In this document: positions 1 to 64,000 of the stretch, in pieces
How positions within the stretch are numbered: position 1 is the first letter of the stretch
Layout of the letters: each line of letters opens with the position of its first letter
Assembly: GCF_002283555.1 (NCBI RefSeq)
Contig: NZ_MVOI01000007.1
Coordinates: forward strand, 1 to 64,000
DNA: 64,000 nucleotides
Source of the DNA: Rubrivirga sp. SAORIC476
GTDB lineage: Bacteria; Bacteroidota; Rhodothermia; Rhodothermales; Rubricoccaceae
Direction of reading: 5' to 3'
Program-made: the position numbers and the translations under genes
The notes under the pieces: generated by a model
The model's database searches: none
What the model was told of the DNA's origin: nothing
Seen by the model: the letters and a program-made list of their open reading frames with translations, nothing else

Positions 1-144
1 CACGGACGCTGGGCGCTGGGTGGACGGGCTGCCCGCTGCTCGGTCGGAGCCCGCGAACGGCGCCCCGAACGCGAGGCCGAGAATGACGGCCTGGGCGGCG
101 AGGCGGAGACGTCGAGGGGTGAGGGGGGGGGGGGGGGAGGGCAC
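1..144 (-). CDS. N-terminus of a putative exported protein, cut by the left edge
   Basis: From a GTG at 144 the minus strand stays open to the window edge. It encodes a Pro-rich start (four prolines from a C tract), then RRLRLAAQAVILGLAFGAPFAG, read here as two basic residues, a hydrophobic core and a small-residue end that fit a signal peptide. No mature domain is visible. A 15-nt G:C tract lies inside the first codons, so a one-base length change would alter the reading frame. The start is uncertain; an ATG at 154 is out of frame at the current tract length. It lies divergent from the replication module. Low confidence because only 48 codons are present. Confidence 0.3.
   Translation of the reverse strand, partial: MPSPPPPLTPRRLRLAAQAVILGLAFGAPFAGSDRAAGSPSTQRPASV
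123..137. repeat. 15-nt poly-G tract
   Basis: Fifteen uninterrupted G on the plus strand, lying in the N-terminal codons of the putative minus-strand exported protein. Tracts of this length slip during replication and are also error-prone in sequencing. Confidence 0.9.
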
Positions 145-326
145 GGTGCGTCATGACACGTCGCCCGTCCAGCGCGCTCCGCGTCCGTGGCGGCTCACGT
201 GTCCGGACAAAAACTGCCCAGCCCCTGAGCCTCAGCCACCGCCCGTCGCGCTCCCCACTTGACGCCCGACCTCTCGGGCTCTCTTTCCCATCCCTCTCAA
301 ATCAGCGACGCGACGCCCTCGTCGTC

Positions 327-362
327 GTTTAATAGAGTTTAGAAGATGTTTAATACGTTTAA
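327..362. other. AT-rich putative DNA unwinding element
   Basis: An AT-rich island in otherwise GC-rich DNA, 40 bases before the first iteron. GTTTA occurs four times, at 327, 337, 348 and 357, so roughly once per helical turn. Iteron plasmids usually pair such an AT-rich repeat region with the initiator-binding repeats. The 155-401 stretch holds no other recognisable gene. Confidence 0.6.
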
Positions 363-401
363 GGGTCGCCATCCCGTTGCGGCCCAACGAGATCCGGGGA
401 C

Positions 402-511
402 AAAGGTACCACTTTCCAGGGCGAAAGGTACCGGTCTACGGGGCGAGAGGTACCACTCTACGGGGCGAAAGGCACCGGTTTCCAGGGCGAAGGGTACCGG
501 TTTCCAGGGCG
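402..511 (+). repeat. Five tandem 22-bp iterons (origin, array 1)
   Basis: Five head-to-tail 22-bp units start at 402, 424, 446, 468 and 490 with no spacer. The consensus is AAAGGTACCGGTYT followed by ACGGGGCG or CCAGGGCG. The core GGTACC is changed to GGCACC in unit 4. Twenty-two bases is the usual iteron length for Rep_3-type plasmids, and a Rep_3 gene follows at 825. Predicted to bind the initiator and set copy number. Confidence 0.9.
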
Positions 512-601
512 CCCGCAGCGCGTCGGCCTCAATCTCTCAAAATCGGCCTCTAGATAGTCGTGAGACCCGATTCTCGACTCCTCCACACGGGGCCAGGACT
601 G

Positions 602-768
602 AAAGGTACCGGTTTACGGGGCGGACAGGTACCAGTTTACGGGGCGGGACCCGAAAGGCACCGGTCTCCAGGGCGCAGACCGCCTCTGGCGGCGCCGTAT
701 GGGGCAATCTGCCCGCGAGAGGTACCGGTTTACGGGGCGGGTCCAGAAGGGTACCGGTTTCCAGGGTG
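602..768 (+). repeat. Five further iterons, irregularly spaced (array 2)
   Basis: Five more copies of the same 22-bp unit start at 602, 625, 654, 718 and 747. All have the same orientation as array 1 but start-to-start spacings of 23, 29, 64 and 29. The last ends 57 bases before the rep start codon. This array probably doubles as the rep operator, since iteron-bound initiators commonly autoregulate. Confidence 0.85.
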
Positions 769-824
769 GGGGGACACCGCCCGCTCGCTGCTTCCCGGGT
801 GGCGGCGTCGCTGGGGTGCGGGCG

Positions 825-2327
825 ATGAGCGTGATACCTTCCACAGATCCCCGCCCTGTCCACGAGCACGGCGGCTCCGCGCTCGCCATCGGGCGCCCCT
901 CCCGCGCGCTCCCGTCGCGCCCGAGGCGGAGCCGCCTCCAGACCATCATCGAGAGCCGCGTCACCGGAGCCGAGCTGAAGAAGCACGTGGGGGCGATCCA
1001 CGTGAAGGCGCCGCTGTCGCTGCTCCAGCGGAAGCTCTCGAACGTCCTCCTGCTCAACGCCTACGAGGAGCTCCCCGACCCCTCGGTCAAGGAGCACGAG
1101 ATCCCCGTCCGCGTGCTGGCCGAGGTGGCCGGGTACGACTCGAAGGACTTCGCCTACCTCCGCGACGCGCTCCGTGCGCTCGTCGACTGCCGGGTCGAGT
1201 GGAACGTGCTCGGCGAGGACGGCGAGGAGGAGGAGTGGGCGGCGGCCTCGCTCCTGGCCCAGGCCAAGACGAAGGGCGGCGTGTGCCGCTACGTCTACGC
1301 GCCCGACCTCCGCGAGAAGCTGTACCGGCCCGAGGTCTACGCCCGGATCAACCTGGCCATCCAGGCCCGGTTCGGGTCGGGCTACGCGCTCGCGCTCTAC
1401 GAGAACTGCGCCCGGTTCCGGAAGGTCGGGACGACGGGGTGGATCGACCTCGAGACGTGGCGGGACTTGCTCGGGGTGGGGGAGGACCAGTACCGGGCGT
1501 TCAAGGCGCTCCGCCAGAAGGTGCTCGCGCCCGCGATCCGGGAGGTCAACGAGTTCTCCGACGTCCGCGTCGAGATGGAGACGCAGCGGCAGAAGCGGCG
1601 GATCGTCGCGCTGAAGTTCGTGGTGAGGGAGGCGCCAGAGGGCGGCCCGGCAGCCGCGGCGAAGGGGCTCGGGCCGACGCTCCGCGAGGCGCTGGGCGCC
1701 GAGGGCGCCCCGGACCCCCGGTCCGCGGCCCCGGAGCCCGCCGAGGTCCTCCAGGACCACCCGCGCGCCGAGCTCCAGCGGCGCCTGCTCGGCTTCGGGC
1801 TGACCGAGGCCCAGGCGCTCGACCTCTCGACCGAGTTCCCCGAGGCCCGCGTGGCCGCCAACCTCGACCACGTCGAGGCCGAGGTCGCGCGCGGGCTCGC
1901 GTCCGGGGGACGTGAGGTCAAGAACGTTGCTGCGTTCACCGTCGCCGCCGTCCGGGGCGACTACGCGAAGGGGGCTGCGACACCGGACGTGGTCCTGAAG
2001 GCGTCGGAGCAGAAGGAGAAAGCGGCCACGGCCGCGAGGGCGAAGCAGGAGCGGACAGCGGCGCAGAAGGAGGCCGCAGCCAGGGCCAAGCGCTCGGCTG
2101 AGGAGCGCCGCCAGCGCGCGCTCGCCGAGGCGTGGGACGCGCTCTCCGACGACGAGCGGGCCGCGTTCACCGAACGGGCCGTCGCGCGGCTCAAGGGCGA
2201 GGCCCCGCAGGTCCACCGCTGGTACGAGGAGGAACTGGGCGCGGGCAAGGCGGTCGGCGAGATGCGCCCGGCCGTCCGCTCGACGCTCCGGTCGTTCCAG
2301 CACGAGGAGATGGGACGGCTGCTGTGA
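825..2327 (+). CDS. Rep_3 family plasmid replication initiator
   Basis: Predicted replication initiator of 500 aa with two winged-helix domains typical of Rep_3/RepB proteins. Conserved features are LQRKLSNVLLLNAYEEL near residue 60, the IPVRVLAEVAGYDSKDFAYLRDAL helix pair (quoted in part), and FGSGYALALYENCARF with WIDLETWRDLLGV in the second domain. The C-terminal 200 residues are charged, Ala/Glu/Arg-rich and probably helical, making the protein longer than common Rep_3 proteins of about 300 aa. I chose ATG 825; the frame is open upstream to 699, but that stretch is encoded by iterons. Ten iterons precede it. It overlaps the next gene by four bases (GTGA). Confidence 0.9.
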   Translation: MSVIPSTDPRPVHEHGGSALAIGRPSRALPSRPRRSRLQTIIESRVTGAELKKHVGAIHVKAPLSLLQRKLSNVLLLNAYEELPDPSVKEHEIPVRVLAEVAGYDSKDFAYLRDALRALVDCRVEWNVLGEDGEEEEWAAASLLAQAKTKGGVCRYVYAPDLREKLYRPEVYARINLAIQARFGSGYALALYENCARFRKVGTTGWIDLETWRDLLGVGEDQYRAFKALRQKVLAPAIREVNEFSDVRVEMETQRQKRRIVALKFVVREAPEGGPAAAAKGLGPTLREALGAEGAPDPRSAAPEPAEVLQDHPRAELQRRLLGFGLTEAQALDLSTEFPEARVAANLDHVEAEVARGLASGGREVKNVAAFTVAAVRGDYAKGAATPDVVLKASEQKEKAATAARAKQERTAAQKEAAARAKRSAEERRQRALAEAWDALSDDERAAFTERAVARLKGEAPQVHRWYEEELGAGKAVGEMRPAVRSTLRSFQHEEMGRLL

Positions 2328-2746
2328 CGGACCGTTCGGCCCCGACGCTCCAGAACTCGTTCCCAGAGTTGGGCTACGGGGTCGCCGGCGTCGTCCGCGC
2401 GCTGAGGGACGGACTGCCCACCTCGCGCGTGGACGCGCTCGCCTCGGCCTTGGGCGTCTCCACGGCGCGGGCCGCTGGGTCTCTCGGGGTGTCGGCCTCG
2501 ACGCTCGCGAGGCGCCGACGGGCGGGGCGACTCACGCTGTCCGAGAGCGAGCGGGCCTACCGGATCGGTCGGCTCGTCGAGCGGGCCACGGAGGGGTTCG
2601 GGAGCGCGGGCGTCGGCGCGGAGTGGCTGAGGCGGCCGAACTGGGCGCTCGGCGGCGAGCCCCCCCTCGACTACGCCGACACCGAGTCCGGCGCGCTGGA
2701 GGTGAACCGCGTCATCGGCCGGATTGAGCACGGGATTCCGTTGTAG
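2324..2746 (+). CDS. Xre/MbcA/ParS-type antitoxin-like protein
   Basis: 140 aa from a GTG that overlaps the rep stop codon, so translation is probably coupled to rep. The order is an N-terminal HTH-like segment (ALGVSTARAAGSLGVSASTLARRRRAG), then LTLSESERAYRIGRLVERATEGFG and a C-terminal WLRRPNWALGGEPPLDYADT segment. This matches the antitoxin half of RES/Xre (ParST, MbcTA) systems, whose C-terminal domain (DUF2384) shows the conserved W-x3-PN..LGG..P pattern. The cognate RES-domain toxin is not downstream: the next gene shows none of its features. It may be an orphan antitoxin or a repressor acting on the replication operon. Confidence 0.8.
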   Translation: MTDRSAPTLQNSFPELGYGVAGVVRALRDGLPTSRVDALASALGVSTARAAGSLGVSASTLARRRRAGRLTLSESERAYRIGRLVERATEGFGSAGVGAEWLRRPNWALGGEPPLDYADTESGALEVNRVIGRIEHGIPL

Positions 2747-2813
2747 CGGGAGCCACAGTCGTCCTCCCGTGGGCGGGAAGGATCGGCGCGCCGGGCTTTC
2801 ATCCTGGGACGGG

Positions 2814-2833
2814 GTTTCACCGCGCGGTGAAAC
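2814..2833. promoter_or_regulatory. 20-bp perfect palindrome
   Basis: GTTTCACCGCGCGGTGAAAC is a perfect 20-bp palindrome between the antitoxin-like gene and the next ORF. With no loop it resembles a dimer operator more than a terminator. It lies 71 bases before ATG 2905. Confidence 0.5.
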
Positions 2834-2904
2834 GTGCTCGTGGGGTGCGTTCAGCGCCCAGCTTCTCAGGGCCGCCGCTTGGAGCCACGTCCTACCTTCC
2901 GTCC

Positions 2905-3654
2905 ATGTACGACGACGAAGACCGGGCCTCCGACGCGGCGTGCCGCGCGCTCCTGGACCACGCGCTCGAGGGCGAGCGGGCGTGGATGGACGAGCTGGCG
3001 CCGGGCGACGTCCCGAGCCCCGCGATCGCTCCGCTCGTCGACCGAGGGGCGGCCGAGTTCAAGGAGCGCCCCTTCCGGGTCCGGTGGCTCTCGTTTCTCG
3101 GGGACATCCTCTGGGACGTGTTCTCCGACAACAACGACGTCGTCGGGCCGAGCGGCGAGCGCTACGACCTCGGCTCGTTCCGGGGCAGCGGCGGCTTCAT
3201 CGCCGACCACCTCAACGACCGGCTGGCGGACGAGGGGGACGGGCACGGTCCTCGGTGGAGCCGGAGCCCCTTCGGCTACCTCGACTTCTACATGGGGACG
3301 CTCGGGCTCTTCGGCGACGGCGAGCTCGACGAGCGGGGCTCGCCGTTCTACGTCCGCGTGTTCGAGCGGCTGCGCGAGCGCGGGTGCGACTGGCGCTACG
3401 CCCCGCCCGCCATCGGCCTCGTCCGGTTCGACCAGCCGGGCGAGGAGGCGGACGACCCCGCGCGGTACGACCCGAATGCGGCGCTCGCGGCCCAAGCGGA
3501 GCGCGACGAGGAGGAGGAGCGGCTCGGCGAGTTCGCCCGCCAGCTCGCCGAGGCGAACGCCAAGGCGTTCGAGCGGGCCGCCCGCGAGCCGCCCCTCGTC
3601 GTCCGGGCCTACCGCGAGGTCTACGGGGAGTGGCCGGTCTACGTCCGCCACTGA
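2905..3654 (+). CDS. Hypothetical acidic protein
   Basis: 249 aa, not recognised. It is strongly acidic, with aromatic-rich segments (RVRWLSFLGDILWDVFSDNNDVVG; FGYLDFYMGTLGLFGDGELDERG, quoted in part) and a helical Glu/Arg/Ala-rich C-terminus ending in REVYGEWPVYVRH. There is no signal peptide or membrane segment. ATG 2905 is chosen because the sequence before it (CCTACCTTCCGTCC) looks like an untranslated leader, although the frame is open to 2827. It is a plasmid backbone neighbour of rep; no function is assigned. Confidence 0.65.
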   Translation: MYDDEDRASDAACRALLDHALEGERAWMDELAPGDVPSPAIAPLVDRGAAEFKERPFRVRWLSFLGDILWDVFSDNNDVVGPSGERYDLGSFRGSGGFIADHLNDRLADEGDGHGPRWSRSPFGYLDFYMGTLGLFGDGELDERGSPFYVRVFERLRERGCDWRYAPPAIGLVRFDQPGEEADDPARYDPNAALAAQAERDEEEERLGEFARQLAEANAKAFERAAREPPLVVRAYREVYGEWPVYVRH

Positions 3655-3746
3655 CGGCGACCGACGGAGTTGTTTAAATAGAGCCGGGCTGCCCACTCCG
3701 GCAACACCAGCCTTTCAGACAACCGCTCCGCCCTCCCCCTCGCCCC

Positions 3747-3959
3747 ATGATTTCGACCGACGACGAATACCAACGCGCCCTCCGGCGCTTGAATGAGGAC
3801 GCCGCCACGCTCCGCCGCCAGCGCGCGGCGCTCGCCGAGTCGCGCCTGAGTGGGGACGAGCTCGACCGGGCGATGGCGCCGCTGCTCTCGTTCCGCGCGG
3901 GCCTGGAAGAGGAGGTCGAGGCGTACGAGGACGGGCGGCTCTCCGGCTCCGAGGGGTGA
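3747..3959 (+). CDS. Small hypothetical protein, helical
   Basis: 70 aa. The sequence begins ISTDDEYQRALRRLNEDA and continues as a Glu/Leu-rich helix ending EEEVEAYEDGRL. The layout resembles the N-terminal region of HigA-like antitoxins (a 'YEAAL..I..L' helix followed by 'LEAYE'), but there is no HTH. No toxin lies beside it. The ATG follows a short pyrimidine-rich leader. The real-gene call rests on sensible codon use and composition. Confidence 0.5.
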   Translation: MISTDDEYQRALRRLNEDAATLRRQRAALAESRLSGDELDRAMAPLLSFRAGLEEEVEAYEDGRLSGSEG

Positions 3960-4036
3960 TCCCCATAATTCTACCGCGTCGTTCGTTACGCACGGCGCGT
4001 TACGCGCGCTGCGTAGTGGTGAGGTCGGGCGGTCCG

Positions 4037-4074
4037 GCCTGCCACTACGGTGGCATGCCACCGTAGTGGCAGGC
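4037..4074. repeat. 38-bp perfect palindrome in a 337-base gap
   Basis: GCCTGCCACTACGGTGGCA is followed immediately by its exact reverse complement, giving 38 bp with no loop. GTAGTGG also recurs just upstream near 4013. The gap 3960-4296 holds no gene that I can support. A loop-less palindrome of this length can extrude as a cruciform and is hard to maintain without a function such as a protein-binding site or replication/transfer element. Confidence 0.85.
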
Positions 4075-4240
4075 GGCGACTCCACATCGCGAGATGTCCT
4101 GCAGATCGGTAGTCCGGGACGGCCCGCGATGGTAGTGTAGGGGGGGCTCCGAACAACGGGGCGGGCTTCAGACGCCGGACAGGTCTCGGGGGGGAGCGAG
4201 CGAGTGGTGCTCAAGCCAGACGTGGTTGTGCCGATACGAA

Positions 4241-4255
4241 GTGGGACCGTCCCAC
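4241..4255. promoter_or_regulatory. Putative operator of the toxin-antitoxin operon
   Basis: GTGGGAC-C-GTCCCAC is a perfect inverted repeat 42 bases before the antitoxin start codon. A TACATTGA sequence at 4265-4272 resembles a Bacteroidota -7 element. The position suits autorepression by the antitoxin. Confidence 0.5.
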
Positions 4256-4296
4256 CGTTCTTCGTACATTGACCGCTCTCGCGAGCCCCGCGTCCT

Positions 4297-4575
4297 ATGC
4301 CTGCCACTGCCGACTACACGGCCAAACTCGACACGAAGCGCCGGATCTTGCTCCGCGGCGACGACGCGCTCTACGATCAGTACCAGGTGCGTCACCGCGA
4401 CGACGGGGTCATCGAACTCCGGCCTCAGGTGACGGTCGACGTCGCGTCGATTTCGGCCCGGACGCTTGCGACGATCGAGCGCTCGATGGAGGCCCTGGAG
4501 CGAGGCGAGGCTTCAGCACCCGTCGACCTCGACGAGACGTTTCCCGGTCTCGATGACGATGGGGCACCCGCGTGA
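4297..4575 (+). CDS. Putative type II antitoxin
   Basis: 92 aa. It opens with YTAKLDTKRRILLRGDDALYDQYQVRHRDDGVIELRPQ (quoted in part), a beta-rich N-terminus like short AbrB-like or DUF-type antitoxins. A helix (TLATIERSMEALERGEA) and an acidic tail follow; the tail probably wraps the toxin. It overlaps the toxin start by GTGA (4572-4575). The assignment rests mainly on the neighbour and the overlap. Confidence 0.65.
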   Translation: MPATADYTAKLDTKRRILLRGDDALYDQYQVRHRDDGVIELRPQVTVDVASISARTLATIERSMEALERGEASAPVDLDETFPGLDDDGAPA

Positions 4576-4949
4576 CGTTCGCCATCCGCATGGGGGTGCC
4601 CGACATGGCCGCCTTCAACGACTCGATCACGGCGAAGGCGCGGGCGGGGACGCTCGACCGCGACGAGAAGGCGCTGTTCAAGCAGTGGCGGAAGGCGCTG
4701 GGCCACCTCACGCAGAACCCTCGGCACCCGGGCCTGCGGACGCACGAGATCGAACCGCTGAGCGCGCGGTTCGGGCAGAAGGTGTTCCAGTCGTACCTCA
4801 ACCAAGGCGACACGGCGGACCGGCTCTACTGGGTCTACGGCCCCGGCCGCGGCGAGATCACGGTCGTCGGGCTCGAGCCGCACCCGGAGGACCGGAAACG
4901 GGGCGGGTACGAGCGGGTGTCGCTGTCCGGGCTCCCTCCGAGGGGATAG
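4572..4949 (+). CDS. RelE/ParE-superfamily toxin
   Basis: 125 aa from a GTG overlapping the antitoxin stop; an ATG at 4590 is an alternative. The order fits small RelE/ParE-like toxins: an N-terminal helical hairpin (MAAFNDSITAKARAGTLDRDEKALFKQWRKAL), then strands LRTHEIEPLSARFGQKVFQSYL, RLYWVYGPGRGEITVVGLEPHPED, and a closing strand YERVSLSGLP. Proteins of this fold usually cleave mRNA on ribosomes or poison gyrase; which one cannot be told here. It forms a plasmid-stabilising pair with the upstream gene. Confidence 0.75.
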   Translation: MTFAIRMGVPDMAAFNDSITAKARAGTLDRDEKALFKQWRKALGHLTQNPRHPGLRTHEIEPLSARFGQKVFQSYLNQGDTADRLYWVYGPGRGEITVVGLEPHPEDRKRGGYERVSLSGLPPRG

Positions 4950-5052
4950 CCATTATTGCAGATACGCCCCATTCACGGTGAGCGTCACCACCAACCGGGG
5001 CGGGTCGTTGGCGAGCGCGGCGTGCCGTGTCTTGCCACCCATGCAGCCTTCG

Positions 5053-5079
5053 TTTCCGATAAGGACAAATTATCGGAAA
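5053..5079. other. dif-like site for tyrosine recombinase
   Basis: TTTCCGATAA - GGACAAA - TTATCGGAAA gives two perfect 10-bp inverted arms around a 7-bp spacer, 83 bases before a tyrosine recombinase gene. The inner half-site ends (ATAA / TTAT) match Xer/dif-type sites. Probably the crossover site for plasmid dimer resolution or for integration. The 4950-5161 gap holds no gene. Confidence 0.7.
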
Positions 5080-5161
5080 GAGATAAGGCGCCGAAGCCTA
5101 CCTTCGGGTCGCCGCTCTGATGTCTCCGAGTGGCCTGAATATGCAATAACAGCCATACCCT

Positions 5162-6250
5162 GTGTCCGCTGACCTCGTCTCCCTCGGCGCCGACCATCTG
5201 CCCGCCGCGCTCGAAGCGGACGCTGAGTCCGCCCGCCGGTTCGCCGAGGCCGCCCGCTCCGACGCCACGCTCCGGGCGTACCGCTCCGACTGGGCCGACT
5301 TCGCGCTGTGGTGCGCAGGCCGCCAGCTGCCCGCGATGCCGGCCACGCCCGAGACCGTCGCCTTATATATAGCGTCTCGCGCGGAGGCCGGACCCGAGGG
5401 CGACGACGGGCGGCCGACGGCACCGCTGAAGGTGGCCACGCTTGAGCGGCGGATGGCGGCGATCTCCCAGGCCCACAAACTCGCCGGCGTCGAGAGCCCG
5501 GCGCTCCGCTCGCGCGAGCCGCTCCACTCCGTCTGGGCCGGCGTGGTCCGCACGCTCGGGACCGCGCGCGAGAAGGTGGCCCCGGCGCTCGCGGCCGACG
5601 TCGTCGCCATGGCCGCCGTGTGCGACGAGGCGGTCCGGCTGGCGGAGACGTTCCCCGACGACGCGGCGCCCGGCGCGGCGCTCCGGGCGCGACGGGACAA
5701 GGCGATGCTGCTGGTGGGCTTCGCCGCGGCGCTCCGGCGGAGCGAGCTCGCGGCCGTGCGGACGGAGCACCTCTCGTTCACGCCCGATGGGCTCCGGCTC
5801 CTGATCCCAAAGTCGAAAAGCGACCAGGAGGGAGCGGGCCAGGTCGTCGGCGTGGCCTACGGTTCGCGGGTGGAGACGTGCCCCGTGCGTGCGGTCCGGT
5901 CCTACCTCGCCGCGGCCTCGCGCGAGCTCGCGGACCAGGGGCGGCCCTCCCCCCTCTCGGGGCCGGTCTTCCGGTCGGTCGACCGCTGGGGGCGGCTCGG
6001 TCGGAAGGCGATCACGGGACGAACCGTCGCGAACGTCGTCAAGCAGCACGCCGAGGCGGCCGGGCTCGACCCCACGCTCTACGCCGGGCACTCGCTGAGG
6101 GCGGGGTTCGCGACCACGGCCGCGCGGGCCGGGAAGTCTGACCGGGCGATCCGGAAGCAGACGCGGCACAAGAGCGCCGCCATGCTGGCTGAGTACGTCC
6201 GCGAAGGGAGGCTCTTCGACGACAACGCGAGCGAGGGGATCGGACTCTGA
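5162..6250 (+). CDS. Tyrosine recombinase/integrase
   Basis: 362 aa from a GTG. It has an N-terminal SAM-like core-binding domain (about residues 20-115, TLRAYRSDWADFALWC) and a C-terminal catalytic domain. The expected catalytic residues are visible: Arg near 193 in ALRRSELAAVR, a Lys near 219 in IPKSKSDQ, H310-x-x-R313 in GHSLRAGF, H336 in RHKSAAM and nucleophile Tyr345 in AEYVREG. The protein is a stand-alone recombinase directly downstream of a dif-like site, suggesting plasmid multimer resolution or element integration. There is no excisionase beside it. Confidence 0.9.
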   Translation: MSADLVSLGADHLPAALEADAESARRFAEAARSDATLRAYRSDWADFALWCAGRQLPAMPATPETVALYIASRAEAGPEGDDGRPTAPLKVATLERRMAAISQAHKLAGVESPALRSREPLHSVWAGVVRTLGTAREKVAPALAADVVAMAAVCDEAVRLAETFPDDAAPGAALRARRDKAMLLVGFAAALRRSELAAVRTEHLSFTPDGLRLLIPKSKSDQEGAGQVVGVAYGSRVETCPVRAVRSYLAAASRELADQGRPSPLSGPVFRSVDRWGRLGRKAITGRTVANVVKQHAEAAGLDPTLYAGHSLRAGFATTAARAGKSDRAIRKQTRHKSAAMLAEYVREGRLFDDNASEGIGL

Positions 6251-6262
6251 GGGCGTCCCGGC

Positions 6263-8569
6263 CTACGTAGAGCGGAGCGTATCGAAGAGGGAGTCAACAG
6301 GATCGATCTGCTTTTGTGGATCGGACGATGGCGCCGGTTTCTTCTCTGGAGACGAGGTAGCCCGTTCGGCCTCGCGAGCGGCGCGCTCGACGTTCTCCTG
6401 TTCTGCGTCCGCCTTGGCCTGATCGAACGCTTCTACAACATCGTCTGGCAGCGTCCGGTCGAGTTTCTCTGCGATCTGGACGACCTGCTCTCGGAACGAC
6501 TCGATCATCTCGGGGTCGTCGCGGTAGTTGCTGACAGCGGCGTCAACCTCCTCTTTCGCTACTCGCTCGAATGCGTCGCTGACCGCTTCATTGAGCTGCT
6601 CTGTCAGCCTAGGGTCCCACCACCCCGCATCGGGCATCGCGTCGACGAGGCGCCCGAACGTCTCGGCGTCGTACACCTCGTCGCACGCGGTCTCGAAAGC
6701 CATGGCTTCGCTCTGTGGAGTGGAGATCCGGCCCTTGTACGGATGGTACTGGAGGGCGTCGAGCAGGTCGACGATCGCGTCCTCATGTGACTGACACAGT
6801 TCGATCTCTTCGTAAGCCGAACTCACGAGGGACTTAAGAACCGCCTCGGCATCCGCGCGCGGAAGGGCGCGGAAGGTGCGGACCGCGAACGCCGCTCGAC
6901 CCGTTGCGCCTTCTGGTGCTCGGCGGTGCGCCCGGCCCGGTTCTACGGAGAAGTCAAGTCTCGCCGGCTGGACGCCGAACGTCCGTATGAGGGCAGCACG
7001 TGCGTCCTCCGCGCTGGCGATGCGCCTCAGGACCAAGTAGTGCACCTGCTCGAAGAACACCGCGGTCGCCAGCAACGATCGGGCTTCGTGGGGCCGTCCT
7101 GCCAACCGAGCCTCGACGTAGTCCCGGATGGACGGGTTATGAAAACGGGCGACGTAGCGCCCGTTCACTTGATGGATCGTCGCGACGAACGTGCCGTCCA
7201 ATTCTCTCAGAGCCTCTCGGAAGTCCTCCGGGGCGGTCGGCTGGCGGTGTTGCCGAGAGCGGGCGGTATGGAGAGGCCAGAAGGCGCGCTCCAGATCGTC
7301 GAGGAGGACCCCGCTCGGCAGGGAGGCGAGCACGGTGAGCAAGTGCCGCGAGGCGAGCGACACATGGTTCTCGTAGGCGTGCCTCCAGAGTTCATCGGGG
7401 CGGTCGAGGGCGCGGACGAACCTCTCTGGAAAATGCGCCGGGGGCGTGTCCGGCTCGACGATCCCAGGCGTCGTCATCCAGTCGACGATGCGCGGGCTGA
7501 AGTTAGAATGCTCCACGATCTTCCGGTACGCCCGCTCCTCGAGGAGGGCCTCAGCGTAGGCCCGGTCCAACCCAGAGTGGAGGAGGTGGTTGTACAAGAT
7601 CCGGGCACGGTGGAGTGTGTCGTATCCCTCCAACTCCACCGTGCACTTGGCCCAGTCCACGCCCGGTCGGTCGAGCCGTTCGTGAGCCGCGCGGGCCTGG
7701 CGGAGGATGTACTCTCGCGTCGTGAGGATGAGGCGGGTGTTCTCAGAGCGCCGGACCTCTGCGAACAGCGCGAGCAGGTCGCGGTCCTCGTTCCGCTCCA
7801 ACGACTCCAGCGCCGTCATGCCGAGGAAGTCGTCGAAGTAGAGGGCTTGGTACTTCGACGTGTCGAGCACCTCCAGGGCTTCGGACACCGTCCGGTTCAG
7901 GACGACGAGCTCGTATCCCCGTCCGACGAGATCGGCGGCGAGGATCTCGGCGAGGGTCGTCTTCCCGACCCCTGGGATGCCAGCGATCACGCAGTAGTGG
8001 AGCTGGTCGAGAAGGCTTCGAGCTTCGCCGAGGCTCGGGTGCGGGACGTAGGTCCGGAGCGTGTCGGGGAGTCCGTCGGACAGAATCCTCGCTCGCTCGA
8101 AGAGTCCTCCGTTGAGCACTCGCTGGAGCACCGCCGATGAGGTGAGCCAGAGACGTGGGTGGCGCCTCTCGACGTGGGCGTGGTCCCGGAGCAGACCGTT
8201 GATTTCCTGTGGGCCGATCACGTCCGCCGGCGTTCGTATGAACGGGGAGAACGCCTCAATGACCTCGCGCTTCCTACCGGGGTTCATCGGCAACGACGTG
8301 ACGAACACGTACCGACCGAGGCTCAGAGACCGGACCTTTGGGACTTCTTGGGCGACGGCCTTCTTGAGATCGCTCCACGTCGACCCCGCGTAGTGCTTGC
8401 ACTGGACGACAGTGGTTCCTGCCCCCGACCGCGCGTACCGTAGGTCAACCCCGTCGTCGCGTCCCGCGGAGAACGACTCGAGCGGTACGCCCCACTCCTC
8501 CTGGAGAAGATCGCGCACCAGATCCTCGAAGTCGACGCTCGAGAGCGCGGAGAAGGTATATGCAGGCAT
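6263..8569 (-). CDS. Mrr-like nuclease fused to nSTAND NTPase (defence)
   Basis: 768 aa. Residues 1-115 form a restriction-endonuclease-like domain: DFEDLVRDLL, then GRDDGVDLR and VVQCKHY, the E/D/QxK active-site pattern of Mrr enzymes. A P-loop NTPase follows with Walker A GIPGVGKT at 197-204, Walker B ALYFDDF at 242-248 and sensor LILTTREYIL. This matches novel STAND (nSTAND3-type) NTPases. The C-terminal half is helical and may sense a phage product. The frame is open upstream to 8908, but ATG 8569 is chosen because the nuclease domain begins there. Predicted to degrade DNA on infection after NTPase-driven activation. Confidence 0.85.
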   Translation of the reverse strand: MPAYTFSALSSVDFEDLVRDLLQEEWGVPLESFSAGRDDGVDLRYARSGAGTTVVQCKHYAGSTWSDLKKAVAQEVPKVRSLSLGRYVFVTSLPMNPGRKREVIEAFSPFIRTPADVIGPQEINGLLRDHAHVERRHPRLWLTSSAVLQRVLNGGLFERARILSDGLPDTLRTYVPHPSLGEARSLLDQLHYCVIAGIPGVGKTTLAEILAADLVGRGYELVVLNRTVSEALEVLDTSKYQALYFDDFLGMTALESLERNEDRDLLALFAEVRRSENTRLILTTREYILRQARAAHERLDRPGVDWAKCTVELEGYDTLHRARILYNHLLHSGLDRAYAEALLEERAYRKIVEHSNFSPRIVDWMTTPGIVEPDTPPAHFPERFVRALDRPDELWRHAYENHVSLASRHLLTVLASLPSGVLLDDLERAFWPLHTARSRQHRQPTAPEDFREALRELDGTFVATIHQVNGRYVARFHNPSIRDYVEARLAGRPHEARSLLATAVFFEQVHYLVLRRIASAEDARAALIRTFGVQPARLDFSVEPGRAHRRAPEGATGRAAFAVRTFRALPRADAEAVLKSLVSSAYEEIELCQSHEDAIVDLLDALQYHPYKGRISTPQSEAMAFETACDEVYDAETFGRLVDAMPDAGWWDPRLTEQLNEAVSDAFERVAKEEVDAAVSNYRDDPEMIESFREQVVQIAEKLDRTLPDDVVEAFDQAKADAEQENVERAAREAERATSSPEKKPAPSSDPQKQIDPVDSLFDTLRST

Positions 8570-8589
8570 GCTACACGGCTGTCCAGGTG

Positions 8590-9438
8590 TCAGTCCCCGA
8601 CCACTGCCTCGACGAACAGCACGAGGTCGCCAACAGCGTCGGCCACGTAGGCGTCGTCTACCGCTCCTGCACGGAATCGTGATGCGCCGCGCGGGCCGAG
8701 GCCCTGCTCTGAGAGGAAGTCGGCCTGGAGCACGGCGAGCGCGGCCGCCAGCGCGGGGTGGTCGCCGAGGGCCACCCATCTCGCGGCGACGGCGTCGGGC
8801 CCGCCCGGCCAGTTCCGGACGACGTAGACGAGGTCGTAGGCGTCCTTCTCGCTCCCCCGGTTCCGAAACGCGATGGCCTTGAGGACGACGAAAGCGGCGG
8901 GGCCGCAAACCCGGACGGGGCGTTCGGCCGCGTCCCCATCGAGCGTGGTGCCGGAGACCACGCGGGCCTCGGCGTCGTCAAAGGCGAGGCGGAGGCCGAG
9001 CGCGCGGAGGGCGGCGAGGTCCTCGGTGAGGTGGAGCGTGCGGCCCCAGTCCTGCCCATCGGTCTCCGTCTCGTCGATGAGGAAGTCGACAACGACGGAC
9101 TCCTCGACGCGGGCATAGCGCCAACGCTGCTTGGTGGGGTTGCCCTTTTCGTTCGTGTCTGGTTCGAAGCCCCGGTCGCGGAGACGCTCGGCGAGCTCGT
9201 CGTAACGGTCCTCGTCAACGACGGCGAGGCGGATGCCGAGGTCGACGTCGACGGACCCGACGTGGGCGTCGTCGCGGGCGGCGGCCTCGGCCTGGTCGAC
9301 GAGGAGAGACGGGACCAAGCCACCCACGAGGACTACGTCGTCGTGGAAGTCGCCGAGGGCGACGAGAACCTGGAGGAGCGTCTGCCGGGTCCGTTCCAGC
9401 TGCTCCGGGGTGTAGTCGGTGGCGTAGGGAGTGCTCAC
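8590..9438 (-). CDS. AbiEii-like nucleotidyltransferase toxin
   Basis: 282 aa. The nucleotidyltransferase signature is VVLVGGLVPSLLVDQ followed by GSVDVDLGIRL (GG..., then D-x-D), as in AbiEii/MenT toxins of type IV systems. It continues with strand VVVDFLID and a helical segment FVVLKAIAFRNRGSEKDAYDLVYVVR typical of this fold. It overlaps the partner antitoxin gene by four bases (9435-9438). Family members transfer nucleotides to tRNA or bind GTP and arrest growth. The partner upstream in the operon is an AbiEi-like protein. Confidence 0.85.
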   Translation of the reverse strand: MSTPYATDYTPEQLERTRQTLLQVLVALGDFHDDVVLVGGLVPSLLVDQAEAAARDDAHVGSVDVDLGIRLAVVDEDRYDELAERLRDRGFEPDTNEKGNPTKQRWRYARVEESVVVDFLIDETETDGQDWGRTLHLTEDLAALRALGLRLAFDDAEARVVSGTTLDGDAAERPVRVCGPAAFVVLKAIAFRNRGSEKDAYDLVYVVRNWPGGPDAVAARWVALGDHPALAAALAVLQADFLSEQGLGPRGASRFRAGAVDDAYVADAVGDLVLFVEAVVGD

Positions 9439-10499
9439 GAGGCAGGCGGCGGCGGGTCAAGGGCGAGGGGCCGGAGCGCGTCCTGGAGTTCCGGGCCGCG
9501 CTCGGAATCGTGCTCGAGGTCGACGTACGTCTGAGCCGGGGCCACGCAGCGGAGGCCCTTGACGGGGCGGACGCCGTCGAAGACGCCGCGGTCGTCAGGG
9601 ACGAGGAGGCGGACGTTGGGCGCGCGGGTGTCCGTGCGGAACCCGGCCTCGGACGCGACGGCGACCGGGGTGGGGTGCTCGTCGCGCGTGACGTAGCACG
9701 TCACGAGCCGGAATCCGGCGGCCTGGGTGTAGGCCCAGGCGGCGGCGAGCCCCGTCAGCGCGTAGGAGATTCCGTCCCGGTCGAAGACGTCGGCCAGGCG
9801 GCGGGCGCGCTCCTCACCGGAGCGCCCCGGGAGGTGTCCCGTGATGACCTCGTGGCGGAAGGCGTTGCCGTCGGCCCAGGCGTCGAGGAGGCGGGCGGGG
9901 TCGTGGGCTGTGATTAGTCCGTCGTTGTCGCGGTAGACGAGGTCGGCGTTGAGGAGCCGTCGGACGAGTCGGCTCACGTGGCCCGCGTCGAGATCCGTGG
10001 CCTCGGCGAGCTCCTTCTGAGTCCAGGCGGCACCCGGCGACGCAAGGAGAGTGCGAGCAAGCCGGGCCGACTTCGGAGCGAACGCGTTGCGCGGCCGTCC
10101 GCGCGTCTCGAACGCATTGGGTCGGCCTGATACGTGGACGTAGAGGTCTCCGCCTGGCGTATGCGAGGTGACGTGGGCGTTCCCCGAGAGGTCGGCCCAC
10201 GCGACGCCCTCGGACTCGCAGCGCTCCGCACCAGAAGGGCTCATGTGGGGGACGACGACGAGCGGGGCGGCGCCGTCCATGGACTGCCTACGGAGGTGGG
10301 CCAGCGCCGCCTCGATGGACGTGGGACTCGGGTCCCCCTTCACTTCGACGAGGAACACGTGGGGGCCGACATGCACAACGGCGTCCAGGCCACCCCTCCC
10401 CTCCTCTACGTCGGCATGTGACGAGGCTCCCGTCCAGCGCTCGAAGAGCTGGGCGAGTGCGCGGGGGGCGTCGGCTTCGGAGAACGGCTGGGAGGACAC
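9435..10499 (-). CDS. AbiEi-like antitoxin with nuclease-like N-terminus
   Basis: 354 aa from a GTG. Residues 1-120 resemble a PD-(D/E)XK fold (GGLDAVVHVGPHVFLVEVKGD; D..E-x-K pattern). A winged helix follows (ARLARTLLASPGAAWTQKELAEATDLDAGHVSRLVRRLL, quoted in part) and then an AbiEi-like C-terminal region (YALTGLAAAWAYTQAAGFRLVTCYV). Type IV antitoxins repress their own promoter through the winged helix and counter the toxin without tight binding. The nuclease-like part is unusual compared with short AbiEi proteins. A TTGCC-N6-GGCAA palindrome sits 22 bases upstream of the start codon. Confidence 0.75.
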   Translation of the reverse strand: MSSQPFSEADAPRALAQLFERWTGASSHADVEEGRGGLDAVVHVGPHVFLVEVKGDPSPTSIEAALAHLRRQSMDGAAPLVVVPHMSPSGAERCESEGVAWADLSGNAHVTSHTPGGDLYVHVSGRPNAFETRGRPRNAFAPKSARLARTLLASPGAAWTQKELAEATDLDAGHVSRLVRRLLNADLVYRDNDGLITAHDPARLLDAWADGNAFRHEVITGHLPGRSGEERARRLADVFDRDGISYALTGLAAAWAYTQAAGFRLVTCYVTRDEHPTPVAVASEAGFRTDTRAPNVRLLVPDDRGVFDGVRPVKGLRCVAPAQTYVDLEHDSERGPELQDALRPLALDPPPPAS

Positions 10500-10501
10500 G
10501 A

Positions 10502-10536
10502 TTGCGCAAATAGCACTCAGTTGCCAATATAGGCAA
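10502..10536. promoter_or_regulatory. Palindromic operator region of the AbiE pair
   Basis: Two palindromes lie in the AT-richer gap upstream of the AbiEi-like start: TTGCGCAA at 10502-10509 and TTGCC-AATATA-GGCAA at 10521-10536. Related arms (TTGCC/GGCAA, TTGC/GCAA) suggest repeated binding by the autoregulatory antitoxin, as known for AbiEi. Confidence 0.5.
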
Positions 10537-10570
10537 TCCAGCCGGTTTTAGACAACCCGAACCCTGTTGA

Positions 10571-11200
10571 TCAGCGCCGGTAGGTGAGCAACCGGCGGCC
10601 GTGACGGAACACGTCGGCGATGGGCTCCGCGCGCGAGCAGTCGAACCCCGCATGGACCAGAAGCCGCTGGACGTCCTCCGACGAGACCGCGACGTTGTGA
10701 GCGGCGCAGTGGCGAACGAAGTCGTAGAACCGCTCCCAATCGTAGGGGTGGAGCCCGGTCATGTTGGCGCATGAGACGAACCGCTGGAAGACGTCGGCTG
10801 CACCTGGGGGGAGTCTAGCGAGGGCGTCGGCTGGCTCGACCAGGAGGCGACAACGAGTCCCGTGCTCCCGGTTGAACGCCCTCAGCAGAGGGGAGAGGAC
10901 GAGCTCCGCGGCCTCTACGTAGACCTCTCGAGTAGGCGCGACCGGTCCCCCGCCCCAGTCTTGAGCGCGGACCTCAACATCGGCCCAACTCCCGCGAGTT
11001 GAGGAGACGAGGAGCTGCGCGCCGAGCCCCCGGTACGGCACGTTTCGTGTCGGGCGAATGTTGAGGATCTCGAAGTCCGTGGAGTCGATGTCGTCGCGCC
11101 GTTCTGCGTCGTATCCCCCCAGCGTGGCCGCGAATCGCTCAACCTCACGGAGGAAGGCATGGGGGTCCGGCGATGCGTTGATGCGGATGTCGGGCAGCAT
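10571..11200 (-). CDS. Hypothetical protein, last gene of the sigma/Ub cluster
   Basis: 209 aa, not recognised. It starts MLPDIRINASPDPHAFLREVERFAATLGGYD and has motifs STDFEILNIRPTRNVPYRGLGAQLLVSS and PYDWERFYDFVRHCAAHN (quoted in part). There is no membrane segment. The C-terminal helix LVHAGFDCSRAEPIADVFRHGRRLL is basic. ATG 11200 lies four bases past the stop of the preceding gene, so it is co-transcribed with it; the open frame before 11200 overlaps that gene and is ignored. Its role can only be guessed from the cluster. Confidence 0.65.
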   Translation of the reverse strand: MLPDIRINASPDPHAFLREVERFAATLGGYDAERRDDIDSTDFEILNIRPTRNVPYRGLGAQLLVSSTRGSWADVEVRAQDWGGGPVAPTREVYVEAAELVLSPLLRAFNREHGTRCRLLVEPADALARLPPGAADVFQRFVSCANMTGLHPYDWERFYDFVRHCAAHNVAVSSEDVQRLLVHAGFDCSRAEPIADVFRHGRRLLTYRR

Positions 11201-11204
11201 CGGA

Positions 11205-11603
11205 CTAGAGGAGGGGCAGACGGCTCCTGTCGTGTTCGGTCGCGTCGTCGAGGAGGTGAACCAGGTAGCCTGTCGCGGCCATCCCCCCAAGCCACTTCGC
11301 AGCTGGATCCGCAGTGGACTGGAGAAGGCGAGCAGTCCCCCATGCGAGGAGGCCGAAGGCCGTCCAGCTATGGAAGAACTCCCGATGGCGTGGCGTCGTG
11401 GCGGGTTCGAGGAGATCGGGCCACGTGCCCGCTACGGCGCCGATAGCGTAACCCGCGAGCCCGAGCGAGAGAGTGCGGCCGAGATCCGGCTGAAAAAACG
11501 GATCGATCTGCCGCCGCGCGTCTTGAACAGCGAGGTCGGTAACGCAGGCGACGAGGGCCGTGGCGGCGGCGCTGCTCTCGATGTGTTGTTGGCGGCGAGG
11601 CAT
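11205..11603 (-). CDS. YdjM-like membrane metal-dependent hydrolase
   Basis: 132 aa from ATG 11603. The conserved pattern GTWPDLLEPATTPRHREFFHSWTAF then GYLVHLLDDATE (an aspartate before a run to HRxFFHS, then HLLxD) matches the LexA-regulated, membrane-associated hydrolase family (YdjM, PF04307). Two hydrophobic segments are visible (LGLAGYAIGAVAG and FGLLAWGTARLL). The family is often damage-inducible, which fits a cluster with a helicase-nuclease. It has tight spacing to both neighbours. The substrate is unknown. Confidence 0.65.
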   Translation of the reverse strand: MPRRQQHIESSAAATALVACVTDLAVQDARRQIDPFFQPDLGRTLSLGLAGYAIGAVAGTWPDLLEPATTPRHREFFHSWTAFGLLAWGTARLLQSTADPAAKWLGGMAATGYLVHLLDDATEHDRSRLPLL

Positions 11604-11643
11604 ATTGGGGCGAGTAGGGGAGGTCAAAGTAGGAGGCTCACCG

Positions 11644-11994
11644 TCAGCACCATGTCACCCGCCCGTCGCGGAGGATGAAGTGGCTCCGGCAGCCGCGGTG
11701 CCGCCAGACGGACGGCGAGAGCGTCGGGACGCCGCCATGAGACGTAAGCCGCCAGCGCGGGCGGTCGTCGGGAAGCAGGCTGAGCTGGATCGTCTCGCCG
11801 CACCCGCACGGGCACGAGAGGACGGCGTACCAGAGGTGGCCGCCCTCGCCGACGGCGACGATCTTGAGTGGATCGACCGCCTCGGGGACTTCGAAGGCGT
11901 GGTCGAGCCGGTAGCGCGGCGGCTCCGTTGGCTGGGGCCGAAACCGGCCGACGATCCACTGGAACGCACGGCCGAAAAGATTCCAGACTCTCAT
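11644..11994 (-). CDS. DUF6527-type metal-binding protein
   Basis: 116 aa. The N-terminus is amphipathic and basic, then residues 52-116 hold the metal-ligand set C61-P-C63-G-C65-G-E67, H86, H99, C102 and H105 (CPCGCGETIQLSLL ... SHGGVPTLSPSVWRHRGCRSHF). This agrees with DUF6527, a Cys/Glu/His/His zinc-binding family found beside prokaryotic E1/E2/JAB genes. It overlaps the E1 gene by ATGA (11991-11994), implying translational coupling. It may act as an E3-like factor or substrate adaptor, but this is inference from position. Confidence 0.8.
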   Translation of the reverse strand: MRVWNLFGRAFQWIVGRFRPQPTEPPRYRLDHAFEVPEAVDPLKIVAVGEGGHLWYAVLSCPCGCGETIQLSLLPDDRPRWRLTSHGGVPTLSPSVWRHRGCRSHFILRDGRVTWC

Positions 11995-13445
11995 GCTGCG
12001 CGCCGGGTAGCGGTTGCCGAGAACTCCGGCATCCCCAGGAGCGGAGAGGTGTCGCCGCGCCCGACGAGCTTCGCCAGTGCGACATCCGGCTCGCCGTCTG
12101 CGTCAGAAAGGAACCGCGACTGCGAGAGGCTGATGCCGTTCCGGGCAAACTTTCGGTTGTCGTCGTCGCGGAACGGGTGGAGCCGAGCGAGCAGCTCGTT
12201 AACCGCGAGCGAGGCGTAGAACGTGTTCACGCTGACGACGGCCGGGCTCCCCTCCTGTACGCCGATCACGTACTTCTCCTCGAGCTGGGACTCGTACAGC
12301 TCGGGGTCGGCGCGGCGGAGGTGGGCGGCCTGGAGCGCGGTGGCCGAGTAGGCCCCTCGGCTGAGGAGGCTCGACCCGCCAGGTTGGAGGTAGTGGACCG
12401 TCCCGTGGACGCCGTCGACGCCGCCCTGGCCGTCGGCGTCAAGGCGTACGCCGACATCAAGATACGGGAGCGCGTAGTGCGTCGCGATCCGGTTCATAAG
12501 GTCCCGACCGTCGACCGAGTCCACACAGCCGAAGAGGACGTCGGCGAGCGCGACGCGGCGGACCACGTCGGCGTCGAAGAGCGAGCTCTGGATCGGGACA
12601 ACGCGCGTGCCGAGGTCCATGCGTCGAACGGCGTCCGCGAGCACCTCGACCTTCGGTCGACCGATGTCGGCACGGGTGGCGTTTAGGATCCGGTTGAGGT
12701 TCCGCTCCTCGACGAGGTCGGGGTCGACGAGGATGATCTCGCCGACACCGAGGCGGGCGAGCATTTCGACGACGGGGCTCCCGGTGCCGGAGGCGCCGAC
12801 GACGGCGACCGAGAGGCGCGAGAGCGCGGCCGTCGTCCCCACCCCGAACGCCTGCGCCGTCCGCTCGGCGAAGCCTGCCACGCGGCCGAGCGCCCCGTCG
12901 CACACGGCGTCGCGGTGGAAAACCCAGAGGTCGTCGCCGGCGACGAGGACGCTTTCGACGGGGACGAACCGCGCGCCGCCCTCGCCGTCGTCGTAGGCCG
13001 CACGGGCGAAGACCTCTCCGCCCGGAAGCATGACAGCGCTCGCGTGCGGGCCGGGGTCGTCGGTCCGCCCCATGACGGACGGGAAGAGGTCGGCGTCCGA
13101 GGCGTCGTCGGTCTCGCTGAAGGCGCGGTAGCCGCCGGGGTGCGAGTGAACCTTGAGGACAGCGAGCCCGCGCCGCTCGGCCCGATCGAACACGTCGAGG
13201 AACGGCTCGACGGGCCACGAGACGAGGACCGGCGTCCGCTCGTGGCACAGGTCGTAGGGGACGGGGATGATGTCGCGGGCGGTGAGGACGTGGCGCGAGC
13301 CCCAGGGTCCCTCGTCGGCGTCGCCGATGCGGCGCCCGCAGAGGACGAGCGCGACGGCCTCGTTCCCGTCGCCGGGGAACAGGTGGTCGTAGAGGGCCGA
13401 GTGCTGACGGCCTGAGAAACGGAGGGACACAGAGGAGGTACTCAT
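11991..13445 (-). CDS. JAMM peptidase-E1 (ThiF) fusion of a ubiquitin-like pathway
   Basis: 484 aa. Residues 15-165 form a JAB/MPN domain with a complete JAMM motif: E29, then H100-S-H102-P with seven residues to S110-x-x-D113; it could trim Ub-like precursors or deconjugate. Residues 205-425 form a ThiF/E1 adenylation domain: glycine loop GASGTGS (217-223), DPD at 241, RILN, K265 and GCVDS (306-310). No cysteine occurs after C307, so the usual E1 catalytic Cys is missing; serines lie where the Cys loop is expected (PGGSSLLSRG). It overlaps DUF6527 by four bases and lies 45 bases after the Ub-E2 gene. Confidence 0.88.
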   Translation of the reverse strand: MSTSSVSLRFSGRQHSALYDHLFPGDGNEAVALVLCGRRIGDADEGPWGSRHVLTARDIIPVPYDLCHERTPVLVSWPVEPFLDVFDRAERRGLAVLKVHSHPGGYRAFSETDDASDADLFPSVMGRTDDPGPHASAVMLPGGEVFARAAYDDGEGGARFVPVESVLVAGDDLWVFHRDAVCDGALGRVAGFAERTAQAFGVGTTAALSRLSVAVVGASGTGSPVVEMLARLGVGEIILVDPDLVEERNLNRILNATRADIGRPKVEVLADAVRRMDLGTRVVPIQSSLFDADVVRRVALADVLFGCVDSVDGRDLMNRIATHYALPYLDVGVRLDADGQGGVDGVHGTVHYLQPGGSSLLSRGAYSATALQAAHLRRADPELYESQLEEKYVIGVQEGSPAVVSVNTFYASLAVNELLARLHPFRDDDNRKFARNGISLSQSRFLSDADGEPDVALAKLVGRGDTSPLLGMPEFSATATRRAA

Positions 13446-13490
13446 GGCGGGATACGGCGGGTGCAGATGGAATCGAAGTCGAGAGAGTGC

Positions 13491-14588
13491 TTAGGCGCGG
13501 CGGGGGCGCTTGACGAACTCCTGCGCGAGCCACTCCTCGACGAGCGCGAGGTGGGTCGAGACGTCGTCGAGGCCGGGCCGCCACGGGTTCTGGGCCGTCC
13601 GGTGGCGGCTCCAGCGCTGGAACGGGGTCCCGCCGATGACGAGCGTCGCGAGCGCGCCGATGGGCTGGCGGTCGGCGCGGACGACTGGCGGGTCGAAGTA
13701 GACCATGTCGATCTGGACCGTCGGGTATCCCGGCGGGATCATGAGCGCGACGGTCGCCGTGCGGGCCTGATAGCCGTCCGGAAGCGGGAAGTCGTGGACG
13801 AGGAGGAACTGGCGGCGGCCGTCGACAACGGTCTCCCAGGGGAGCCCGCGGGCGTCTAGGTGCTCGACGTCGTGCTCGGGGAGCGTGACCTCGCGCCGGA
13901 GCGTGGGGGCGGCGACGGCCCCCTCGTGCTGGTCGAGGGGGACCGTCATGAACCGCTCGACGCCGGGCGCGCAGAACGAGACGGACTCGTCGTAGCCAAC
14001 CTTCTTGGCCTGACCGCCGCGGAGCTTCTGGTCGAGCCGGAACCGGGTGACGGGGTTCTTGCCCGCGAGCGCGAGGATCTCGCGGCCCGTCATGGCCGGG
14101 CGGTCGACGACGTGGCGCTGGCGGTCGACGCGGATGCGGTAGCGCTTGGCGCGGGGCGTCTCGTGGCCGTGCTCGGCGCACGCCTCGATGTCGACGGGCT
14201 CGTCGGCCTCGACGACGACCTCGGCCGTCGGCGCGGCGGCCTTAGCCGCCTCGAGGTCGGCGAGGACGCGGGCCTTGTCCGGGTGGGCGCGGCCCGCCGC
14301 GAGCGGCTCGCCGGTCGTCTGCTGGAACGCCCAGTCGAACCCGCCGTCCTCATCGGGGACGAGCTCGAACTCGGTCTCGGCGAGGCGGTCGGGCGCGCCG
14401 TCGAGCGTGCGGTCGTTGAGCGGGCTCTCGGCCGCGCGGCCGCGGAAGACGTAGAGCCCTGCGAGGCAGTCGCCGAAGTCGGCGTAGGGCTCGCCGGAGG
14501 TGCAGAGCGTGTCGCCGTCGGCGTTCAGGAGCTCCCAGTAGAATTGGGTGTCGTCGGAGGTGTGGAGGACGCGGAACGTGGCGTTCAT
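13491..14588 (-). CDS. YegP repeats-multiubiquitin-E2 fusion
   Basis: 365 aa from ATG 14588. There are four parts. Residues 5-60 and 72-125 are two DUF1508/YegP-like repeats (QFYWELLNADGDTLCTSG; GGFDWAFQQTTGEPLAAGR). Residues 148-217 are a multiubiquitin-type beta-grasp domain (YRIRVDRQRHVV, MTGREILALAG, VERFMTVP). Residues 228-360 are a prokaryotic E2 family E-like domain (LPEHDVEHLDARGLPWE, FPLPDGY, MIPPGYP, FQRWSRH at 324-329, then DDVSTHLALVEEWL). The E2 part has no cysteine; Ser327 in WSRH is a candidate nucleophile. There is no C-terminal di-glycine. Followed by the JAMM-E1 gene, so it is predicted to be conjugating enzyme and modifier in one chain. Confidence 0.85.
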   Translation of the reverse strand: MNATFRVLHTSDDTQFYWELLNADGDTLCTSGEPYADFGDCLAGLYVFRGRAAESPLNDRTLDGAPDRLAETEFELVPDEDGGFDWAFQQTTGEPLAAGRAHPDKARVLADLEAAKAAAPTAEVVVEADEPVDIEACAEHGHETPRAKRYRIRVDRQRHVVDRPAMTGREILALAGKNPVTRFRLDQKLRGGQAKKVGYDESVSFCAPGVERFMTVPLDQHEGAVAAPTLRREVTLPEHDVEHLDARGLPWETVVDGRRQFLLVHDFPLPDGYQARTATVALMIPPGYPTVQIDMVYFDPPVVRADRQPIGALATLVIGGTPFQRWSRHRTAQNPWRPGLDDVSTHLALVEEWLAQEFVKRPRRA

Positions 14589-14630
14589 CGTGTTCGGGGT
14601 CTGGAGAAGCGGGCGGGATTGCCCGACACC

Positions 14631-14663
14631 TCTCCAGTCGTGAGCACGACTCCAAACCGGAAG
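14631..14663 (-). promoter_or_regulatory. 33-bp shared promoter/operator element, copy 1
   Basis: On the plus strand it reads TCTCCAGTCGTGAGCACG, six variable bases, AACCGGAAG. The second copy is at 19774-19806; 27 of 33 positions are identical. It lies 43-75 bases upstream of the Ub-E2 start codon, read on the minus strand. It contains TCGTG-AG-CACGA, an imperfect dimer-like site, and a run of six A/T pairs just beyond. Probably the target of the cluster's own sigma factor or a cognate regulator. Confidence 0.75.
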
Positions 14664-14695
14664 TCCAAGGCGAGGAAAAAACCGGGCCGCGCGCG

Positions 14696-17600
14696 CTACT
14701 TCGGACAGATGAAGTAGAACGGGCAGCGCGGGCACTCGCGAGGGCTGGGCTCTGCGTGGAAGTCGCCGTCGAGGATGCCCTCGATGGCCTTGGCGTACTT
14801 CTCGATCCGTCCGTTCCGCTTCCGGTCGGTCATCTCCATCGGCGTCCGCTCTCCGGTCTCTAGTTGGATCGCCTTAATGGCGTAGTCCCCGTCGGCCACG
14901 GTCGCAGCCTGATGCAGAAGGGCGTAGACGGGCTTGTCCGGTTCCGACTTGCTGAGCCGCCCGGTCTTCCATTTCTGGACGACCGTCTGCCCTCCGACTG
15001 TCGAGACCACATCGGGCCTCACCGTCACGGTCCCATTTCGCAGGTCCACCGTCCACTCAGGGCGAATCTCACCGTCATCGGCAGCAAAGGCGGCCGCGGC
15101 GATCCGCCCGGCCTCAGCTCGGAGGCGGACAGCGTAGGGGCTCTTGCCGAGGCGGTCGTGAGACCATGCCTCATCGAGTATGGTGGCGATGGCCTCCGGC
15201 GTGGGCATTCGCCCCTCGGTCTGCTCGTCAAGGATGTATCGTACTGCGCGCCGGGTCGCCCGGTGGAAATCGAAGTACGCGCTCCCCTCCCCTCTCCCAT
15301 CGAGCCGCAGGACGTGCGAATAGGCGTACTGCCGCGGACACGTGAGGTAGGTGTCGAGCTCTGACCTGGAGAACGGGTCGTCGGGGTCGCGCACCGGCGG
15401 AGCGATAGCCGACGCTGCCGGCGGGTCCAGGGGCGGTTCGTCCGTCCACCGAGCCGGAGCATCGGGGAGAGATGCTGGGACGAGTCCCAGGAGCGTGGAA
15501 GGGTCTCGGTTTGTGTTGATATAGCGCTCTGCACGCGAGAGGCAGAGCGCGTCCCGGGCACGAGAGGCCGCGACGAAGAACAAGCACTCCTCCTCGTCGT
15601 CGTGGAGGTCCCTCAGCGCCGCCCCGACTAGGCCGTCCGGCGGCGGGCACGTGGGCGTCCGGAACGTGTTGGGGAAGTACGTCTTGGCCAGGGCGGGGAC
15701 GTGGACAACGTCGAACTCGAGCCCCTTGCTGGCGTGGACGGTCATGAGCCGGACGGCGTTGATGTCGTCGGCCCACTCGGGCACCTGTCGGACCTGACGG
15801 TCTTGGTTCTGGAGGCTGAGGCGACGGACGTAGTCGAGGAACGCCCGGCGGGAGTAGCCGGGCGCGGCCCCCTCACGGTCGCGGTGACCGAGCGCGAGTG
15901 CGAGGAGTTGATAGACGGCGAGCCGCCGCTGCTGCGTTTCGACCTCAGATCCACCCTCCAGCCGGCGGACGTACTCGCTCTGCTCGAAGAGGTAGTGCGA
16001 GAGGAGGTCCCAGACGGGCACGTTGGGATGGATGCCCGCCACGTGACTCGAGAGGGCGTCGAGGCCCCAGACTCCTGCGTCCGTCAACCCGTCGACGCCA
16101 GATGCCCTTGGCAGCGCTTGGAGGGGGGAGCGTCCGTGCTCCTCGGCCCAGGCCAGCACGCGATCGACGTCGGCACGAGGAACGTCGTATTCAGGAAAGG
16201 ACGCCACGCGGACGAGGCCGCCCCACCCACCCCCGCTCACGAGGCTCACGAGCGAGAGGAGGTCTCGGACCTCGCCCCGCTCGAACACGTTGCCGAGGTA
16301 GAGCATGGGCACACCCTCCTTCTCCAGGACGCGCGCGTAGCGCTCCAAGAGCGTGTGGGTCCGGCAGAGCACGGCCTGGCTCTTCCACTGCGGCTCGCCG
16401 TCAGCGCCAGTGCTCGCGCGGTCGCGGACGGCCCGAGCGAGCCCGAGCCCCTCGGCCTCTAGGGTCGTCGCGACGCTGAGCGACACCTCCCCCGGCGCAT
16501 CGTCGCGGTTAACGTCCCACGGCTCGAACGCCTCTGGTGGGGCCGCGCACATCGATGTAGCGATTTCGGACACGGCGTCGACGATGGCCGGTCGAGACCG
16601 ATAGTTGCACGAGAGACGCTCGACGCGGAGCGAGGGATAGTCCTCGCGGAGCCGGTCGAAGTTGGCCGCCGACGCCCCCCGCCAGCGGTAGATGGACTGG
16701 CGGGGGTCCCCGACGATCCAGAGGCCCCGGCCCGCGCCCGCGACCGCTTTCAGCAAGCGTCCCGACGCGCGGTTGACGTCTTGGAACTCGTCGACGAGGA
16801 CGTGAGCGAAGTCGGACTCAACGCGCTCCCGGACCCCCTCGTCCGACTCCAAGAGGAGGACGGACCGGTAGACGAGGTCGCCGAGGTCAATGGCCCCCGC
16901 GTCGTGGAGCAGACCTTGGTAGGCCGCGTACGCGCGCGCGACGGCCTGGGCCTTCTCGGCCGCCTCGGTCTCCTTATCGGTCGTCGCTGACGCCCGCATC
17001 GCGTTGGCTAGCTCGGCGTACCGCTCAGGACCTACGACCTCGTCCTTCGCCCGCGAGATCGCCGATAGGATGTCCGGGAGGTTGCGGCCGGGGTCCGACA
17101 GTGCCTCGTAGGGACCGAGGTCGATCTCGCCCAAGGCCCCTTCGAGCAGGACGGAGGCGTCAACGGGGTCGAGGACCCTCGGCCGGAGGGGGAGCCCGGC
17201 CTCCTCGTTGTACTTGTGGAGGAGCTCGAGCCCGAAGGCGTGGAAGGTCCCCATCCATACCTTGTGGGCGTCGTCGCCGAGCGCGACCGATACCCGCCCG
17301 CGCATCTCGTCGGCCGCGCGGTTGGAGAAGGTGAGCACGAGAACGCGCTCCGGGTCGACGCCGGACGAGACGAGGTGGGCGACCCGGCCGGTGAGCGTGC
17401 GGGTCTTCCCCGTGCCGGGTCCCGCGACCACCAGGACGGGACCGGCGGCCTTCGCGGCACGCTCCTGGCTCGTGTCGAGGGAGAGGGTCTCGACCCCGTC
17501 CCCCCTCGCCTCGGGCGTGCGATCGGAGTCAGGCGCCGTGCCGATCGACTCAGCGACCAGCACGGCCCGTCCGAGCTGGTGGAACACGAGCGACCGGCTG

Positions 17601-18091
17601 ACACCGACGCGAGAGGCGATGGCCGCGGCGGAGAGTCCGGCGTTGTGCCACTGGCGAAGCCGGTCGGTAGGGAGGAGGAACTCGCGAGCGAAGACGTTGG
17701 CCTCGCGCTCGGCCCGTTCGCGGGGGCTGTACCCCTCGACGCGGGCGACGCCTCCGACGGCCCCCTGGTCCTCGGACGCTTGCTCGTCGATCTCGCTGGC
17801 GAGGCAGGCGTACCCGCCTGTCTCCAACCAGACGTGAGCGAACTCATGGGCCTGGACGAACCGCTGCTGTTCGGGCGGCGCGTCCGCGTTGTACCAGATC
17901 ACCTTCCGGTCCACGTCGAGCTTCCCCTCACCCTTCTCCAACAGAGGATTGTCCGCCTCGACCCCGCGAGAGCGGTGCTCCGTGTGCATCTCCGCGGCCT
18001 CAAGGAGAGAGTCGGCCGTGTAGTCGTCGGTGCCTACGAGCTCCCGGTGGCGGGCTCGTGCGAGGCGTCGGATATCGCTCCAAGCGTTCAC
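14696..18091 (-). CDS. ImmA/IrrE peptidase-UvrD helicase-PD-(D/E)XK nuclease fusion
   Basis: 1131 aa. Residues 1-180 are an ImmA/IrrE-type zinc peptidase: HEFAH at 82-86 and the downstream Glu helix REREANVFAREFLLP (about 128-141), with a short HTH-like segment after it. Residues 205-860 are a UvrD/PcrA superfamily 1 helicase: AGPGTGKT at 223-230, LVLTFSNRAADEM, GTFHAFGLELL, LVDEFQDVN, VGDPRQSIYRWRGA, MTVHASKGLEFDVVHV. The last 250 residues resemble the AddB/Cas4-like nuclease with an Fe-S cluster: TCPRQYAYSH and the closing CPRCPFYFICPK. All three activities seem intact. It follows the sigma and partner genes at 30 bases. Confidence 0.9.
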   Translation of the reverse strand: MNAWSDIRRLARARHRELVGTDDYTADSLLEAAEMHTEHRSRGVEADNPLLEKGEGKLDVDRKVIWYNADAPPEQQRFVQAHEFAHVWLETGGYACLASEIDEQASEDQGAVGGVARVEGYSPRERAEREANVFAREFLLPTDRLRQWHNAGLSAAAIASRVGVSRSLVFHQLGRAVLVAESIGTAPDSDRTPEARGDGVETLSLDTSQERAAKAAGPVLVVAGPGTGKTRTLTGRVAHLVSSGVDPERVLVLTFSNRAADEMRGRVSVALGDDAHKVWMGTFHAFGLELLHKYNEEAGLPLRPRVLDPVDASVLLEGALGEIDLGPYEALSDPGRNLPDILSAISRAKDEVVGPERYAELANAMRASATTDKETEAAEKAQAVARAYAAYQGLLHDAGAIDLGDLVYRSVLLLESDEGVRERVESDFAHVLVDEFQDVNRASGRLLKAVAGAGRGLWIVGDPRQSIYRWRGASAANFDRLREDYPSLRVERLSCNYRSRPAIVDAVSEIATSMCAAPPEAFEPWDVNRDDAPGEVSLSVATTLEAEGLGLARAVRDRASTGADGEPQWKSQAVLCRTHTLLERYARVLEKEGVPMLYLGNVFERGEVRDLLSLVSLVSGGGWGGLVRVASFPEYDVPRADVDRVLAWAEEHGRSPLQALPRASGVDGLTDAGVWGLDALSSHVAGIHPNVPVWDLLSHYLFEQSEYVRRLEGGSEVETQQRRLAVYQLLALALGHRDREGAAPGYSRRAFLDYVRRLSLQNQDRQVRQVPEWADDINAVRLMTVHASKGLEFDVVHVPALAKTYFPNTFRTPTCPPPDGLVGAALRDLHDDEEECLFFVAASRARDALCLSRAERYINTNRDPSTLLGLVPASLPDAPARWTDEPPLDPPAASAIAPPVRDPDDPFSRSELDTYLTCPRQYAYSHVLRLDGRGEGSAYFDFHRATRRAVRYILDEQTEGRMPTPEAIATILDEAWSHDRLGKSPYAVRLRAEAGRIAAAAFAADDGEIRPEWTVDLRNGTVTVRPDVVSTVGGQTVVQKWKTGRLSKSEPDKPVYALLHQAATVADGDYAIKAIQLETGERTPMEMTDRKRNGRIEKYAKAIEGILDGDFHAEPSPRECPRCPFYFICPK

Positions 18092-18121
18092 GTGATTCGA
18101 GACGGGATGAGAGGAGGGCGT

Positions 18122-18841
18122 TCAGCAGGCCTCGTCGAGGATGCGGAGCCAGGCTGCCTTGGCTTCGTCTGTCATGTCTCGGGCGTCTTCAATTCCTTGC
18201 CGGAACGGCTTTGTGACGGCCTCGGGCTTGTGGTCGCGAGACGACGATTGCCCCGCAGCGATCATCGGGGGCTGGGTGATGCTCTGCCGGACGGCCGGGA
18301 GAGGGGGAATCGGGTCGGGGTTGAAGGTCCGGATGTGGTCGAGGATCGCGCGCGCGGTGCAGTCCTTCTCCTCGACCGAGTCGAATGTCCAGCACCCCTT
18401 AGAGAGGTTGAGAATGAAGGAGTAGCCCAGGCCAGATTGGTCCTGAAAGTCGAACGTGTCGATGCCGAGCCGGATCAACATGTCCTCAAACCGTTCGGCC
18501 GGGGAGCCAGGGGCGCCACCGGCCGAGGATGCGAGTTGGGGAACGGCGGGGCTGGGCGGAGCACCGGACTCCGCGCTAGGGACAGGGTCTGTGGTTGTGT
18601 TCTGCTGGAGGAGGCTCCGCACGGCGTTGAGGGAGGCTTCAACATCTGATTCCTCCCCGTCGGTGTCGCCCAACTCCGCATGCTCCATCGCGCTCCACTG
18701 GACGGTGAAGTCAGCGAGCGCGTCGCGGTACTCGGGGAATCGACGAGCGTAGTCGTTCAGGGCCTCGTAGCTAGGACCCTCAGCGGCGTACTGCTCCAGC
18801 ACGTCGTCGAGCGACGGGCGAGCGTGGTTCTGTGTGGTCAT
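18122..18841 (-). CDS. Hypothetical partner protein of sigma factor/ImmA module
   Basis: 239 aa, no family named with confidence. The N-terminus SLDDVLEQYAAEGPSYEALNDYARRFPEYRDALADFTVQW (quoted for its pattern) looks like the short helical region often found in the gene between a sigma factor and an ImmA/IrrE gene. A Ser/Pro-rich linker (residues 85-115) and a C-terminal part with SFILNLSKGCWTF follow. Its start overlaps the sigma stop by ATGA. By position it could be the anti-sigma factor or the substrate cut by the downstream peptidase; that is inference. Confidence 0.65.
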   Translation of the reverse strand: MTTQNHARPSLDDVLEQYAAEGPSYEALNDYARRFPEYRDALADFTVQWSAMEHAELGDTDGEESDVEASLNAVRSLLQQNTTTDPVPSAESGAPPSPAVPQLASSAGGAPGSPAERFEDMLIRLGIDTFDFQDQSGLGYSFILNLSKGCWTFDSVEEKDCTARAILDHIRTFNPDPIPPLPAVRQSITQPPMIAAGQSSSRDHKPEAVTKPFRQGIEDARDMTDEAKAAWLRILDEAC

Positions 18842-19707
18842 GACTGCTTTAGGATGTCTCGGAGCTTCTTCTCGGCCTTGCGAAGCCAGCTCGAGATGGT
18901 TCGTGGTGACTTGCCAAAATGGGAGCTCAGAGTGACGGCTTCTGCGTCATTGGCCTCAATCTGCCACTCATCGAAGTAGTGGAGTCGCAGAACATCCCGG
19001 TACGGGGTTGGGTGGTTGGGGAGATCGCGCACTGCCGCCCGGAGGAGATCGTCGTCGTGCTCCTGCGTGAGGGCCTCCCATGGCGTGACCGACTCCCAAC
19101 CACCGAGCGGGGTCGCCATCTCAGCGGGAGCGTCGTCGTCCGCAGGCTCCCCGTTCATGGTCGAGACATCAACCGACTGGCGCTCGCGATCCCGTTTATC
19201 CCCGGCAACGCGGGTGACGTCGGCCGTCCGGTACCGGAGGAACTTCCAGAACCGGGATTGCGCGAAGTCGCTCTTGTCGCTCTCCAGGTCGAGGATTCCG
19301 CCCTCTCGACGGTCTTCTCCTCGGACCTTGCTGCCCCCAAATACGCGAAAGAGAACCTCCTGGACCATCTCGGTCACCCGCTCCTCGTCGTCCTCGTAGC
19401 GGAACCCGACCTCGCGCATCCACTTCTTGATGGTGCCATCGGTTCGCTTTACGAGCACGTCGCATAGCTGCCCCTCAATGAAGGAGTCCCCTCGGAGCTT
19501 GTAGTAGCGGATCAGGAAGACAAGAGCCTCCTCTCCGACAAACAGGGCGTGATCCTTGTCCCGGACCCTCGCTCGCTTGACGAGAGTGTCTCGCGAGATG
19601 GAAAGGGCCGCCTGGATGTGGGCCTCGGTCTCTGCGGTACGCTCGTACCCGTTCCGGGTGAGTTGGGGGAGGACGTGGACGGGGGGATCAGTAGTAACGA
19701 TGGTCAT
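18838..19707 (-). CDS. Sigma-70-family (ECF-like) RNA polymerase sigma factor
   Basis: 289 aa. The C-terminal region 4 HTH is clear: LPNHPTPYRDVLRLHYFDEWQIEANDAEAVTLSSHFGKSPRTISSWLRKAEKKLRDIL (quoted in part), with an acidic linker before it. The N-terminal half has region-2-like helices (ALVFLIRYYKLRGDSFIEGQLCDVLV; VTEMVQEVLFRVFGG; FWKFLRYRTADVTR). It is longer than standard ECF factors of about 200 aa. It is the first gene of the eight-gene cluster and has the 33-bp element 67-99 bases upstream, suggesting autoregulation. Confidence 0.8.
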   Translation of the reverse strand: MTIVTTDPPVHVLPQLTRNGYERTAETEAHIQAALSISRDTLVKRARVRDKDHALFVGEEALVFLIRYYKLRGDSFIEGQLCDVLVKRTDGTIKKWMREVGFRYEDDEERVTEMVQEVLFRVFGGSKVRGEDRREGGILDLESDKSDFAQSRFWKFLRYRTADVTRVAGDKRDRERQSVDVSTMNGEPADDDAPAEMATPLGGWESVTPWEALTQEHDDDLLRAAVRDLPNHPTPYRDVLRLHYFDEWQIEANDAEAVTLSSHFGKSPRTISSWLRKAEKKLRDILKQS

Positions 19708-19773
19708 CGAAGGAGGAATCAGACGGGGTCGTGGGCTAGATCATGGGACCGGGTAGAGTGAGGGTGCGTGGGT

Positions 19774-19806
19774 CTCCAGTCGTGAGCACGGATGCGAACC
19801 GGAAGC
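19774..19806 (-). promoter_or_regulatory. 33-bp shared promoter/operator element, copy 2
   Basis: Same element as at 14631-14663: an 18-base identical block TCTCCAGTCGTGAGCACG, six differing positions within a six-base window, then AACCGGAAG. A GCGAAAAAAGTTT stretch follows on the plus strand, matching the A-run beside copy 1. It lies upstream of the sigma gene. Confidence 0.75.
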
Positions 19807-19827
19807 GAGTCGGCGAAAAAAGTTTGA

Positions 19828-20628
19828 CTATGCGGCGTAGCCCGTGTCCGCCCATCGAGCTTGGCCGAGGGTGGCGAGGGTGTCGAGGAGGTCGGCGACG
19901 GCGGCGCGGGGGGCGCGCTTGAAGCGCTGGGAGACGGCCTCGACGGTCATGGGGCGGTCGGCCTCGCGCGTGACGGCGGCCTGGCGGCGGGCGGGGTCGA
20001 GCGCCTCGGGGTCGGTCCAGGCGAGGCGGAGCCGCTCGCGGATCTCGGGGCGGCTGAGGTCATCCAGGGTGACGCGGTAGGTCCGGTTGTCGGGGAACGG
20101 GACGTAGCGCTGGGGGTGGCCGAAGTTGGCGTAGAGGTCGAGGCAGTGGCCGACGTCGCAGGCGATGACGAGCGGCGGGACGGGCTCGCCCACGCCGTCG
20201 AGGTCGAGGTTGCGGGCGTAGCGCTCGGCCTGGCGCTTGGCGGCGGCGAGGGTCCGGTCCCAGGCGGGCGTGCCGCGCTTGCCGTGGCCCGCCGAGCGCG
20301 ACTTGCCCTTCCCTTTGGCGCGCGCGGCGTTCTCGGCGTCGACGCCCTGCTTGGTCTCCAGGACGAAGCAGCCGCGCTTGTAGAGGTCGATGCGGCCGGT
20401 CCCGGCGTCGGCGGCGTCTTGGAAGTCGACGGGCCGCTCGAACACGTAGCCGTCGCGGGCGGGGTCCTTGGTGGCGGGCTCGGGGCCAGACACGGCGAGG
20501 AGCGCCGCCAGCTCGATGAGGAACGGCTGGGCGTTGGCGAGCTCGGCGGCCTGGGCGGGCCGCCAGCGCTCGATGAACGCGTCGAGCGCGTCGGGGTCGA
20601 TGTCGTCGGGACCGTCTTGTACTTGCAT
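19828..20628 (-). CDS. Internally deleted type IIG restriction enzyme (nuclease plus C-terminal tail)
   Basis: 266 aa. The N-terminus (FIERWRPAQAAELANAQPFL; GRIDLYKRGCFVLETKQG, a D..E-x-K nuclease site; VIACDVGHCLDLYANFG; VTLDDLSRPEIRERLRLAW) matches the nuclease domain of MmeI-like type IIG enzymes, which are normally 900-1100 aa. After residue 225 the sequence jumps to a wHTH-like tail (MTVEAVSQRFKRAPRAAVADLLDTLATLGQAR) typical of their extreme C-terminus. The methyltransferase (FxGxG, NPPY) and target-recognition parts are absent. Either a relic of internal deletion or a stand-alone nuclease reusing both ends. There is no separate methylase nearby. Confidence 0.7.
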   Translation of the reverse strand: MQVQDGPDDIDPDALDAFIERWRPAQAAELANAQPFLIELAALLAVSGPEPATKDPARDGYVFERPVDFQDAADAGTGRIDLYKRGCFVLETKQGVDAENAARAKGKGKSRSAGHGKRGTPAWDRTLAAAKRQAERYARNLDLDGVGEPVPPLVIACDVGHCLDLYANFGHPQRYVPFPDNRTYRVTLDDLSRPEIRERLRLAWTDPEALDPARRQAAVTREADRPMTVEAVSQRFKRAPRAAVADLLDTLATLGQARWADTGYAA

Positions 20629-20755
20629 TGCGGCTTGGGATGGACCGTCAAGCTACCGGCGGAGCCCCCGACGACCCCGGCGGACCCGGTGCGTGTAGGG
20701 CTTAAGCGCCGAGCGATGACGGCCGAACCTAACCGACCAATCGCCCCTCATTCTC

Positions 20756-21241
20756 ATGCGCCTCTCCCTCGCCCTCCTCACTCTCGCACTGGCGACCTCC
20801 GGCTGCGCTGGCCTCGCCGAAGCCCTCGACGAGGCGTTCCCGACCTACATCGCCGCCGACGTCGAGGCCGTCACGCTCCTCTCGCTCCCGCCGTCGAAGC
20901 CCGGCGGCGGGGCCTGGGACCTCAGCGGGGCCGCCGACCCGTTCGTCGTGATCCGGGCCGAGGACGGCGCGGTGCTCTACACGGGGCAGGTGGTCGAGAA
21001 CGCTGTGCCGAGCCGGTACCCGCTCCCGTGGGCCGTCACCGGCGTCCGGGTCGGGACCGACGACGTCGTCTGGTTCGAGGTCTACGACGACGACGTGGCC
21101 GAGGACGACGTGGTCGCGCGGTACCGCGTCCGGCTCTCCGACGTGGGCGGGCTGGCGAAGCCGGCGACGTTCCCGCTCCTCGGACCCGGCGGCCAGCCGA
21201 TGGCCGAGGTCCGCGTCCGGTGGATCGAGGCCGCGGGCTGA
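20756..21241 (+). CDS. Lipoprotein, putative
   Basis: 161 aa. A lipoprotein signal peptide is visible: MRLSLALLTLALATSGCAG with Cys17 as lipidation site. The mature part is beta-rich (VEAVTLLSLPPSKPGGGAWD; DPFVVIRAEDGAVLYTGQVV; DVVWFEVYDDD) and looks like a C2-like beta sandwich. Such lipoproteins follow a 'describe value, default, unit' pattern in marine Bacteroidota, with no known role. It is transcribed away from the defence island. Confidence 0.7.
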   Translation: MRLSLALLTLALATSGCAGLAEALDEAFPTYIAADVEAVTLLSLPPSKPGGGAWDLSGAADPFVVIRAEDGAVLYTGQVVENAVPSRYPLPWAVTGVRVGTDDVVWFEVYDDDVAEDDVVARYRVRLSDVGGLAKPATFPLLGPGGQPMAEVRVRWIEAAG

Positions 21242-21329
21242 GCCGACCGACACGCGCGGGTCGAGAGGGTATGACAGAGGGGCGGCGTGCACGCCGACGA
21301 CGTTTGGACTCCCTCAGCTCCGCGAGCCC

Positions 21330-21785
21330 ATGTCCCAAGAAACCGTCGACCGAGAAGCGTCCCAGGCCCGAGTCTCGGCCGCCGAGGCCGACGCTCCACA
21401 GAACGTCGAGGAGATCCTGGCCCTCCTGCCCGACCTTTCGGCCGAGGTCGTTCGTCAGGACGTGGCCTCCGGTCGGCTCTATGGCGTCCGGTCCCAGGAG
21501 CACGACCGGCTCGTCGGGCTCATCCGGGCGCTCCGGACCCGGCTCCGCGCGGCGGAGACGTCGGCGCTCCACGCGCTCATGGCCGCGGGGTGCGACGCCT
21601 CGGCCGCGCTCCGCTGGCTCCGGTCCGACGACGGCGGCGAGCCGCGCTACCAGCGGGCCGACGCCGACATGGTCCACATCCCGATCCTGAACGACCTCGA
21701 CCAGTTGTCCGGTCTCGAGTGGCCCCCTCGGTCCCGCAAGAAGCCCGCGGCTGGCGCGGCCCCCGACGGCGACGGCGCCACCTGA
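21330..21785 (+). CDS. Hypothetical soluble protein
   Basis: 151 aa, not recognised. An acidic N-terminus (residues 1-25) is followed by a helical segment (NVEEILALLPDLSAEVVRQDVASGRLYGV) and a Leu/Arg-rich helix. The C-terminus is Lys/Arg/Ala-rich (RSRKKPAAGAA). There is no signal peptide. It may be a small DNA-associated protein, but there is no diagnostic motif. Confidence 0.5.
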   Translation: MSQETVDREASQARVSAAEADAPQNVEEILALLPDLSAEVVRQDVASGRLYGVRSQEHDRLVGLIRALRTRLRAAETSALHALMAAGCDASAALRWLRSDDGGEPRYQRADADMVHIPILNDLDQLSGLEWPPRSRKKPAAGAAPDGDGAT

Positions 21786-21814
21786 CCCGGACGGGGTCAG
21801 GTGGCACACCGGCC

Positions 21815-22114
21815 TCAGTACTCGGAGGGCAGGAGCACCGTCGTCGCCGAGCGGTCGGCCTCGGTGATGATCCAGAGCCGACCGCCCGGAGTGTCGTAGG
21901 CCGAGAGGACACGGGTCCCGTTCTGGAGGGCCAGATCGTTGGCCCGGGCGTCGTGCTCGGAGACCGTGCCCCAGTCGCCGCTGGCGTGGCGGTGGACGAG
22001 GGCGAGCACGTCGAGTCCGTGGGCGCGAACAACGTCGAGGGCACCCGGCGTCGCGACGACGTGGCCGAGCGGGAGGCGGACGGCGCGAGAGGGATCGGTG
22101 TGGGCGATGGGCAT
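21815..22114 (-). CDS. Plasmid-type conserved protein
   Basis: 99 aa from ATG 22114. The sequence LPLGHVVATPGALDVVRAHGLDVLALVHRHASGDWGTVSEHD (quoted in part) and the ending ILSAYDTPGGRLWIITEADRSATTVLLPSEY mark a family that recurs on Bacteroidota and proteobacterial plasmids, frequently mis-named 'type I restriction subunit M'. Its function is not known. It is the last gene of the minus-strand accessory run, 95 bases after the second radC exon. Confidence 0.75.
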   Translation of the reverse strand: MPIAHTDPSRAVRLPLGHVVATPGALDVVRAHGLDVLALVHRHASGDWGTVSEHDARANDLALQNGTRVLSAYDTPGGRLWIITEADRSATTVLLPSEY

Positions 22115-22136
22115 GACAGCGAGGGCTGGTGCGAGA

Positions 22137-22191
22137 GGGGTCCCCCGGAGCGGGGGCGTTCGCCCCCCGACGCCCCGCACTGGGGGACCCC
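22137..22191. other. Nested GC-rich hairpin between radC and next gene
   Basis: Outer arms GGGGTCCCCC (22137-22146) and GGGGGACCCC (22182-22191) are exactly complementary. An inner stem GGGGGCG-TT-CGCCCCC lies at 22152-22167. There is no T-run on either strand. It lies 23 bases upstream of ATG 22114 on the minus strand. Confidence 0.7.
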
Positions 22192-22208
22192 GTCCGCGCT
22201 CGCGTGCG

Positions 22209-22255
22209 CTACATCAGCCCCCGCTCCGCCAGACTCGTGTGCCCATGGTCCGTTA
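22209..22255 (-). CDS. radC: radC exon 2 (16 C-terminal codons)
   Basis: The 47 bases after the group II intron. Joined to exon 1, the split codon C|TA gives Leu and the frame runs LTDHGHTSLAERGLM to a TAG stop at 22209-22211. This is the conserved RadC C-terminal strand (compare 'DHLIxxDGxxxSLxExGL'), so it is strong evidence for both intron boundaries and for a functional spliced mRNA. Confidence 0.85.
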
Positions 22256-22256
22256 G

Positions 22257-24041
22257 TCACGGTCGGTGGGGAGGTCGCCCTCCCCACCGCCGATTCAGAA
22301 CCGGGCGTGCGACTTTCACCGCACCCGGCTCCTCGACCCGACGGCCCTTGTCATGGGCACCGCTCGTGGCGTGTTCGGCGTCGTGGCAGTGCCCATGCAT
22401 CAGGGCCAGGTTGCCCGTGCGGTTGTTCCGCCGGTCCCTGTCCCTGTGGTGGACCTCCACGGCGTCGCCGTCCTGGAAGTAGAGTCCGCAGTACTCGCAG
22501 CGTCCGCCTTGCCGCCTGCGCAGCGCCAGCGCCCGGGACCGCCCGGCGTAGCCCTTCTGGAAGCGAAGGGACCAATACGGCCAGTCTCCGTCGAACGGGC
22601 TCTTGCTCCCTCTCACCTTCGCGTGACGCACGATGGGCGTCAGGCCGTGGTGAGTGAGCGTGTCCTGTTCTCCTCGGAAGGTGTAGCCGTCCCAATACCT
22701 CCCCATCAGCGCCCGTTTGGCCGCTTTGGGGTGCTTCCGGTAGCTCCACCGGCGGAGCTTGTGGGCGAGCTGGTGCTCGACCCTGGCGAACGTGGCCTTC
22801 GAGCTGACGTGCCGGTAGTACGCGGTCCACCCCCGGACGACGGGGTTGAGCCGACGCACCACCGCGTCCGCGTCGAGGTGCCACGACCGCTTGAGGATCT
22901 GCCCAAGCTGATCAAGGTGCCGCTTCTGCGCTCCCTTGCTCGGCGTGATCGCGGTCTCAAAGGGGAGGGTCCGGCCGTGATTGTCTCTCGCGGCCCTGTG
23001 CCTTCCGACGTAGTGCTGCCGGAACGAGAACCCGAGAAAGTCAAAGCCAGCCCGCGCTCCGTCCTCCCCATCGAGGGTCGCCCCATCGGGGGGCGCCCCG
23101 TCGAGGGTGTGGACGACGCGGGTTTTCTCCTCGTTGAGACGTAGACCTGCCTTCGCAAGCCACGCGACGACCGCCCCCCGGATCTCCTCCATCGTCTCCC
23201 GGTCCTGGTGCAGGATCACGAAGTCGTCGGCGTATCGGATCACGGCCGCCTTCTTGCGGTCCGTGTCGAAGCGCGTTCGGATCTCGGTCTCCAGCCCGTG
23301 CAGGGCGACGTTGGAGAGAAGGGGCGAGATGACCCCGCCCTGTGGGGTGCCCGATGCCGTGGGGCTCCACCGGCCGTCGCGTACGACGCCGGACTTGAGC
23401 CACTCCCGGATCAGCCGCTCGTACGCCGGGATGGTCCCCAGCTTGCGAACGAGGTAGTCGTGGTCGATGTGGTCGAAGCAACCGCTGATGTCCGCGTCCA
23501 AGACGTACTTCGCCTTCGACGTGATGGAGTTGGCGATCGCGTCTACCGCATCGTGAGCGCTCCGTCCTGGTCGGAACCCGTAGCTGTTCGGCTCGAACTT
23601 GGCCTCCCACTCGGGTTCCAGCCCCAGTTTCACCAGGGCTTGCAGGGCTCGGTCTCGCATGGTCGGGATTCCGAGCGGTCTCTCCGATCCGTTGGCCTTC
23701 GGGATGTACACCCGTCGGGCCGGATCGGCCTTCCACTCGGGATGACCCAGGGACTCCGCGAGGGCGAGGCGCTTGCGTGGGGGGACGTTCTTGACGCCGT
23801 CCACCCCGGCCGTGCGCCGGCCTCGGTTGTCCTGAGTCACCTTCCTGACCGCGAGGAGCCTCGCGTTCCAGGACCGCAGCATCAAACGCTGCAAGTTGCG
23901 AACCTGCGTCCAGTCGCCACGATCTGCGGCTCGGTAGATACGCACCTGCAACCGGAACACGCCGCGCTGGACTCGCGCCCAGTCGGTGTCGCTCCAACCT
24001 TCCGTATGTCGCTCTTCGGGCTGTCGCCGTTCGGGCTCCAT
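22257..24041 (-). CDS. ltrA: Group II intron reverse transcriptase/maturase with HNH
   Basis: 594 aa. The order is RT domain (VYIPKANGSERPLGIPTMRDRALQ, GFRPGRSAHDAV, LDADISGCFDHIDH, GTPQGGVISPLLSN, catalytic YADD at 270-273, LGFSF), maturase X domain (residues about 370-470), and C-terminal HNH endonuclease with zinc cysteines (RCEYCGLYF...VEVHHRDRDRRNNRTGNLALMHGHCHD; quoted in parts). All catalytic motifs appear intact, so splicing and retrohoming could be active. The last 30 residues are encoded by domains V and VI of the intron, and the stop codon ends one base before the intron boundary. Confidence 0.92.
   Translation of the reverse strand: MEPERRQPEERHTEGWSDTDWARVQRGVFRLQVRIYRAADRGDWTQVRNLQRLMLRSWNARLLAVRKVTQDNRGRRTAGVDGVKNVPPRKRLALAESLGHPEWKADPARRVYIPKANGSERPLGIPTMRDRALQALVKLGLEPEWEAKFEPNSYGFRPGRSAHDAVDAIANSITSKAKYVLDADISGCFDHIDHDYLVRKLGTIPAYERLIREWLKSGVVRDGRWSPTASGTPQGGVISPLLSNVALHGLETEIRTRFDTDRKKAAVIRYADDFVILHQDRETMEEIRGAVVAWLAKAGLRLNEEKTRVVHTLDGAPPDGATLDGEDGARAGFDFLGFSFRQHYVGRHRAARDNHGRTLPFETAITPSKGAQKRHLDQLGQILKRSWHLDADAVVRRLNPVVRGWTAYYRHVSSKATFARVEHQLAHKLRRWSYRKHPKAAKRALMGRYWDGYTFRGEQDTLTHHGLTPIVRHAKVRGSKSPFDGDWPYWSLRFQKGYAGRSRALALRRRQGGRCEYCGLYFQDGDAVEVHHRDRDRRNNRTGNLALMHGHCHDAEHATSGAHDKGRRVEEPGAVKVARPVLNRRWGGRPPHRP
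22298..22331 (-). ncRNA. Group II intron domain V
   Basis: 34 nt on the minus strand. GAGCCGGGTGCGGTGAAAG is followed by TCGCACGCCCGGTTC, forming the canonical domain V hairpin with a GAAA tetraloop and the expected internal bulge. It overlaps the 3' end of the maturase reading frame. Confidence 0.92.
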
Positions 24042-24705
24042 CGTTTTAAGTGTCTAAAGTTGCATGGTGTGCCTCTGCCTTCCGTCTGATCGTGCTCACG
24101 TCAGCCTATCCCCGGCGTTACCCGGGGCGTTCGCTTCTTGAGCAATCCTGGTCCCTGCGGCCATGCGGCTGGCTGCCTGCTCCGGGCGTCCCGGAGAGCG
24201 CCGCAGGGGTTTCCTCGTTCCGTGCAACCGCTTCGCGCCGTCTGTAGGGTGATGCTTTACGCCGGGGACCACTACGAGTAGAAGGTCGGGCACCATCGAT
24301 GGCCCTCCCCTTTCGCGAGCGCTAATCCACACGCCCACCCGAGTCCCTCGTCCTTTTGGACGCAGCCCCGCGTGCCGCACACGGATGTGCGAGCACGCGA
24401 TTCCAGATTTGGCTGCTCGACCATTACGACGCTTCAGACGCACCTTCGCTTTCGCTACCCATGAACGGCCTGCTTGCCGCGTCCCAACGCTGGTTCGCTG
24501 GTGATCGGCGTTCGGTCCCGCTTCGCACGGGCGCTTGCCACACGCCCGCACGGGGACCGTGCTTTCCCCGGTCTACCTCCGGGGGCGGGAGTCGAACCCG
24601 CTCGGTTGCACAGTTGTCAAAGAACTCCAGGCCGAAGCCTGGTTCTTCGCATCGCGTCCCCCTGTGTCCCTTGCAGGGCACAGGTTTAGCGATAACGAGT
24701 CGCAC

Positions 24706-25456
24706 GGATGAGGTGGTCGTGGACCGGGATGCCCATGACCTTGCCCGCCTCGACGAGCTGGCGCGTCACGGCCACGTCTTCCCGGCTCGGCTCCGGGTTG
24801 CCCGACGGGTGGTTGTGCGCCAACAGCACGGCAGCGGCGTTCGCGAGCACGGCCGCCTTGAATACCTGCCTCGGCTCGACGATCGACGCCGCCAGCCCGC
24901 CGACGGAGGCCACGTGGAGCCCGGTCAGCGTGTTCGCCGTATCCAGAAAAGCGACGACGAACTCCTCGCGGTCGCGGTCCGAGAAGTACTCCGCGAGCAC
25001 GACGGCCGCGTCGGCGGGCGAGCGGACCTGGTCGCGCGTCGGGAACGAGAACGTCCGCTCGCGGACGAGCCGGGTCGTGTAGAGTGGGACGCCGGAGAAC
25101 AATGCGTCGCGATAAGCACCGTGGACGGTGCCCCCGACGTGCACCTCGGGCTGGCGGAGCACGCCAGCGGGCTCTCGGACGACGGATTGAGGGTCGGTCA
25201 CCGACGGCTCAGCCACCGAGCTGTAGAGCACGGTTCGGCGTGCGAACCACGGCGCGTCGGACTCCAGGCGGCGGAGCCGCCCGCGCACGGCGAGCCGCCG
25301 GGCGTGGTACCGCTCGCGGCGGTCGAGCGAGGGCTGGGGGACGACGGGCTCGCCGTCGTAGCGGTCGCCGCCCTCGGGCATCTTGGCCTCGATGTCGCGG
25401 AGCACACGGAGGTTGAGCGACGTGAGGCGCGAGGCCTCGGGGTTCTGGGTTGCCAT
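24706..25456 (-). CDS. radC: radC exon 1 (JAB-domain DNA repair/anti-defence protein)
   Basis: First 250 codons of a RadC-family protein from ATG 25456. The JAB/MPN site is complete: AHNHPSGNPEPSREDV (H-x-H-P...S-x-x-D). RadC was once linked to repair but is now treated as a putative metal-dependent deconjugase or hydrolase that is common on plasmids. The N-terminal 120 residues are plasmid-specific. Read without splicing, the frame runs six codons into the intron and ends at TAA 24686, losing the conserved end. The spliced protein would be 265 aa. Confidence 0.88.
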
Positions 25457-25523
25457 GAGTTCTCAGGTGCGGATGTCCCATCCGCCATTCGCTCCGCACA
25501 GACACACGTCGACCCTGGTGGGA

Positions 25524-25566
25524 GCGCCCCCGTCGGCCGACGCGCTCTCGCGGTCGGCGGGGGCGC
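25524..25566. other. GC-rich hairpin upstream of radC
   Basis: Arms of 15 nt (25524-25538 and 25552-25566) pair throughout, allowing two G-U pairs; the loop is 13 nt. There is no T-run. It lies 68 bases upstream of the radC start codon on the minus strand. Confidence 0.65.
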
Positions 25567-25638
25567 CTCTCCCCTTCTCCGTTGCGGCAAAAAAGAAGCC
25601 CGGCGACCGCGTGGGTCGCCGGGCTGAGGGTCTCTGGG

Positions 25639-26325
25639 CTACTCGTCATCCCAGTCGGTCTCGCCGTAGGCGTCGGTACCGTAGAGGAACTCGCCGTAGC
25701 CCGTCCCCGGCGCCACCGTGTCCCGGTAGCTCGCCCGGTAGGCGTACGGGCTCTCGTCGGCCACCGCGTGGGCCTCCGCCCAAGCCTTCCGGTCGTCGGC
25801 CCAGTCGAGCCACGCCGCAGCCGCCTCGTGCGCCCGGCTGATCGCGACGTGGACTTCCGTGCCCTCGCCGCCGGTCACGTGGTACCGGAGGACCGGGCCG
25901 GTCCCGTATGCGTCGGTCTCCAGCCGGATCAGAGGGGCCACCCACAGGGCGTCCTCCGGCGGGAGCTTGCCGAGCAGGTGCTTCTCCGTGTGCGTGCCCG
26001 TCCGGTCGGCGACTTCGAGGAACAGGTGGACCTCGTCGGCCGATGCGTCGTCGGGATCGACTTGGGCGATCCGGGCGACGAGCTCCGGGTACGTGTCTCC
26101 CGCAGCCGCCCGAGCGGCGAGCCGTGCGAGCCCGACGGCCTCGCAGTCCTGGAGGCGCGACGGAAGGATGAGCGACCGGCTTCGGATCCCGAAGCTGGCT
26201 CTCAGGGCGTCCTCCTTCATGAGGTGCGGGTGGAACTGGGGGCACGACGTGCGACGGAGCCAGCAGGCAAACCGGTACCACGTGCGGGCCTGAGCGTAGT
26301 GCGGACGGGAATAGATGCGGGGCAT
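25639..26325 (-). CDS. Hypothetical plasmid protein
   Basis: 228 aa from ATG 26325, not recognised. It begins with a short N-terminal segment MPRIYSRPHYAQARTWYRFACWLRR, then SCPQFHPHLMKEDALRASFGI, and an acidic C-terminus (GEFLYGTDAYGETDWDDE). A middle beta-rich part (PVLRYHVTGGEGTEVHVAISRAHEAAAAW) could bind a partner. There is no signal peptide. The upstream frame to 26526 is ignored because it crosses a hairpin-bearing leader. It belongs to the same minus-strand accessory run as radC and the helicase. Confidence 0.6.
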   Translation of the reverse strand: MPRIYSRPHYAQARTWYRFACWLRRTSCPQFHPHLMKEDALRASFGIRSRSLILPSRLQDCEAVGLARLAARAAAGDTYPELVARIAQVDPDDASADEVHLFLEVADRTGTHTEKHLLGKLPPEDALWVAPLIRLETDAYGTGPVLRYHVTGGEGTEVHVAISRAHEAAAAWLDWADDRKAWAEAHAVADESPYAYRASYRDTVAPGTGYGEFLYGTDAYGETDWDDE

Positions 26326-26367
26326 GACAAGACCTCGAAAGAGGGGCTCGTGACAACCGCCGTACCC

Positions 26368-26386
26368 GGGGACCCGAGTGGTCCCC
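26368..26386. other. Short hairpin in the 436-base gap
   Basis: GGGGACC-CGAGT-GGTCCCC, a perfect 7-bp stem, 43 bases upstream of ATG 26325. It is one of two hairpins in the 26326-26761 gap, which otherwise holds no gene that I can support. Confidence 0.6.
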
Positions 26387-26598
26387 GCTAGCCAGCGGCC
26401 ACAAAGCCAGCAGGCGTAAGGCCGGACTACGGGGTCAACAGGGCTGCTTGCAGCCCGGGTGGAGCGCCCCCGCGCAGAGCGACCGTCGGGAAACCGTCCC
26501 TGGGTTTCCTGTCGCAGCGCGAGCACGGGGCGAACGACCTTGACGCTGTCCGTCCGTCGCCTAGATTGCTAGAAACCGCTGCCAACACCCCGCCCCCG

Positions 26599-26629
26599 CC
26601 TGCCGACTCGCCCGCTGCGAGTCGGCAGG
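26599..26629. other. 12-bp stem hairpin in the 436-base gap
   Basis: CCTGCCGACTCG, a 7-nt loop, then CGAGTCGGCAGG: a perfect 12-bp stem. It lies 133 bases past the stop of the minus-strand gene at 26762 and may be its terminator, although no T-run follows. Confidence 0.65.
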
Positions 26630-26761
26630 GAAACCCGGCGGGGCCGGGAGGCCCCGGCCTTGTGCGGCGCGAAGCGCACGCGCCTCGGCGTCGTCGACCC
26701 GCGCCGCCGGCGGCCCACGCTCCGGCGCAGGAGTGGCGGCGCGGAATCCGCTCTCCGGTCG

Positions 26762-27949
26762 CTACGTGCTCTGGGTGCAGCGGTCCTCGTAGAACTCGTG
26801 GTAGCAGAACGCCGCGATCCGCCGGAGGTCGGCGTCGCGGAACGCGTTCCAGGCGTCGGGCGAGAGCCCGGACCCGGCGGCGCTCAGGGCCGCGCCCGCC
26901 TGGAAGTCTTTGAACAGCCGGGCCGCGATGTGGAGATCGGGGTCCCTCTGGTACGCCTCAGCAAACCGACCCCGCATCCAGTCGTGGAGGTCATCCACCT
27001 GCCGTGCGCTTAGCCGCTGGGCCGCGTCGAGGCAGGCGTGGTGCCGAACCACGCGCCGGGTGTGCTCCAGCATCTCCGCCTTCCGCATCGACGAATAGAA
27101 CCGGTCCCCGAACTGCGCCCAGAGCCCGACGCCGAAGCGGTCGACGACGGCCGCGAGCTTCGCCTTCGTGAGGCCGGGCAGCAGGGTCCAGACGGCGTCC
27201 AGGCGGACGCCTGGGAGATCGCAGCCTGGTGTCTCGGCCGCAGCGCTCTCGATAGAAGCCTCTGGCGTGACCTCCGGCTCGTCGTCTCGTAGGGCAGAGC
27301 CCACGCTCATTGCGACCGCCTCCTCCGGTGTGGCGAGGCCGTCTCCCGAAACAGCGGTAGCGGTGTCGGCGCTCGGGTCGTCGTCCAGCAGCCCGATCTC
27401 GGCCACCAAGCGGCGGGCCTCGGCCCAGATGTGCCGGTGGGAGATCCCGCGCTTCGAGAGCACGCGCCGCTGGCGCTCGCCGTAGCCCGCCGCCGACGAG
27501 TCGACCTGACGGTCGCAGAGCGCGATGAAGTCGCCTTTGGTGCGGAGCCGGTGGAAACGGCCGGGGCACCGGTGGGCCTCGTGGAGCTGGCGGAAGGCCT
27601 CGAAGATGCGCCACTGGCGCGCGAGGCCCCGGAGGCGTTTGGTCGCGCGAGCCGGGATGCGCGCGTCGTCCGGTTTCTCGCGGAGCCGGTCGGTGAGCGA
27701 CTCCGCCGCCTCGCGCGCCTCGGCGGCCCACGCCGCGAGGCGCTCGGCCGTAGCTGCGTTTCGGCCCGTGACTCGCTCAGGGAACGGGTCGTCAGGAAGC
27801 ACCGGCGCCCGGAACGACAGGGCGACGTCGGCCAGGAGTCGGCGATTCGCCTCCGCGCGCTGTTCAGGCGTGGGACGCGAGACCTCGGGCCGTGCAGTGG
27901 GAGCTGCCTCTGTTTGGAGAGTGGACATGGGAATAGGGTTGGTGGTCAT
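26762..27949 (-). CDS. Hypothetical plasmid protein, helix-rich
   Basis: 395 aa from ATG 27949; an ATG at 27928 is equally possible. Not recognised. It has a helical N-terminal half rich in Arg/Ala/Glu (TPEQRAEANRRLLADVALSFRAP; GLARQWRIFEAFRQLHEAHRCPGRFHRL), a low-complexity acidic linker (residues about 190-240) and a C-terminal helical region (FRDADLRRIAAFCYHEFYEDRC). No catalytic motif is seen. It shares hairpin-bearing leader architecture with its neighbours. Confidence 0.6.
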   Translation of the reverse strand: MTTNPIPMSTLQTEAAPTARPEVSRPTPEQRAEANRRLLADVALSFRAPVLPDDPFPERVTGRNAATAERLAAWAAEAREAAESLTDRLREKPDDARIPARATKRLRGLARQWRIFEAFRQLHEAHRCPGRFHRLRTKGDFIALCDRQVDSSAAGYGERQRRVLSKRGISHRHIWAEARRLVAEIGLLDDDPSADTATAVSGDGLATPEEAVAMSVGSALRDDEPEVTPEASIESAAAETPGCDLPGVRLDAVWTLLPGLTKAKLAAVVDRFGVGLWAQFGDRFYSSMRKAEMLEHTRRVVRHHACLDAAQRLSARQVDDLHDWMRGRFAEAYQRDPDLHIAARLFKDFQAGAALSAAGSGLSPDAWNAFRDADLRRIAAFCYHEFYEDRCTQST

Positions 27950-27961
27950 CGCGACGCCCGA

Positions 27962-27983
27962 CCGAGTGCCGGGGCCGCTCCTC
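27962..27983. repeat. 22-bp intergenic repeat, copy 1
   Basis: CCGAGTGCCGGGGCCGCTCC followed by TC; the same 22 bases occur at 29797-29818. Both lie in leaders of accessory genes and provide the left arm of a hairpin. Confidence 0.8.
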
Positions 27984-27999
27984 GCCACTGCGAGCGGCC
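27973..27999. other. Hairpin in leader of the 26762-27949 gene
   Basis: GGCCGCTC and GAGCGGCC (27973-27980 and 27992-27999) form an 8-bp stem with an 11-nt loop, 24 bases upstream of ATG 27949. Confidence 0.6.
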
Positions 28000-28033
28000 A
28001 CCGACACGTCGCGCGCCGTATGCGTCGCAGCCG

Positions 28034-29041
28034 TCAGAGAGCGTGGCACCCCGCCCGCTCGACCCACCGCCGGACGTCGGCGGCACGGAGCACCCCGCCC
28101 GCCTCGGGGACCGAGGCCACGACCTCGTGCTTGAAGCGTTGGTAGAGCGCGTTCGCCGTCGGCTCGTCGGTGAGCGCGAGGAGCACGCTCCGCGCGAGGT
28201 CGGCCGGGCCAGACCCGCCGTAGCCCCACTCGATGCCCGTTGGGCTATGTCGGGCCGCGTGAGGGATCGAGGCGTGGGCCTCGCCCTCCAGCGTCCGCCA
28301 GAGGACCACGTCCTCGGGGTCCCCCGTCAGCGCCTCGTACTCAGGCCGTGCCGAGATCCAGATCGGGTCTCGGGAAACGCCGATGGGCCGGGTCTCGCCG
28401 GGGACCACGAGCCGAAGCGCACTGGAGCCCGGAGCGCCTTCGGAGGGCGCAGGGTGCTGGGCGCCGTCGCCGCCGTTCTCGCCGAGCCCGCCAGAGAGTC
28501 GGCGCAGGGCCTCCCCCACTCCCCCGAACGCCACGTTGCACCCGAGACGGTAGCGACGATTGTTCGGGTTGCCCGTCACGCGGGAGAGGTGGACCGTGAG
28601 CCCGAACGGGAGGAGCGGCCGGACCCACCCGAGGTGCTTGGACTGGACGAGCCCGAGCGGCGCCCCGTCGCGGCTCGCCAGCAGGCCGTCGCCCGTCGCG
28701 TCGAGGTCGAGCACGGCCCACTGAGCCGTGGAATCGTCCGCGAGAGCGCGGAGCCTCGGCTGGTGCCGCGAGGTGCCGACGAGCTTCGAGGGCACGGCGA
28801 GGCTCGCCGCCCGCCGCTGAACGCTGAACGCGCAGGCGCCGAAGGCCTTGGCCGTGAGCGTGTCCGGCCGCATCCGGGTCCGCTCGGTCGCGAGCGCGAG
28901 CCAGCGCTCGGCCTCGCGCGCGATCCGCTGCGCGTGGACGTCGGCCGCCGGGATGTGCGTCCCGGCAGACGTCCAGATGTTCGCGGGAGTAGGGGTGTCG
29001 CCCGATGGGCTCGGACGATGGGCGAGTGCATGAGTCGTCAT
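28034..29041 (-). CDS. DUF6166-like plasmid protein
   Basis: 335 aa from ATG 29041. The C-terminal 100 residues match DUF6166: TGIEWGYGGSGPADLARSVLLALTDEPTA, LYQRFKHEVVASVP and ADVRRWVERAG. The N-terminal 200 residues are not recognised; they include a segment with LVQSKHLGWVRPLLPFGLTVHLSRVTGNPNNRRYRLGCNV (in part), which may be a separate domain. DUF6166 is common on plasmids and phages and has no proven function. There is no signal peptide; cytoplasmic. Confidence 0.7.
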   Translation of the reverse strand: MTTHALAHRPSPSGDTPTPANIWTSAGTHIPAADVHAQRIAREAERWLALATERTRMRPDTLTAKAFGACAFSVQRRAASLAVPSKLVGTSRHQPRLRALADDSTAQWAVLDLDATGDGLLASRDGAPLGLVQSKHLGWVRPLLPFGLTVHLSRVTGNPNNRRYRLGCNVAFGGVGEALRRLSGGLGENGGDGAQHPAPSEGAPGSSALRLVVPGETRPIGVSRDPIWISARPEYEALTGDPEDVVLWRTLEGEAHASIPHAARHSPTGIEWGYGGSGPADLARSVLLALTDEPTANALYQRFKHEVVASVPEAGGVLRAADVRRWVERAGCHAL

Positions 29042-29121
29042 GGTGATCGGGGCCTCCCCCGGTCTTGGGTGATGCGCTGCGCCCCCTAATGGGCGCGGTC
29101 GCGGTGGAAGAGCGGACGGCT

Positions 29122-29140
29122 GCGGTCCCTGGAGGACCGC
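29122..29140. other. Hairpin in leader of the DUF6166 gene
   Basis: GCGGTCC-CTGGA-GGACCGC, a perfect 7-bp stem, 81 bases upstream of ATG 29041. Flanking GACGG and CCGTC could extend it with bulges. Confidence 0.55.
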
Positions 29141-29243
29141 GTCCCGTCGCTCGCGGCGAGGCCCATGGGAGGCCTCGTGTCTGTGGCTCCAGGCCCAACC
29201 CGAAGCCGCGCCCGCCACCGCAGTAGCGGGCTAGGTACGGCGC

Positions 29244-29759
29244 TTAGAACGGCATCCAGTCGTCGGCCCCGACCGCCTCGGGCGACAAAGGGATGGCTTC
29301 CGGCTCCTCCTCGAAGTCGGGTACAGGCTCGTAGGCATCGAGCGCCGCCTCGGCCCGTGCGTATGCTCGCTCGTCGCAGACGGCCGACGGCAGGCCCGCG
29401 CCTGCGTCGTCGTAGCCGACGAGGTAGGCTTTCAGGTCGAGCCCGTACTGGCGCTCGAACCACCGGGCGTAGGCCCAACGGCTCGTGTGGTGGGCGCGCC
29501 ACGTGAGCTCGGCGAACCGGAGCGGCGTCATGTGGTGGACGAGCCGTCTCTCTGTGGCGTCCCACGTGACGCGCGAGCCCGTCCGGTAGACCCACTCGGT
29601 CATCGGGCGCTCGCAGTACCCGTCGGCGAGGCAGGCCTCGTAGCCCGCTTCGTACGACGCCTCGAAGTGGTGGTCATATTCCGGCTCAGGCTGACACTGG
29701 CAGAGCAAGCGGTTGCATCCGTGGCAGAAGTCGCCAGGGCCAGGCATGGATCTCGACAT
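29244..29759 (-). CDS. Hypothetical protein with N-terminal Cys cluster
   Basis: 171 aa from ATG 29759. The N-terminus FCHGCNRLLCQCQPEPEYDHHFE has C-x2-C and C-x-C with His residues, a probable zinc site. A region of Tyr/Trp/Arg residues follows (SRWAYARWFERQYGLDLKAYLVGYDDAG). The C-terminus is acidic and ends in DDWMPF. The family is not recognised. A TTG at 29768 is in frame, but ATG is preferred. It lies in the accessory run between the strawberry-notch helicase and the DUF6166 gene. Confidence 0.6.
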   Translation of the reverse strand: MSRSMPGPGDFCHGCNRLLCQCQPEPEYDHHFEASYEAGYEACLADGYCERPMTEWVYRTGSRVTWDATERRLVHHMTPLRFAELTWRAHHTSRWAYARWFERQYGLDLKAYLVGYDDAGAGLPSAVCDERAYARAEAALDAYEPVPDFEEEPEAIPLSPEAVGADDWMPF

Positions 29760-29796
29760 GATTCTCAAAGAGGGAGAGTCGCAGAGCGGCCTCCGG

Positions 29797-29818
29797 CCGA
29801 GTGCCGGGGCCGCTCCTC
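29797..29818. repeat. 22-bp intergenic repeat, copy 2
   Basis: Identical to 27962-27983. Here it supplies the left arm of the 11-bp hairpin at 29806-29837. Confidence 0.8.
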
Positions 29819-29837
29819 ACCAAAGGGGAGCGGCCCC
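29806..29837. other. Hairpin after the strawberry-notch helicase gene
   Basis: GGGGCCGCTCC-N10-GGAGCGGCCCC, an 11-bp perfect stem. It lies 22 bases after the helicase stop and 47 bases before the next start codon. No T-run on the minus strand, so it may be an attenuator or processing site and not a simple terminator. Confidence 0.65.
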
Positions 29838-29858
29838 GACGCAGGCTTTGCGCTCCTT

Positions 29859-32800
29859 TCAGGCGGCTTTGCGGTAGCCCACCCCTTCCCCTCCTCGGAT
29901 TTCGACCACGGGCCGGTGCTCCGTCACCGCTCCCAGGACTCGTGCGGCCCGCTCGCCTGTCGGGACGAAGAACCGGGTGCGGAAGGCGTGGACCTCGGCG
30001 AAGACCCCATCAGCCTCCAGCTCGCGCATGGCCGCGTAGTCCGGACCCACGAGTTCGATCCGGGGCTCGTCTGCCACGCGTCGGCGGCGGAGCTGCCAGC
30101 CGTTGGCGAGGTCGGCCTCAGCCCCGGCGAGTAGACGCTCCGCCAGCGCCTCGGGCGAGATCTCGACGCGGTCGCCAGAGGCGCCGAGGGCCTTGAGCGT
30201 CGCGCTCAGGTGCTCGGGCATCACGGCCCGGCCGATCATGCGCTCGCCCGCGTCCGTCTGGGCGCGGTAAATGCGTGGGTGCCCCGCGATCCGGTCCCAG
30301 ATGGGCAGGATGGTCCCGGTGACGAGGTGGATGGGCTCCGTGTAGAACTCGGGTGCGGCGTCGACGCCAGCGGCCCAGAGCTCCCGGGCCTCGTCGGTGG
30401 GAATGGGCTGGTGGCCTCCCTCCTCTCCGGGCCGGTTCAGGTCGGTCTCGTCCATGAGCCGATTCGACCGCACGCCGACGCGGCGGATGCGACCGACGAC
30501 GCGGCCCGTCTCGGTCGTCCGGCTCCCGGCGCGGAAGAGCGCGTAGGGGTGGCCGCTCCGGCGGTTGACGACTAACCCGGCCCAGGAACCGAGTGCCTGC
30601 GCCTCCTTGGCCCAGCGCCAGATCTCATCCCAGTCCACGACCTCGGTCCGCCGGGTGAGCTCCAGCGTCACGACCTGCGTCGTCGCGCCCGAACGAGGAT
30701 GGGTGTAGACTAGCCGCTCGTCGGTCTTGACGGTGCGCTCGGCACGGATCGTCTCGACGCCCAGGTCGAGCGTTCCGGCCTCGCGCGCCGCCTCCGTCGC
30801 TTCCTCGAGGTAGCCGTACCACGAGTCGAAGACCGCGTCCATGGCGCCCGTCTGGAGCGAGAGCAGCCGGTTTAAGAACTTCGGCACCTCGGGGACGGCC
30901 CCGACGTTCAGTTGCCCGTCGGCATCGAGCACTTTGATGCCCATCTGCTCCTCGACGAGCGCGGGCGTGACGCCAGAGGCCACGGCTCGGCCCTCGCCCC
31001 GGTAGAGGTCCACGAACCAGTTGTGCAGGCTCGCGCGCGAGAGCGGGGTCTCCAGGTTGAACTCGGACGAGAGCAGCCCCTGGCTCGCCGTCTGGCGCTG
31101 GCCCTTCGTGAGCGCGCCGAGCTGGTCGAGCCGCCGCGCGATGGTGGACAGGAAGCGGCGCTGGGCCTTGAGGTTGGTCGTGACCAAGACGAGCTCCGGT
31201 GGGCACGCCTGGTTGGCCCGGTGGACCCGGCCCATCCCCTGCACGCACCGGGCGCTGCTCCAGCCCGGCTCGACGCAGTAGAGGACCCGACGCTGTTGGT
31301 TGTCGGCCGCGAGGTCGGCGTGGTAGCTCCGGCCGGTGCCCCCGGCCTGGCTGAAGACGAGGACGCGGCGCTTGCCCGCCATGAACTCGTCCGCCTCCGC
31401 GTTGCACGTCCTCCGGGTTCTGCGCTCCTCGACGACCAGCTCGATACTGTCCACGGTCTTGGTGACGAACCGGCGACCACGGCCCGTCACCTCGGCCACG
31501 GCGTCGGGTCCGAAGTGGGCCACGACCTGGTCGAGTACGCCGTGCGGCACGGACACCGCCCCCACCTCCAGCATCAGCCGGTCCCGCGCGGCCACGGCCT
31601 CTGGCGACTGGACGAAGTCGCCCGCGGCGTTCTTGACCGGCCGCGATCTCACGCGCCCGTCGTCGTCCTCGTACTCCTCGTAGAGCGTGGTCGGGAAGCT
31701 GGCCTCGACGAACTGTAGGAGTTGGTCGCGCGGGGTCACGTCGAGGTCCCGTAGATCCTCCCCGTTCGCCACCGCCTTGGCATAGGCCCGCTCGGTGGCC
31801 GCCTCCATCGTGGACACCAGTTGCACGACGCAGCTCTCGCCCGCGACCAGCCGGGCCTCCATGTCCCGGATCAGGCTCGGCGCGCTCATGGACACGAGCA
31901 CGTGGAGGAAGAACCTCTGGTGGGCGCCCCAGAACTGGCTGTAGGCCGCGGCCCGCGCCCGGCCGCACTTGTCGGCCTTCGTGACCTCGAGCGCGCTCTG
32001 GATGTTGCGGAGCACGACCTGCCACGCCTGGGCGCAGCGGTCGTAGGTCTGGGCTTGGTGCGGCACGAGGTCGTGGACGAGCGTCCGGTAGTCGACCCCG
32101 TCGTAAGAAACGCTCCGGGCGAGGTAGAGCCCCATCGACTTGAGGTCCTTCGCCACGAGCTCCATCGCCGCGATGCCGCCCGCGCTGACCTTCTCGACGA
32201 ACGCCTCGACGGTCGGGAACGGGGTGCCCCGGCCCCAGAGCCCCAGGCGGGCGGCGTAGGCGAGGTTCGAGACCTCGGTGGCGCCCGTCGCGCTCGCGTA
32301 GACGACGCGGGCGTTCGGAAGTCGGTCTTGCAACTCGACACCCGCCAACGCTCGCTGCGAGGCCTTCTTGACGCCACGGCCGCCCTGACGGTCGAGGGCA
32401 GAAGCCATGTTGTGCGACTCGTCGAAGACGACGACGCCCTCGAAGTCAGGCTCGCCCTCGGCGCCCGCCAGCCAAGCGGTGACCTGTTCCAGCCGGTCGA
32501 TGCCCGTCTCCACGCCGTCCCGCTCGCGGGGCTTGCCCTTGAGCGTGTCGTAGCTCGCGAAGCAGATGCCGTCGGCGCGCTGGATGGGCCCCTTGCACGC
32601 GCTGAGGTCGAAGACGAAGTCGGCCGGGCCGCCGAGGGCGGTCCAGTCGCGGACGGCGTCGCGCATGAGGCTCCGGTTCTCGCTCACCCAGAGGGCGCGG
32701 CGGCGCCCCTGGAGCACGTTGTCGAGGATGATCGCGGCCGACTGGCGGCCTTTTCCAACCCCGGTCCCGTCACCGAGGAAGAACCCCTGGCGCGGCCCGC

Positions 32801-33365
32801 CTGCCTCCCCACTCCCCGGTAGCACCTCGCTGTGCGCGGAGCCCGCCCGGACGACGGTCTCGAGTTGAGCGTCGGAGAGGTGGCCTCCTGTCACGAGGTG
32901 CTGGGGCAGCGTCGGGCGGTAGTCGCACTGCGGCGCGCTGGCCGCGGCCATCGCGGCCGACTCGACGAGGCGCGTCGGGTGGGGGCACGCGCCGGGGACC
33001 CGGACGCTCGGGCGGTAGGCGTCGAACACGGACGCCGTGAGCGCGCCCGCCTCGGTGCGCGCGCGGGCGGCCTCGACCGTCAACGGGAGAGCGTTCGTGA
33101 AGGGCCACGCCGACGCCGTCTTCGGGCAGACGGACACCGCCGCCCTCGGGCGGTGTGGTACGGCACCCAGAGTGGCGACGCGAGGGGCGAGAAGGGCGAA
33201 GAGGTCGAGCTGCTCGACCGGAGATGCTGTCGCGCGAGTTGCGACGTTTGAAACGGAGGGAGCCACGGGGTTTCCGGCTGGCACGAAGTGCGGAGCCTCT
33301 TCCTGGGACACTCCCCAGTGGGCTCCGGCCCGCCGCGTTGACGGGCTCGCCCAAAGGCCCGGCAT
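29859..33365 (-). CDS. Strawberry-notch-like superfamily 2 helicase
   Basis: 1168 aa if started at 33365; an internal start is possible because the first 140 residues are poorly conserved in character. The N-terminal ATPase has Walker A GDGTGVGK (198-205), ALWVSENRSLMRDAV, box II VVVFDESHNMASAL and box III-like VVYASATGATEVSNL. The second helicase lobe has RRVLVFSQAGGTGRSYHADLAADNQ (in part), CVQGMGRVHRANQ and LVTTNLKAQRRFLSTIARRLDQLGALT. This is the bacterial strawberry-notch (SBNO) family, found mostly on plasmids and phages, with an uncertain role in DNA replication or anti-defence. It is the largest protein here and first gene of the accessory run. Confidence 0.85.
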   Translation of the reverse strand: MPGLWASPSTRRAGAHWGVSQEEAPHFVPAGNPVAPSVSNVATRATASPVEQLDLFALLAPRVATLGAVPHRPRAAVSVCPKTASAWPFTNALPLTVEAARARTEAGALTASVFDAYRPSVRVPGACPHPTRLVESAAMAAASAPQCDYRPTLPQHLVTGGHLSDAQLETVVRAGSAHSEVLPGSGEAGGPRQGFFLGDGTGVGKGRQSAAIILDNVLQGRRRALWVSENRSLMRDAVRDWTALGGPADFVFDLSACKGPIQRADGICFASYDTLKGKPRERDGVETGIDRLEQVTAWLAGAEGEPDFEGVVVFDESHNMASALDRQGGRGVKKASQRALAGVELQDRLPNARVVYASATGATEVSNLAYAARLGLWGRGTPFPTVEAFVEKVSAGGIAAMELVAKDLKSMGLYLARSVSYDGVDYRTLVHDLVPHQAQTYDRCAQAWQVVLRNIQSALEVTKADKCGRARAAAYSQFWGAHQRFFLHVLVSMSAPSLIRDMEARLVAGESCVVQLVSTMEAATERAYAKAVANGEDLRDLDVTPRDQLLQFVEASFPTTLYEEYEDDDGRVRSRPVKNAAGDFVQSPEAVAARDRLMLEVGAVSVPHGVLDQVVAHFGPDAVAEVTGRGRRFVTKTVDSIELVVEERRTRRTCNAEADEFMAGKRRVLVFSQAGGTGRSYHADLAADNQQRRVLYCVEPGWSSARCVQGMGRVHRANQACPPELVLVTTNLKAQRRFLSTIARRLDQLGALTKGQRQTASQGLLSSEFNLETPLSRASLHNWFVDLYRGEGRAVASGVTPALVEEQMGIKVLDADGQLNVGAVPEVPKFLNRLLSLQTGAMDAVFDSWYGYLEEATEAAREAGTLDLGVETIRAERTVKTDERLVYTHPRSGATTQVVTLELTRRTEVVDWDEIWRWAKEAQALGSWAGLVVNRRSGHPYALFRAGSRTTETGRVVGRIRRVGVRSNRLMDETDLNRPGEEGGHQPIPTDEARELWAAGVDAAPEFYTEPIHLVTGTILPIWDRIAGHPRIYRAQTDAGERMIGRAVMPEHLSATLKALGASGDRVEISPEALAERLLAGAEADLANGWQLRRRRVADEPRIELVGPDYAAMRELEADGVFAEVHAFRTRFFVPTGERAARVLGAVTEHRPVVEIRGGEGVGYRKAA

Positions 33366-33613
33366 CGCGGGGGACGCGGTGGCGACCCGGCACCCATCCT
33401 TTCAGATTGCACCCCCCGACTTTTCGATCAGCACGCCCGAACCTTTCGATTCGCCCCCCGAGGTAGATCCCGTCACTGTCCCCCGTCCACCGGGTTTGGG
33501 AGGCATCGAAGCCGGAGCCGTGGCTCCGGGAGGCAGACGCGGAGCCGCTCCGGGCACGAGCGCCTGCCGAGACGTCGCCCAGGGCTTCGACCCGCCGTTC
33601 TACGCTCGCCCCC

Positions 33614-34705
33614 TCATCCGACCGGCGCCAGCAGAGGCGACGGGACGTCGGACCGGCGCGGGGCCACCCGCCGACGGACGGCCAGCGTCGGCCGCTCGAC
33701 GATGGCGTAGAACGCGCCGCCGACGGCCCCGATCGCGACGAGTGCGCCCGCCACGTGGAGCACCAGCGGCACGCCCGGGAGCGCCTCGGCCACGAGCCGG
33801 CGGTACACGTCGGCGACCACCATGTGGGTCATGTAGACGCTGTACGACGTGAGCGCGACGGCCCGGACGGCGCGCGACGCCGCAAGCGGGAGCGGTCGCC
33901 TGTCCGCCGTCGCGACTACGACGGCCACGAACGCCAGGGCCACGCCCGAGTAGGCGTAGCGGTTGAGGACGTTGACGGGGAGCCACGGGATCGTGGCGAC
34001 GAAGACGACGCCTGGGAGCGCGAGCGCCCGCCCCGCCCGGCGGAGCGCGGGCCAGAGCTCCGGCCGCCGGTAGTACACGTAGGCCGCGGCCACGCCGAGC
34101 GCGAGCCCCTCCAGCCGCATGTGGGTCGCCGTGTAGTGGAGTCCCCACGGCGAGGCCCCTTCGGGGACCGTCACCACCCGGGCCACGAGCGAGAGCAGCG
34201 CGGCGGCCCCGAGCGCGAGCGGGACGCCGCCCCGGACGCGGCGCGCGGCCCCGAGTACGAGGGGGAGCCCGAGGTAGAAGTGCTCCTCGACGCAGAGCGA
34301 CCAGCTCACGCCCCAGTACGGCATCCCGGTATAGTTCTGGACGAACGCGAGGTAGCGCCAGTCGAACGGGTCGGCGTTGTCGGTGAACGCCGCCCGGAGC
34401 CCGTACACCGTGACGAGGGCGACGAGGTAAGGTGGGATGGTCCGGAGCCACCGGCGCGCCCAGAACCGGCGGAGCCCGACGTCCCCGTAGCGGCCGAGCT
34501 CGCGCCAGTAGAGCCCGCCGACGAGCCAGCCGGAGAGCACGAAGAACAGGTCCACCCCGACCCACCCCGACTCGAACACGCGGGCCATGCCGGGGCCGAC
34601 ATCGAGGACCCCCTCGCCGACCAGGTTCACCGGGACCACGAGCGCGATGGCGACGGCGCGCAGAAGGTCGAGGTTCGCGACGCGCGAAGCAGCGGCGTCC
34701 TTCAT
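33614..34705 (-). CDS. Acyltransferase 3 family membrane protein
   Basis: 363 aa from ATG 34705, with about ten hydrophobic segments. N-terminal LDLLRAVAIALVV and GVDLFFVLSGWLVGGLYW are the AT-3 hallmarks; WSLCVEEHFYLGLPLVL is the family's conserved block. Such proteins O-acylate sugars of exopolysaccharide or lipopolysaccharide at the inner membrane, but the substrate cannot be told. The start is chosen because MKDAAASRVANLDLLRA is the usual beginning. A CCTTAAA-N6-TCAGGT element (34766-34784) lies 61 bases upstream. Confidence 0.85.
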   Translation of the reverse strand: MKDAAASRVANLDLLRAVAIALVVPVNLVGEGVLDVGPGMARVFESGWVGVDLFFVLSGWLVGGLYWRELGRYGDVGLRRFWARRWLRTIPPYLVALVTVYGLRAAFTDNADPFDWRYLAFVQNYTGMPYWGVSWSLCVEEHFYLGLPLVLGAARRVRGGVPLALGAAALLSLVARVVTVPEGASPWGLHYTATHMRLEGLALGVAAAYVYYRRPELWPALRRAGRALALPGVVFVATIPWLPVNVLNRYAYSGVALAFVAVVVATADRRPLPLAASRAVRAVALTSYSVYMTHMVVADVYRRLVAEALPGVPLVLHVAGALVAIGAVGGAFYAIVERPTLAVRRRVAPRRSDVPSPLLAPVG

Positions 34706-34765
34706 ACACGGTCCGGGGGGAGCGTGGAAGATGCCCACGGCTCCCTATGCCAAACCTGTGCGCCG

Positions 34766-34784
34766 CCTTAAATCCCTGTCAGGT
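34766..34784. promoter_or_regulatory. CCTTAAA-N6-TCAGGT element, copy A
   Basis: CCTTAAA, six bases, TCAGGT, followed by AGACGGAT. It is the same motif as at 44009 and 47597. It overlaps the stop codon of the 34779-35207 gene and lies 61 bases upstream of the acyltransferase start on the minus strand. Confidence 0.6.
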
Positions 34785-35207
34785 AGACGGATCCGTGCGC
34801 CGCGTTGCCCACGCCGCGAGGGCGGGCAGGACCGTCACCTGGACGATGGGGAGCAGGCCGACGTCGTGGCCGGCGACGCGGACGGTCGGCATCTGGTCGG
34901 TGTAGGACCAGAGGTCGAGCCGCTGCGCGGCCCACTCGAGCCCGACGGCGGCGGCGAAGCCGACGCCCAGGAGCGCGGCGGTGCCGCTGGGCGTGAGGCG
35001 CCGGACGGGTTCGCGCCCCACGAGCCGTCCGGCCAGCGCGCCCACCCCGAGATTGATGGCGACGTCGCCGGCGGTGGCCGCGAGCATGAGCGCGTCGTGC
35101 TTGGGCTTCGGCAGGCCCGTCATGTCGTAGAACGGCGGGCACTGGGCGTATTCCCACACGCCGTGGAGGGCGGCGGACCAGAGAGCGAAGCGGGTGCGGG
35201 TCGTCAT
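34779..35207 (-). CDS. Small membrane protein, hypothetical
   Basis: 142 aa with at least three hydrophobic segments (ALWSAALHGVWEY; INLGVGALAGRLV; GTAALLGVGFAAAVGLEW). The pattern TTRTRFALWSAALHGVWEYAQCPPFYDM is typical of an unnamed membrane family next to small metal- or stress-linked operons. Its ATG overlaps the stop of the methyltransferase gene (35204-35207), so the two are probably translated together. Confidence 0.7.
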   Translation of the reverse strand: MTTRTRFALWSAALHGVWEYAQCPPFYDMTGLPKPKHDALMLAATAGDVAINLGVGALAGRLVGREPVRRLTPSGTAALLGVGFAAAVGLEWAAQRLDLWSYTDQMPTVRVAGHDVGLLPIVQVTVLPALAAWATRRTDPST

Positions 35208-35860
35208 GAGATCGGGGGGACGCCGGCGCCGAGGTAAGCGCCGCCGAAGAAGAAGGAGCGGTCGGTGTCGAGCGGCGCGTACCGGTGGAGGACGGGCCGG
35301 AGGTCGCGGCGGGCCATCTCCCACGTCTCGCCAAGCGGCCTGGCGAGCGCGAAGGCGGCCGTCTGGACGAGGCCGGGCCACGCACGTGGGATGCGGAAAT
35401 CCAGAACGGCGACCCGTCCGCCCGGCGTGAGCGCTTGGGCGGCGCGCTCGATGACGGCCTCGGGGTCCGGCATCATCGAGAGAGAGAACGTCGCGAGCAC
35501 GCGGTCCGGCGCGCCGAGGTCGGCCGAGAGGGCGTCGGCGTGGACGAGCTCGACCTGGGGGAGGCCGCGCGTGCGCTGGCGGGCGCGGTCGAGGGCGCCG
35601 GACGACACGTCGAGGCCGACGACGCGCCCGCCCTCCCCCACCGCGCGGGCGAGGAGCGGGAGGTTCCGGCCGGTCCCGCACCCGACGTCGAGGACGGCGT
35701 CGCCGGGGCGGACGTGGAGCGCCTCGATGGCCGCGCGCCGGTAGGCGCCCGCGCGGAAGCCGACGAGCGGGAAGGCCGCCAGCGCGAGGTCGTAGCCGCG
35801 CGCGGTCCGGTCGTAGACCTCGCGGACACGCTCGGTCCAGTCGGCTGGGGAGTCAGGCAT
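35204..35860 (-). CDS. Class I SAM-dependent methyltransferase
   Basis: 218 aa. SAM-binding motif I VLDVGCGTGRNLPLLARAV (about residues 55-73), then acidic loop VVGLDVSSGALDRAR, motif post-I HADALSAD and motif LTPGGRVAVLDFRIP. The layout follows UbiE-like small-molecule methyltransferases. The C-terminal part (RRDLRPVLHRYAPLDTDRSFFFGGAYLGAG) is typical of this subgroup. The substrate is unknown. It sits in an operon with a cupredoxin lipoprotein and the small membrane protein; overlaps both neighbours by a few bases. Confidence 0.8.
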   Translation of the reverse strand: MPDSPADWTERVREVYDRTARGYDLALAAFPLVGFRAGAYRRAAIEALHVRPGDAVLDVGCGTGRNLPLLARAVGEGGRVVGLDVSSGALDRARQRTRGLPQVELVHADALSADLGAPDRVLATFSLSMMPDPEAVIERAAQALTPGGRVAVLDFRIPRAWPGLVQTAAFALARPLGETWEMARRDLRPVLHRYAPLDTDRSFFFGGAYLGAGVPPIS

Positions 35861-36080
35861 CGGCGTCGGCGGGCGTCCAGAGCAATGTGGCGGCGAGAGC
35901 GCGCTCGGCCTTGGCGGCGTCGATCTCGTCGCCCAGGCGGTCGATGCGCGCGAGCGCGAGGCGCCGGACGACGTGGGCGGCCTCGCCGAGCGGGGCGCCG
36001 GCCAGTCCGTCCACGTCGAGACCGAGCGCCCGGGCCGCCGCGAGGAGGCGGTCCCGGTCTACGTGGGTGTCGGCGGGCAC
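35853..36080 (-). CDS. Small hypothetical protein
   Basis: 75 aa, helical (DRDRLLAAARALGLDVDGLAG; VVRRLALARIDRLGDEIDAAKAERALAATLLW). Its 3' end overlaps the methyltransferase start by eight bases and its start is three bases after the cupredoxin stop, so it is a genuine operon member. Function unknown; no metal motif. Confidence 0.6.
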   Translation of the reverse strand: MPADTHVDRDRLLAAARALGLDVDGLAGAPLGEAAHVVRRLALARIDRLGDEIDAAKAERALAATLLWTPADADA

Positions 36081-36083
36081 GGG

Positions 36084-36632
36084 TCAGGAGACGACGGCGA
36101 TGGTCCCGCGCTGCATGTCCATGCCGCAGACGAACTGGACCTCGCCGGCCTCGGTCGGCGTGAACTCGATGGCGACGGGCTCGCCGAGCGGGAGGTCCGT
36201 CGTGGGCACGTCGTAGGCCGGGAGCGTGATCTGGGACGAGCACTCGTCCTCGACCGTCCGCGTGAAGACGAGGCGGGCGGGGACGCCGGCCTCGAGGGCG
36301 ATCTGGCGGGGCTGGTAGCCCATGCGCCCGGCCTCGACCTCGACGACCTGGACGCCGTCGACCATCTCGGGCGCGGCGGCCTCGCCGTCGCCCGAGGCCA
36401 CGTGCTCGTGCTCGGCGCCGTCCATCATCGTGCCGTCGGGCATCTCGTGCATCTTGTCGGTGGCCTCGGCGCCCATGCCGGGCATGTCGGCGCGCTCATC
36501 GGTCGTCGGGACAGGGTCGACGACTTCCTGGACAACTCCGCCGTCGCCATCTCCGTCGCCGCAGGCGGCGAGGGCGAGGGGGGCGACGAGCAGCGCGGCG
36601 AGGATGGCGCGGTAGGGAAGGAAGCGGGTCAT
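36084..36632 (-). CDS. Cupredoxin-domain lipoprotein
   Basis: 182 aa. The signal peptide ends in the lipobox LAACGD (Cys near residue 24). A Met/His/Asp-rich linker follows (ADMPGMGAEATDKMHEMPDGTMMDGAEHEHV, in part) that can bind copper. Residues 95-182 form a cupredoxin fold, YQPRQIALEAGVPARLVFTRTVEDECSSQI, ending in FVCGMDMQRGTIAV with Cys-x-x-x-Met as part of a type 1-like site. Probably an outer- or inner-membrane-anchored periplasmic copper binder working with the efflux pump transcribed just upstream. Confidence 0.85.
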   Translation of the reverse strand: MTRFLPYRAILAALLVAPLALAACGDGDGDGGVVQEVVDPVPTTDERADMPGMGAEATDKMHEMPDGTMMDGAEHEHVASGDGEAAAPEMVDGVQVVEVEAGRMGYQPRQIALEAGVPARLVFTRTVEDECSSQITLPAYDVPTTDLPLGEPVAIEFTPTEAGEVQFVCGMDMQRGTIAVVS

Positions 36633-36653
36633 GGTGTTGGGGATGTTGGGGGG

Positions 36654-37463
36654 TTAGGGGGTACGAGTGAGAGCGGGGAGGTCGGGGTAGTCAGGGAGGA
36701 CGAGCTCGGGGGGCGCGTCTTCGGCGGTGTCGAGGGAGTCCGGCAGGGGGTCGGCCGCTGGCGCGGGGACGTCGGGAGTCAGAGGCACCAGGGAGCCTGT
36801 GTCCACGGCGGGTGCCGTCGGTCCGGACCAGCGGGGAGCGGGCGAGGCCGCCTCGGGGAGACGGACGAGGCGTGCGGGGTCGAGCGGTCGGCCGTCGGCG
36901 TCGCGGACCTCGAAATGGAGGTGGGCGCCCGTCGAGACGCCGTCGCGGCCAGGGCGCCCGCCGCTGGCGCCCAAGGCGACTCCGCGTGCGACGCGGAGGC
37001 CGAGGCGGAGGTCGGCGTCGACGGAGGCGAGGTGGGCGTAGCGCGTGCGGACGGGCTCGCCCGCCCCTCCGATCCCGGCCGGGTGGTCGATCTCGACGAC
37101 GAGCCCGTAGCCGGGCTGGCGCCCGACGGAGCGGACGACGCCCGGCGCGACGGTCCAGACGGCCGTGCCCTCGGGGACCGCGAGGTCGACGCCGTCGTGG
37201 TGGCGGACGCGGCCCGAGACGGGGTGGACGCGCGGTCCGAACGGCGAGCTGATAGGACCCTGGACCGGCCCCATCGGGAGGCGGGCGCTGAGCGCGGGCG
37301 AAGCCTCTGGCGCCAGAGGCTCCGGGGTGGGAGCCGCCAGCGAGACGGGGCCGGCCTCTGGCGGCGGCGCGACCGGGCGGTCCTGGGAGGCGAAGCGCTC
37401 GGCGGTGAAGCCCGAAGCGAGAAGGACGGCCACGACGGCCGCGAGGCGGAGGGGCGGCGTCAT
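36654..37463 (-). CDS. M23 family metallopeptidase
   Basis: 269 aa. The N-terminal hydrophobic segment (LRLAAVVAVLLASGF) is a signal peptide or anchor. The M23 (LytM) domain at residues about 65-180 has ISSPFGPRVHPVSGRVRHHDGVDLAVPEGTAVW (in part, HxxxD) and GAHLHFEVRD (HxH), the zinc ligands. It acts in the periplasm on peptidoglycan. The Pro/Ala-rich C-terminus is variable. It overlaps the cusA stop/start by ATGA (37460-37463), unusual for a peptidase in a metal-efflux operon. Confidence 0.8.
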   Translation of the reverse strand: MTPPLRLAAVVAVLLASGFTAERFASQDRPVAPPPEAGPVSLAAPTPEPLAPEASPALSARLPMGPVQGPISSPFGPRVHPVSGRVRHHDGVDLAVPEGTAVWTVAPGVVRSVGRQPGYGLVVEIDHPAGIGGAGEPVRTRYAHLASVDADLRLGLRVARGVALGASGGRPGRDGVSTGAHLHFEVRDADGRPLDPARLVRLPEAASPAPRWSGPTAPAVDTGSLVPLTPDVPAPAADPLPDSLDTAEDAPPELVLPDYPDLPALTRTP

Positions 37464-40400
37464 GGCGCGGGCGGGGCGTCGTGGGTGCTGGCGCGGGGCG
37501 CCAGCGGTTCGAGCGCGAGGTCGTCGGTCGCCAGCCCGTCGCCGGGCGGCGTCTCGCGGAGCTGGCGTCGGAGCCGACGGCCCTGGACGACGGCGTAGAG
37601 CGCCGGGATCATGACGAGCGTGTGGACCGTCGAGGTGACGAGCCCGCCGACCATGGGGGCCGCGATCCGCTGCATGATCTCGGCGCCCGTGCCCACGCCG
37701 ATCATGGCGGGCGTGAGGCCGAGGATCGTCGTGAAGACCGTCATCAGCTTGGGCCGGACGCGGTCGACGGCGCCCTCTTCGAGGGCCGCCTTGAGGCGCG
37801 GGACGGACGTGAGCCGCCCAGACTCGCGGTAGCGCCGGACGGCCTCATCGAGGTACACGTGCATGACCACGCCGGTCTCGGCCGCCAGCCCGGCCACGGC
37901 GATGAGCCCCACGCCGACGGCGATGGAGAAGTTGAACCCGAGCGCGAGCATGAGCCAGACCGCGCCCACGACGGCGAACGGGAGCGGGATCATCAACAAG
38001 AGCGCCTCCTCCGCGCTCCGGAAGTGGAGGAACAGGAGGAGGAACACGATCGCGAGCGTGACCGGGACAAGCACCGCCAGCCGTCGGTTGGCCCGCTCCA
38101 TGTACTCGTACTGGCCGCTCCACTTGATCGAGTAGCCCGGCGGGAGGTCGACGGCCGCCGCGACGGCCTCGCGGGCGTCGGCGACGTACGAGCCCACGTC
38201 TGCCCCCTCCTCCAGGTCGACGTAGACCCAGGCGTTGGGGCGGGCGTTCTCGGACTTGATCATGGGTGGGCCGCTCGCGAACTCGAACGTCGCCAGCTCG
38301 CCGAGCGGGACCTGGGCGCCGCCCGGCGTCGGGACGAGCACCTGGCGGAGGGCGGGGAGGTCGTCGCGGAGCGCGCGGGGGTAGCGGACGTTGACGCCGT
38401 AGCGCTCGAGCCCCTCGACGGTCGTCGTGACCGTCATCCCGCCGACGGCGGCCTGGAGCACGTCCTGCACGTCGCCCGACGTGAGACCGTATCGGGCGGC
38501 GGCGAAGCGGTCGACCTCGACGTCGAGGAAGCTCCCGCCCATCACGCGCTCGGCGTAGGCGCTCCGCGTGCCGGGGAGCGCGGCCACGGCCCGCTCGACC
38601 TCTTGGCCGAGCCGTTCGAGCGTCTCCAGGTCCTCGCCCGCGATCTTGACCCCGACCGGCGTCTTGATCCCGGTCGCGAGCATGTCGATCCGGGTCTTGA
38701 TCGGCATCGTCCAGGCGTTCGTCAAGCCGGGGAACCGGATGGCCGCGTCGAACGCCCGCGTCAAGCTGTCGCGGTCGACGCCGGGGCGCCACTCGTCCTC
38801 CGGCTTCAGGATGATCGTCGTCTCGATCATCGAGAGCGGGGCGGGGTCCGTCGCCGTCTCGGCCCGGCCGACCTTCCCGAACACGCGCTCGACCTCGGGG
38901 AAGGTGGCCAGGATGCGGTCGGTCCGCTGCAGGATCTCCTTGGCCTCCTGGGGCGAGACGCCGGGGAGCGTCGTCGGCATGTAGAGCATGTCGCCTTCCC
39001 AGAGCGGCGGCATGAACTCGGACCCGATCTGCGGGAACGGGACGTAGGTCTCGCCCAAGAGGAGCCGCTGAACCGGGAGGACCGTCACGAACAGGAGCGA
39101 GAACCCGACCAAGAGCACCGCCTTCGGGTGGCGGAGCGTGCCCCGGATGACGGGCCGGTAGGCGCGGATGAAGAACCGGGCGACGGGGTTCTGCTGCTCC
39201 GACCGGATCTTGCCCTTGACAAACACGGCCATGAGCGCCGGGACGAGCGTGACGGCCAGGATGGACGCGGCCGCCATCGAGAACGTCTTGGTCAGCGCGA
39301 GCGGCCGGAACATCCGGCCCTCGACCTGCTCCAGCGTGAACACGGGCAGGAAGCTGACCGTGACGATGAGGAGCGAGAAGAACAGCGACGGCCCGACCTC
39401 CTTGGCCGCGTCGATGACCGCGCGGACGCGCTCCGAGTCCGCCAGCGGGGGCGGGTCGCCGCTGGCGGCGCCGTCGCCCGAGGTGCTCCGCTTCGCCTCG
39501 CGCGCCCGCTCGATGTGCTTGTGGGCGTTCTCCACCATCACGAGCGAGGCGTCGACCATCACGCCGATCGCGATGGCGATGCCGCCCAGGCTCATGATGT
39601 TGGCGTTGATCCCGAGGAGCCGCATCACGCCCAGTGCGATAAGGATGCCGACCGGGACCGTGACGAGGGCGACGAACGCGCTCCGCACGTGGAGGAGGAA
39701 CACCATGACCACGAGCGCCACGACGAGCATCTCCTCCCAGATCGTCGTCGTGAGCGACGAGACCGCGCTCGCGATGAGCTCGGAGCGGTCGTACTCGGTC
39801 ACGACCTCGACGCCGGGCGGGAGCCCGTCCGAGACCTCGGCGATCCGGGCCTTGACGGCGTCGATCGTGGCCTGGGCGTTCTCGCCCGAGCGCATGACGA
39901 CGATGCCGCCCACGACCTCGCCCTCGCCGTTCACGTCGGCGATCCCGCGACGGATCTCCGGCCCGAGCCGGACCTCGGCGACCTGGCCGATCGTGACGGG
40001 CGTGCCGCCCTCGGCGTTCAAGACCACCTGCCGGATGTCCTCGACGCCGGTGAGGTAGCCCTTCCCGCGGACGATGAACTCGCGCTCGCCGAGCTCCAAG
40101 AGCCGCCCGCCCACGTCGCGGTTCGAGCGCCGGAGCGCCATCGCGACGTGGTTGATCGGGATCCCGTAGGCCGCGAGCGCCTGGGGGTCGACGACGACCT
40201 GGTACTGTTTTTCGAACCCGCCGACGGTCGCCACCTCGGCCACGCCTTCGACGGCCTGGAGCTCGTACTTGAGATAAAAATCCTGGACGGACCGGAGCTG
40301 GGCGAGGTCGTAGGTCCCCGTCGTGTCGCGGAGGCTGTACTGGTAGACCCAGCCGACGCCGGTCGCGTCGGGTCCGAGCGCCGGGGTGGCCTCACTCGGG

Positions 40401-40789
40401 AGCCGGTCCTGGACCTGGCTGAGGTACTCGAGCACGCGGCTCCGCGCCCAGTAGAGGTCGGTCCCGTCCTCGAAGATGACGTAGACGAAGCTCGTCCCGA
40501 ACATGGAGTAGCCCCGGACGGTCCGGGCGCCTGGGACGGAGAGCATGGCGGACGTGAGCGGGTAGGTCACCTGCTCCTCGACGATCTGCGGCCCCTGGCC
40601 GGGGTAGTCGGTCCGGACGATGACCTGGACGTCGGAGAGGTCCGGGATCGCGTCGACGGGCGTCGTGAGCGTGGCCCAGGCGCCGAGCCCGGCCACCATC
40701 AGCGTGACGAGACCGACGAGGAGCCTGTTCTCGGCGCTCCACTCGATGAGGCGCTCCAGGGCACCGTCGCGGGTCTTGTGGTGCTGCAT
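37460..40789 (-). CDS. cusA: CusA-like heavy-metal RND transporter
   Basis: 1109 aa from ATG 40789. It is an RND pump with two periplasmic loops and twelve membrane segments. Diagnostic blocks are PVDAIPDLSDVQVIVRTDYPGQGPQIVEEQVTYPLT (in part), SMFGTSFVYVIFEDGTDLYWARSRV (in part), the proton-relay helix GIAIAIGVMVDASLVMVENAH and the second-half IAVAGLAAETGVVMHVYLDEAV. These mark the Cus/Czc heavy-metal class, not multidrug RND. Start follows the cusB stop by two bases. Together with the next two genes it forms a CusCBA complex exporting Cu(I) or Ag(I). Confidence 0.95.
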   Translation of the reverse strand: MQHHKTRDGALERLIEWSAENRLLVGLVTLMVAGLGAWATLTTPVDAIPDLSDVQVIVRTDYPGQGPQIVEEQVTYPLTSAMLSVPGARTVRGYSMFGTSFVYVIFEDGTDLYWARSRVLEYLSQVQDRLPSEATPALGPDATGVGWVYQYSLRDTTGTYDLAQLRSVQDFYLKYELQAVEGVAEVATVGGFEKQYQVVVDPQALAAYGIPINHVAMALRRSNRDVGGRLLELGEREFIVRGKGYLTGVEDIRQVVLNAEGGTPVTIGQVAEVRLGPEIRRGIADVNGEGEVVGGIVVMRSGENAQATIDAVKARIAEVSDGLPPGVEVVTEYDRSELIASAVSSLTTTIWEEMLVVALVVMVFLLHVRSAFVALVTVPVGILIALGVMRLLGINANIMSLGGIAIAIGVMVDASLVMVENAHKHIERAREAKRSTSGDGAASGDPPPLADSERVRAVIDAAKEVGPSLFFSLLIVTVSFLPVFTLEQVEGRMFRPLALTKTFSMAAASILAVTLVPALMAVFVKGKIRSEQQNPVARFFIRAYRPVIRGTLRHPKAVLLVGFSLLFVTVLPVQRLLLGETYVPFPQIGSEFMPPLWEGDMLYMPTTLPGVSPQEAKEILQRTDRILATFPEVERVFGKVGRAETATDPAPLSMIETTIILKPEDEWRPGVDRDSLTRAFDAAIRFPGLTNAWTMPIKTRIDMLATGIKTPVGVKIAGEDLETLERLGQEVERAVAALPGTRSAYAERVMGGSFLDVEVDRFAAARYGLTSGDVQDVLQAAVGGMTVTTTVEGLERYGVNVRYPRALRDDLPALRQVLVPTPGGAQVPLGELATFEFASGPPMIKSENARPNAWVYVDLEEGADVGSYVADAREAVAAAVDLPPGYSIKWSGQYEYMERANRRLAVLVPVTLAIVFLLLFLHFRSAEEALLLMIPLPFAVVGAVWLMLALGFNFSIAVGVGLIAVAGLAAETGVVMHVYLDEAVRRYRESGRLTSVPRLKAALEEGAVDRVRPKLMTVFTTILGLTPAMIGVGTGAEIMQRIAAPMVGGLVTSTVHTLVMIPALYAVVQGRRLRRQLRETPPGDGLATDDLALEPLAPRASTHDAPPAP

Positions 40790-40791
40790 GG

Positions 40792-42219
40792 TTACTCGGT
40801 CCCCATGTCCATCTCGCCCATGTCCATCCCCGGCATCGACTGCATCGCGCCGAGGGACGCCGCCAGTCGGGCCTCGGAGTCGATGAGGAACTGGGCGCTC
40901 GTGACGACGCGGTCGCCGGGCTCGACGCCCGAGAGCACGCGGACGAGCCCGTTGGCTTCCTCGCCGAGCGTGACCGGCTGCGGCCGGAACCGGCCCTCGC
41001 CGAGGGCCAGGATGACGGCCGCCCCGTCGCCGTCGCGTACGACGGCCTCGGCGGGCACGACCGGGCCGACCTCCGAGAGGTCGCCGTAGAGCGTGGCCGT
41101 CGCGAACATCCCGGGCCGCAAGCGGCCCCCGGCGTTGGGGACGGTGATCCGGGCCGTGCCGGTCCGGGTGGCCGGGTCGAGCGTGTCGTAGACGTAGTCG
41201 ACGCGGCCCCGGAGCTCCTCGCCGGGGAACGCCGCCAGCGTCACGACGCCGCGCGTGCCGGTGCGGACCCAGCCGAGATCGCGCTCGGGGACATCGACCT
41301 GGAGGTAGAGGCTCCCGAAGTCGACGATGTCCATGAGCGGCTGGCCCGGCGCGGCCTGCATCCCCTCGACGATCCGGCGGTTCTGGACCGTGCCCGAGGC
41401 GGGCGCGAAGAGCGTGATCCGCTCCCGGATCATCCCGCTCCGTTCGACGACGCTGATCTGCCCCGCCCCCAGCCCGAAGAGCCGGAGCCGCGTGCGGGCC
41501 GCCTCGACGAGCCGGTCGGCCCCGTCGCCGCCGCCCAAGAGCTCGCGGTTGCGGACCGCCAAGAGCAGCTCCTGCTGCGTGGACACCAGCTCGGGGCTGT
41601 AGATCTCGAGGAGCGGCTGGCCCTGGCGGACCCGCTGGCCCTCGGTGTCGACGTAGAGGTTCTCCACGAACCCGCCGACGCGGAGCGTGACCGTCTCGCG
41701 CGCGGCGTCGCGGGCCTCGAAGGTGCCCGTCGTGCGGAGCGTCCGCTCGAGCTGGCGCTCCTGGACGACGGCCGTCCGCACGCCGATGTTCTGGAGCGTG
41801 ACCGGGTCGATCTCGACGGTCCCGGCCGGGGCGCCGCTCACGGGCACGGGCTCGAGGTCCATCCCACAGATCGGGCACGTTCCCGGCTCGTCCTCGACGA
41901 TCCACGGGTGCATCCCGGACTGGTAGACGACGCCGTCGCCGTTGAGGTCGAACTGCGCGAGGCCGCCCTGGGGACCGTCGCCGGAGGCGTCCGCTGCGCC
42001 GCCGTCGCCGGGGGCAGCGGCGGGCGGGGCCTCGGCGACGGCGTCAGAGCTGTCGCCGCGCGTGAGCGCCCAGGTGAGGCCGACGGCGACGACGAGGGCG
42101 AGGAGGGCGAGCATGACCCAACGCGCGCGGCGGGGGCGGTTGGGGTCCCGGGGCGCGTCGGCGTAGGCGTCGGCCGGGTCGGTGGCCTCGGGGGCCACGC
42201 TTGGGGCGTCGGTGATCAT
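40792..42219 (-). CDS. cusB: CusB-like periplasmic adaptor with heavy-metal-binding domain
   Basis: 475 aa. A membrane anchor spans residues 35-53 (VMLALLALVVAVGLTWALT). Next is a heavy-metal-binding domain, YQSGMHPWIVEDEPGTCPICGMDLEPV (C-P-I-C-G-M), then the adaptor hairpin and beta barrel (LRVGGFVENLYVDTEGQRVRQGQPLLEIYSPELV; FAPASGTVQNRRIVEGM; in parts). The C-terminus is Met-rich (MQSMPGMDMGEMDMG), a copper-binding tail. It overlaps the next gene (outer-membrane factor) by ATGA. It links CusA to the outer-membrane channel and loads metal. Confidence 0.95.
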   Translation of the reverse strand: MITDAPSVAPEATDPADAYADAPRDPNRPRRARWVMLALLALVVAVGLTWALTRGDSSDAVAEAPPAAAPGDGGAADASGDGPQGGLAQFDLNGDGVVYQSGMHPWIVEDEPGTCPICGMDLEPVPVSGAPAGTVEIDPVTLQNIGVRTAVVQERQLERTLRTTGTFEARDAARETVTLRVGGFVENLYVDTEGQRVRQGQPLLEIYSPELVSTQQELLLAVRNRELLGGGDGADRLVEAARTRLRLFGLGAGQISVVERSGMIRERITLFAPASGTVQNRRIVEGMQAAPGQPLMDIVDFGSLYLQVDVPERDLGWVRTGTRGVVTLAAFPGEELRGRVDYVYDTLDPATRTGTARITVPNAGGRLRPGMFATATLYGDLSEVGPVVPAEAVVRDGDGAAVILALGEGRFRPQPVTLGEEANGLVRVLSGVEPGDRVVTSAQFLIDSEARLAASLGAMQSMPGMDMGEMDMGTE

Positions 42220-43499
42220 CGGGCGGGGGGTCCGAGGAGGGGGGCGGTGGCGCCGAGGGCGCGGGCGAGGTCGGCGGCAGCGTCGAGGAGCCGGGCGCGG
42301 GCGTCGACGAATCCGAGGGCCACGGAGAACCGGGCGCGCTCGGCGTCGAGGAAGGCGAGGAAGTCGAGGGCGCCCGTCGTGTAGCCCGCGAGGGCGCTCT
42401 CGACGGTCGTCTCGGCCTGGGGCACGAGCGTCTCGCGATAGAGCGCGACGGCCTCGGCCGCGCGGCGGGCGTCGGAGAGCGCGTCGGCCACGTCGGTCTG
42501 GACGGCCGTCTCGGTGGCGGCGAGGCGGGCCCTCGCGGCCTCTTCGCGGAGGCGGGCCTGGTCGAGCCCGGCGCGGCGGGAGGCCCGGTCGAGCGGGATG
42601 CGGACCGACGCCATGAGCCCGAGCGCGTCGCGGCCGGTGGCCGTCGGCGGGGAGTCGGCCTGGGCGATGTCCGTGTAGACGACGCCGAATCCGAGGTCGG
42701 GGTAGAACGCCTTCTCGGCGAGCGCGACGTCGGCCTCGGCCGCGGTGATGCGAGCCTGGGCCTGGGCGACCTCGGGGCGCGTCTCGACCGCGAGGGCGGC
42801 GAGGTCATCCGCCTCGGGGAGCGCCGGGACGATCGCAACGACGCGGCCGACGGTGAGGGCGGGCCGGTCGAGGACGCGCGCGAGCGTCTGGACCGCGGCG
42901 TCCCGCTCGCGGGCGAGCGTGATCAGGCGCTCGTCGAGCCGCTGGCGCTCGAGCTGGACCTGGAGAACGGCGCCCTGCGGCCCGCGGCCGACCTCGTAGC
43001 GGACGGCCGCGGCCTCGGCGAAGGCGCCCAGGCGGGCCTGGAACGCACGGACGACGTCGGCGGCCTCCTGCGTACGGACGAGGTCGGCGTAGGCGCGCGT
43101 GGCGCGGCGCGCGAGGTCGAGCGCGGTCGCGTCGCCCCCCCAGCGGGCGGCCTCGGCCCGGGCGTCGGCGGCGTCGCGGCGGAGCCCGAGCGTGCCGGGC
43201 CAGGGCAGCATCTGCTCGACGCGCCACTGGGATCGCTGTGTGCCCCGCGCGGTCAGGATCGGGTAGGGCGCGACCATGACGGATGCGGTCGGGTCGGGGA
43301 GCGCGCCCACCTGGTCGCCGCGCCGGGCGAGCGCACGGGCGTCGAGGCGCTCGGCCGCGAGCGTCGGGTTGTCCGCGTAGAGAGCGTCCAGGACGGCGCC
43401 GAGGCGGAGGGTGTCGGGGGCCTGAGCTCGCACGGTGGGGACCGCGGCGAGAGCCAGGGAGAGGAGCAGCGCTAGACGGGCTGCGGCGAGGGGGGGCAT
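42216..43499 (-). CDS. cusC: TolC-family outer-membrane efflux channel
   Basis: 427 aa. The signal peptide is MPPLAAARLALLLSLALAAVPTVRAQA. The body has the duplicated helical-barrel pattern of TolC: LGAVLDALYADNPTLAAERLDARALARRGDQVGALPDPTAS (in part) and the second repeat ETRPEVAQAQARITAAEADVALAEKAFYPDLGFGVVY (in part). Overlap with cusB by four bases shows co-translation. Order cusC-cusB-cusA matches copper/silver RND operons. Confidence 0.9.
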   Translation of the reverse strand: MPPLAAARLALLLSLALAAVPTVRAQAPDTLRLGAVLDALYADNPTLAAERLDARALARRGDQVGALPDPTASVMVAPYPILTARGTQRSQWRVEQMLPWPGTLGLRRDAADARAEAARWGGDATALDLARRATRAYADLVRTQEAADVVRAFQARLGAFAEAAAVRYEVGRGPQGAVLQVQLERQRLDERLITLARERDAAVQTLARVLDRPALTVGRVVAIVPALPEADDLAALAVETRPEVAQAQARITAAEADVALAEKAFYPDLGFGVVYTDIAQADSPPTATGRDALGLMASVRIPLDRASRRAGLDQARLREEAARARLAATETAVQTDVADALSDARRAAEAVALYRETLVPQAETTVESALAGYTTGALDFLAFLDAERARFSVALGFVDARARLLDAAADLARALGATAPLLGPPAR

Positions 43500-43582
43500 G
43501 GTCTGGAGCGGACGGACGACAGCAGGACGGGCGCATTAGCGCCGGGCGCAGAGGCGCGGCGCGGGGGCGCAGGCTGTCGGGC

Positions 43583-43966
43583 TCAGACCAGCAGGACCGA
43601 GAGGGCGAGGTGGCGCCGGGGGCCGGGCGGCGGTCCAGCGTCGGGCGGCGCGGCGGCGGGAACGACGGCTGGGGGTGCCAGCACGGCGAGCGCGGCGGCC
43701 ACGACCGGCTCCAGAGGGGCCGGGGGCGCCGGGACGACGGCATCGCGCGGACCCTCGGGCGCACTGATGCAGCACGTTGACGTGTCGGCAGGGGCCCCGT
43801 CGGGAGCCCCCGACGGCGTCGTGTGGCCCATCCGCTCGCAGTGGCTCCGCGTGTCCTCGCCCAGCGCGTCGGCGACGGCCGCCGCGGCGGGGCCGACGGC
43901 CGCTGCAAGGAGGACAGCGGCGAGAAGGGCCGCCAGCCCGCGGAACGGGTGGGTGGGACGAGTCAT
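43583..43966 (-). CDS. Small exported protein with Cys/His pair, putative copper-linked
   Basis: 127 aa from ATG 43966 (MTRPTHPFRG). The hydrophobic segment AALLAAVLLAAAVGPAAAAV is a signal peptide or anchor, then HCERMGHTTPSGAPDGAPADTSTCCISA (in part) brings Cys, His, Met and a CC pair, consistent with metal binding. The rest is Pro/Ala-rich and ends RRHLALSVLLV. It resembles small copper-inducible leader-gene proteins of the CopL type. The CCTTAAA-N6-TCAGGT motif lies 43 bases upstream. Confidence 0.6.
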   Translation of the reverse strand: MTRPTHPFRGLAALLAAVLLAAAVGPAAAAVADALGEDTRSHCERMGHTTPSGAPDGAPADTSTCCISAPEGPRDAVVPAPPAPLEPVVAAALAVLAPPAVVPAAAPPDAGPPPGPRRHLALSVLLV

Positions 43967-44008
43967 GAAAGGGATGCAGGCAGTATCGGCCATTTATTCC
44001 GCCGCTTG

Positions 44009-44027
44009 CCTTAAATGCCGCTCAGGT
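44009..44027. promoter_or_regulatory. CCTTAAA-N6-TCAGGT element, copy B
   Basis: It lies between the divergent genes at 43966 (minus) and 44149 (copA, plus). CCGCTC-AGGTA-GAGCGG, overlapping the right half, is also a perfect inverted repeat at 44018-44034. Candidate operator for both directions. Confidence 0.65.
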
Positions 44028-44148
44028 AGAGCGGGATGCACGCTCCGTTCACAGACGCTCCGCTCGGCGCGCGTTGTCAGAATCGGCGTCCCGCTGGTCC
44101 GGTAACGGACCGGGCCCCGGAGCGTCTGTCCGCCAAATACCGATCTCC

Positions 44149-46683
44149 ATGCCCGCAGCTCTCGCCTCCGATCCCCTTCCCGTCGCCTCGGGCGACGGGG
44201 TCTCGCCGCCCGACGTGCAGTCACGCGCGACCCTGGGCGTGGAGGGGATGACGTGCGCAGCCTGTTCGACACGAGTCGAGAAGGCCCTTCAGGCCGTTCC
44301 GGGCGTCCACGAGGCGACGGTCAACCTGGCGACCGAGCGGGCGACGGTCCGGTTCGACGCGGCCGAGACGACGCCGCTGGCGCTCGCGGAGGCCGTCCAG
44401 CGCGCGGGCTACGACGTGCGGACCGAGGAGGTCTCGTTCGCCGTCAGCGGGATGACGTGCGCGGCGTGCGTCGGGCGCGTCGAGAAGGCGCTCCAAGGGG
44501 CGGACGGCGTGGTCGAGGCGTCGGTGAACCTGGCGACCGAGCGCGCCCGCGTCCGCTACGCGGCCGGGACCGACGTCGAGGCGCTGTACGAGGCCGTCCG
44601 CCGGACCGGGTACGACGTGGTCGAGGCGACGGACGGGGCGACGGCCGAGGACGCCGAGCGCGAGGCGCGCGAGCTCGATCGAGGGCGGCTGCGGCGGCGC
44701 CTGTTGTGGGCGGCCGGGCTCTCGCTCCCGCTGTTCCTGGTGGAGATGGTCCCGATGGCGATCCCCGGCGGGATGGCGTGGGTGGACGGGCTCGTCCCGA
44801 TGCAGACGCGGTGGCTCGTGGCCTTTGGGCTGGCGACGGCCGTCCAGTTCGGGCCGGGCTGGCGGTTCTACCGCGCCGGGTGGGCGGCGGCCCGGCACGG
44901 GTCGCCCGACATGAACACCCTCGTCGCGCTCGGCACGACGGCGGCCTACGGGTACTCCGTCATCGCGACGTTCCTGCCGGGCGTGCTCCCGGCCGGCGCC
45001 GTCCACGTCTACTACGAGGCGTCGGCGACGATCATCACGCTGATCCTCCTGGGCAAGTGGTTCGAGGCGCGGGCGAAGGGGCAGACCTCGGACGCCGTCC
45101 GCGCGCTCTTGGGACTGAGGGCCGAGACCGCCCGCGTGGTCCAGGGTGGCGTCGAAACGGAAGTGCCCATCGAGGACGTGGCCGTGGGCGACGTCGTCCG
45201 CATCCGCCCCGGCGAGAAGGTGCCGGTCGACGGCGTCGTGACCGAGGGGACGAGCTACGTCGACGAGTCGATGGTGACGGGCGAGCCGGTGCCGGTCGAG
45301 AAGACCGAGGGCGGGGCGGTCGTGGGAGGGACGGTGAACCAGGCCGGGGCGCTCTTGGTCGAGACGACGCACGTGGGCGCCGACACGGTCCTCGCGCAGA
45401 TCGTCCAGCTCGTCGAGGAGGCGCAGGCGTCGCGCCCGGCCATCCAGGCGCTGGCGGACCGCGTCGTCGCCGTGTTCGTGCCCATCGTCCTCGTCGTCGC
45501 CGCGGTCGTGTTCGGGGTCTGGCTCGCCGTCGGCCCGAGCCCGGCGCTGACCTACGCCCTCGTGGCCGCCGTCTCGGTCCTCATCATCGCGTGCCCCTGC
45601 GCGATGGGGCTCGCGACGCCCGTATCGGTCATGGTCGGGACCGGGAAGGCGGCCGAGTTGGGCGTCCTGTTCCGCAAGGGCGAGGCGTTGCAGACGCTGA
45701 GCGAGGCCGACGTGGTCGCCCTCGACAAGACGGGGACGCTCACGGAGGGGCGCCCGACGCTCACCGACGTGGCGCTGGCGCCGGAGGCCGGTCTGAGCGA
45801 GAGCGACCTGCTCCGGCTGGTGGCCGCGGTCGAGGTGTCGAGCGAGCACCCCGTCGCCGACGCCATCGTCCGGGCCGCCGACGAGCGCGAGATCGACCTC
45901 CCGACCGCGTCCGACTTCGAGGCCGTGCCCGGCTTCGGCGTGCGCGGCGTGGTGGAGGGCCGCCGCGTCGAGGTCGGCGCTGACCGGTTCATGGAACGGA
46001 TCGGGCTCGACGTGGGGCCGCTGTCCGACGCTGCGGGCGCGCTCGCGGCCGAGGGCAAGACGCCGCTCTACGCGGCCGTCGACGGCGAGCTGGTGGCGGC
46101 GCTCGCCGTGGCCGACCCCGTGAAGGCGACGACGCCCGCGGCCATCGAGGCGCTCCACCGCGCCGGGCTCCGCGTGGCGATGATCACGGGCGACAACCGC
46201 GCCACGGCCCAAGCGATCGCGCGGCGGCTGGGGATCGACGAGGTGCTCGCCGAGGTGCTCCCGGCCGACAAGGCACAGGCCGTCCGCGACGTGCAGGGCG
46301 AGGGGCGGCGCGTGGCGTTCGTCGGCGACGGGATCAACGACGCGCCCGCGCTCGCCCAGGCCGACGTGGGCGTGGCCATCGGGACCGGGACCGACGTCGC
46401 CATCGAGGCGGCCGACGTGGTGCTCATGCGCGGCGACCTCACGGCGCTCGTCGAGGCCCGGGCGCTGAGCGCGGCCACGCTCCGCAACGTCAAGCAAAAC
46501 CTGTTCTGGGCCTTCGCCTACAACGTCGTGCTCATCCCGGTCGCGGCGGGCGCGCTGTACCCGGTGTTCGGCGTGCTGCTCTCGCCGGTCCTGGGCGCGG
46601 CGGCGATGGGGCTCTCGTCGGTCTTCGTGCTCACGAACGCGCTCCGCTTGCGCCGCTTCACCCCGCCGAGGGTGGCGGGGTAA
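44149..46683 (+). CDS. copA: CopA-like copper-translocating P-type ATPase
   Basis: 844 aa from ATG 44149; the frame is open to 44074, but the upstream part is not P-type-like. Two HMA domains carry [15 protein letters not shown] and [15 protein letters not shown]. The P1B core follows: membrane CPC in [26 protein letters not shown] phosphorylation site, [10 protein letters not shown] (SEHP), [29 protein letters not shown] and the C-terminal membrane pair. Exports Cu(I) from cytoplasm to periplasm, working ahead of the Cus pump. Confidence 0.95.
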
Positions 46684-46728
46684 CGCTCCGTGCCTCGCTG
46701 CGTTTGTCTGGGTGCCTCCTTCCGATCC

Positions 46729-47535
46729 ATGTCCGTCTCCCCCACCCTGCTCGACCAAACCCTCGCCGCCCAGGGCGAGGCGCTCGTCGCCTACGTCCGC
46801 CAGCGGCTCGGGCCGGAGGCGGCCCAAGACGTGGTCCAGGACGCGCTCCTCCGCCTGGCCGAACGCGCGCCCGAGTTGGACGACCAGGCCGACCTCACGC
46901 GCTGGCTGTGGCGGGTCGTCCGCAACGCGACCGTCGACGCCAACCGGCGACGGGAGGCCGCCGAGCGCCGCGAGACCGCGTGGGCGTCCGAGCAGCCCGA
47001 GGCTGCGATGCCGGCTGGCGACGAGCCCGCGTTGTGCGCGTGCTACCGCCCGCTCCTGGACGGGCTGGCGCCCCAGGCCGCCGAGGTGCTCCGCGCTGAC
47101 CTCAACGGCGAGGACCCCGCCGCGCTGGCGGACCGGCTCGGCGTCACCCCGGGCGCCCTCCGCGTCCGCCGCCACCGCGCCCGGGCGGCCCTGGGCGAGC
47201 GGCTGGCCGACGTGTGCCGCGCGTGCGCGGGCTGCCTCGACTGCTCGTGCGCCCCTCCCCCATCCGATTCCCCCGCTTCACTCTCCACCCCCACCATGGA
47301 CACACCAAACACCTCCCAGAACGACCAGACCTTGCGCTTCGGCATCGAGGGCATGACGTGCGGCGGCTGCGTCGCCGCCGTGACGAGGGCGCTGGACCGG
47401 ACGCCCGGCGTGGCCGTCGAGCACGTCGGCCTGAACGAGCCCGCCGTCGTCCGGCTCTCCGACGGCGCCGACCGCGAGGCCGTGCGCGGCGCCGTCGAGG
47501 GCGCGGGCTTCCGCCCCGTGTTCGACGCCGCCTGA
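46729..47535 (+). CDS. CorE-like ECF sigma factor fused to a heavy-metal-associated domain
   Basis: 268 aa from ATG 46729. Residues 1-150 are ECF sigma regions 2 and 4 (QDVVQDALLRLAERAPELDDQADLTRWLWRVVRNATVDANR, in part; DPAALADRLGVTPGALRVRRHRARAALGE). Residues about 163-178 hold a Cys-rich patch, C-x2-C-x2-C-x2-C-x-C (VCRACAGCLDCSC), as in copper-responsive CorE-type factors. After a Pro/Ser linker comes an HMA domain, IEGMTCGGCVAAVTRALDR. The frame is continuous; an in-frame ATG at 47296 could start a free HMA chaperone (79 aa). Predicted copper sensor and activator of this island. Confidence 0.8.
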   Translation: MSVSPTLLDQTLAAQGEALVAYVRQRLGPEAAQDVVQDALLRLAERAPELDDQADLTRWLWRVVRNATVDANRRREAAERRETAWASEQPEAAMPAGDEPALCACYRPLLDGLAPQAAEVLRADLNGEDPAALADRLGVTPGALRVRRHRARAALGERLADVCRACAGCLDCSCAPPPSDSPASLSTPTMDTPNTSQNDQTLRFGIEGMTCGGCVAAVTRALDRTPGVAVEHVGLNEPAVVRLSDGADREAVRGAVEGAGFRPVFDAA

Positions 47536-47596
47536 GCCTCCGGCTCGTCGGCTGGGGCCGCCAGACACCCTCACGGGGGTGCCCGGCGGCCCCAAA

Positions 47597-47615
47597 CCTT
47601 AAAAGGCGCTCAGGT
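47597..47615. promoter_or_regulatory. CCTTAAA-N6-TCAGGT element, copy C
   Basis: CCTTAAA-AGGCGC-TCAGGT followed by GAGACGGAAT. It lies 69 bases upstream of the DUF305 gene on the plus strand, in a clean intergenic gap. Confidence 0.65.
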
Positions 47616-47683
47616 GAGACGGAATCGCCGATCCATCAGGGGTCCGGCCGGTATCACTCCGTCTCATCCCCCTCAGCCCCTCC

Positions 47684-48532
47684 ATGTCATACGGACGCTT
47701 CTTCGCGATGATCGCCGCCTCGACGGTGGCCATGTTCATCCTCATGTACTCGACGGTCTTCTCCACGGACCACATCTGGTGGAGCAGCACGAAGACGCTG
47801 ATGGCGGTCTACATGGGGGCCACGATGGCCGTCATCATGCTCGCCTTCATGCTAAAGATGTACGACGACAAGCGGAAGAACGTCGCCATCTTCGTCGGGA
47901 GCGCCGTCGTGTTCGCGCTCGCGTTCTTCCTGTTCCGGGGGCAGACGACGGTCGGCGACGTGACGTGGATGAAGCAGATGATCCCGCACCACTCGCTGGC
48001 GATCCTGACGAGCGAGCGGGCCAACATCTCGGACCCCCGCGTGCGTCGCCTCGCCGACGAGATCATTCTGGCCCAGCGCCGCGAGATCGCCGAGATGGAG
48101 GCGCTCATCGGCGACCTCGAAGACTCGGACTACGAGAGCCCTGACCTCCCGCCGACGGTGCCGGAGGTCGAGGGCGGCTCGGAGGACATTCCGGAGGCGC
48201 CCGTCCTGACCGTCGGCGCGAGCCCCTTCCGGGGCGACGTGCTGGTCCTGGACGAGGTGACGGTCGAGTCGGACGCCTGGGTCGTCGTCCATCCCGAGGC
48301 GCCGGGCGGCGGGCCAGACGCCACGCAGGTTCTGGGGCGCTCGTTCGTGATGCACGGGACGAGCGAGCGCGTGCCGGTCGACCTCGACGCGCCGCCGACG
48401 GGGACGCTGTACGTGATGCTCCACGACGACACCGGCGAGATCGGCCGGTTCGAGTTCGGTGGGGCCGGGACGCCCGACCAGCCGCTCACGTCGGGCGGCG
48501 CGCCCGTCGTCGTCGAGGTCTCGGTGCGGTAA
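47684..48532 (+). CDS. DUF305 membrane protein
   Basis: 282 aa. Three membrane helices open the protein (FFAMIAASTVAMFILMY; LMAVYMGATMAVIMLAFML; NVAIFVGSAVVFALAFFLF). DUF305 follows: WMKQMIPHHSLAILTSERANISDPRVRRLADEIILAQRREIAEMEAL (in part), with the His pair likely binding metal. A C-terminal periplasmic beta domain (residues about 180-282) ends the protein. DUF305 proteins commonly accompany copper and silver resistance genes. It has the shared upstream element. Confidence 0.85.
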   Translation: MSYGRFFAMIAASTVAMFILMYSTVFSTDHIWWSSTKTLMAVYMGATMAVIMLAFMLKMYDDKRKNVAIFVGSAVVFALAFFLFRGQTTVGDVTWMKQMIPHHSLAILTSERANISDPRVRRLADEIILAQRREIAEMEALIGDLEDSDYESPDLPPTVPEVEGGSEDIPEAPVLTVGASPFRGDVLVLDEVTVESDAWVVVHPEAPGGGPDATQVLGRSFVMHGTSERVPVDLDAPPTGTLYVMLHDDTGEIGRFEFGGAGTPDQPLTSGGAPVVVEVSVR

Positions 48533-48535
48533 ACC

Positions 48536-49456
48536 TCAGGCGGCCGCCCGGTCAGCGCGAGCGCGGAGCGGGAGGTCGACGAGCATGGGGAGCCCCTGGA
48601 CCGCCGCGGCGACCAGGAACGCGACGCCCCGGGCGTCGGGCACGGCGACGAGGGCGAGGACCATCGCGGCGCTGAGGAGCGCGGCCGTGCCGTAGAGCGC
48701 CTTGCGGGCGCCGCCGTGGGCGACGGCCGCGCTGTAGGCGAAGCCGAGCGCGCCGACGAGGAACCAGAGGTGGAAGTAGGCGGCGTGCTGGAGCTCGGCG
48801 GCGTCCACCAGGCGGTCCCCCGTCTTGCCGCCGTGGCCGCCAGCGTCCGAGCCGGCCGGCGGCGTACTGGCGGCGGTGTCGTCGGTGGGTACGGGACCGC
48901 CCGGTTCGCGGGCGTCGGCGCCCTCCGGGCTGTCGTGGCCTCCGTCCGGATGGGCGTGCCCGCCCGGGTCGCCCTCGCCCGCGTCGGGGGAACCGGTGGA
49001 CTCGCCGTGACCACCGTCGGGGTGGGCGTGCCCGTCCTCGCCCGAACTCTCCGCGGCGGCGGGTCCGTCGCTGACGGCTCCCGTCGCGCTCTCGGAGGCG
49101 GAGGACCCGGCGTGGTGGCCCGGCTCTCCGTGGCCCGAGGCGCTCTCCGCGGCCCCGCCGTGCCCCGACCCGTCGTGGGTGTGACCACCGCCGCCGACGA
49201 CCACGCCGACGTTCACGGCCAGCGCGGCGGCCACCAGCCCGACCCAGACCCAGTGGTGCGAGTCCGTCCGCCCCCGCGCCTTGATGGCCACGGTCATCCC
49301 GACGGGCGGGAGCATCAGGAGCGCCCAGACGGCGACGATCGAGCCGAACACGCTCATCCCGAAGACCTCGGTGCCCGCGACGCCCATCGCGTGCGTGGCG
49401 AGGTACCCGGCGGTCGTGGTGACGCCCCAGGCGGCGAGGAGGGACTGGTCGGTCAT
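48536..49456 (-). CDS. His-rich membrane protein, putative metal handling
   Basis: 306 aa from ATG 49456. Membrane helices (LAAWGVTTTAGYLATHAMGV; VFGSIVAVWALLMLPPVGMTVA; WVGLVAAALAVNVGVVVGG) flank a long periplasmic loop (residues about 95-210) rich in His/Gly/Asp/Glu, with GHAHPDGGH twice. Three C-terminal helices follow. Such a loop can bind copper or nickel; no transporter motif is visible. It is convergent with the DUF305 gene, with stop codons three bases apart. Confidence 0.65.
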   Translation of the reverse strand: MTDQSLLAAWGVTTTAGYLATHAMGVAGTEVFGMSVFGSIVAVWALLMLPPVGMTVAIKARGRTDSHHWVWVGLVAAALAVNVGVVVGGGGHTHDGSGHGGAAESASGHGEPGHHAGSSASESATGAVSDGPAAAESSGEDGHAHPDGGHGESTGSPDAGEGDPGGHAHPDGGHDSPEGADAREPGGPVPTDDTAASTPPAGSDAGGHGGKTGDRLVDAAELQHAAYFHLWFLVGALGFAYSAAVAHGGARKALYGTAALLSAAMVLALVAVPDARGVAFLVAAAVQGLPMLVDLPLRARADRAAA

Positions 49457-49533
49457 CGCGTGAGGTCGGACCAATGCGGCGACGGCGCGGCCCTGGGTCG
49501 AGGCCGCGCCGCCGGAGGAATGGGCGGAGTGAG

Positions 49534-49947
49534 CTAGGCCGTCGCGCCCTGGGGCATGGCGTCGAGGAGCGACTGGCAGGCCTTCGAGCACTCGCGGCAG
49601 CACTCCATGCACACGCGGCAGTGGTCGTGCATGTCGGCGTGCTTCTCGCACTCGTCGGCACAGGCGTCGCAGGCGACGCGGCAGGCCTCGAGCTGGGCGC
49701 GGAGGAGCTGCGTGTTGGGCTCGGTCATCCGCGAGACGGCCCGGCCCGTCACGGCGCAGACGTCGGCACAGTCGAGGTTGGTGCGGATGCAGTACGTGAG
49801 GTCCATGTCCGAGTCCTCGCCGAGGCAGGCGTCGGCGCAGCTCGTACAGCACTGCTCGCAGGCGAAGGCGGAGTTGACGAGCGCGACGATCTGGTCGAGC
49901 TGGTCGGACGGGTTGGGGTGGGTGGAGAGGATGTCCTGGGTGCGCAT
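49534..49947 (-). CDS. Csp-like four-helix-bundle copper storage protein
   Basis: 137 aa, about 17 cysteines. The repeated C-x2-C-type pattern lines helices: SAFACEQCCTSCADACLGED, NLDCADVCAVTGRAV, LEACRVACDACADECEKHADMHDHCRVCMECCRECSKAC (in part). This is the Csp (DUF326) family, tetrameric bundles that hold many Cu(I) ions in the cytosol. There is no signal peptide, so it is the cytosolic Csp3 type. It follows the copper cluster. Confidence 0.9.
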   Translation of the reverse strand: MRTQDILSTHPNPSDQLDQIVALVNSAFACEQCCTSCADACLGEDSDMDLTYCIRTNLDCADVCAVTGRAVSRMTEPNTQLLRAQLEACRVACDACADECEKHADMHDHCRVCMECCRECSKACQSLLDAMPQGATA

Positions 49948-50089
49948 GGCGGAAGTGATGGGATGTGTGGGACGTGTGCCGGAGTGGCGAGCGTTTCACG
50001 ACGTTCTGTCCCTGGCGGTTCAGCGCGAGAACCTCCAAACCCTCACCGGTGCGCTGTACCCGTCGACAGGCGCCTCTTCGCCACGTGAT

Positions 50090-50146
50090 TCAGGAGTTCC
50101 CCCGTACGTCGTCGGGCCACGTGAGGATGTCCTCTTCAGATCGTGC
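50090..50146 (-). pseudogene. Remnant of a ferredoxin C-terminal tail
   Basis: The minus strand ends in SEEDILTWPDDVRGNS before a stop, closely resembling the tail of the intact ferredoxin at 52309 ([18 protein letters not shown]). Nucleotide match includes CCACGTGAGGATGTC against CCACGTCAGGATGTC. No cysteine-bearing ferredoxin core lies upstream in frame, and the ABC1 gene ends 54 bases away. Reads as the leftover of a duplicated ferredoxin gene. Nothing else is seen in 49948-50199. Confidence 0.55.
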
Positions 50147-50199
50147 TCGGTCGCCTCGGCGTCGAGCGGTGGGAGACTCGCCTGCCGTATCCGGGGCCG

Positions 50200-52287
50200 C
50201 TACAGGTCGGGCACCTCGTCCAGCACCCACCGGAAGTCGCACACCGGAGCGCCGATGGCGAGGGTGCCGGTGCGTTCGAGCCGCCCGCCCCACTGTTCGG
50301 CCAGGGGGAAGTCGAGCCGGCAGAAGGTGCCGTAGCAGAGGTCGCCCTCGCCGTGCCGTACGAAGTACTCGGCCACCGGGCACTGCAAGCAGTCGAACGC
50401 GACGACAGCCTGCCCCGCACCAGCGGGGTGCTCTCCCGCCTCTACGTCGCGCCACTGGTAGGCGGGTGGGCCGAAGGGGAAGCCGCGGAAGAGCCGCGTG
50501 GCGACCTCCATCTTCTTACGGGGGTCGTCCGTGAACGCGCTCGCGACGAGGAACGGCCCCTCCCCCATCCGGGTGTAGACGAGCCAGCCGATCTCGTAGA
50601 GCAGCTCCCGCGCCTCCTCCGGGCGGTGCCCCGCCGCCACGAGGGCCTGGTTCATCGCCCGCACGGCCCCGGCCAGGTGGAGGATGAACGTGGGGCCGAT
50701 CTGGTCCAGCACGGGGGTGTCCGACTCGATCTCGCCATAGCGCCGCCACCCCGCGTCGAGGAGCGCCTCGACTTCAGCGATGGGGTGATGACGCCGGAGC
50801 ACCGTCCGCGCGCTCGGGTCCACGACGACGCGGAGGAGTCCGGCCCCCCGCTCGGCCTCGCGGAGGCGAGCGAGCAGCCCGTCGAGCATCTCGCCCCACA
50901 GCGGGCCAGACCCGGCATCCTCGATGTTCTCGCGGAACGGGTCGCGGGCCTCGGGGGGCAGGATCTCGCCCGTCAGCAGGAGCTCCGGGAGGAGCTGCCC
51001 GGCGTGGTGCCGGAGCCGCCGCGCGTCGGTGGCGCGCCGGGCGAAGGCCCGCGCGATGACGGGCCGCGTCACGCGGTCGAAGTGGAGGTCCGGGGCGAGG
51101 GTGAACGTGAGCGCCTCGGCCGTCGTGATGGCCTTGGCGTGGAGGAGGAGGCTGCTCGGGAAGACGAACCCGTGGCGGTAGCCGCTCGCGATCATCTCCA
51201 GGTAGACCTGCGTGATCGTCGTCTCGGCGAGGACGGAGCGGTAGAACCGCTCGGCGAGCCGCTCGAAGTCGGAGAAGAACGCGGCCTCGTCGGCACCGGG
51301 GAGCGGGCGCGTCTGCCACGTGAAGTGGTAGAACGCCCTCCGCGTCTGGCGCTGGACGACAGCCAGCCAGTAGAGCACGAAGTGGTCGCGCTCGCCCTCG
51401 CTCAGTGCCCCGACCATCCCGAAGTCGAGGAGCGTGATCGTGCCGTCCTCACCGAAGAAGACGTTGCCGGGGTGGAGGTCGGCGTGGAAGAGGCCGTCGG
51501 TGACGAACATCTGCATCTGCACGGCGATGAGCTGCTCGACGAGCCGCTCCCGCGCCAACGGGGTGAGGCGCTCGGTGGCATCCTTCAGCCGGAGCCCCTC
51601 GGCCCGCTCCATCGTCAGGACGCCGGGGGCGGTGTAGTCCCAGAACACCTCCGGGGTCATGAGCCCCTCCCACCCTGCGAAGTTGCGCCGGAAGCGGTCC
51701 ATCGTGCGGCCCTCCTCGGCGAAGTCGAGCTCGCGGAGCGTGTAGCGCCGGAACTCGGAAAAGAACTCCACGAGGTTCGCCCGCTGCGCGCGGCGTGGCG
51801 AGAGCCGGGCGAGCCACCCGACGAGACGGCCGAGCATCTCCATGTCGGCGCGCATCCGCTCGCGGATACCGGGGCGCTGCAACTTGACGGCGACGCGCTC
51901 GCCGCCCGGAAGGACGGCGAAGTGAACCTGCGCCAGCGAGGCCGACGCCACCGGCTCGGGATCAAACGAGCGGAACGCCGTTTCCACGCTACGGCCGAGC
52001 TCGCGCTCGACGACGGCGTGGACCTCGACGAAGGGGAACGGTGGCACCCGCTCCTGAAGCACTTCGAGTGCGGCGACGTACTCCGCCGGGAGCACGTCGG
52101 GCCGCGTGCTGAGGATCTGGCCGAGCTTGACAAACGTCGGTCCCAGGTCGAGCAGCGCGGCCACGAACCGCTCGGGCACGTCGAGCCGTGCGGCCCGCTC
52201 CCCCGGGCTCAGCCGGACGAAGCGGCGGTAGGCGCGGAACTGCCCGAGGGCCGTCCGCACGATGGGAAATAGGCGACGACGGGTCAT
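50200..52287 (-). CDS. ABC1 kinase-L-2-amino-thiazoline-4-carboxylic acid hydrolase fusion
   Basis: 695 aa. The N-terminal 480 residues are an ABC1/UbiB atypical kinase: LGPTFVKLGQILSTRPD (KxGQ motif), ASASLAQVHFAVLPGGERVAVKLQRPG, ELDFAEEGRT, FHADLHPGNVFF and LLDFGMVGAL. Residues 500-695 match the ATC hydrolase family: a helical part, then VVAFDCLQCPVAEYFVRHGEGDLCYGTFCRLDFPLAEQWGG (in part) and CDFRW. ABC1 kinases act in quinone or lipid metabolism. The fusion is unusual. It is two genes upstream of GAPDH and before the ferredoxin in the operon. Confidence 0.85.
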   Translation of the reverse strand: MTRRRLFPIVRTALGQFRAYRRFVRLSPGERAARLDVPERFVAALLDLGPTFVKLGQILSTRPDVLPAEYVAALEVLQERVPPFPFVEVHAVVERELGRSVETAFRSFDPEPVASASLAQVHFAVLPGGERVAVKLQRPGIRERMRADMEMLGRLVGWLARLSPRRAQRANLVEFFSEFRRYTLRELDFAEEGRTMDRFRRNFAGWEGLMTPEVFWDYTAPGVLTMERAEGLRLKDATERLTPLARERLVEQLIAVQMQMFVTDGLFHADLHPGNVFFGEDGTITLLDFGMVGALSEGERDHFVLYWLAVVQRQTRRAFYHFTWQTRPLPGADEAAFFSDFERLAERFYRSVLAETTITQVYLEMIASGYRHGFVFPSSLLLHAKAITTAEALTFTLAPDLHFDRVTRPVIARAFARRATDARRLRHHAGQLLPELLLTGEILPPEARDPFRENIEDAGSGPLWGEMLDGLLARLREAERGAGLLRVVVDPSARTVLRRHHPIAEVEALLDAGWRRYGEIESDTPVLDQIGPTFILHLAGAVRAMNQALVAAGHRPEEARELLYEIGWLVYTRMGEGPFLVASAFTDDPRKKMEVATRLFRGFPFGPPAYQWRDVEAGEHPAGAGQAVVAFDCLQCPVAEYFVRHGEGDLCYGTFCRLDFPLAEQWGGRLERTGTLAIGAPVCDFRWVLDEVPDL

Positions 52288-52308
52288 GGGGGAGTCCCTG
52301 CAAGGAGA

Positions 52309-52683
52309 TCAGGTTCCAGGCTCGTCCTGCACGTCATCTTCCCACGTCAGGATGTCGGTCTCGGAGCGGGGGCGCTCGGCGCACGACAGGTCCGTCGCCG
52401 GGGGCGACTCGGGCCGTTTCTCGATGAGGTTGTGGCCGAGCGCCTGCCAGCGGGGCGCGAGGTAGGCGTTCCACTCCGCGTAGTGTGCCCACTTCTCTGG
52501 CAGCTCGTCTTCGGGGTAGATCGCCTCGACGGGACACACCGGGACGCAGGCGTTGCAGTCGATGCACTCGTCGGGGTGGATGACGATGAAGTTCGGCCCG
52601 ACGTAGAAGCAGTCGACGGGGCAGACCTCGACGCAGTCGGTGAAGGTGCAGCCCACGCAGGGCTCGGCGACGATGTAGGCCAT
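52309..52683 (-). CDS. fdxA: 7Fe-type (3Fe-4S/4Fe-4S) ferredoxin
   Basis: 124 aa from ATG 52683. [18 protein letters not shown] (C-x2-C-x4-C-x3-CP) and [18 protein letters not shown] (C-x2-C-x2-C-x3-CP) carry the two clusters. The spacing of the first site fits FdxA-type 7Fe ferredoxins. A 60-residue C-terminal extension ends [18 protein letters not shown]. Probably the electron partner of one of the redox enzymes in this block. It lies between the ABC1 kinase and GAPDH genes. Confidence 0.9.
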
Positions 52684-52748
52684 TGGGGTTCGAGCGAGTT
52701 GAGAGAACCGACAGGGCGTGGCACGGTGGCCACGCCCCCGACAGGGAA

Positions 52749-53807
52749 TCACACGCTGGCCGGTTCGGGCACCAGCCGCCCGGTGATGCCGAGGGCCTCG
52801 TTGGTCTTCTCGATGGACGCGGCCCCGTCCGGCTCGATCTCCGCGAGGGCCCGGATGGCGTCGATGGTCTCGGGGATGACGATGGCCTGGTTGTCGACCA
52901 TGTAGGCGTAGAACGCCTCGTCGCCCTGGACCTTCAGCATGTCCTCCCAGACGGCGACCTCGTAGAGGTTGTCGTGCGGGCGGCCGAGGTCGGCCATGAG
53001 CTCCTTGACGGTGTTGAGCGCCGTCAGCCCGTCGGCCATGCGGATGAAGGCGATGCGCGACGAGGTGCGGAGGGCGTCGAGCACCTCGTCTTTCGAGGCC
53101 TCGCGCGTGAGCTGGACCGTCCAGTAGTGGAGGTGGGCGAGGGTCTCCGGCGCTTTCACCGCCATCGTCACCACGTCGAGCTCGGGGTCGACGGTCTGGG
53201 CGTCCGGCCCCTGATGGCTCGGAATCTCGGGCTCGGGCACGAGCGTGTTCATGATGCCGCCGAGGTGGCTCTCCCACGGGTCGGTGGCGCGGCGGATGAG
53301 CACGCCGCGGGCGCGTTTCAGGAGCCCGGCCCGCTTGAGCGCCGAGAGCGTGCGGACGGTCGAGGTCGTGTTGCACGAGACGACGCGCGTGCTCTGGCGG
53401 CCGAAGGCGGTGTCGTAGTTGTTCTCGGCCGTGAACGAGTGGCCGGTGACGGTGTGCTTCTCGCCGCCCTGCACGATGAACTTGATCCCGCGCTCGCGGT
53501 AGCGCTCGACGTTGCCGGCGGCCACCTTCTTGGGCGTGCAGTCCACGACGACGTCGGCGTCGCCCAGGAGGTCGTCGAGGGTGCCGGCCGGGTCGAGGCC
53601 CGCCTCGGTCATGGCGCGGACGTGCTCGGGCGTGGCCCCGTAGAGCGGGTAGCCCTTCGCGCGGGCCACGGCCACGCGCCAGTCCGTCGCCACGTCGGCG
53701 ACGCCGGCGAGGGTCATGTCGTCCTGCGCCGCCACGGCGTCGGCGACGCGCTTGCCGATGACGCCGTAGCCATTGACGGCGATGCGGACGTTCTGTGAGT
53801 CAGTCAT
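52749..53807 (-). CDS. gap: Type II (archaeal-like) glyceraldehyde-3-phosphate dehydrogenase
   Basis: 352 aa. Rossmann glycine loop [15 protein letters not shown] (11-25), active-site Cys145 in [13 protein letters not shown], conserved QGGEKH (113-118) and [10 protein letters not shown]. This is the type II fold of archaea, uncommon in bacteria, and usually works with NADP(H). It makes 1,3-bisphosphoglycerate from glyceraldehyde 3-phosphate. Placed with phosphoketolase, it suggests a local pentose phosphate/phosphoketolase route. It starts just downstream of the second ABC1 kinase. Confidence 0.9.
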
Positions 53808-53853
53808 GGGGATTCCTCTCGGTGGTTGGGGTGGTCGATGAGAACGAAGGGAG

Positions 53854-55536
53854 TCACAGCCGGCCGCGACGCCAGAGCGCCCAGGCGAGGCCGAGGACGA
53901 GGACGACGGCGAGGGCCGCCACGGCCACGAAGGCCGGGTGCCCGCCGGTCGGGTGATAGGCGAGGGCGAGCAGGCTGCCCCCGACGACGAAGGCGGCCGC
54001 GAGCACGCTGGCGGCGACGCGGTTGGCCGCCCGGTCGAGCCGCCGGAGCGTCTCCGGCGAGGGGTCCGTTGTGACGGCGAGCGGGAGGGCGCCCTCTTCG
54101 AGCCGTCGGCTCAGGCGGCGGAGCTGGCGCGGGAGCGTCTCGCCGAGGTCGGCGAGGTCCGCGAGCGACCCGCTCAGGCGACGGACCTGGGCGCGCGGCG
54201 AGAGCGTGCGGAGCCAGAACCGCCGGACGTAGGGGAGCGAGAAGGCGAGGATCTCGAAGTCCGGGTCGAGTTGGAGCGCGGTCCCTTCGGCCATCGCCGT
54301 CACCTTCGCCAGTTGGACCAGTTCGGCCGGGAGGCGGAGGCGGTGGCGCCGGGCCACGTCCATGATCTCCTGGAACGCCTCGGCCGCGGCGACCTCCTTG
54401 AGCGGGCGCGTGGCGTAGCGGCGGCGGAGCCGCTCGAGGTCCTGCTTGAGCGGGCCGCGCGCGACGGCGTCGCCCGTCACGCCGAGCGCCGTCAGCTCGT
54501 CGACGAGACGGTCGGTGTCCTCGGCCGCCAGGGCGAGGACGATGCGGAGCAGGGCCTGCCGCGTGGCCGCGTCGAGCGCGCCGACCATCCCGAAGTCGAG
54601 CAGCCCGATCCGCCCTCCGGGCAAGACGAGGACGTTGCCGGGGTGGGGGTCGGCGTGGTAGAACCCGTTGTGGAGCACCATCGCCAGCATGACGCGCGTG
54701 GCCGTGCGGGCGAGCTCGCGGCGGTCCACCTCGGCGGCGTCGAGCGCTTCGGCGTCGTCCACCTTGATCCCGTCGAGCCGCTCCATCGTGAGCACGCGCC
54801 GGGCGGACCGCTCGGCGAACACGGCCGGGACGTGGAGCATCGGCTCGTCGGCGAAGTCGCGGCGGACCTGCTCGGCGTGACGGGCCTCGGCGGCGTAGTC
54901 GAGCTCGGCGCGGAGCGTGAAGCCGAACTCGCGGACCCACCCCTGGACGTCGTAGTCGCGGCCCCAGCTTGTACGCGAGGCTGCAGCGCGCGCGAGGTCG
55001 CCCAGGAGCACGAGGTCCGCCTCGGCCTGCGCCTCGACGCCGGGCCGCTGCACCTTCACCACGACGGCCGTGCCGTCGGGGAGCGTGGCCGCGTGGACCT
55101 GCCCGATGGAGGCCGCCGCGAGAGGCTCGGGGTCGAAGTCAGCGAAGAGGGCGTCGAGCGGCTCCCCCAGCTCGGCCTCGACGACGGCGCGGACGGCCTC
55201 AAAGGGCACGAGCGGCGCGTGGTCCTGGAGACGGGACAGCTCCGCCGCGAGGTCGGACGGGACGAGGTCTGGGCGCGTGCTCAGCACCTGCCCCAGCTTG
55301 ACGGCCGTGACGCCGAGGTCTTCGAGGGCGAGGCGGAGGTGCTCGGGCCGGGTGTAGGGGGTCTCACGCGCCTCGTGGCGGAGCGCTCCGCGGTGGAACG
55401 GGACGAACCGGCCGAGCCCGAGGTCGAGCACGAGCCAGCCGAGCCCGTGGCGGGCCAGAGCCCCCGCGATCTGGCGGAGCCGCCTCGGCCGCGACGGCAG
55501 TCGCGCGGGCGGGGTCGCGGTGAGAAGGCCGCTCAT
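53854..55536 (-). CDS. ubiB: ABC1 kinase (UbiB/AarF family)
   Basis: 560 aa from ATG 55536. It begins in the typical ABC1 way: VTAVKLGQVLSTRPDLVP (KxGQ), ASIGQVHAATLPDGTAVVVKVQRPG (A-rich loop), ELDYAAEARHA, YHADPHPGNVLV and LLDFGMVGAL. Two C-terminal membrane helices follow (VLAAAFVVGGSLLALAY; FVAVAALAVVLVLGLAWAL). Required in relatives for quinone synthesis or membrane lipid handling. Its start overlaps the glucoamylase-like stop by four bases. It is the second ABC1 protein in 5 kb. Confidence 0.88.
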   Translation of the reverse strand: MSGLLTATPPARLPSRPRRLRQIAGALARHGLGWLVLDLGLGRFVPFHRGALRHEARETPYTRPEHLRLALEDLGVTAVKLGQVLSTRPDLVPSDLAAELSRLQDHAPLVPFEAVRAVVEAELGEPLDALFADFDPEPLAAASIGQVHAATLPDGTAVVVKVQRPGVEAQAEADLVLLGDLARAAASRTSWGRDYDVQGWVREFGFTLRAELDYAAEARHAEQVRRDFADEPMLHVPAVFAERSARRVLTMERLDGIKVDDAEALDAAEVDRRELARTATRVMLAMVLHNGFYHADPHPGNVLVLPGGRIGLLDFGMVGALDAATRQALLRIVLALAAEDTDRLVDELTALGVTGDAVARGPLKQDLERLRRRYATRPLKEVAAAEAFQEIMDVARRHRLRLPAELVQLAKVTAMAEGTALQLDPDFEILAFSLPYVRRFWLRTLSPRAQVRRLSGSLADLADLGETLPRQLRRLSRRLEEGALPLAVTTDPSPETLRRLDRAANRVAASVLAAAFVVGGSLLALAYHPTGGHPAFVAVAALAVVLVLGLAWALWRRGRL

Positions 55537-56867
55537 GAGGCCGTCCGGCTGAGGGCCCGCGGTGTCGGTTCCATCTCCAGCCACCCGCCCTCGAAGCCGG
55601 CGCGGCGGAGTCCTGCTCGCACGTAGGGCGACCGCCCCACCCGCTCCCAGACGCGCCCCGTGCGGTGGTTCTCGATCATCAGCGCGAGGGCTCCCCGGTC
55701 GATGCCGTAGACCCAGGGGCAGGTCCAGCCAGCCGCCCCCCCCTCCCGTATGGGGTACGTGGGGTTGAAGGCGGCGTCGAACCCGTAGGGGCTCGACGCG
55801 CCAACGTGAATCTCCTCGAAGCGTCGGAGCGTGGGCAGCACGACCTCCGGGGCGAAGGGCAGCGAGGTCGCGGCGGCCCACGGCGCGATGGTGCCGTCGT
55901 CGGGGCCATAGGGCGCGCCGCGGGCGCTGTACCCGAGGAAGCGCCGCTCGACGCCGTCCACGACGAGGGTGGTGGGGCCGGGGCCATGGCAGGCCGTGAA
56001 CCCCCAGCAGCAGTCGCAGTAGCCCTCGAAGCCGAGAGGGTTGCGGACGGCGTACTCGCGCTGCACGAGCGTGGCGCGGCGGGAGTTCTCGAAGTAGTCG
56101 CTCCCCTTCTCGCGCATGTACGCATCCTGGATTCCACGGAAGTCGATCCAGAGGTGCGAGTACTGGTGGATGAAGAGCGGGCCGGCGTAGAGCAGCTCGT
56201 GGCCGTAGAGGCACTTCCACGCGTACGTCCGCGTCCACGCCGCGTAGCTCTCGGCCTGGATCGGATGGGTCGGCGAGCCGAGGGCGAGGACGTAGAGGAT
56301 CAGGGCCTCGTCGTACCCCTGCCAGCGGTACGGGAGGAACCCCGACTCCGGCCGCCAGCCGTGGGTCAGCGTGAGGCCTCCATCGAGCGGCCACTGCCAG
56401 TCTACGCGCCGGTAGAGCGCGTCGGTGACCGCGCGGATCTCCCGTTCGTCCTCGTCGTCCCCGTCGAAGTAGGACGTCGCCGTCAGCGCTCCGGCCAGGA
56501 AGAGCGCTGTGTCGATGGTCGAGAGCTCGGACTCCCACGCCCGGCGGCCGGTCTCCAGGTCCAGGAAGTGGTAGTAGAAGCCCCGGTGCCCGGTCGCGTC
56601 GGGGGCCTCGCCCTGGGGGCTGTCGCAGAGGAATCGGAGGACGCGGAGGGTGCGCTCGGCCGCCTCGGCGCGAGAGAGCAGGCCGCGTGCCACGGCGACG
56701 GGGTACGCCCCGAGCGCCATGCCCACGGCCGCGATGCTGCACGCGGTGCCGGGCATCGTGCTGTCCGCCACGAGGCCGGTGCGCGGGTGCGCCGCGTCGA
56801 GGAAGTACCGGAGCGCGTTGCCCTGGAGGGCGTCGAGCAGCCGGTCGTCGTCGGTGGGCGTCGTCAT
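55533..56867 (-). CDS. Glucoamylase-like (GH144-type) glycoside hydrolase, cytosolic
   Basis: 444 aa, an alpha/alpha-barrel. Diagnostic blocks are FYYHFLDLETGRRAWESELSTIDTALFLAG, LTLTHGWRPESGFLPYRWQGYDEALILYVLALGSPTHPI (in part), HQYSHLWIDFRGIQDAY and SPYGFDAAFNP. These fit the glucoamylase/PF10091 family (GH144 contains beta-1,2-glucanases). No signal peptide is visible, so it is cytosolic, an odd placement for a polysaccharide hydrolase. Overlaps with the ABC1 gene; operon with phosphoketolase. Confidence 0.85.
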   Translation of the reverse strand: MTTPTDDDRLLDALQGNALRYFLDAAHPRTGLVADSTMPGTACSIAAVGMALGAYPVAVARGLLSRAEAAERTLRVLRFLCDSPQGEAPDATGHRGFYYHFLDLETGRRAWESELSTIDTALFLAGALTATSYFDGDDEDEREIRAVTDALYRRVDWQWPLDGGLTLTHGWRPESGFLPYRWQGYDEALILYVLALGSPTHPIQAESYAAWTRTYAWKCLYGHELLYAGPLFIHQYSHLWIDFRGIQDAYMREKGSDYFENSRRATLVQREYAVRNPLGFEGYCDCCWGFTACHGPGPTTLVVDGVERRFLGYSARGAPYGPDDGTIAPWAAATSLPFAPEVVLPTLRRFEEIHVGASSPYGFDAAFNPTYPIREGGAAGWTCPWVYGIDRGALALMIENHRTGRVWERVGRSPYVRAGLRRAGFEGGWLEMEPTPRALSRTAS

Positions 56868-56870
56868 GGC

Positions 56871-59279
56871 TCAGGCCCCCTGGACCCCGGTCGGCGAGGC
56901 GGGCTCGTGGGGCCAGACCCAGTCGCGGACCTCGGGCAGGTCCTGTCCGTGCCGGGCGATGTACTGCTCGTGCTCGACGAGCCGGTCGCGCATGGCCTGC
57001 CACACGTGGGGGCCGTGCGGCCCGACGGTCGGCACCCGGTCCACGACGTCCATCACGAGGTGGAAGCGGTCGAGGTCGTTGCGGACGACCATGTCGAACG
57101 GGGTCGTCGTGCTCCCCTCCTCCTTGAAGCCGCGGACGTGGAGGTTCTGGTGGTTCGTCCGGCTGTAGGTGAGCCGGTGGATGAGCCAGGGGTAGCCGTG
57201 GAAGGCGAAGATGACCGGCTTGTCGGTCGTGAAGAGCACGTCGAACTCGCGGTCGCTCAGCCCGTGCGGGTGCTCGCGCTCGGGCTGGAGCCGCATCAGG
57301 TCGACGACGTTGACGACGCGGACGCGGAGCTCCGGGAGGTGCCGGCGGAGGAGGTCCACGGCGGCCAACGTCTCCAGCGTCGGGACGTCGCCGCAGCAGG
57401 CCATCACCACGTCCGGCTCGGCGTCGCGGTCGTTGCTCGCCCACTCCCAGATCCCGATCCCGGCGGCGGTGTGCTTGATGGCCGCGTCGAGGTCGAGGTA
57501 CTGCGGCTCGGGCTGCTTGCCGGCCACGATCACGTTGACGTAGTGGCGGCTCCGGAGGCAGTGGTCGGTGACCGAGAGGAGCGTGTTGGCGTCGGGCGGG
57601 AGGTAGACCCGGACGACCTCGGCCTTCTTGTTGACCACCACGTCGAGGAAGCCGGGGTCCTGGTGGCTGAACCCGTTGTGGTCCTGCCGCCAGACGTGCG
57701 AGGTGAGGAGGTAGTTGAGCGAGGCGAGGGGCCGCCGCCACGGGATGTCGCGCGTCACGTCGAGCCACTTCGCGTGCTGGTTGAACATCGAGTCGACGAT
57801 GTGGATGAAGGCCTCGTAGCACGAGAAGAAGCCGTGGCGGCCGGTGAGGAGGTAGCCCTCGAGCCAGCCCTGGCAGAGCTGCTCGCTCAGGACCTCCATC
57901 ACGCGGCCGTCGGGGGCGAGGTGGGCGTCGCTCTCGAGGACGGGCCCCATCCACGCCCGGTCGGTGACCTCGAAGAGGGCCGTGAGCCTGTTCGAGGCCG
58001 TCTCGTCCGGGCCGACCACGCGGAACGTCTCGGGGTTCATCGCCATCACGTCGCGTAAGAGCCGCCCCATCACGCGCGTCGCCTCGCCCATGACGGCGCC
58101 GGGCGCGGGGACGTCGACGGCGTAGTCGCGCCAGTCGGGCATCCGGAGGTCCTTCAGGAGCAGGCCGCCGTTGGCGTGGGGGTTCGAGCCCATGCGTCGG
58201 TCCCCCTCGGGAGCGAGGGCCGCCAGCTCGGGGGCGAGCCGCCCGTCCTCGTCGAAGAGCTCCTCGGGCCGGTAGCCCCGCATCCAGTCCTCCAGGAGGG
58301 CGAGGTGCTCCGGGTTCTCGGCCAGCCCCGCTAGCGGCACCTGGTGCGAGCGGAACGTGCCCTCGACGGGCACGCCGTCGACCTCGTCCGGCCCGGTCCA
58401 CCCCTTCGGAGAGCGGAGCACGATCATAGGCCAGCGCGGACGCTCAGTGACGCCGTTCTCTCGTGCGTCCTGCTGGATGCGCTGGATCTCGGCGTAGGCT
58501 TGGTCGAGGGCGGCGGCCATCCGCTGGTGCATCGCCTCCGGCTCGTCGCCCTCGACGAAGATCGGGGCGTAGCCGTAGCCCACGAACAGGCTCTCCAGCT
58601 CCTCACGCGGCATCCGCGCCAGCACGGTCGGACCGACGATCTTGTAGCCGTTGAGGTGGAGGACGGGGAGCACGGCCCCGTCGCGGGCCGGGTTGAGGAA
58701 CTTGTTCGAGTGCCAGGACCCGGCGAGCGTCCCCGTCTCGGCCTCCCCGTCGCCGACGACACAGCAGGCGATCAGGTCCGGGTTGTCGAAGACGGCCCCG
58801 AAGGCGTGGGCGAGCGAGTAGCCGAGCTCGCCGCCCTCGTTGATGGAGCCGGGCGTCTCGGGCGAGGTGTGGCTCGGGATGCCGCCGGGGAACGAGAACT
58901 GCCGGAACAGCTTCCGCATCCCCTCGGCGTCCTGCGTGACGTCCGGGTAGTGCTCGGTGTAGCTCCCTTCGAGGTACGTGTTGGCGACGAGGCCGGGGCC
59001 GCCGTGGCCCGGCCCGGTGACGTAGAGCACGCTCGGGCCGTGCTCGCGGATGAGGCGGTTGAGGTGGACGTAGATGAAGTTGAGCCCGGGCGTGGTGCCC
59101 CAGTGGCCGAGCAGACGCGGCTTGACGTGCTCCAGCGTGAGCGGCTCGCGGAGGAGCGGGTTGTCGAGGAGGTAGATCTGTCCGACGGAGAGGTAGTTGG
59201 CCGCGCGCCAGTAGGCGTCGATGCGGCCGACCTCCTCATCGGTGAGGGGGCGTGTGTCCGTCTGTTCATCGGTAGTCAT
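56871..59279 (-). CDS. xfp: Phosphoketolase (Xfp)
   Basis: 802 aa, full length. TPP enzyme: [62 protein letters not shown] (GDG-type motif; in part), VLHLNGYKI, and in the second half [24 protein letters not shown] (in part) and HQDPGFLD. It splits xylulose 5-phosphate or fructose 6-phosphate to acetyl phosphate plus a tetrose or triose phosphate. The neighbouring type II GAPDH would process the triose. A likely carbon-saving bypass to acetyl phosphate. Confidence 0.96.
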
Positions 59280-59345
59280 GGTGGATTGAGTCTTGGGGAG
59301 AATCTGTTTCGGTACCGTTCGGCGTGGCCGGAAGGAGTGGCGGGG

Positions 59346-60359
59346 TCAGGCGTCGGCGACCTCCTCCCTGAGTGGGGCGGCGCGTTCCCCTCCCGAACCG
59401 GGAGCGGGCCCTTCGAGGGCCGGTCCTCGGCGCGTCGTCACGGCGAGGCCGACGAGTCCGGCGACGACGAACAGGACCGAGATGATCTGCGACTGCGGCA
59501 GCCCGAAGGCCGCCTCGGGGTTGACGCGGATCTCCTCGATCAGGAAGCGCTCGGCCCCTGCGAACACGGCGTAGAGCGAGAAGAGCCAGCCGGCCTTGAA
59601 CGGGTGTTTCCGAAGGAGCCACAGGACGCCCGCGAGAGCCGCCGCCATCGCGAACTCGTAGAGCATCGTCGGGTAGACGCCGTCGGGGGCGGCGAGCGCG
59701 CACTCGGCCCCCCGGACCTGCGCGTTGAAGGCGACGGGGTCCACGGCCGTCCGCCCCGGACCGACGACGTTGCGGGGGAACGTCTCGCTCCAGAGGAAGC
59801 CGGGGATCCACGAGGGCTTGTCGGCGAGCGACGAGCAGACGCCCCAGTCGCCGTCGCCGGCGAGGTAGCACCCGACGCGGCCGATCCCGTAGCCAAGCAG
59901 CAGGCCCGGCGCGGCGGCGTCGGCGAGGCGGGGTACGCGGACGCCCTTGCGGTAGGCGTACACCGCGACGACGACCGTCGCCACGACGAGGCCGCCGTAG
60001 AACGTCAGCCCCGAGGTCGAGAACACCATCCCGGCCGGGTCCTGCACGAACTCGTCCCAGTAGTCGACGACGTGGAACAGCTTGGCCCCGAGGATGCCGA
60101 AGCCGCCCGCGAGCAGCATCAGGGTCCAGACGAGCGCCGAGGGGCTCTGCGCCGTCGTCCGGGTGCGACCCTTCTCGTCCTTTCCCGAAACGCGGACCGC
60201 GCCGACGAGGCCGATGCGGTACATCCGGTCGAGCTCCTTCCGCGTCATCCACGCCGCCGTGAGGAGGGCGAGGGCGACCATCAGCCCGAACGAGTAGAGC
60301 GGGAGCTCGAGGTCGACCCCGAGGAGGTCGTGGAAGAGGTCGCTGAGGCGGGGGTACAT
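59346..60359 (-). CDS. lgt: Lgt-like prolipoprotein diacylglyceryl transferase paralogue
   Basis: 337 aa with seven membrane segments. The signature LGYGIGRVGCYLAGDGDWG resembles the conserved 'GRxGNFxNxE' block but with Cys-Tyr and no Asn, and the catalytic-type Arg is kept. Other blocks are GLTFYGGLVVATVVVAVYAYRKG and ERFLIEEIRVNPEAAFGLPQSQIISV (in part, as in Lgt). The conserved His of the YGG region is not seen. It may act on lipoproteins or a different lipid substrate. A dedicated Lgt for the operon's lipoproteins is one option. Confidence 0.75.
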   Translation of the reverse strand: MYPRLSDLFHDLLGVDLELPLYSFGLMVALALLTAAWMTRKELDRMYRIGLVGAVRVSGKDEKGRTRTTAQSPSALVWTLMLLAGGFGILGAKLFHVVDYWDEFVQDPAGMVFSTSGLTFYGGLVVATVVVAVYAYRKGVRVPRLADAAAPGLLLGYGIGRVGCYLAGDGDWGVCSSLADKPSWIPGFLWSETFPRNVVGPGRTAVDPVAFNAQVRGAECALAAPDGVYPTMLYEFAMAAALAGVLWLLRKHPFKAGWLFSLYAVFAGAERFLIEEIRVNPEAAFGLPQSQIISVLFVVAGLVGLAVTTRRGPALEGPAPGSGGERAAPLREEVADA

Positions 60360-60398
60360 GTCAGGGGCCGGTGCGGAGTCGGTCTGAAGGGGGTGTGG

Positions 60399-60551
60399 CT
60401 AGGCTCCGGGGCCGCGCCGGTCGTCGCGCTCGTCGGGCGGGGCGTTCGACGCCCGACGGCCCTGCCACCACGGCAGGACGTAGAGCACGAACACGACGAG
60501 GAGGATGAGGCCGCCGAGCCAGATGGCGAGACCGTAGGGGACGTCGTGCAT
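60399..60551 (-). CDS. Small single-pass membrane protein
   Basis: 50 aa from ATG 60551: MHDVPYGLAIWLGGLILLVVFVLYVLPWWQG, then a charged tail. One helix in the inner membrane, tail cytosolic by the positive-inside rule. Function unknown; placed between the cold-shock-like and Lgt-like genes. The longer reading frame to 60602 is not preferred. Confidence 0.55.
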   Translation of the reverse strand: MHDVPYGLAIWLGGLILLVVFVLYVLPWWQGRRASNAPPDERDDRRGPGA

Positions 60552-60570
60552 GAGAATGGGGGTCGGAGGT

Positions 60571-60861
60571 TTAGGCTTCGGGATCGCCGGGGCGGACGGC
60601 ACCGCCTTCGTTCTCCCACCGCTGCACGGCGGGGAGCAGGGTCAGGTCGGTCGCGGTGCGCTCGCCGTCGCCCTCGCGCACCCGGAACCGGACGCGGTCC
60701 CCGGTCGCCAGCGTGTCGATGCCGCACGCGCGGAGCGCGCCGGAGCGGACGGAGCACGGCGGCGCGCCGTCGTCGGAGGAGATGAGCCCGACCCCGCGCT
60801 GGGGGTCGAACCACTCGATGGTGCCCGTCGTGTGGGTGGCTGGCTCTTCGGTCGTAGGCAT
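60571..60861 (-). CDS. Cold-shock-domain-like protein
   Basis: 96 aa. TGTIEWFDPQRGVGLISSDDG corresponds to RNP1 of the cold-shock fold ('GxVKWFNxxKGFGFI'), with the aromatic Phe changed to Val and Leu. RVRFRVREGDGERTATDLTLL is the closing strand. The RNA-binding aromatics are partly lost, so nucleic-acid binding may be weakened or altered. First gene of a set with Lgt-like and small membrane genes. Confidence 0.75.
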   Translation of the reverse strand: MPTTEEPATHTTGTIEWFDPQRGVGLISSDDGAPPCSVRSGALRACGIDTLATGDRVRFRVREGDGERTATDLTLLPAVQRWENEGGAVRPGDPEA

Positions 60862-61052
60862 CGGTTTTCTCAGGCTGTGTGTGGACCGCGCGGCGGCGGG
60901 GATAGCGGCCCCTCCCCTACCGGGTGCGGGGCCGCCGTGGACGGGGCTGACGGCCCGGCGGCGAGCGATCCGTGGTGGACGTTCATCATGCGCTGGCAGT
61001 CCTCATATTCGATTGCGTCATCGTGGTGGTCTCAACCGTCCGCCCGAGTCCG

Positions 61053-62366
61053 TCACAGCCAGCGCCGAGCGGTCCGGCCGACCAGTTCAGCGATCATCCC
61101 GCCCCATGGCCGTCTCGACCAGCCGGGAGCGGTGAGCTCCACCGCATCGCCCAGGTCGGTCCGGAACTGTTCTTCGAGTGCCGTGCATAGCCCCCGGTTT
61201 GCGGAGAAGAGGTTGAGCTCGTAGTTGACGAAGAAGCTGCGGTAGTCCAGGTTCGCCGTGCCTACCGTCGCCGCCACCCCGTCGACGACGGCGGTCTTGG
61301 CGTGGAGCACCCGTGGCTGGTACTCGAAGACCCGAATGCCCGCCGAGAGCAGCGTCCCGTAGGTGGCCCGCGCTGCCCAGCGCGCGACCGGGACGTCGCT
61401 CTTCCCGGGGAGCAACAGGCGCACGTCCACGCCGCGCTGGGCGGCCCGCACGAGCTCGTTCTGAGTGCGGCGGTCCGGCACGAAGTAGGGGGTCGTGACG
61501 AAGAGGCGCCGCTCGGCGCTCTGGAGGAGCCGGTCGTACAGGCAGTGGACCTGATGCCGGCAGATGCGGGAATGGTTGGGGATGAGCGCGTCTCCGTCCT
61601 GAGTGCCCGTCGGGGCTGCGCCCCCGCGCTCGCCCGCCCAGAACGCCTCGGACAACTCCGACGCGCGCGTGGCCAGAGCGCCGTGCAGCCGAACGTGGGT
61701 GTCCCGCCAGCGCCTCGGCCCGAACGCCGACCGCGAGCTCTCTCGGTGGAGGTTGAAGCCGCCCACGTACGCCTCGCGGCCGTCGACGACGAGGAGCTTG
61801 CGGTGGTTGCGCCGGTAGAACCGGGAGGGCTGGCGCCAGCTCCACCGGTGGAAGCGGCGGACCACCACGCCCTGTCGCCGCAAGTAGCGCTCGAGGCCGC
61901 GCGAGAACGAACCCATCGAGCCCGCCGCGTCCACCATCAGGCGCACTCGGAGGCCCGCGCGGGCTCGATCGGCGAGGGCCGCGCCGACGCGCCAGCCCAC
62001 CTCGTCGGCGGCGTAGATGTAGGTCTCCACGTCTACGCTCCGCCGGGCCCCTCGGATGGACGCGACCATGGCGTCGTACAGGTCGTCGCCCTCGGTAAAG
62101 AGCACGTAGTCGCTCGTGCCGCCCGTCGGCCAGGGCACACACTCGACCCCGGGGTGCCTCCCGCGCCGGGGCTCGGTATCGGTCGCCGCGCTCCGTGCGG
62201 TCGTGGCCCCGCTGCGAGCGAGACGTGGCGCCCTCGCGTCGCCTTTGGGCGCGATGACCGCTGCCGACGGGGCGCGCATGCCATCGGCCGGCCGGTTGGA
62301 AGAAGCAGGCGGGGTCTGCATGAGGGCGCCTCGTGGAGGGCTGGCGGTGTCGGAGAGTGTCCTCAT
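61053..62366 (-). CDS. clsB: Phospholipase D-type cardiolipin synthase
   Basis: 437 aa from ATG 62366, overlapping the MFS stop by four bases. Two HKD motifs are present: HRKLLVVDGREAYVGGFN and HAKTAVVDGVAATVGTANLD. Other blocks include VFEYQPRVLHAKTAVVDG and FVNYELNLF. The N-terminal 80 residues are low complexity and may be disordered. Such enzymes condense phosphatidylglycerol or other lipids at the inner membrane. It may serve membrane lipid remodelling; a transphosphatidylase on other substrates is possible. Confidence 0.88.
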   Translation of the reverse strand: MRTLSDTASPPRGALMQTPPASSNRPADGMRAPSAAVIAPKGDARAPRLARSGATTARSAATDTEPRRGRHPGVECVPWPTGGTSDYVLFTEGDDLYDAMVASIRGARRSVDVETYIYAADEVGWRVGAALADRARAGLRVRLMVDAAGSMGSFSRGLERYLRRQGVVVRRFHRWSWRQPSRFYRRNHRKLLVVDGREAYVGGFNLHRESSRSAFGPRRWRDTHVRLHGALATRASELSEAFWAGERGGAAPTGTQDGDALIPNHSRICRHQVHCLYDRLLQSAERRLFVTTPYFVPDRRTQNELVRAAQRGVDVRLLLPGKSDVPVARWAARATYGTLLSAGIRVFEYQPRVLHAKTAVVDGVAATVGTANLDYRSFFVNYELNLFSANRGLCTALEEQFRTDLGDAVELTAPGWSRRPWGGMIAELVGRTARRWL

Positions 62367-63634
62367 GAGCCGTCGTGCGGGGTGTCGAGACACACGGGAA
62401 GGGGCGCGGCTCCTAGGGTGTGGCTCAGACCTACGGTCCCGGCGGCGACGGCCAGGGCGACCCCGCCGGCAGCGAGGAAGGGCAGGTCCACCTGCCAGGC
62501 GAAGAGGAGGCTCCCCACGAGCGGGCCGAGGATCTGCCCCAGACCGCTGGCGGTGCCCAGCAGCCCGAGCCCGGTGCCCGCCTGCGAGCCGCTGCGGTCG
62601 GCGGCGAGCGTGAGGAGGTTCGGTGTGACGAAGGCGACGCCGAGCGCCAGCAGGCTCACGGCCGCGAGCACGGCCGGGACGCGAGTGAGGGCGGGCAGCA
62701 GGAGCAACCCCGTTCCGAGCATCGCGAAGCCCAGCGCGACCTGGACCCGGACCCGGACCCGGCCGCTCAGCCATCCGACGGCCCCGCCCTGGAACACGGC
62801 CATCACCCCCCCGCACAGCGCGAAGGCGAGGCCGATCTCTCGTAGCCCGAAGCCGAGCACGCGGTCGGCGTAGAGCGCGAAGACGGCCTCGAAGAGCGTG
62901 AGCGCGGCCTGGGCGACGAGCACGAGGGCGAGCACACCACCGAGCCGTCGGGCCAACAGTCCCCACCGCACCGGCACGCGGGCTACCTCTTCCGGCGCGG
63001 CGGCGCGCCTCGACGCCGGGAGCGACTGGCCTGGGAGGTAGCGGACCACCAGCGGTACCGCGGCCAGCGTCAGGCCCGCCGCCACGAAGAAGGGGACCGA
63101 GAACCCGTCGAAGACGAGGTGCCCCGGCGTGAGGGTCACGTGCCACGCGTCCCGCGCCAGGAGACCGCCGAGCGCGGGTCCAGCCACGAAGCCGAGGCTG
63201 ACGGCCGTCCCCAGCCACGCCATCGCCCGGCCCCGCTCCCCCTCCGGGACCGCGTCGGCGACGGCCGCGGTGGCGGCCACGACGAGCGCCGCCGCGAACG
63301 CGCCGCCGGCCAGGCGCGCCCCGTAGAGGAGCGGTAGCGAGGTCCCCAGCCCGAAGGCCACCTGCGAGAAGGCGACGCCGACGAGACCGAGCACCACGAG
63401 CGCCTTCCGACCGTGCCGGTCCGACCACCCTCCCCACAGCGGGGCCAGCACCAGCTGCGTCAGCGCGTAGGCACTCGTGAGCGCCCCCACGTGCAGGGCG
63501 ACCCGCTCTGGCGTCGCCGCCCGCCCGAGCGCGAGCCGCTCGACGAACGCCGGTAGCACCGGGAGCGTGAGGCCGAATCCGATCATGGCGAGGAAGAGGG
63601 CGAGGAAGAGGAGGAGCAGGGGGCGCGGCATCAC
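62363..63634 (-). CDS. MFS transporter (TetA-like, drug/H+ antiporter)
   Basis: 423 aa with twelve predicted membrane segments. N-terminal LLLLFLALFLAMIGFGLTLPVLP, then the motif A block GGWSDRHGRKALVVLGLVG (TM2-TM3), the antiporter-type GGAFAAALVVAATAAVADAV and a less conserved second half. This fits DHA1-type MFS exporters such as TetA/multidrug pumps. The substrate is unknown. Overlap with the PLD gene implies co-transcription. Confidence 0.88.
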   Translation of the reverse strand: MMPRPLLLLFLALFLAMIGFGLTLPVLPAFVERLALGRAATPERVALHVGALTSAYALTQLVLAPLWGGWSDRHGRKALVVLGLVGVAFSQVAFGLGTSLPLLYGARLAGGAFAAALVVAATAAVADAVPEGERGRAMAWLGTAVSLGFVAGPALGGLLARDAWHVTLTPGHLVFDGFSVPFFVAAGLTLAAVPLVVRYLPGQSLPASRRAAAPEEVARVPVRWGLLARRLGGVLALVLVAQAALTLFEAVFALYADRVLGFGLREIGLAFALCGGVMAVFQGGAVGWLSGRVRVRVQVALGFAMLGTGLLLLPALTRVPAVLAAVSLLALGVAFVTPNLLTLAADRSGSQAGTGLGLLGTASGLGQILGPLVGSLLFAWQVDLPFLAAGGVALAVAAGTVGLSHTLGAAPLPVCLDTPHDGS

Positions 63635-63638
63635 GGAG

Positions 63639-64000
63639 CTACCGCGGCGGACCGTGGAGGCCGTTCGAGGTCGGTTTGGTGGGGCCGATCACCACCGAGC
63701 TTGCGCCACGCTCGACCGTCCCCGGCGGCATCGCGGCCGAGGCCCCTGGCCCCGCCCACGTCGCGTCGATCGCGCGGGCCTCTTCCCGTTCGAGGCAGGT
63801 CGTCTCGACCTGGACCGTGGAGAAGTACACGTCGAAGTCGTCCCGGAGCAGCGCGAAGACGTGGCGCTGGAGCGCCTGCGCGTCGGTGCCCTCGTCGACG
63901 AGGACGTGGAGTGAGACGACGTCTTTGCCGGTCGTGAGCGCCCAGGCGTGGAGGTGGTGCGCCTCGCGCACGCCCGGCAGCGCCTCGACGGCGTCCTTCA
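63639..64000 (-). CDS. Cation diffusion facilitator (CDF) transporter, C-terminal part
   Basis: Partial; the N-terminus lies past the window end. The visible part reads REAHHLHAWALTTGKDVVSLHVLVDEGTDAQALQRHVFALLRDDFDVYFSTVQVE (in part), which is the cytosolic C-terminal ferredoxin-like domain of CDF proteins with its conserved HHLHxW. These proteins export Zn(II), Co(II) or Cd(II) by proton antiport. It completes the metal-handling set of the region. Confidence 0.85.
   Translation of the reverse strand, partial: KDAVEALPGVREAHHLHAWALTTGKDVVSLHVLVDEGTDAQALQRHVFALLRDDFDVYFSTVQVETTCLEREEARAIDATWAGPGASAAMPPGTVERGASSVVIGPTKPTSNGLHGPPR

Follow-up and report, generated by a model that had tools for sequence, protein, structure and literature searches.

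A cluster of minus-strand genes in Rubrivirga sp. SAORIC476 is made up of a control cassette (sigma factor, partner protein and an ImmA/IrrE-UvrD-PD-(D/E)XK protein) and a Bub operon (YegP-ubiquitin-E2, JAB-E1 and DUF6527), and the cassette seems to be a switch dedicated to turning on bacterial ubiquitin-like immunity. The cluster lies in a 64,000-nucleotide stretch of DNA, called the window here.

Gene content and layout

All eight genes of the initial annotation were found in window positions 10571-19806, head to tail and in the order given there, and the domains named are supported by Pfam, with YdjM scoring below the cut-off (Table 1). The two four-base overlaps it reported are real and both read ATGA, one between the sigma factor and partner genes (18838-18841) and one between the E1 and DUF6527 genes (11991-11994). 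Its view of one operon under one control element held only in part: an element is shared by the two halves, but a 107-bp gap (14589-14695) between the cassette and the Bub operon contains a promoter-like element of its own. A single operon is therefore disfavoured; the layout rather suggests a pair of transcription units, with the promoter-like element present in duplicate. Scans for sigma-70 promoters and terminators yielded nothing clearly above chance. The YdjM-like gene (Pfam YdjM, 4e-5, under the family cut-off) and the gene of unknown product had also been counted as members; they are not conserved in the system, being missing from the operons of relatives, and were rejected.

Table 1. 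Genes and promoter-like elements of the cluster (window coordinates).
Feature	Position	Strand	Basis or remark
Promoter-like element P1, CTTCCGGTT-N14-CGACT	19778..19805	-	70 bp upstream of sigma ATG
Sigma factor, ECF-like, 289 aa	18838..19707	-	TIGR02937, profile, AlphaFold model
Partner, 239 aa	18122..18841	-	Conserved in cassettes; alignments
ImmA/IrrE (M78) peptidase-UvrD helicase-PD-(D/E)XK probable pseudonuclease, 1131 aa, GTG start	14696..18091	-	Pfam, motifs
Promoter-like element P2, CTTCCGGTT-N14-CGACT	14636..14663	-	47 bp upstream of Bub operon ATG
YegP/DUF1508-ubiquitin-like (Multi_ubiq)-E2 (BubB-like) fusion, 365 aa, ATG	13491..14588	-	Pfam, PDB
JAB peptidase-E1 fusion (JAB-ThiF, BubCD homolog), 484 aa	11991..13445	-	Pfam, PDB
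DUF6527 protein, 116 aa, zinc-finger-like signature	11644..11994	-	Pfam
YdjM-like gene	11205-11603/11627	-	YdjM weak
Gene, product unknown	10571-11200	-	

By sequence, the ubiquitin half belongs to the Bub (bacterial ubiquitination-like) operons, with BubCD and BubB homologs and a ubiquitin-like beta-grasp domain, and conjugation is predicted. In Pfam, the YegP-ubiquitin-E2 fusion matches Prok-E2_E (8e-37), Multi_ubiq (1.1e-14) and DUF1508 (5e-7), and its E2 part matches Citrobacter BubB (PDB 9eav_D, E=6.5e-25). A longer GTG reading frame for this gene, reaching 14735, would overlap the helicase gene. The JAB-E1 fusion matches ThiF (2e-33) and Prok-JAB (1e-8), as well as Citrobacter BubCD over residues 10-475 (PDB 9ea4, E=2.9e-85). 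The DUF6527 protein (Pfam, 3.7e-25) has a C-x3-C...H-x2-C zinc-finger-like signature in the window copy, and this strict pattern was unmatched in the other eight copies tested.

Proteins of the cassette

The sigma gene product matches TIGR02937 over residues 111-285 at 9e-7, which is below the cut-off for a single-sequence HMM search, and its profile (A2) matches FliA (3e-7) and also SigL, SigK and SigE. All 50 of the PDB matches listed for its AlphaFold model are sigma factors or transcription initiation complexes, none of them at E<=0.001. Assignment to the sigma-70 family (ECF-like), with predicted region 2 and region 4 folds, is thus supported by profile and model comparisons.

Alignments of the partner outline an N-terminal helical domain, a middle HTH-like domain and a C-terminal tail, which in homologs carries a SYKxDxKP-like motif. 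The 26 matches of its fold search are not significant (E>1); about half are XRE-type HTH proteins, including DdrO and CapH, and the predicted model weakly resembles the HTH of SinR, DdrO and CapH. We propose that the partner is the peptidase substrate and would keep the sigma factor inactive; since its fold match is not significant, an anti-sigma role is a guess.

The third protein matches UvrD (1e-62), PDDEXK_1 (1.5e-17) and Peptidase_M78 (1e-16) in Pfam, and its UvrD-like domain resembles GajB. Peptidase HExxH and the helicase Walker A and motif II (DExQD) are kept in 30 of 30 homologs, and motif VI is present too. The D/E-x-K of the PD-(D/E)XK domain is lost in all 30: the acid is substituted throughout and the Lys in most. 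Four conserved Cys are kept. A PDB search with the C-terminal domain gave no active-nuclease template to align as a control. Because the catalytic D/E-x-K is gone from every homolog, the initial label of nuclease is probably wrong.

Distribution and linkage to Bub and Bil

Sigma factor and partner genes accompany the long peptidase-helicase protein in 31 of 31 loci examined, in the fixed order sigma-partner-peptidase, and a ubiquitin-like operon adjoins 27 of these cassettes (15 Bub and 12 Bil), although the loci are related and were partly hand-picked for diversity, so that these counts are not independent samples. At loci outside profile building, the sigma factor and partner were present in 16 of 16 and a ubiquitin-like operon adjoined in 13 of 16. 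A scan of genome contigs with generic UvrD patterns gave at least seven in-family loci. The initial annotation had joined the two halves and named rare co-occurrence as the finding that would speak against this; since 27 of 31 cassettes adjoin such an operon, the cassette and the ubiquitin half belong together, and a chance neighbourhood was rejected. Among the four cassettes without an adjoining ubiquitin operon, one lies next to an insertion sequence (L051), one at a contig end (L069), and two look like true orphans (L066 and L072).

Cassette carriers span many phyla, many copies are on plasmids, and the setting is a defence island. The Bil operon of locus L033 was recognized by PADLOC models (BilD 1.2e-162, BilA 1e-48, BilC 2.2e-61), and in Bil loci such as this one the gene in the E2 position matches DUF7665. 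In four short-peptidase cassettes (L034, L038, L039 and L054), the sigma-partner-ImmA order is kept and the helicase is absent; the promoter-like element is absent as well, and they are therefore regarded as relatives and not as the same promoter class. The partner of one short-peptidase cassette has an HTH detectable by Pfam. Locus L055 was rejected as a short cassette, its third protein not being ImmA.

A duplicated promoter-like element

In the window, a 28-bp element resembling an ECF promoter, CTTCCGGTT-N14-CGAYT, lies ahead of the sigma gene and again ahead of the Bub operon. Across loci, this putative -35/-10-like element takes the form TTWCCGGTY-N14-CGAYT, which is asymmetric, with two unlike half-sites at a fixed 14-nt spacing. 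The 4.48-Mb genome contains two exact matches, both in the window, against none for a reversed-pattern control. The window belongs to the training set and was scored leave-one-out; with its sites withheld from the PWM, P1 had the top score of 127,946 positions.

Of 26 cassette loci, leave-one-out and validation loci combined, 19 have the element upstream of the Bub or Bil operon, at rank 1-3 among approximately 30-40 thousand positions of the same locus; in the validation loci, the figure is 7 of 9, again at rank 1-3 of own-locus positions. It is missing from L048, L056, L057 and L146, altered or weak in L068, L070 and L149, and absent before ten Bub operons that lack a long cassette. A second copy stands upstream of the sigma gene in the window and six other loci (L033, L061, L062, L065, L147 and L151), and in 11 loci it falls inside the sigma gene, some 200 bp ahead of the partner, where wobble bases are fixed beyond codon usage. 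The two copies of a locus covary (12 mismatches observed versus 43.9 shuffled, P=1e-5). In one relative, G029, a third copy is located 46 bp before an HmaABC anti-phage operon.

Proposed mechanism and alternatives

We consider it rather probable that the cluster combines an immune switch triggered by DNA with the effector operon that it controls. As long as the cell is at rest, the sigma factor would be held inactive by the partner. The UvrD motor and the probably dead PD-(D/E)XK module may recognize DNA that is out of the ordinary (ends, ssDNA, phage or plasmid DNA, or damage), whereupon the ImmA/IrrE peptidase domain of this DNA-engaged sensor protease would cleave the partner. The freed sigma factor is predicted to direct RNA polymerase to TTWCCGGTY-N14-CGAYT; the element before the cassette would provide positive feedback, and that before the Bub operon would drive expression of enzymes that conjugate the ubiquitin-like domain to targets, the presumed outcome being anti-phage or anti-plasmid defence. 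That this amounts to a dedicated immune sigma system, in which a DNA-sensing protease destroys an inhibitor and the sigma factor reads its own promoter class before the cassette, Bub or Bil, and an unrelated Hma defence operon in at least one genome, seems to us to have slightly better than an even chance.

The partner might instead be an HTH repressor bound on or near the 28-bp element and cleaved after DNA damage, as in CapH+CapP, with the sigma-like protein as an accessory activator. CapH/CapP and PprI/DdrO likewise pair an ImmA/IrrE peptidase with an HTH protein, and the weak fold resemblances of the partner, the Pfam-detectable HTH in a short cassette and an inverted repeat (TCGTG-CT-CACGA) in the window's Bub copy of the element all fit such derepression. 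However, the repeat is unconserved in other loci, the asymmetric half-sites at fixed spacing suit a sigma -35/-10 pair and not a symmetric repressor site, and the sigma gene stands first in every cassette; we regard derepression as unlikely, though to be taken seriously. It is also unlikely, in our judgement, that the same switch serves a general DNA-damage or stress response, with conjugation acting on host proteins: Bub protection of a host against phage has not been demonstrated so far (PMC13373217), but Bil, which is known to act against phage, has this cassette in front of it at other loci, the element precedes Hma in G029, and many cassette copies are plasmid-borne.

Very improbable is a peptidase-helicase protein that is itself an effector degrading or blocking invading DNA, the ubiquitin-like operon being a second effector of the island and the common control incidental. 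Its resemblance to GajB, the many plasmid copies and the defence-island setting would agree with this, yet loss of the nuclease motif from homologs that all keep HExxH speaks against a helicase-nuclease effector; in addition, the gene order is fixed and the promoter-like element shared, and short cassettes without the helicase still keep sigma factor, partner and peptidase.

If the immune sigma system is real, bacterial ubiquitin-like immunity would have a sigma regulon that can be transferred and has spread on plasmids across phyla, and the activation of some ubiquitin-like systems would be accounted for by sigma factor release through a DNA-sensing protease. Sigma factor overexpression would then be a simple inducer for probing the function of these systems, and the promoter motif could guide searches for other defence genes controlled in this way.

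Comparison with known systems

Bub operons are numerous: among those published, CapW, CapH+CapP or CapK+CapS is found in 278 of 544, and 266 of 544 have no assigned controller (PMC13373217). The window operon resembles Bub and the type 6e operon of Iyer 2006, which has a multi-ubiquitin protein and a Zn-finger protein (PMC1779556), in its BubCD and BubB homologs, multi-ubiquitin protein and Zn-finger-like companion; it differs in fusing YegP/DUF1508, the ubiquitin-like domain and E2 in one protein, and in being preceded by a sigma-partner-peptidase-helicase cassette instead of one of those three controllers. The initial reading needs correcting in that the ubiquitin half is known Bub, and elsewhere the cassette fronts known anti-phage Bil. 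As far as the literature searches and the papers PMC13373217 and PMC1779556 reach, the sigma factor, the fused helicase and the dedicated promoter have no published account.

CapP, activated by ssDNA, cleaves CapH, and PprI cleaves DdrO (PMC13373217, PMC10904395). Like these systems, the cassette places an ImmA/IrrE-family metallopeptidase beside a partner, here with a putative HTH-like domain, upstream of a defence operon. Unlike CapH+CapP, it has an extra sigma factor and a peptidase fused to UvrD and a PD-(D/E)XK domain that is probably dead; with the sigma factor in all 31 cassettes and the helicase fused, we have not filed it as CapH+CapP. The dedicated ECF-like element before cassette and effector, also unlike CapH+CapP, suggests activation rather than simple derepression. 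CapK+CapS likewise lie upstream of Bub and Bil, with YegP homologs recurring beside them, and components of theirs are similar to regulators of sigma factors (STAS, GHKL kinase); the pair consists of a kinase and a STAS-wHTH repressor, whereas the cassette encodes a sigma factor itself, together with a protease. Bil (BilABCD) is fronted by the cassette in 12 of 31 loci, whereas the window carries Bub. Classical ECF sigma/anti-sigma systems (such as SigE-RseA and AlgU-MucA) share with the proposed switch a sigma factor, a small partner, a protease and an autoregulated promoter, but use membrane proteases, whereas the protease in the window is a cytoplasmic ImmA/IrrE enzyme joined to a DNA motor, and the predicted regulon is the neighbouring immune operon.

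Results

All eight minus-strand genes described in the initial annotation are present in the proposed order within the window, which covers the initial 64 kb of contig C7 in a 4.48-Mb draft genome. Their named domains are backed by Pfam, and both four-base overlaps are genuine, each reading ATGA. For the YegP-ubiquitin-E2 fusion gene, ATG 14588 is most likely the start and was preferred over GTG 14735, which gives the longest reading frame, because the alignment of relatives begins there and a promoter-like element sits in the gap. Defence-island genes occupy 5162-10499.

Features of the window and its promoter-like elements
Feature	Position (strand)	Match or reading
Phage-type integrase	5162-6250	
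Mrr-nSTAND3 protein	6263-8569	PDC-S73, 2.4e-137
AbiEii/NTP-transferase-like gene	8590-9438	
HTH protein	9435-10499	
Fusion of YegP/DUF1508, ubiquitin-like domain and E2	13491-14588	
Element before the Bub operon	14636-14663 (-)	
Element before the sigma gene	19778-19805 (-)	
266-aa ORF	19828-20628	MmeI-like type IIG restriction enzymes, PADLOC 2e-67, profile 4-210 of 1136 (N-terminal part only); probably a truncated remnant next to the cassette
Reverse-transcriptase-related protein	22257-24041	Relative of a reverse-transcriptase-like gene in locus L038, 1.2e-47; possibly encoded by a group II intron

The sole full-length ortholog of the 1131-aa peptidase-helicase protein (61% identity) among 98 related genomes is in G029, a genome without an E2 homolog. 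The resulting first impression that the two halves are unrelated was overturned by the G029 gene neighbourhood, where sigma, partner and peptidase-helicase genes (the cassette) directly precede another ubiquitin-like operon, Bil (PADLOC models: BilD 1.2e-162, BilA 1e-48, BilC 2.2e-61). The Bub (bacterial ubiquitination-like) operons of G064, G045 and G093 are accompanied instead by a sigma-partner-short ImmA cassette. By tblastn, 89 plasmid records hold homologs of the 1131-aa protein at 32-36% identity, 78 of them with at least 80% query coverage.

HMMs were applied to 31 long-protein loci, comprising the plasmid neighbourhoods, seven other-genome loci among the contig-scan matches listed, G029 and the window. 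Sigma factor and partner occur in 31/31, and the E1 is of Bub type in 15 and Bil type in 12; the halves thus belong together, as first proposed, with a ubiquitin-like operon at 27/31 cassette loci. In the loci left out of HMM building (L065-L072 and L145-L153, n=16), sigma and partner were found in 16/16 and a ubiquitin-like E1 in 13/16. Cassettes lacking the operon are L051 (insertion-sequence genes next), L069 (contig end), L066 (Acidobacteria) and L072 (Roseiflexus), the last two having none adjoining. Cassette and Bub operon are divergent on Robbsia and Abditibacteriota plasmids, and an IS256-family transposase gene splits the sigma gene of L063.

Other arrangements were also seen. A Mesorhizobium Bub operon (L055:4691-7197, minus strand) has sigma-like and partner-like genes and, instead of ImmA, a product resembling by eye a proteasome-type (Ntn) hydrolase, perhaps another protease in ImmA's role. 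In G002, a genome of the window's own genus, a sigma-like gene lies beside a 963-aa Eco57I-type methylase (L035:5603-8982, minus strand) whose N-terminus resembles, by eye, short-cassette partners; the pair runs divergently to a Bub operon in which ubiquitin and E2 have a gene each.

HExxH, Walker A and motif II are intact in all 30 aligned peptidase-helicase proteins, and the cysteines of the Cas4/AddB-like Fe-S site are retained in 30/30. The PD-(D/E)XK domain had been annotated as a nuclease, a reading that is probably wrong given the loss of the acidic D/E-x-K residue in every one of the 30 (K-W-K in the window); motif comparison points to a putative 'pseudonuclease'.

In the PDB, the sigma-family profile matched sigma factors, FliA being the best (3.1e-7). 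The best 50 listed Foldseek matches of the sigma AlphaFold model (mean pLDDT 73) were all sigma factors or transcription initiation complexes, none at E<=0.001. For the partner model (pLDDT 70) no significant fold match was found; XRE-type HTH domains make up about half of its 26 weak matches, including both known substrates of ImmA/IrrE-type peptidases, DdrO and CapH.

A 33-bp stretch, CTTCCGGTT...CGTGCTCACGACTGGAGA, occurs both 5' of the sigma gene and in the gap that precedes the Bub operon (score 24.2 against a shuffle maximum of 12.8). Exact matches to CTTCCGGTT-N14-CGAYT in the whole genome are the two window sites only (control 0). With a PWM from 14 sites, the tested locus being left out each time, the element upstream of the ubiquitin operon ranked among the top three positions of the whole locus in 19/26 loci; of nine validation loci fetched later, seven succeeded, one was weak and one failed. 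The element was absent before those Bub operons examined that lack a long cassette.

Seven loci have a second copy upstream of the sigma gene; eleven others have it within that gene, about 200 bp 5' of the partner ATG. L153 carries a Bil effector together with the promoter variant and in-gene copy common with Bub cassettes; the element therefore tracks the cassette rather than the effector. Since the in-gene copy encodes Y-R-x-x-L-x-x-A-I, coding constraint had to be set apart from motif conservation. Wobble matches to the motif far exceeded codon-usage expectation (10/11 vs 3.8, 11/11 vs 5.2, 9/11 vs 2.5, 11/11 vs 3.3 and 10/11 vs 3.4), a test that is partly circular because the PWM originally found these sites, although all of them share one homologous codon position. 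With kinship of loci ignored, the two copies within a locus were closer to each other than to those of other loci (12 mismatches vs 43.9, P=1e-5), and this was so in each set alone (upstream P=0.0008, in-gene P=0.007).

A third G029 copy (L156:434-461, contig C27, shared with HmaA-HmaB-HmaC) lies 46 bp before the operon start; several defence operons may be under the control of this sigma factor. This HmaABC-like anti-phage operon also contains an antitoxin/PIN-like pair. In Robbsia (L056), the promoter region between the divergent Bub operon and cassette has, between 7551 and 7701, a long near-palindrome that includes TTTAGAGT-AAAC-ACTCTAAA; the HTH-like partner may use it as an operator.

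In Bub, serine is used in place of the E2 cysteine. The window JAB-E1 is matched over its length by Citrobacter BubCD (2.9e-85), and the E2 by BubB (6.5e-25). The set fits type 6e among the operons of Iyer et al. 2006, with which it has in common an E2 without cysteine; type 6e includes a protein with a C-x3-C-x(35-38)-H-x2-C signature (PMC1779556). Such a Cys/His signature is present in the window DUF6527 protein, the strict pattern matching 0/8 other copies tested. YegP, fused here to the ubiquitin-like domain and E2, is encoded by separate genes near published CapK+CapS loci, and for these reasons may act in the Bub pathway. Similar YegP fusions occur in L034 and, with a separate E2, L035. 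A CoiA-like gene lies 3' of one Bub operon (L049:13993-14694), and several ubiquitin-like operons (L151, L152, L153) are followed by genes for a DNA-repair exonuclease plus an AAA ATPase, or for exonuclease VII.

Discussion

A survey of 544 Bub operons gives CapW or CapH+CapP as controllers in 219 together and CapK+CapS in 59 (PMC13373217). The passages of it examined make no mention, upstream of Bub, of a sigma factor or of a UvrD fusion, and Iyer 2006 (PMC1779556) mentions neither sigma nor helicase; because of this silence we judge the cassette, by comparison with these two papers, to be a controller of defence operons that would work in a new mode.

The sequence itself reveals the component genes and the promoter-like element. 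We infer that the partner would act as inhibitor, and that DNA would trigger cleavage by the peptidase-helicase protein, which would set the sigma factor free, for an outcome that may be defence against phages or plasmids. Among known systems, CapP is ssDNA-activated and cleaves CapH, and PprI is ssDNA-stimulated and cleaves DdrO (PMC13373217, PMC10904395). Here, a peptidase of CapP/PprI type is fused to a DNA motor and an apparently dead nuclease module, and its neighbours are an HTH-like partner and a sigma factor that has a promoter class of its own, an arrangement that suggests DNA-triggered sigma release.

Follow-up and report, generated by a model that had tools for sequence, protein, structure and literature searches.

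A Bub (type 6e) operon in Rubrivirga sp. SAORIC476: plausible serine chemistry on the E2, a zinc-site relic in the E1 and a candidate upstream control module

Introduction

How could a ubiquitin-like (Ubl) protein be activated and passed on by an E1 and an E2 that both lack a cysteine where one is expected? This question is raised by a locus of Rubrivirga sp. SAORIC476, located in a 64,000-nucleotide stretch of contig NZ_MVOI01000007.1 that is referred to here as the window. An earlier note on this DNA had proposed that the two enzymes lost thiol chemistry together and now operate through serines, namely Ser327 in the E2 and a serine of the segment PGGSSLLSRG in the E1.

Operons of this kind were described as type 6e by Iyer, Burroughs and Aravind in 2006, and comprise a JAB+E1 protein, a beta-grasp protein, an E2-like domain devoid of cysteine and a Cys/His Zn-finger-like protein (PMC1779556). 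The E2-like domain, either fused to the Ubl or stand-alone, was read as likely inactive, given the missing cysteine (PMC1779556). The name Bub is now in use, hundreds of such operons are known, and a putative role in immunity is ascribed to them, although according to the same source Bub has yet to be shown to protect against phage (PMC13373217, which cites Ye et al. 2026, doi 10.1038/s41594-025-01696-1).

Organization of the operon and its proteins

The genes of the locus follow the standard order, with a fused Ubl-E2 gene, then JAB-E1 and then DUF6527. The first gene (13491..14588 (-)) encodes a BubAB-like fusion of 365 aa, in which two YegP-like repeats and one ubiquitin-like domain stand N-terminal of a Prok-E2_E domain. 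The N-terminal region (14196..14588 (-), residues 1-131) is of the DUF1508/YegP (UPF0339) type, with a Pfam match to DUF1508 at residues 13-44 and a model that resembles the YegP structures 2k49 and 2k8e (Z 8.0-8.4). The Multi_ubiq domain (13920..14144 (-), residues 149-223; PF14452 at residues 150-216, E 8.3e-15) ends in LDQHEG and is fused to the Cys-free E2 domain (13509..13904 (-), residues 229-360; PF14462 at residues 236-356, E 6.7e-37). PADLOC 2.0.0 and NCBIfam hold no model for the Ubl-E2 protein, and a viral-contig scan with this single fusion protein as the query returned no relative.

The second gene (11991..13445 (-), 484 aa) encodes a BubCD-like fusion of JAB and E1 (ThiF) domains (PF14464 and PF00899). 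Its JAB/JAMM domain (13071..13403 (-), residues 15-125), fused N-terminal to the E1, has E29, H100, H102, S110 and D113 intact; the JAMM residues are conserved, D113 at 100%, and the adenylation residues of the E1 are intact as well. The third gene (11644..11994 (-), 116 aa; PF20137, E 3.7e-25) encodes the DUF6527 protein, with a conserved, Zn-finger-like set of residues formed by C61-x-C-x-C65, S95 and C102-x-x-H105. In 84 DUF6527 sequences, CPCGC, W81, P94-S95 and C102-x-x-H105 are nearly invariant.

The same layout is found on plasmids of Pontibacter, Roseomonas and Citrobacter freundii (pOZ181), and in most of the 79 further loci obtained by a genome scan seeded with QRWSRH. Sequence searches of the PDB matched the E2 part to Citrobacter BubB (9EAV and 9EAE, E 5.5e-25 and 6.8e-25) and the E1 to Citrobacter BubCD (9EA4, E 2.9e-85). 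Structural comparison gave a similar picture, with the modelled E2 part superimposing on 9EAE at Z 20.9 (rmsd 1.3 over 127 residues) and the E1 AlphaFold model (mean pLDDT 93.5) matching five BubCD entries at Z 42.8-44.6, followed by ThiF. The Citrobacter system (9EA4, 9EA5, 9EA8, 9EAE and 9EAV) thus has in common with the window the Ubl-E2 fusion (in pOZ181), the JAB-E1 fusion, DUF6527, the QRWSRH motif, the tyrosine of the E1 loop and the fold. The differences lie in the N-terminus of the fusion, which carries YegP-like repeats and one Ubl here and is longer and multi-Ubl in Citrobacter, and in the kind of upstream control genes.

The fusion of Ubl and E2 is not in itself a departure from the family. 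It is present in 46 of 97 loci, the two parts being separate in the other 51, and also in Citrobacter freundii pOZ181 (L010), whose fusion of 362 residues fits the numbering of the solved chains BubA(155-229) and BubB(234-361); it is therefore a usual layout and not a new one. No defining difference separates the window operon from type 6e (PMC1779556). All parts of a Bub (type 6e) operon are present in the locus, as its domains and gene order show. What the earlier note called a further version is accordingly a further member of the family, with a fusion that is commonplace and a chemistry that is not new. From the standpoint of chemistry, the locus contributes a single further sequence to a family for which structures already exist.

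An invariant serine and histidine in the E2

As the earlier note had it, the E2 domain in the translation of complement(13491-14588) contains no cysteine, and its motif reads W326-S327-R328-H329 (13602..13613 (-)), with S327 as the candidate nucleophile. The conservation of this motif was evaluated in 22 E2s, the window's included, which were gathered by profile or tblastn without using the motif, in order to avoid circularity. S327 and H329 are invariant in all 22, down to about 20% identity, and the S-x-H motif appears among them as WSRH, FSIH, LSFH and FSWH. Both residues are likewise present in 46/46 E2s of the set A4, including sequences only about 20% identical. Since the genome scan was seeded with QRWSRH, the serine conservation that it returned was left out of the evidence.

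The lack of cysteine is unremarkable when taken alone, because it applies to 42 of the family's 101 E2s. Another conserved cysteine, which the earlier note had held would overturn its reading, was sought in these 101 E2s, and no alignment column reaches 15% Cys; the catalytic cysteine of a canonical thioester pathway is thus absent. The Cys-based bacterial pathways (types 6a, 6b and 6d; CBASS Cap2 and Bil) follow the same E1, E2 and JAB logic, and the structural neighbours of the window E2 include Cap2 (7TQD, Z 7.4). Nevertheless, types 6a, 6b and 6d conserve the E2 cysteine (PMC1779556), whereas the family of the window conserves none. When the E2 alignment was set against four eukaryotic E2s (the sequence of UBE2D2 agreeing with the PDB), the match stopped at the YP motif, covering just the N-terminal half. 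The profile comparison gave a probability of 2.8% without reaching the active site, and thus yielded no residue-level correspondence between S327 and the E2 cysteine.

The alignments support a serine at the active site of the E2, and the invariance of Ser327 and His329, together with the lack of a conserved cysteine, makes a serine oxyester on this enzyme plausible. Oxyester intermediates have reportedly been described by Ye et al. For the E2, the earlier interpretation is sound, although essentially it was known before. The missing cysteine was reported already in 2006.

A different explanation, which we regard as improbable, is that the E2 domain is dead, serving as an RWD/UEV-like scaffold while the E1 adenylate modifies targets directly. 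It agrees with the missing cysteine, with the inactivity inferred by Iyer et al. 2006 (PMC1779556), and with the presence of the Tsg101 UEV among the structural neighbours. However, an inactive E2 fold of this type would carry no constrained nucleophile, whereas in this family the serine and histidine never vary, even among sequences about 20% identical, a constraint for which a scaffold would have no use. The solved BubCD-BubB-BubA complex also argues against it.

A zinc-site relic and an invariant tyrosine in the E1

The E1 of the next gene (complement 11991-13445) has no cysteine downstream of GCVDS, as had been observed before, and equally none after C307. The proposal that PGGSSLLSRG occupies the E1 cysteine loop was not supported by alignment of the window E1 to E. 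coli MoeB and ThiF, which was achieved by bridging through diverged family members. In the bridged alignment, S359 and S362 of this segment (S359-L-L-S362, 12360..12371 (-)) fall on C172/C175 of MoeB and C169/C172 of ThiF, which form the first half of the structural zinc site. The catalytic C184 of ThiF falls instead on V393, adjoining Y392, so that the E1 crossover loop is devoid of the catalytic cysteine of a canonical thioester pathway. Moreover, nine diverged E1s retain CxxC at positions 359/362, and four of them (L095, L111, L112 and L113) clearly retain a second CPxC-type zinc motif, the pairs being CPVC, CPIC, CPVC and CPCC. As aligned, S359 and S362 are what is left of the zinc site of MoeB and ThiF, and do not belong to a catalytic-Cys loop. 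Whereas E. coli ThiF and MoeB share with the window E1 the adenylation fold (Z 27.4 and 26.9) and a conserved CxD motif, the window E1 has lost both zinc CxxC motifs and the cysteine at the C184 position.

These results bear directly on a scheme with serine on both enzymes, in which an oxyester formed on the serine of PGGSSLLSRG is passed to Ser327 of the E2. Such a scheme can draw on the invariant E2 serine and on the occurrence of S, T or C at position 359 in 90 of 95 E1s. Yet five E1s from intact operons (L002, L013, L070, L081 and L089) have none of these residues at either 358 or 359, the 359/362 pair coincides with the zinc cysteines of MoeB and ThiF, and the nine E1s with CxxC, four with the second zinc motif, point the same way. 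The AlphaFold model adds that the segment is well ordered (block pLDDT ~93-97), the flexible loop being that around Y392-G399 (block pLDDT 62). We therefore consider serine on both enzymes to be very improbable. The zinc-pair alignment, the five E1s lacking S/T/C and the identity of Tyr392 as the invariant residue make a serine nucleophile in PGGSSLLSRG very unlikely; the idea of two serine-based enzymes is supported for the E2 and very probably wrong for the E1.

Tyr392 (12270..12272 (-)), beside the position of ThiF C184, is found in 95/95 E1s and corresponds to Y370 of Citrobacter BubCD. The title of entry 9EAV, BubCD(D104A/Y370F)-BubB-BubA(155-229), carries the substitution Y370F, which indicates that the depositors singled out this tyrosine. 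Tyr392 may be a carrier of the Ubl or a catalytic helper. The analysis consequently corrects the notion of a serine in an E1 cysteine loop and directs attention to this residue.

Across the sampled Prok-E2_E systems, neither catalytic site has a conserved cysteine, and the loss of both, as far as the alignments reach, is family-wide and old. The earlier phrase that thiol chemistry was lost together therefore describes the two sites well, except that the loss is not local to this operon. Ordinary thiol chemistry through a cysteine placed elsewhere, for example in the Ubl domain, at E1 C307 or in the DUF6527 cluster, is hardly credible: C307 is indeed invariant (95/95 E1s) and the DUF6527 cysteines are conserved, but C307 aligns with MoeB C128/ThiF C125 in the adenylation domain and not with ThiF C184, the DUF6527 pattern CxCxC...CxxH is of the metal-site type, and the E2 has no conserved Cys column. 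A complete Bub (type 6e) operon that would employ an oxyester on Ser327 of the E2, and not on Ser359 of the E1, is the best explanation, and one that we hold with considerable confidence.

A predicted processing site and a proposed mechanism

Where Ubl and E2 are encoded separately, a conserved glycine is the very last residue of the Ubl in 31 of 51 operons, usually as ...TEG; most of the remaining ones are a few residues longer, and few have tails of 8-15 residues. The Ubl-E2 fusions retain the same glycine, followed by a short linker. This glycine is position 229 of the pOZ181 fusion and Gly223 of the window fusion (13920..13922 (-)), where the sequence reads LDQHEG223|AVAAP and the model is disordered (residues 219-226, pLDDT <50). 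Because 31 of the 51 stand-alone Ubls terminate there, a cut after Gly223 is predicted, which would generate the mature C-terminus of the Ubl. Activation of the Ubl would require cleavage of the fusion at this predicted position, and the analysis supplies a precise candidate site for processing of the Ubl-E2 fusion.

From the anatomy of the operon, which is what was observed, we infer both a five-step route and a physiological role. A protease, probably the JAB domain of the operon itself, would first cleave after Gly223, releasing free Ubl and E2. The C-terminus of the Ubl would then be adenylated by the E1. Ser327 of the E2 would next receive the acyl group and hold it as an oxyester, having taken it straight from the adenylate or by way of a step requiring Tyr392, in both cases bypassing Ser359 of the E1. 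The E2 would hand the Ubl to a target, from which the JAB domain could later take it off again. Such an operon probably serves phage defence or a stress response, and is probably switched by a regulator of the DNA-damage type.

Upstream genes and a shared promoter-like element

The adjacent gene on the upstream side of the operon (14696..18091 (-), 1131 aa) encodes a three-part fusion, in which an M78 (IrrE/CapP-like) peptidase is combined with UvrD helicase and PD-(D/E)XK nuclease domains, and is putatively part of the same functional unit. The same gene row is headed by a Sigma-70 region-4-like regulator (18838-19707 (-)), a weak match, and a small partner protein (18122-18841 (-)). The M78-UvrD fusion also adjoins Bub operons in L014, L024, L032 and L080, as well as in Agrobacterium (L117). 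In Agrobacterium pQ15_94_1, a gene of 1132 aa with both motifs occurs in an identical six-gene order, headed by a regulator homologous to that of the window (24%, E 2e-7). Among the Bub loci searched, a homologue of the window regulator was found only in these Agrobacterium upstream genes. The M78 part of the fusion had no other match at E 1e-6 among 296 genomes of the phylum.

The two ends of this arrangement share a DNA element of 33 nt, promoter- or operator-like, with the sequence CTTCCGGTT...CGTGCTCACGACTGGAGA. One copy precedes BubAB (14631..14663 (-)) and a near-copy, 88% identical, precedes the sigma-like gene (19773..19805 (-)). A related copy precedes BubAB of L014, and none was found in shuffled sequence. 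It is conceivable, albeit doubtful, that in this lineage the Cys-free Bub operon is linked to DNA damage through a control module outside the published CapW, CapH+CapP and CapK+CapS, formed by the sigma-like factor, the small partner and the CapP-like M78-UvrD-PD-(D/E)XK protein, with one promoter element common to the sigma-like gene and the BubAB gene. In novelty this lead surpasses the Cys-free operon itself, and the conserved M78-helicase-nuclease gene, together with the shared element, could reveal the switch of Bub.

A different and diverged sigma-like family, of about 190 aa, occurs beside approximately 22 other Bub loci, mostly divergent to the operon (for example, L009 2981-3583 (-)); a single member, that of L034, passes the Sigma70_r2 cut-off. 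Several of these loci also encode a protein of about 136 aa and an M78 peptidase.

Wider surroundings in the window

Beyond the operon, the window encodes an 881-aa protein (6263-8908 (-)) that matches the PADLOC candidate PDC-S73 (E 4e-137). Weak matches to PDC-M21B and PDC-M05A adjoin it at 8590-10499, and a tyrosine recombinase is located at 5162-6250. In view of these matches and the recombinase, the Bub operon seemingly lies inside a defence-gene cluster. Farther along, a group II intron with a reverse transcriptase/maturase (TIGR04416, above the cut-off) occupies 22256-24041 (-), and its RNA matches Rfam RF00029 at 22256-22333.

Follow-up and report, generated by a model that had tools for sequence, protein, structure and literature searches.

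The closest described relatives of the protein analyzed here are CorE-like ECF sigma factors, represented by CorE of Myxococcus xanthus (former ECF44 / ECF238). According to PMC8999054, a hallmark of this group is a CXC motif between sigma2 and sigma4, and CorE-type factors need this sigma-linker motif as well as their Cys-rich tail. CorE has cysteines at positions 181, 184, 189, 192 and 194, and it is reported to be active with Cu(II) but to be turned off by Cu(I) (PMC3107203). The tail cysteines 181, 184, 192 and 194 are described as invariant. The CorE authors propose that an unidentified Cu(II)-specific metallochaperone acts upstream of CorE, and their promoter rule asks for AAC followed by a G 16-18 nt further on (PMC3107203). 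C-terminal fusions of a regulatory domain to an ECF sigma factor have been reported for the groups ECF41, ECF42 and ECF56 (PMC8999054).

We analyzed a 64,000-nt stretch of DNA (the window), in which positions 46729-47535 of the forward strand form a single open frame of 268 codons running from ATG to TGA. Six full-length copies of this gene were aligned. The sequence M[SP]xSPTLL following ATG 46729 is conserved across all six loci; this start is supported, and an upstream GTG at 46690 appears unnecessary. The 268-residue protein contains sigma-70 region 2 (residues 18-76, 46780-46956; Pfam PF04542, Sigma70_r2, E 2.9e-9) and sigma-70 region 4 (residues 109-155, 47053-47193; PF08281, Sigma70_r4_2, E 2.7e-6), connected by a segment with the CXC motif C103-A-C105 (47035-47043). 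A Cys-rich tail, C163-x2-C166-x2-C169-x2-C172-x-C174 (47215-47250), and a linker (residues 175-200, 47251-47328) lead into a CopZ-like HMA domain (47338-47511; Pfam residues 204-261, E 5.6e-8) that carries GMTCGGC at residues 208-214; all of these features lie on the forward strand. Each of the three domains exceeds its Pfam gathering cut-off, and the HMA domain (PF00403, 33.5 versus 24.8 bits) has its CxxC in the first loop, as befits a family member. Scores stay below the curated cut-offs of the NCBIfam CopZ metallochaperone model NF047957 (42.7 versus 85 bits) and of SigZ TIGR02959 (71.7 versus 168.65 bits). The domain thus shares its fold and the GMTCxxC site with CopZ / HMA copper chaperones, but it is fused behind a sigma factor and lies below the CopZ cut-off.

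An AlphaFold2 model calculated from 12 sequences (mean pLDDT 73.6, pTM 0.35) predicts the sigma helices and, for the HMA part, a beta-alpha-beta-beta-alpha-beta fold. Residues 168-197 were modeled with low confidence (pLDDT below 50), and the linker is mostly predicted to be disordered. The pTM value does not support any fixed docking between the domains. In Foldseek searches the fused protein matches ECF sigma factors, and its HMA part matches copper chaperones such as CopZ (6ff2, TMt 0.86, E 3.7e-3). An earlier note, made from the sequence alone, had read sigma regions, a Cys-rich patch and an HMA domain with GMTCGGC in one frame, and the frame and the Pfam assignments bear out this architecture. 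The CXC motif, the second CorE hallmark, was absent from that note, which held that CorE-type factors sense copper with the tail alone; this statement has to be corrected, as the sigma-linker CXC is described as required too (PMC8999054).

We compared the sigma part with CorE. Regions 2 and 4 are present by Pfam, C103-A-C105 is found between them in all six fused copies (its two cysteines being nearly invariant when unfused relatives are included), and C163, C166, C172 and C174 occupy the positions of the four invariant tail cysteines in 6/6 copies. C169, the counterpart of CorE Cys189, is likewise present in all six. The order of the tail cysteines is thus that of CorE, and in both systems copper genes including copA lie nearby. 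CorE-like factors lack a linked anti-sigma factor; in the part of the six loci that was scanned, none was seen adjacent to the fused gene, whose immediate neighbors in the window are copA and a DUF305 gene. The earlier assignment to copper-type sigma factors is supported by the sigma regions, the CXC motif and the tail cysteines, and by the position directly behind copA. There are also differences. The fused protein adds a C-terminal HMA domain, its tail cysteines are spaced 2-2-2-1 rather than 2-4-2-1, and CorE Cys206 has no counterpart in the fused tail, where the next cysteines sit in the HMA domain. Two residues are missing between the second and third Cys relative to CorE. This pair is present in the tails of four unfused CLDC/CVDC-type sequences (G042, G095, G179, G394) and includes the His position of three of them. 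The resulting tail, CRACAGCLDC, occurs in 6/6 fused copies and in 0/4 of these unfused sequences, a pattern suggestive of co-adaptation. With the two residues gone, the fused sigma factor may not sense as CorE does. Unlike ECF41, ECF42 and ECF56, the protein carries a metallochaperone as its extension, separated from the sigma part by a CorE-type sensor tail. By the hallmarks examined, it appears to be a CorE-like sigma factor that has an additional chaperone domain and a modified tail, and we found no earlier report of an ECF sigma-HMA fusion in the open-licence papers searched.

Other CorE-like sigma factors were seen in the same genomes and in relatives. Beyond the window, G000 encodes a second one that lacks an HMA domain (C7:75727-76305, locus L126; 41% identical, tail CTACPDHGFHACDC). 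This second sigma factor is present in G001, G002 and G008 as well; the G000 gene has a two-mismatch copper box at a distance of about 0.8 kb. At loci L121-L125 (G045, G047-G050), unfused CorE-like sigma factors immediately precede a His-rich ATPase-like frame, another sensor-target pairing; their tails have the form CxxC...DCxC, without the third Cys.

The fused gene is embedded among copper genes. It follows copA, encoding a Cu P-type ATPase with two HMA domains (44149-46683, +), whose stop lies 45 nt upstream of the sigma-CopZ ATG; order and strand are constant in all six fused loci, with gaps of 14-46 nt. Downstream are a membrane protein (47684-48532, +), in which DUF7282 and, below cut-off, a CopM-like DUF305 were recognized, and a Csp-like four-helix Cys-rich protein of the copper storage type, also below cut-off (49534-49947, -). 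Divergent from copA, positions 35204-43993 (-) encode a methyltransferase, a cupredoxin-like protein, an M23 peptidase, an RND pump and an outer-membrane efflux protein, with the efflux protein, the pump and the cupredoxin located from 43.5 kb leftward. This cluster may be a Cus-like operon for copper efflux whose intergenic region also holds the copA box.

A search for other fusions, suggested in the earlier note, returned fused homologues in further genomes of the order. Among 114 genomes, full-length fused copies were found in G000, G001 (two), G002, G003 and G041. Copies other than that of the window are 72-76% identical to it, and none has a stop. Their linkers measure 24, 24, 25, 26, 28 and 28 residues, the window's included, all in frame and stop-free. 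Most of the fused relatives belong to one genus. G041 is from a different family, yet its copy is 74% identical to that of the window and thus no less similar than the copies within the genus (72-76%), which hints at horizontal transfer. The fused sequences cluster as a single group (support 95/95) in a tree built from 24 sigma sequences, so that one origin suffices. G008 carries the gene in pieces on two contigs, without any difference from the window's sequence in the parts that are there, and it was left out of the alignments for both reasons. This assembly (contigs C141, C153, C171) is placed in another genus although its pieces are 100% identical to the window's fused gene; such identity across genera is odd, and we therefore count G008 as the window's own lineage. 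The assembly is possibly mis-binned.

Wider searches recovered the fusion in this clade only. The 244 genomes of the class contain none besides those in G000, G001, G002, G003, G041 and G008, and none was seen among 395 genomes sampled from the phylum, in 26 genomes of other groups reached via weak matches (represented by 27 of the 44 loci L012-L055, less L054), or in 12 plasmid records with a match, where no place covered 80% of the query. A scan of contigs from 84,980 species gave no fusion outside this clade; it used short peptide seeds, and diverged fusions could therefore escape it. A local HMM check of 185 loci found both domains in 21 frames, all from this clade, with several loci overlapping one gene. 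Two diverged copA-sigma-CopZ blocks are present in G001 (C5:159077-159886 and C1:1882366-1883157), belonging to different sub-branches of the fused clade. Copper islands bearing the fusion lie on contigs of 113-170 kb (G000:C7, 138,760 b; G001:C5, 170,049 b; G003:C11, 113,154 b), and the C5 island is separate from the 4.7-Mb contig that carries the other fused copy of G001. A plasmid or mobile island is possible.

We consider it probable, though by no means assured, that this protein is a CorE-like, metal-responsive ECF sigma factor joined to CopZ, which would serve these bacteria as their main cytosolic copper sensor and control its own operon. Upon copper entry, the HMA domain on its flexible linker of about 25 residues would meet the CXC motif and the Cys-rich site of the sigma part and swap copper with them in cis by thiol ligand exchange. 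Such chaperone-to-regulator transfer has a known example in CopZ, which passes copper to the CopY repressor (PMC10141476). The HMA domain may also exchange copper with the HMA domains of CopA. Occupancy would render the sigma factor able or unable to bind promoters, and sensing would be coupled to the chaperone pool and not to free copper. The HMA domain could equally be an off-switch, taking part in a Cu(I) inactivation step, because Cu(I) is reported to inactivate CorE and CopZ-type HMA domains carry Cu(I).

Copper boxes are found at 44008-44027 (+; GCCTTAAATGCCGCTCAGGT), 122 nt before the copA ATG, and at 47596-47615 (+; ACCTTAAAAGGCGCTCAGGT), 69 nt before the next gene, which encodes the DUF305 protein. 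The intergenic regions upstream of these two genes have TTAAAnGnCGCTCAGGT in common, for which the mean chance expectation is 0.32 when up to 3 mismatches are allowed. The window's own genome contains 4 places within two mismatches, all on the window's contig (reversed control, 1). A stricter 20-bp pattern, ACCTTAAANGNNNNTCAGGT, has 16 exact sites in 6/114 genomes of the order. These are exactly the fusion-bearing ones, a co-distribution that spans only a small number of independent lineages, chiefly a single genus and G041. None of the 108 other genomes has the pattern, and the reversed-pattern control yields 3 sites in 3 other genomes. G040, a congener of G041, has neither a fusion match nor a box. 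All 16 exact sites flank copper genes: four lie about 122-125 nt from the conserved start of copA (at L175 also 9 nt from an in-frame ATG), seven lie 68-115 nt from DUF305 genes (at L180 the first ATG is 10 nt away and the conserved start about 81 nt), three, reversed, lie 59-61 nt from a His-rich Cu ATPase, and two, also reversed, 84 nt from a Csp-like gene. At L170 the box is also 65 nt away from the start of a small forward frame, and a two-mismatch site is located 61 nt from a copper_res_A multicopper oxidase.

The two halves of the box form a near-dyad, ACCTTA-N8-TCAGGT (ACCT...AGGT, plus an A at 5 and a T at 14), and the box is reversed relative to the gene at 5/16 sites; a dimeric regulator therefore suits it better than a sigma factor does. 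CueR/MerR operators have the form ACCTT...AAGGT, which the box resembles. No strongly conserved -10 element was found at the usual distance downstream, where a classical ECF -35/-10 reading would place it. Another, dimeric regulator might hence bind the box and control copA, with the fused sigma factor as a passenger or co-regulator, an alternative that we take seriously while leaning against it. It concerns the box and is compatible with the fusion having a function of its own, so that the likelihoods assigned to the two need not add up to certainty. As candidates for such a regulator, CsoR and CueR are weakened by their absences: CsoR was found in 0/6 of the genomes with fusion and box (it is present in 30/108 others of the order), and of these six only G001, G002 and G008 gave a CueR-like MerR protein, with none found in G000, G003 and G041. 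Beside the boxes, no other regulator gene stood out in gene calls read by eye. Speaking for the sigma factor as reader are the exact co-distribution, a box in front of the operon to which it belongs and the absence of the usual sensors as given above, and the CorE promoter rule nearly, if not exactly, fits ACC...GG in the box (PMC3107203).

The fusion most likely arose from the adjacent operon genes sigma and copZ by loss of a stop, because G042, from the family of G041, keeps sigma, copZ and copA separate but adjacent. There, sigma ends in ...CRACAEHGCLDCTCTTLS and TGA, copZ is in a different frame, and 32 nt separate the last Cys codon from the copZ ATG. The gene order differs, with copA preceding the fused gene and following copZ in G042. 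We calculated pN/pS for each part from 14/15 pairs, leaving out the nearly identical pair G002/G001C5, and obtained 0.467 for sigma, 0.053 for the Cys tail, 0.911 for the linker and 0.392 for HMA. The low values in sigma, Cys tail and HMA indicate that both ends are under protein-level selection; the linker appears to be under almost none.

The linker carries an ATG at 47296-47298 (+; residue 190), which the earlier note had pointed out as a possible internal start and which could initiate a free CopZ of 79 residues. A linker Met occurs 7-10 residues ahead of HMA in 6/6 fused copies despite variable surroundings. Its start-like leader, in which pyrimidines make up 0.75 or more of the 20 nt and G occurs no more than once, is likewise found in 6/6, compared with 1/556 other internal ATGs and 4/51 gene starts (heuristic calls), although the thresholds were chosen after the fused leaders had been seen and Pro/Ser/Thr codons are pyrimidine-rich anyway. 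The leader fits inheritance from the old copZ start and is possibly still used, and the ATG is compatible with a second, free CopZ product, an addition to the mechanism that we infer with less confidence than the rest. In E. coli, the single gene copA / CopA(Z) gives rise, by ribosomal frameshifting, to a free copper chaperone alongside a larger product (PMC6747150, citing Meydan 2017). The likeness lies in one gene with two such products, the free chaperone being a candidate here; the difference is that internal initiation, if anything, would operate here, and that the partner is a sigma factor. A separate CopZ is encoded in G000, the window's own genome (82-codon frame, C3:1489564), close behind a second copA and is 68% identical to the fused HMA, so that free CopZ need not derive from the fused gene. 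It is tempting, if somewhat speculative, to picture a one-gene copper circuit in which exchange between HMA and tail in cis reads chaperone loading while the same mRNA provides free CopZ for CopA. If true, the chaperone sought by the CorE authors would here be tethered in cis, and the protein would act as the main cytosolic copper sensor in genomes where a CueR-like protein or CsoR was not found.

The selection data also bear on a passive origin, in which loss of the stop left the sigma factor with an HMA tail that does it no harm and has no part in sensing, and working CopZ comes from the internal ATG or a separate copZ. The near-neutral and disordered linker, the retained ATG with its leader and the low pTM, with no fixed docking between the domains, would all suit such a by-product. 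We nevertheless regard it as unlikely, as the frame has outlasted several in-frame length changes among the diverged copies, two of them in G001, and the shortened tail is confined to the fused sequences in this comparison. That a sequencing error deleted a stop near 47290, or that the genes are in fact separate, can be dismissed, since separate assemblies share the open frame with different linker lengths and nothing was found in support of an artefact; the single-gene fusion described in the earlier note is real and inherited.

A natural fusion of a CorE-like sigma factor with CopZ indicates the kind of partner that CorE may have, and it allows a direct test of the old proposal that a copper chaperone loads CorE-like switches. 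It offers a single protein in which one could measure copper transfer and abolish it with point mutations, and the copper box, present in all six fusion genomes and in no other of the order, provides ready reporter targets. It also raises a sharp question, as CorE is reported to be switched on with Cu(II) and off with Cu(I), yet CopZ is a Cu(I) carrier.
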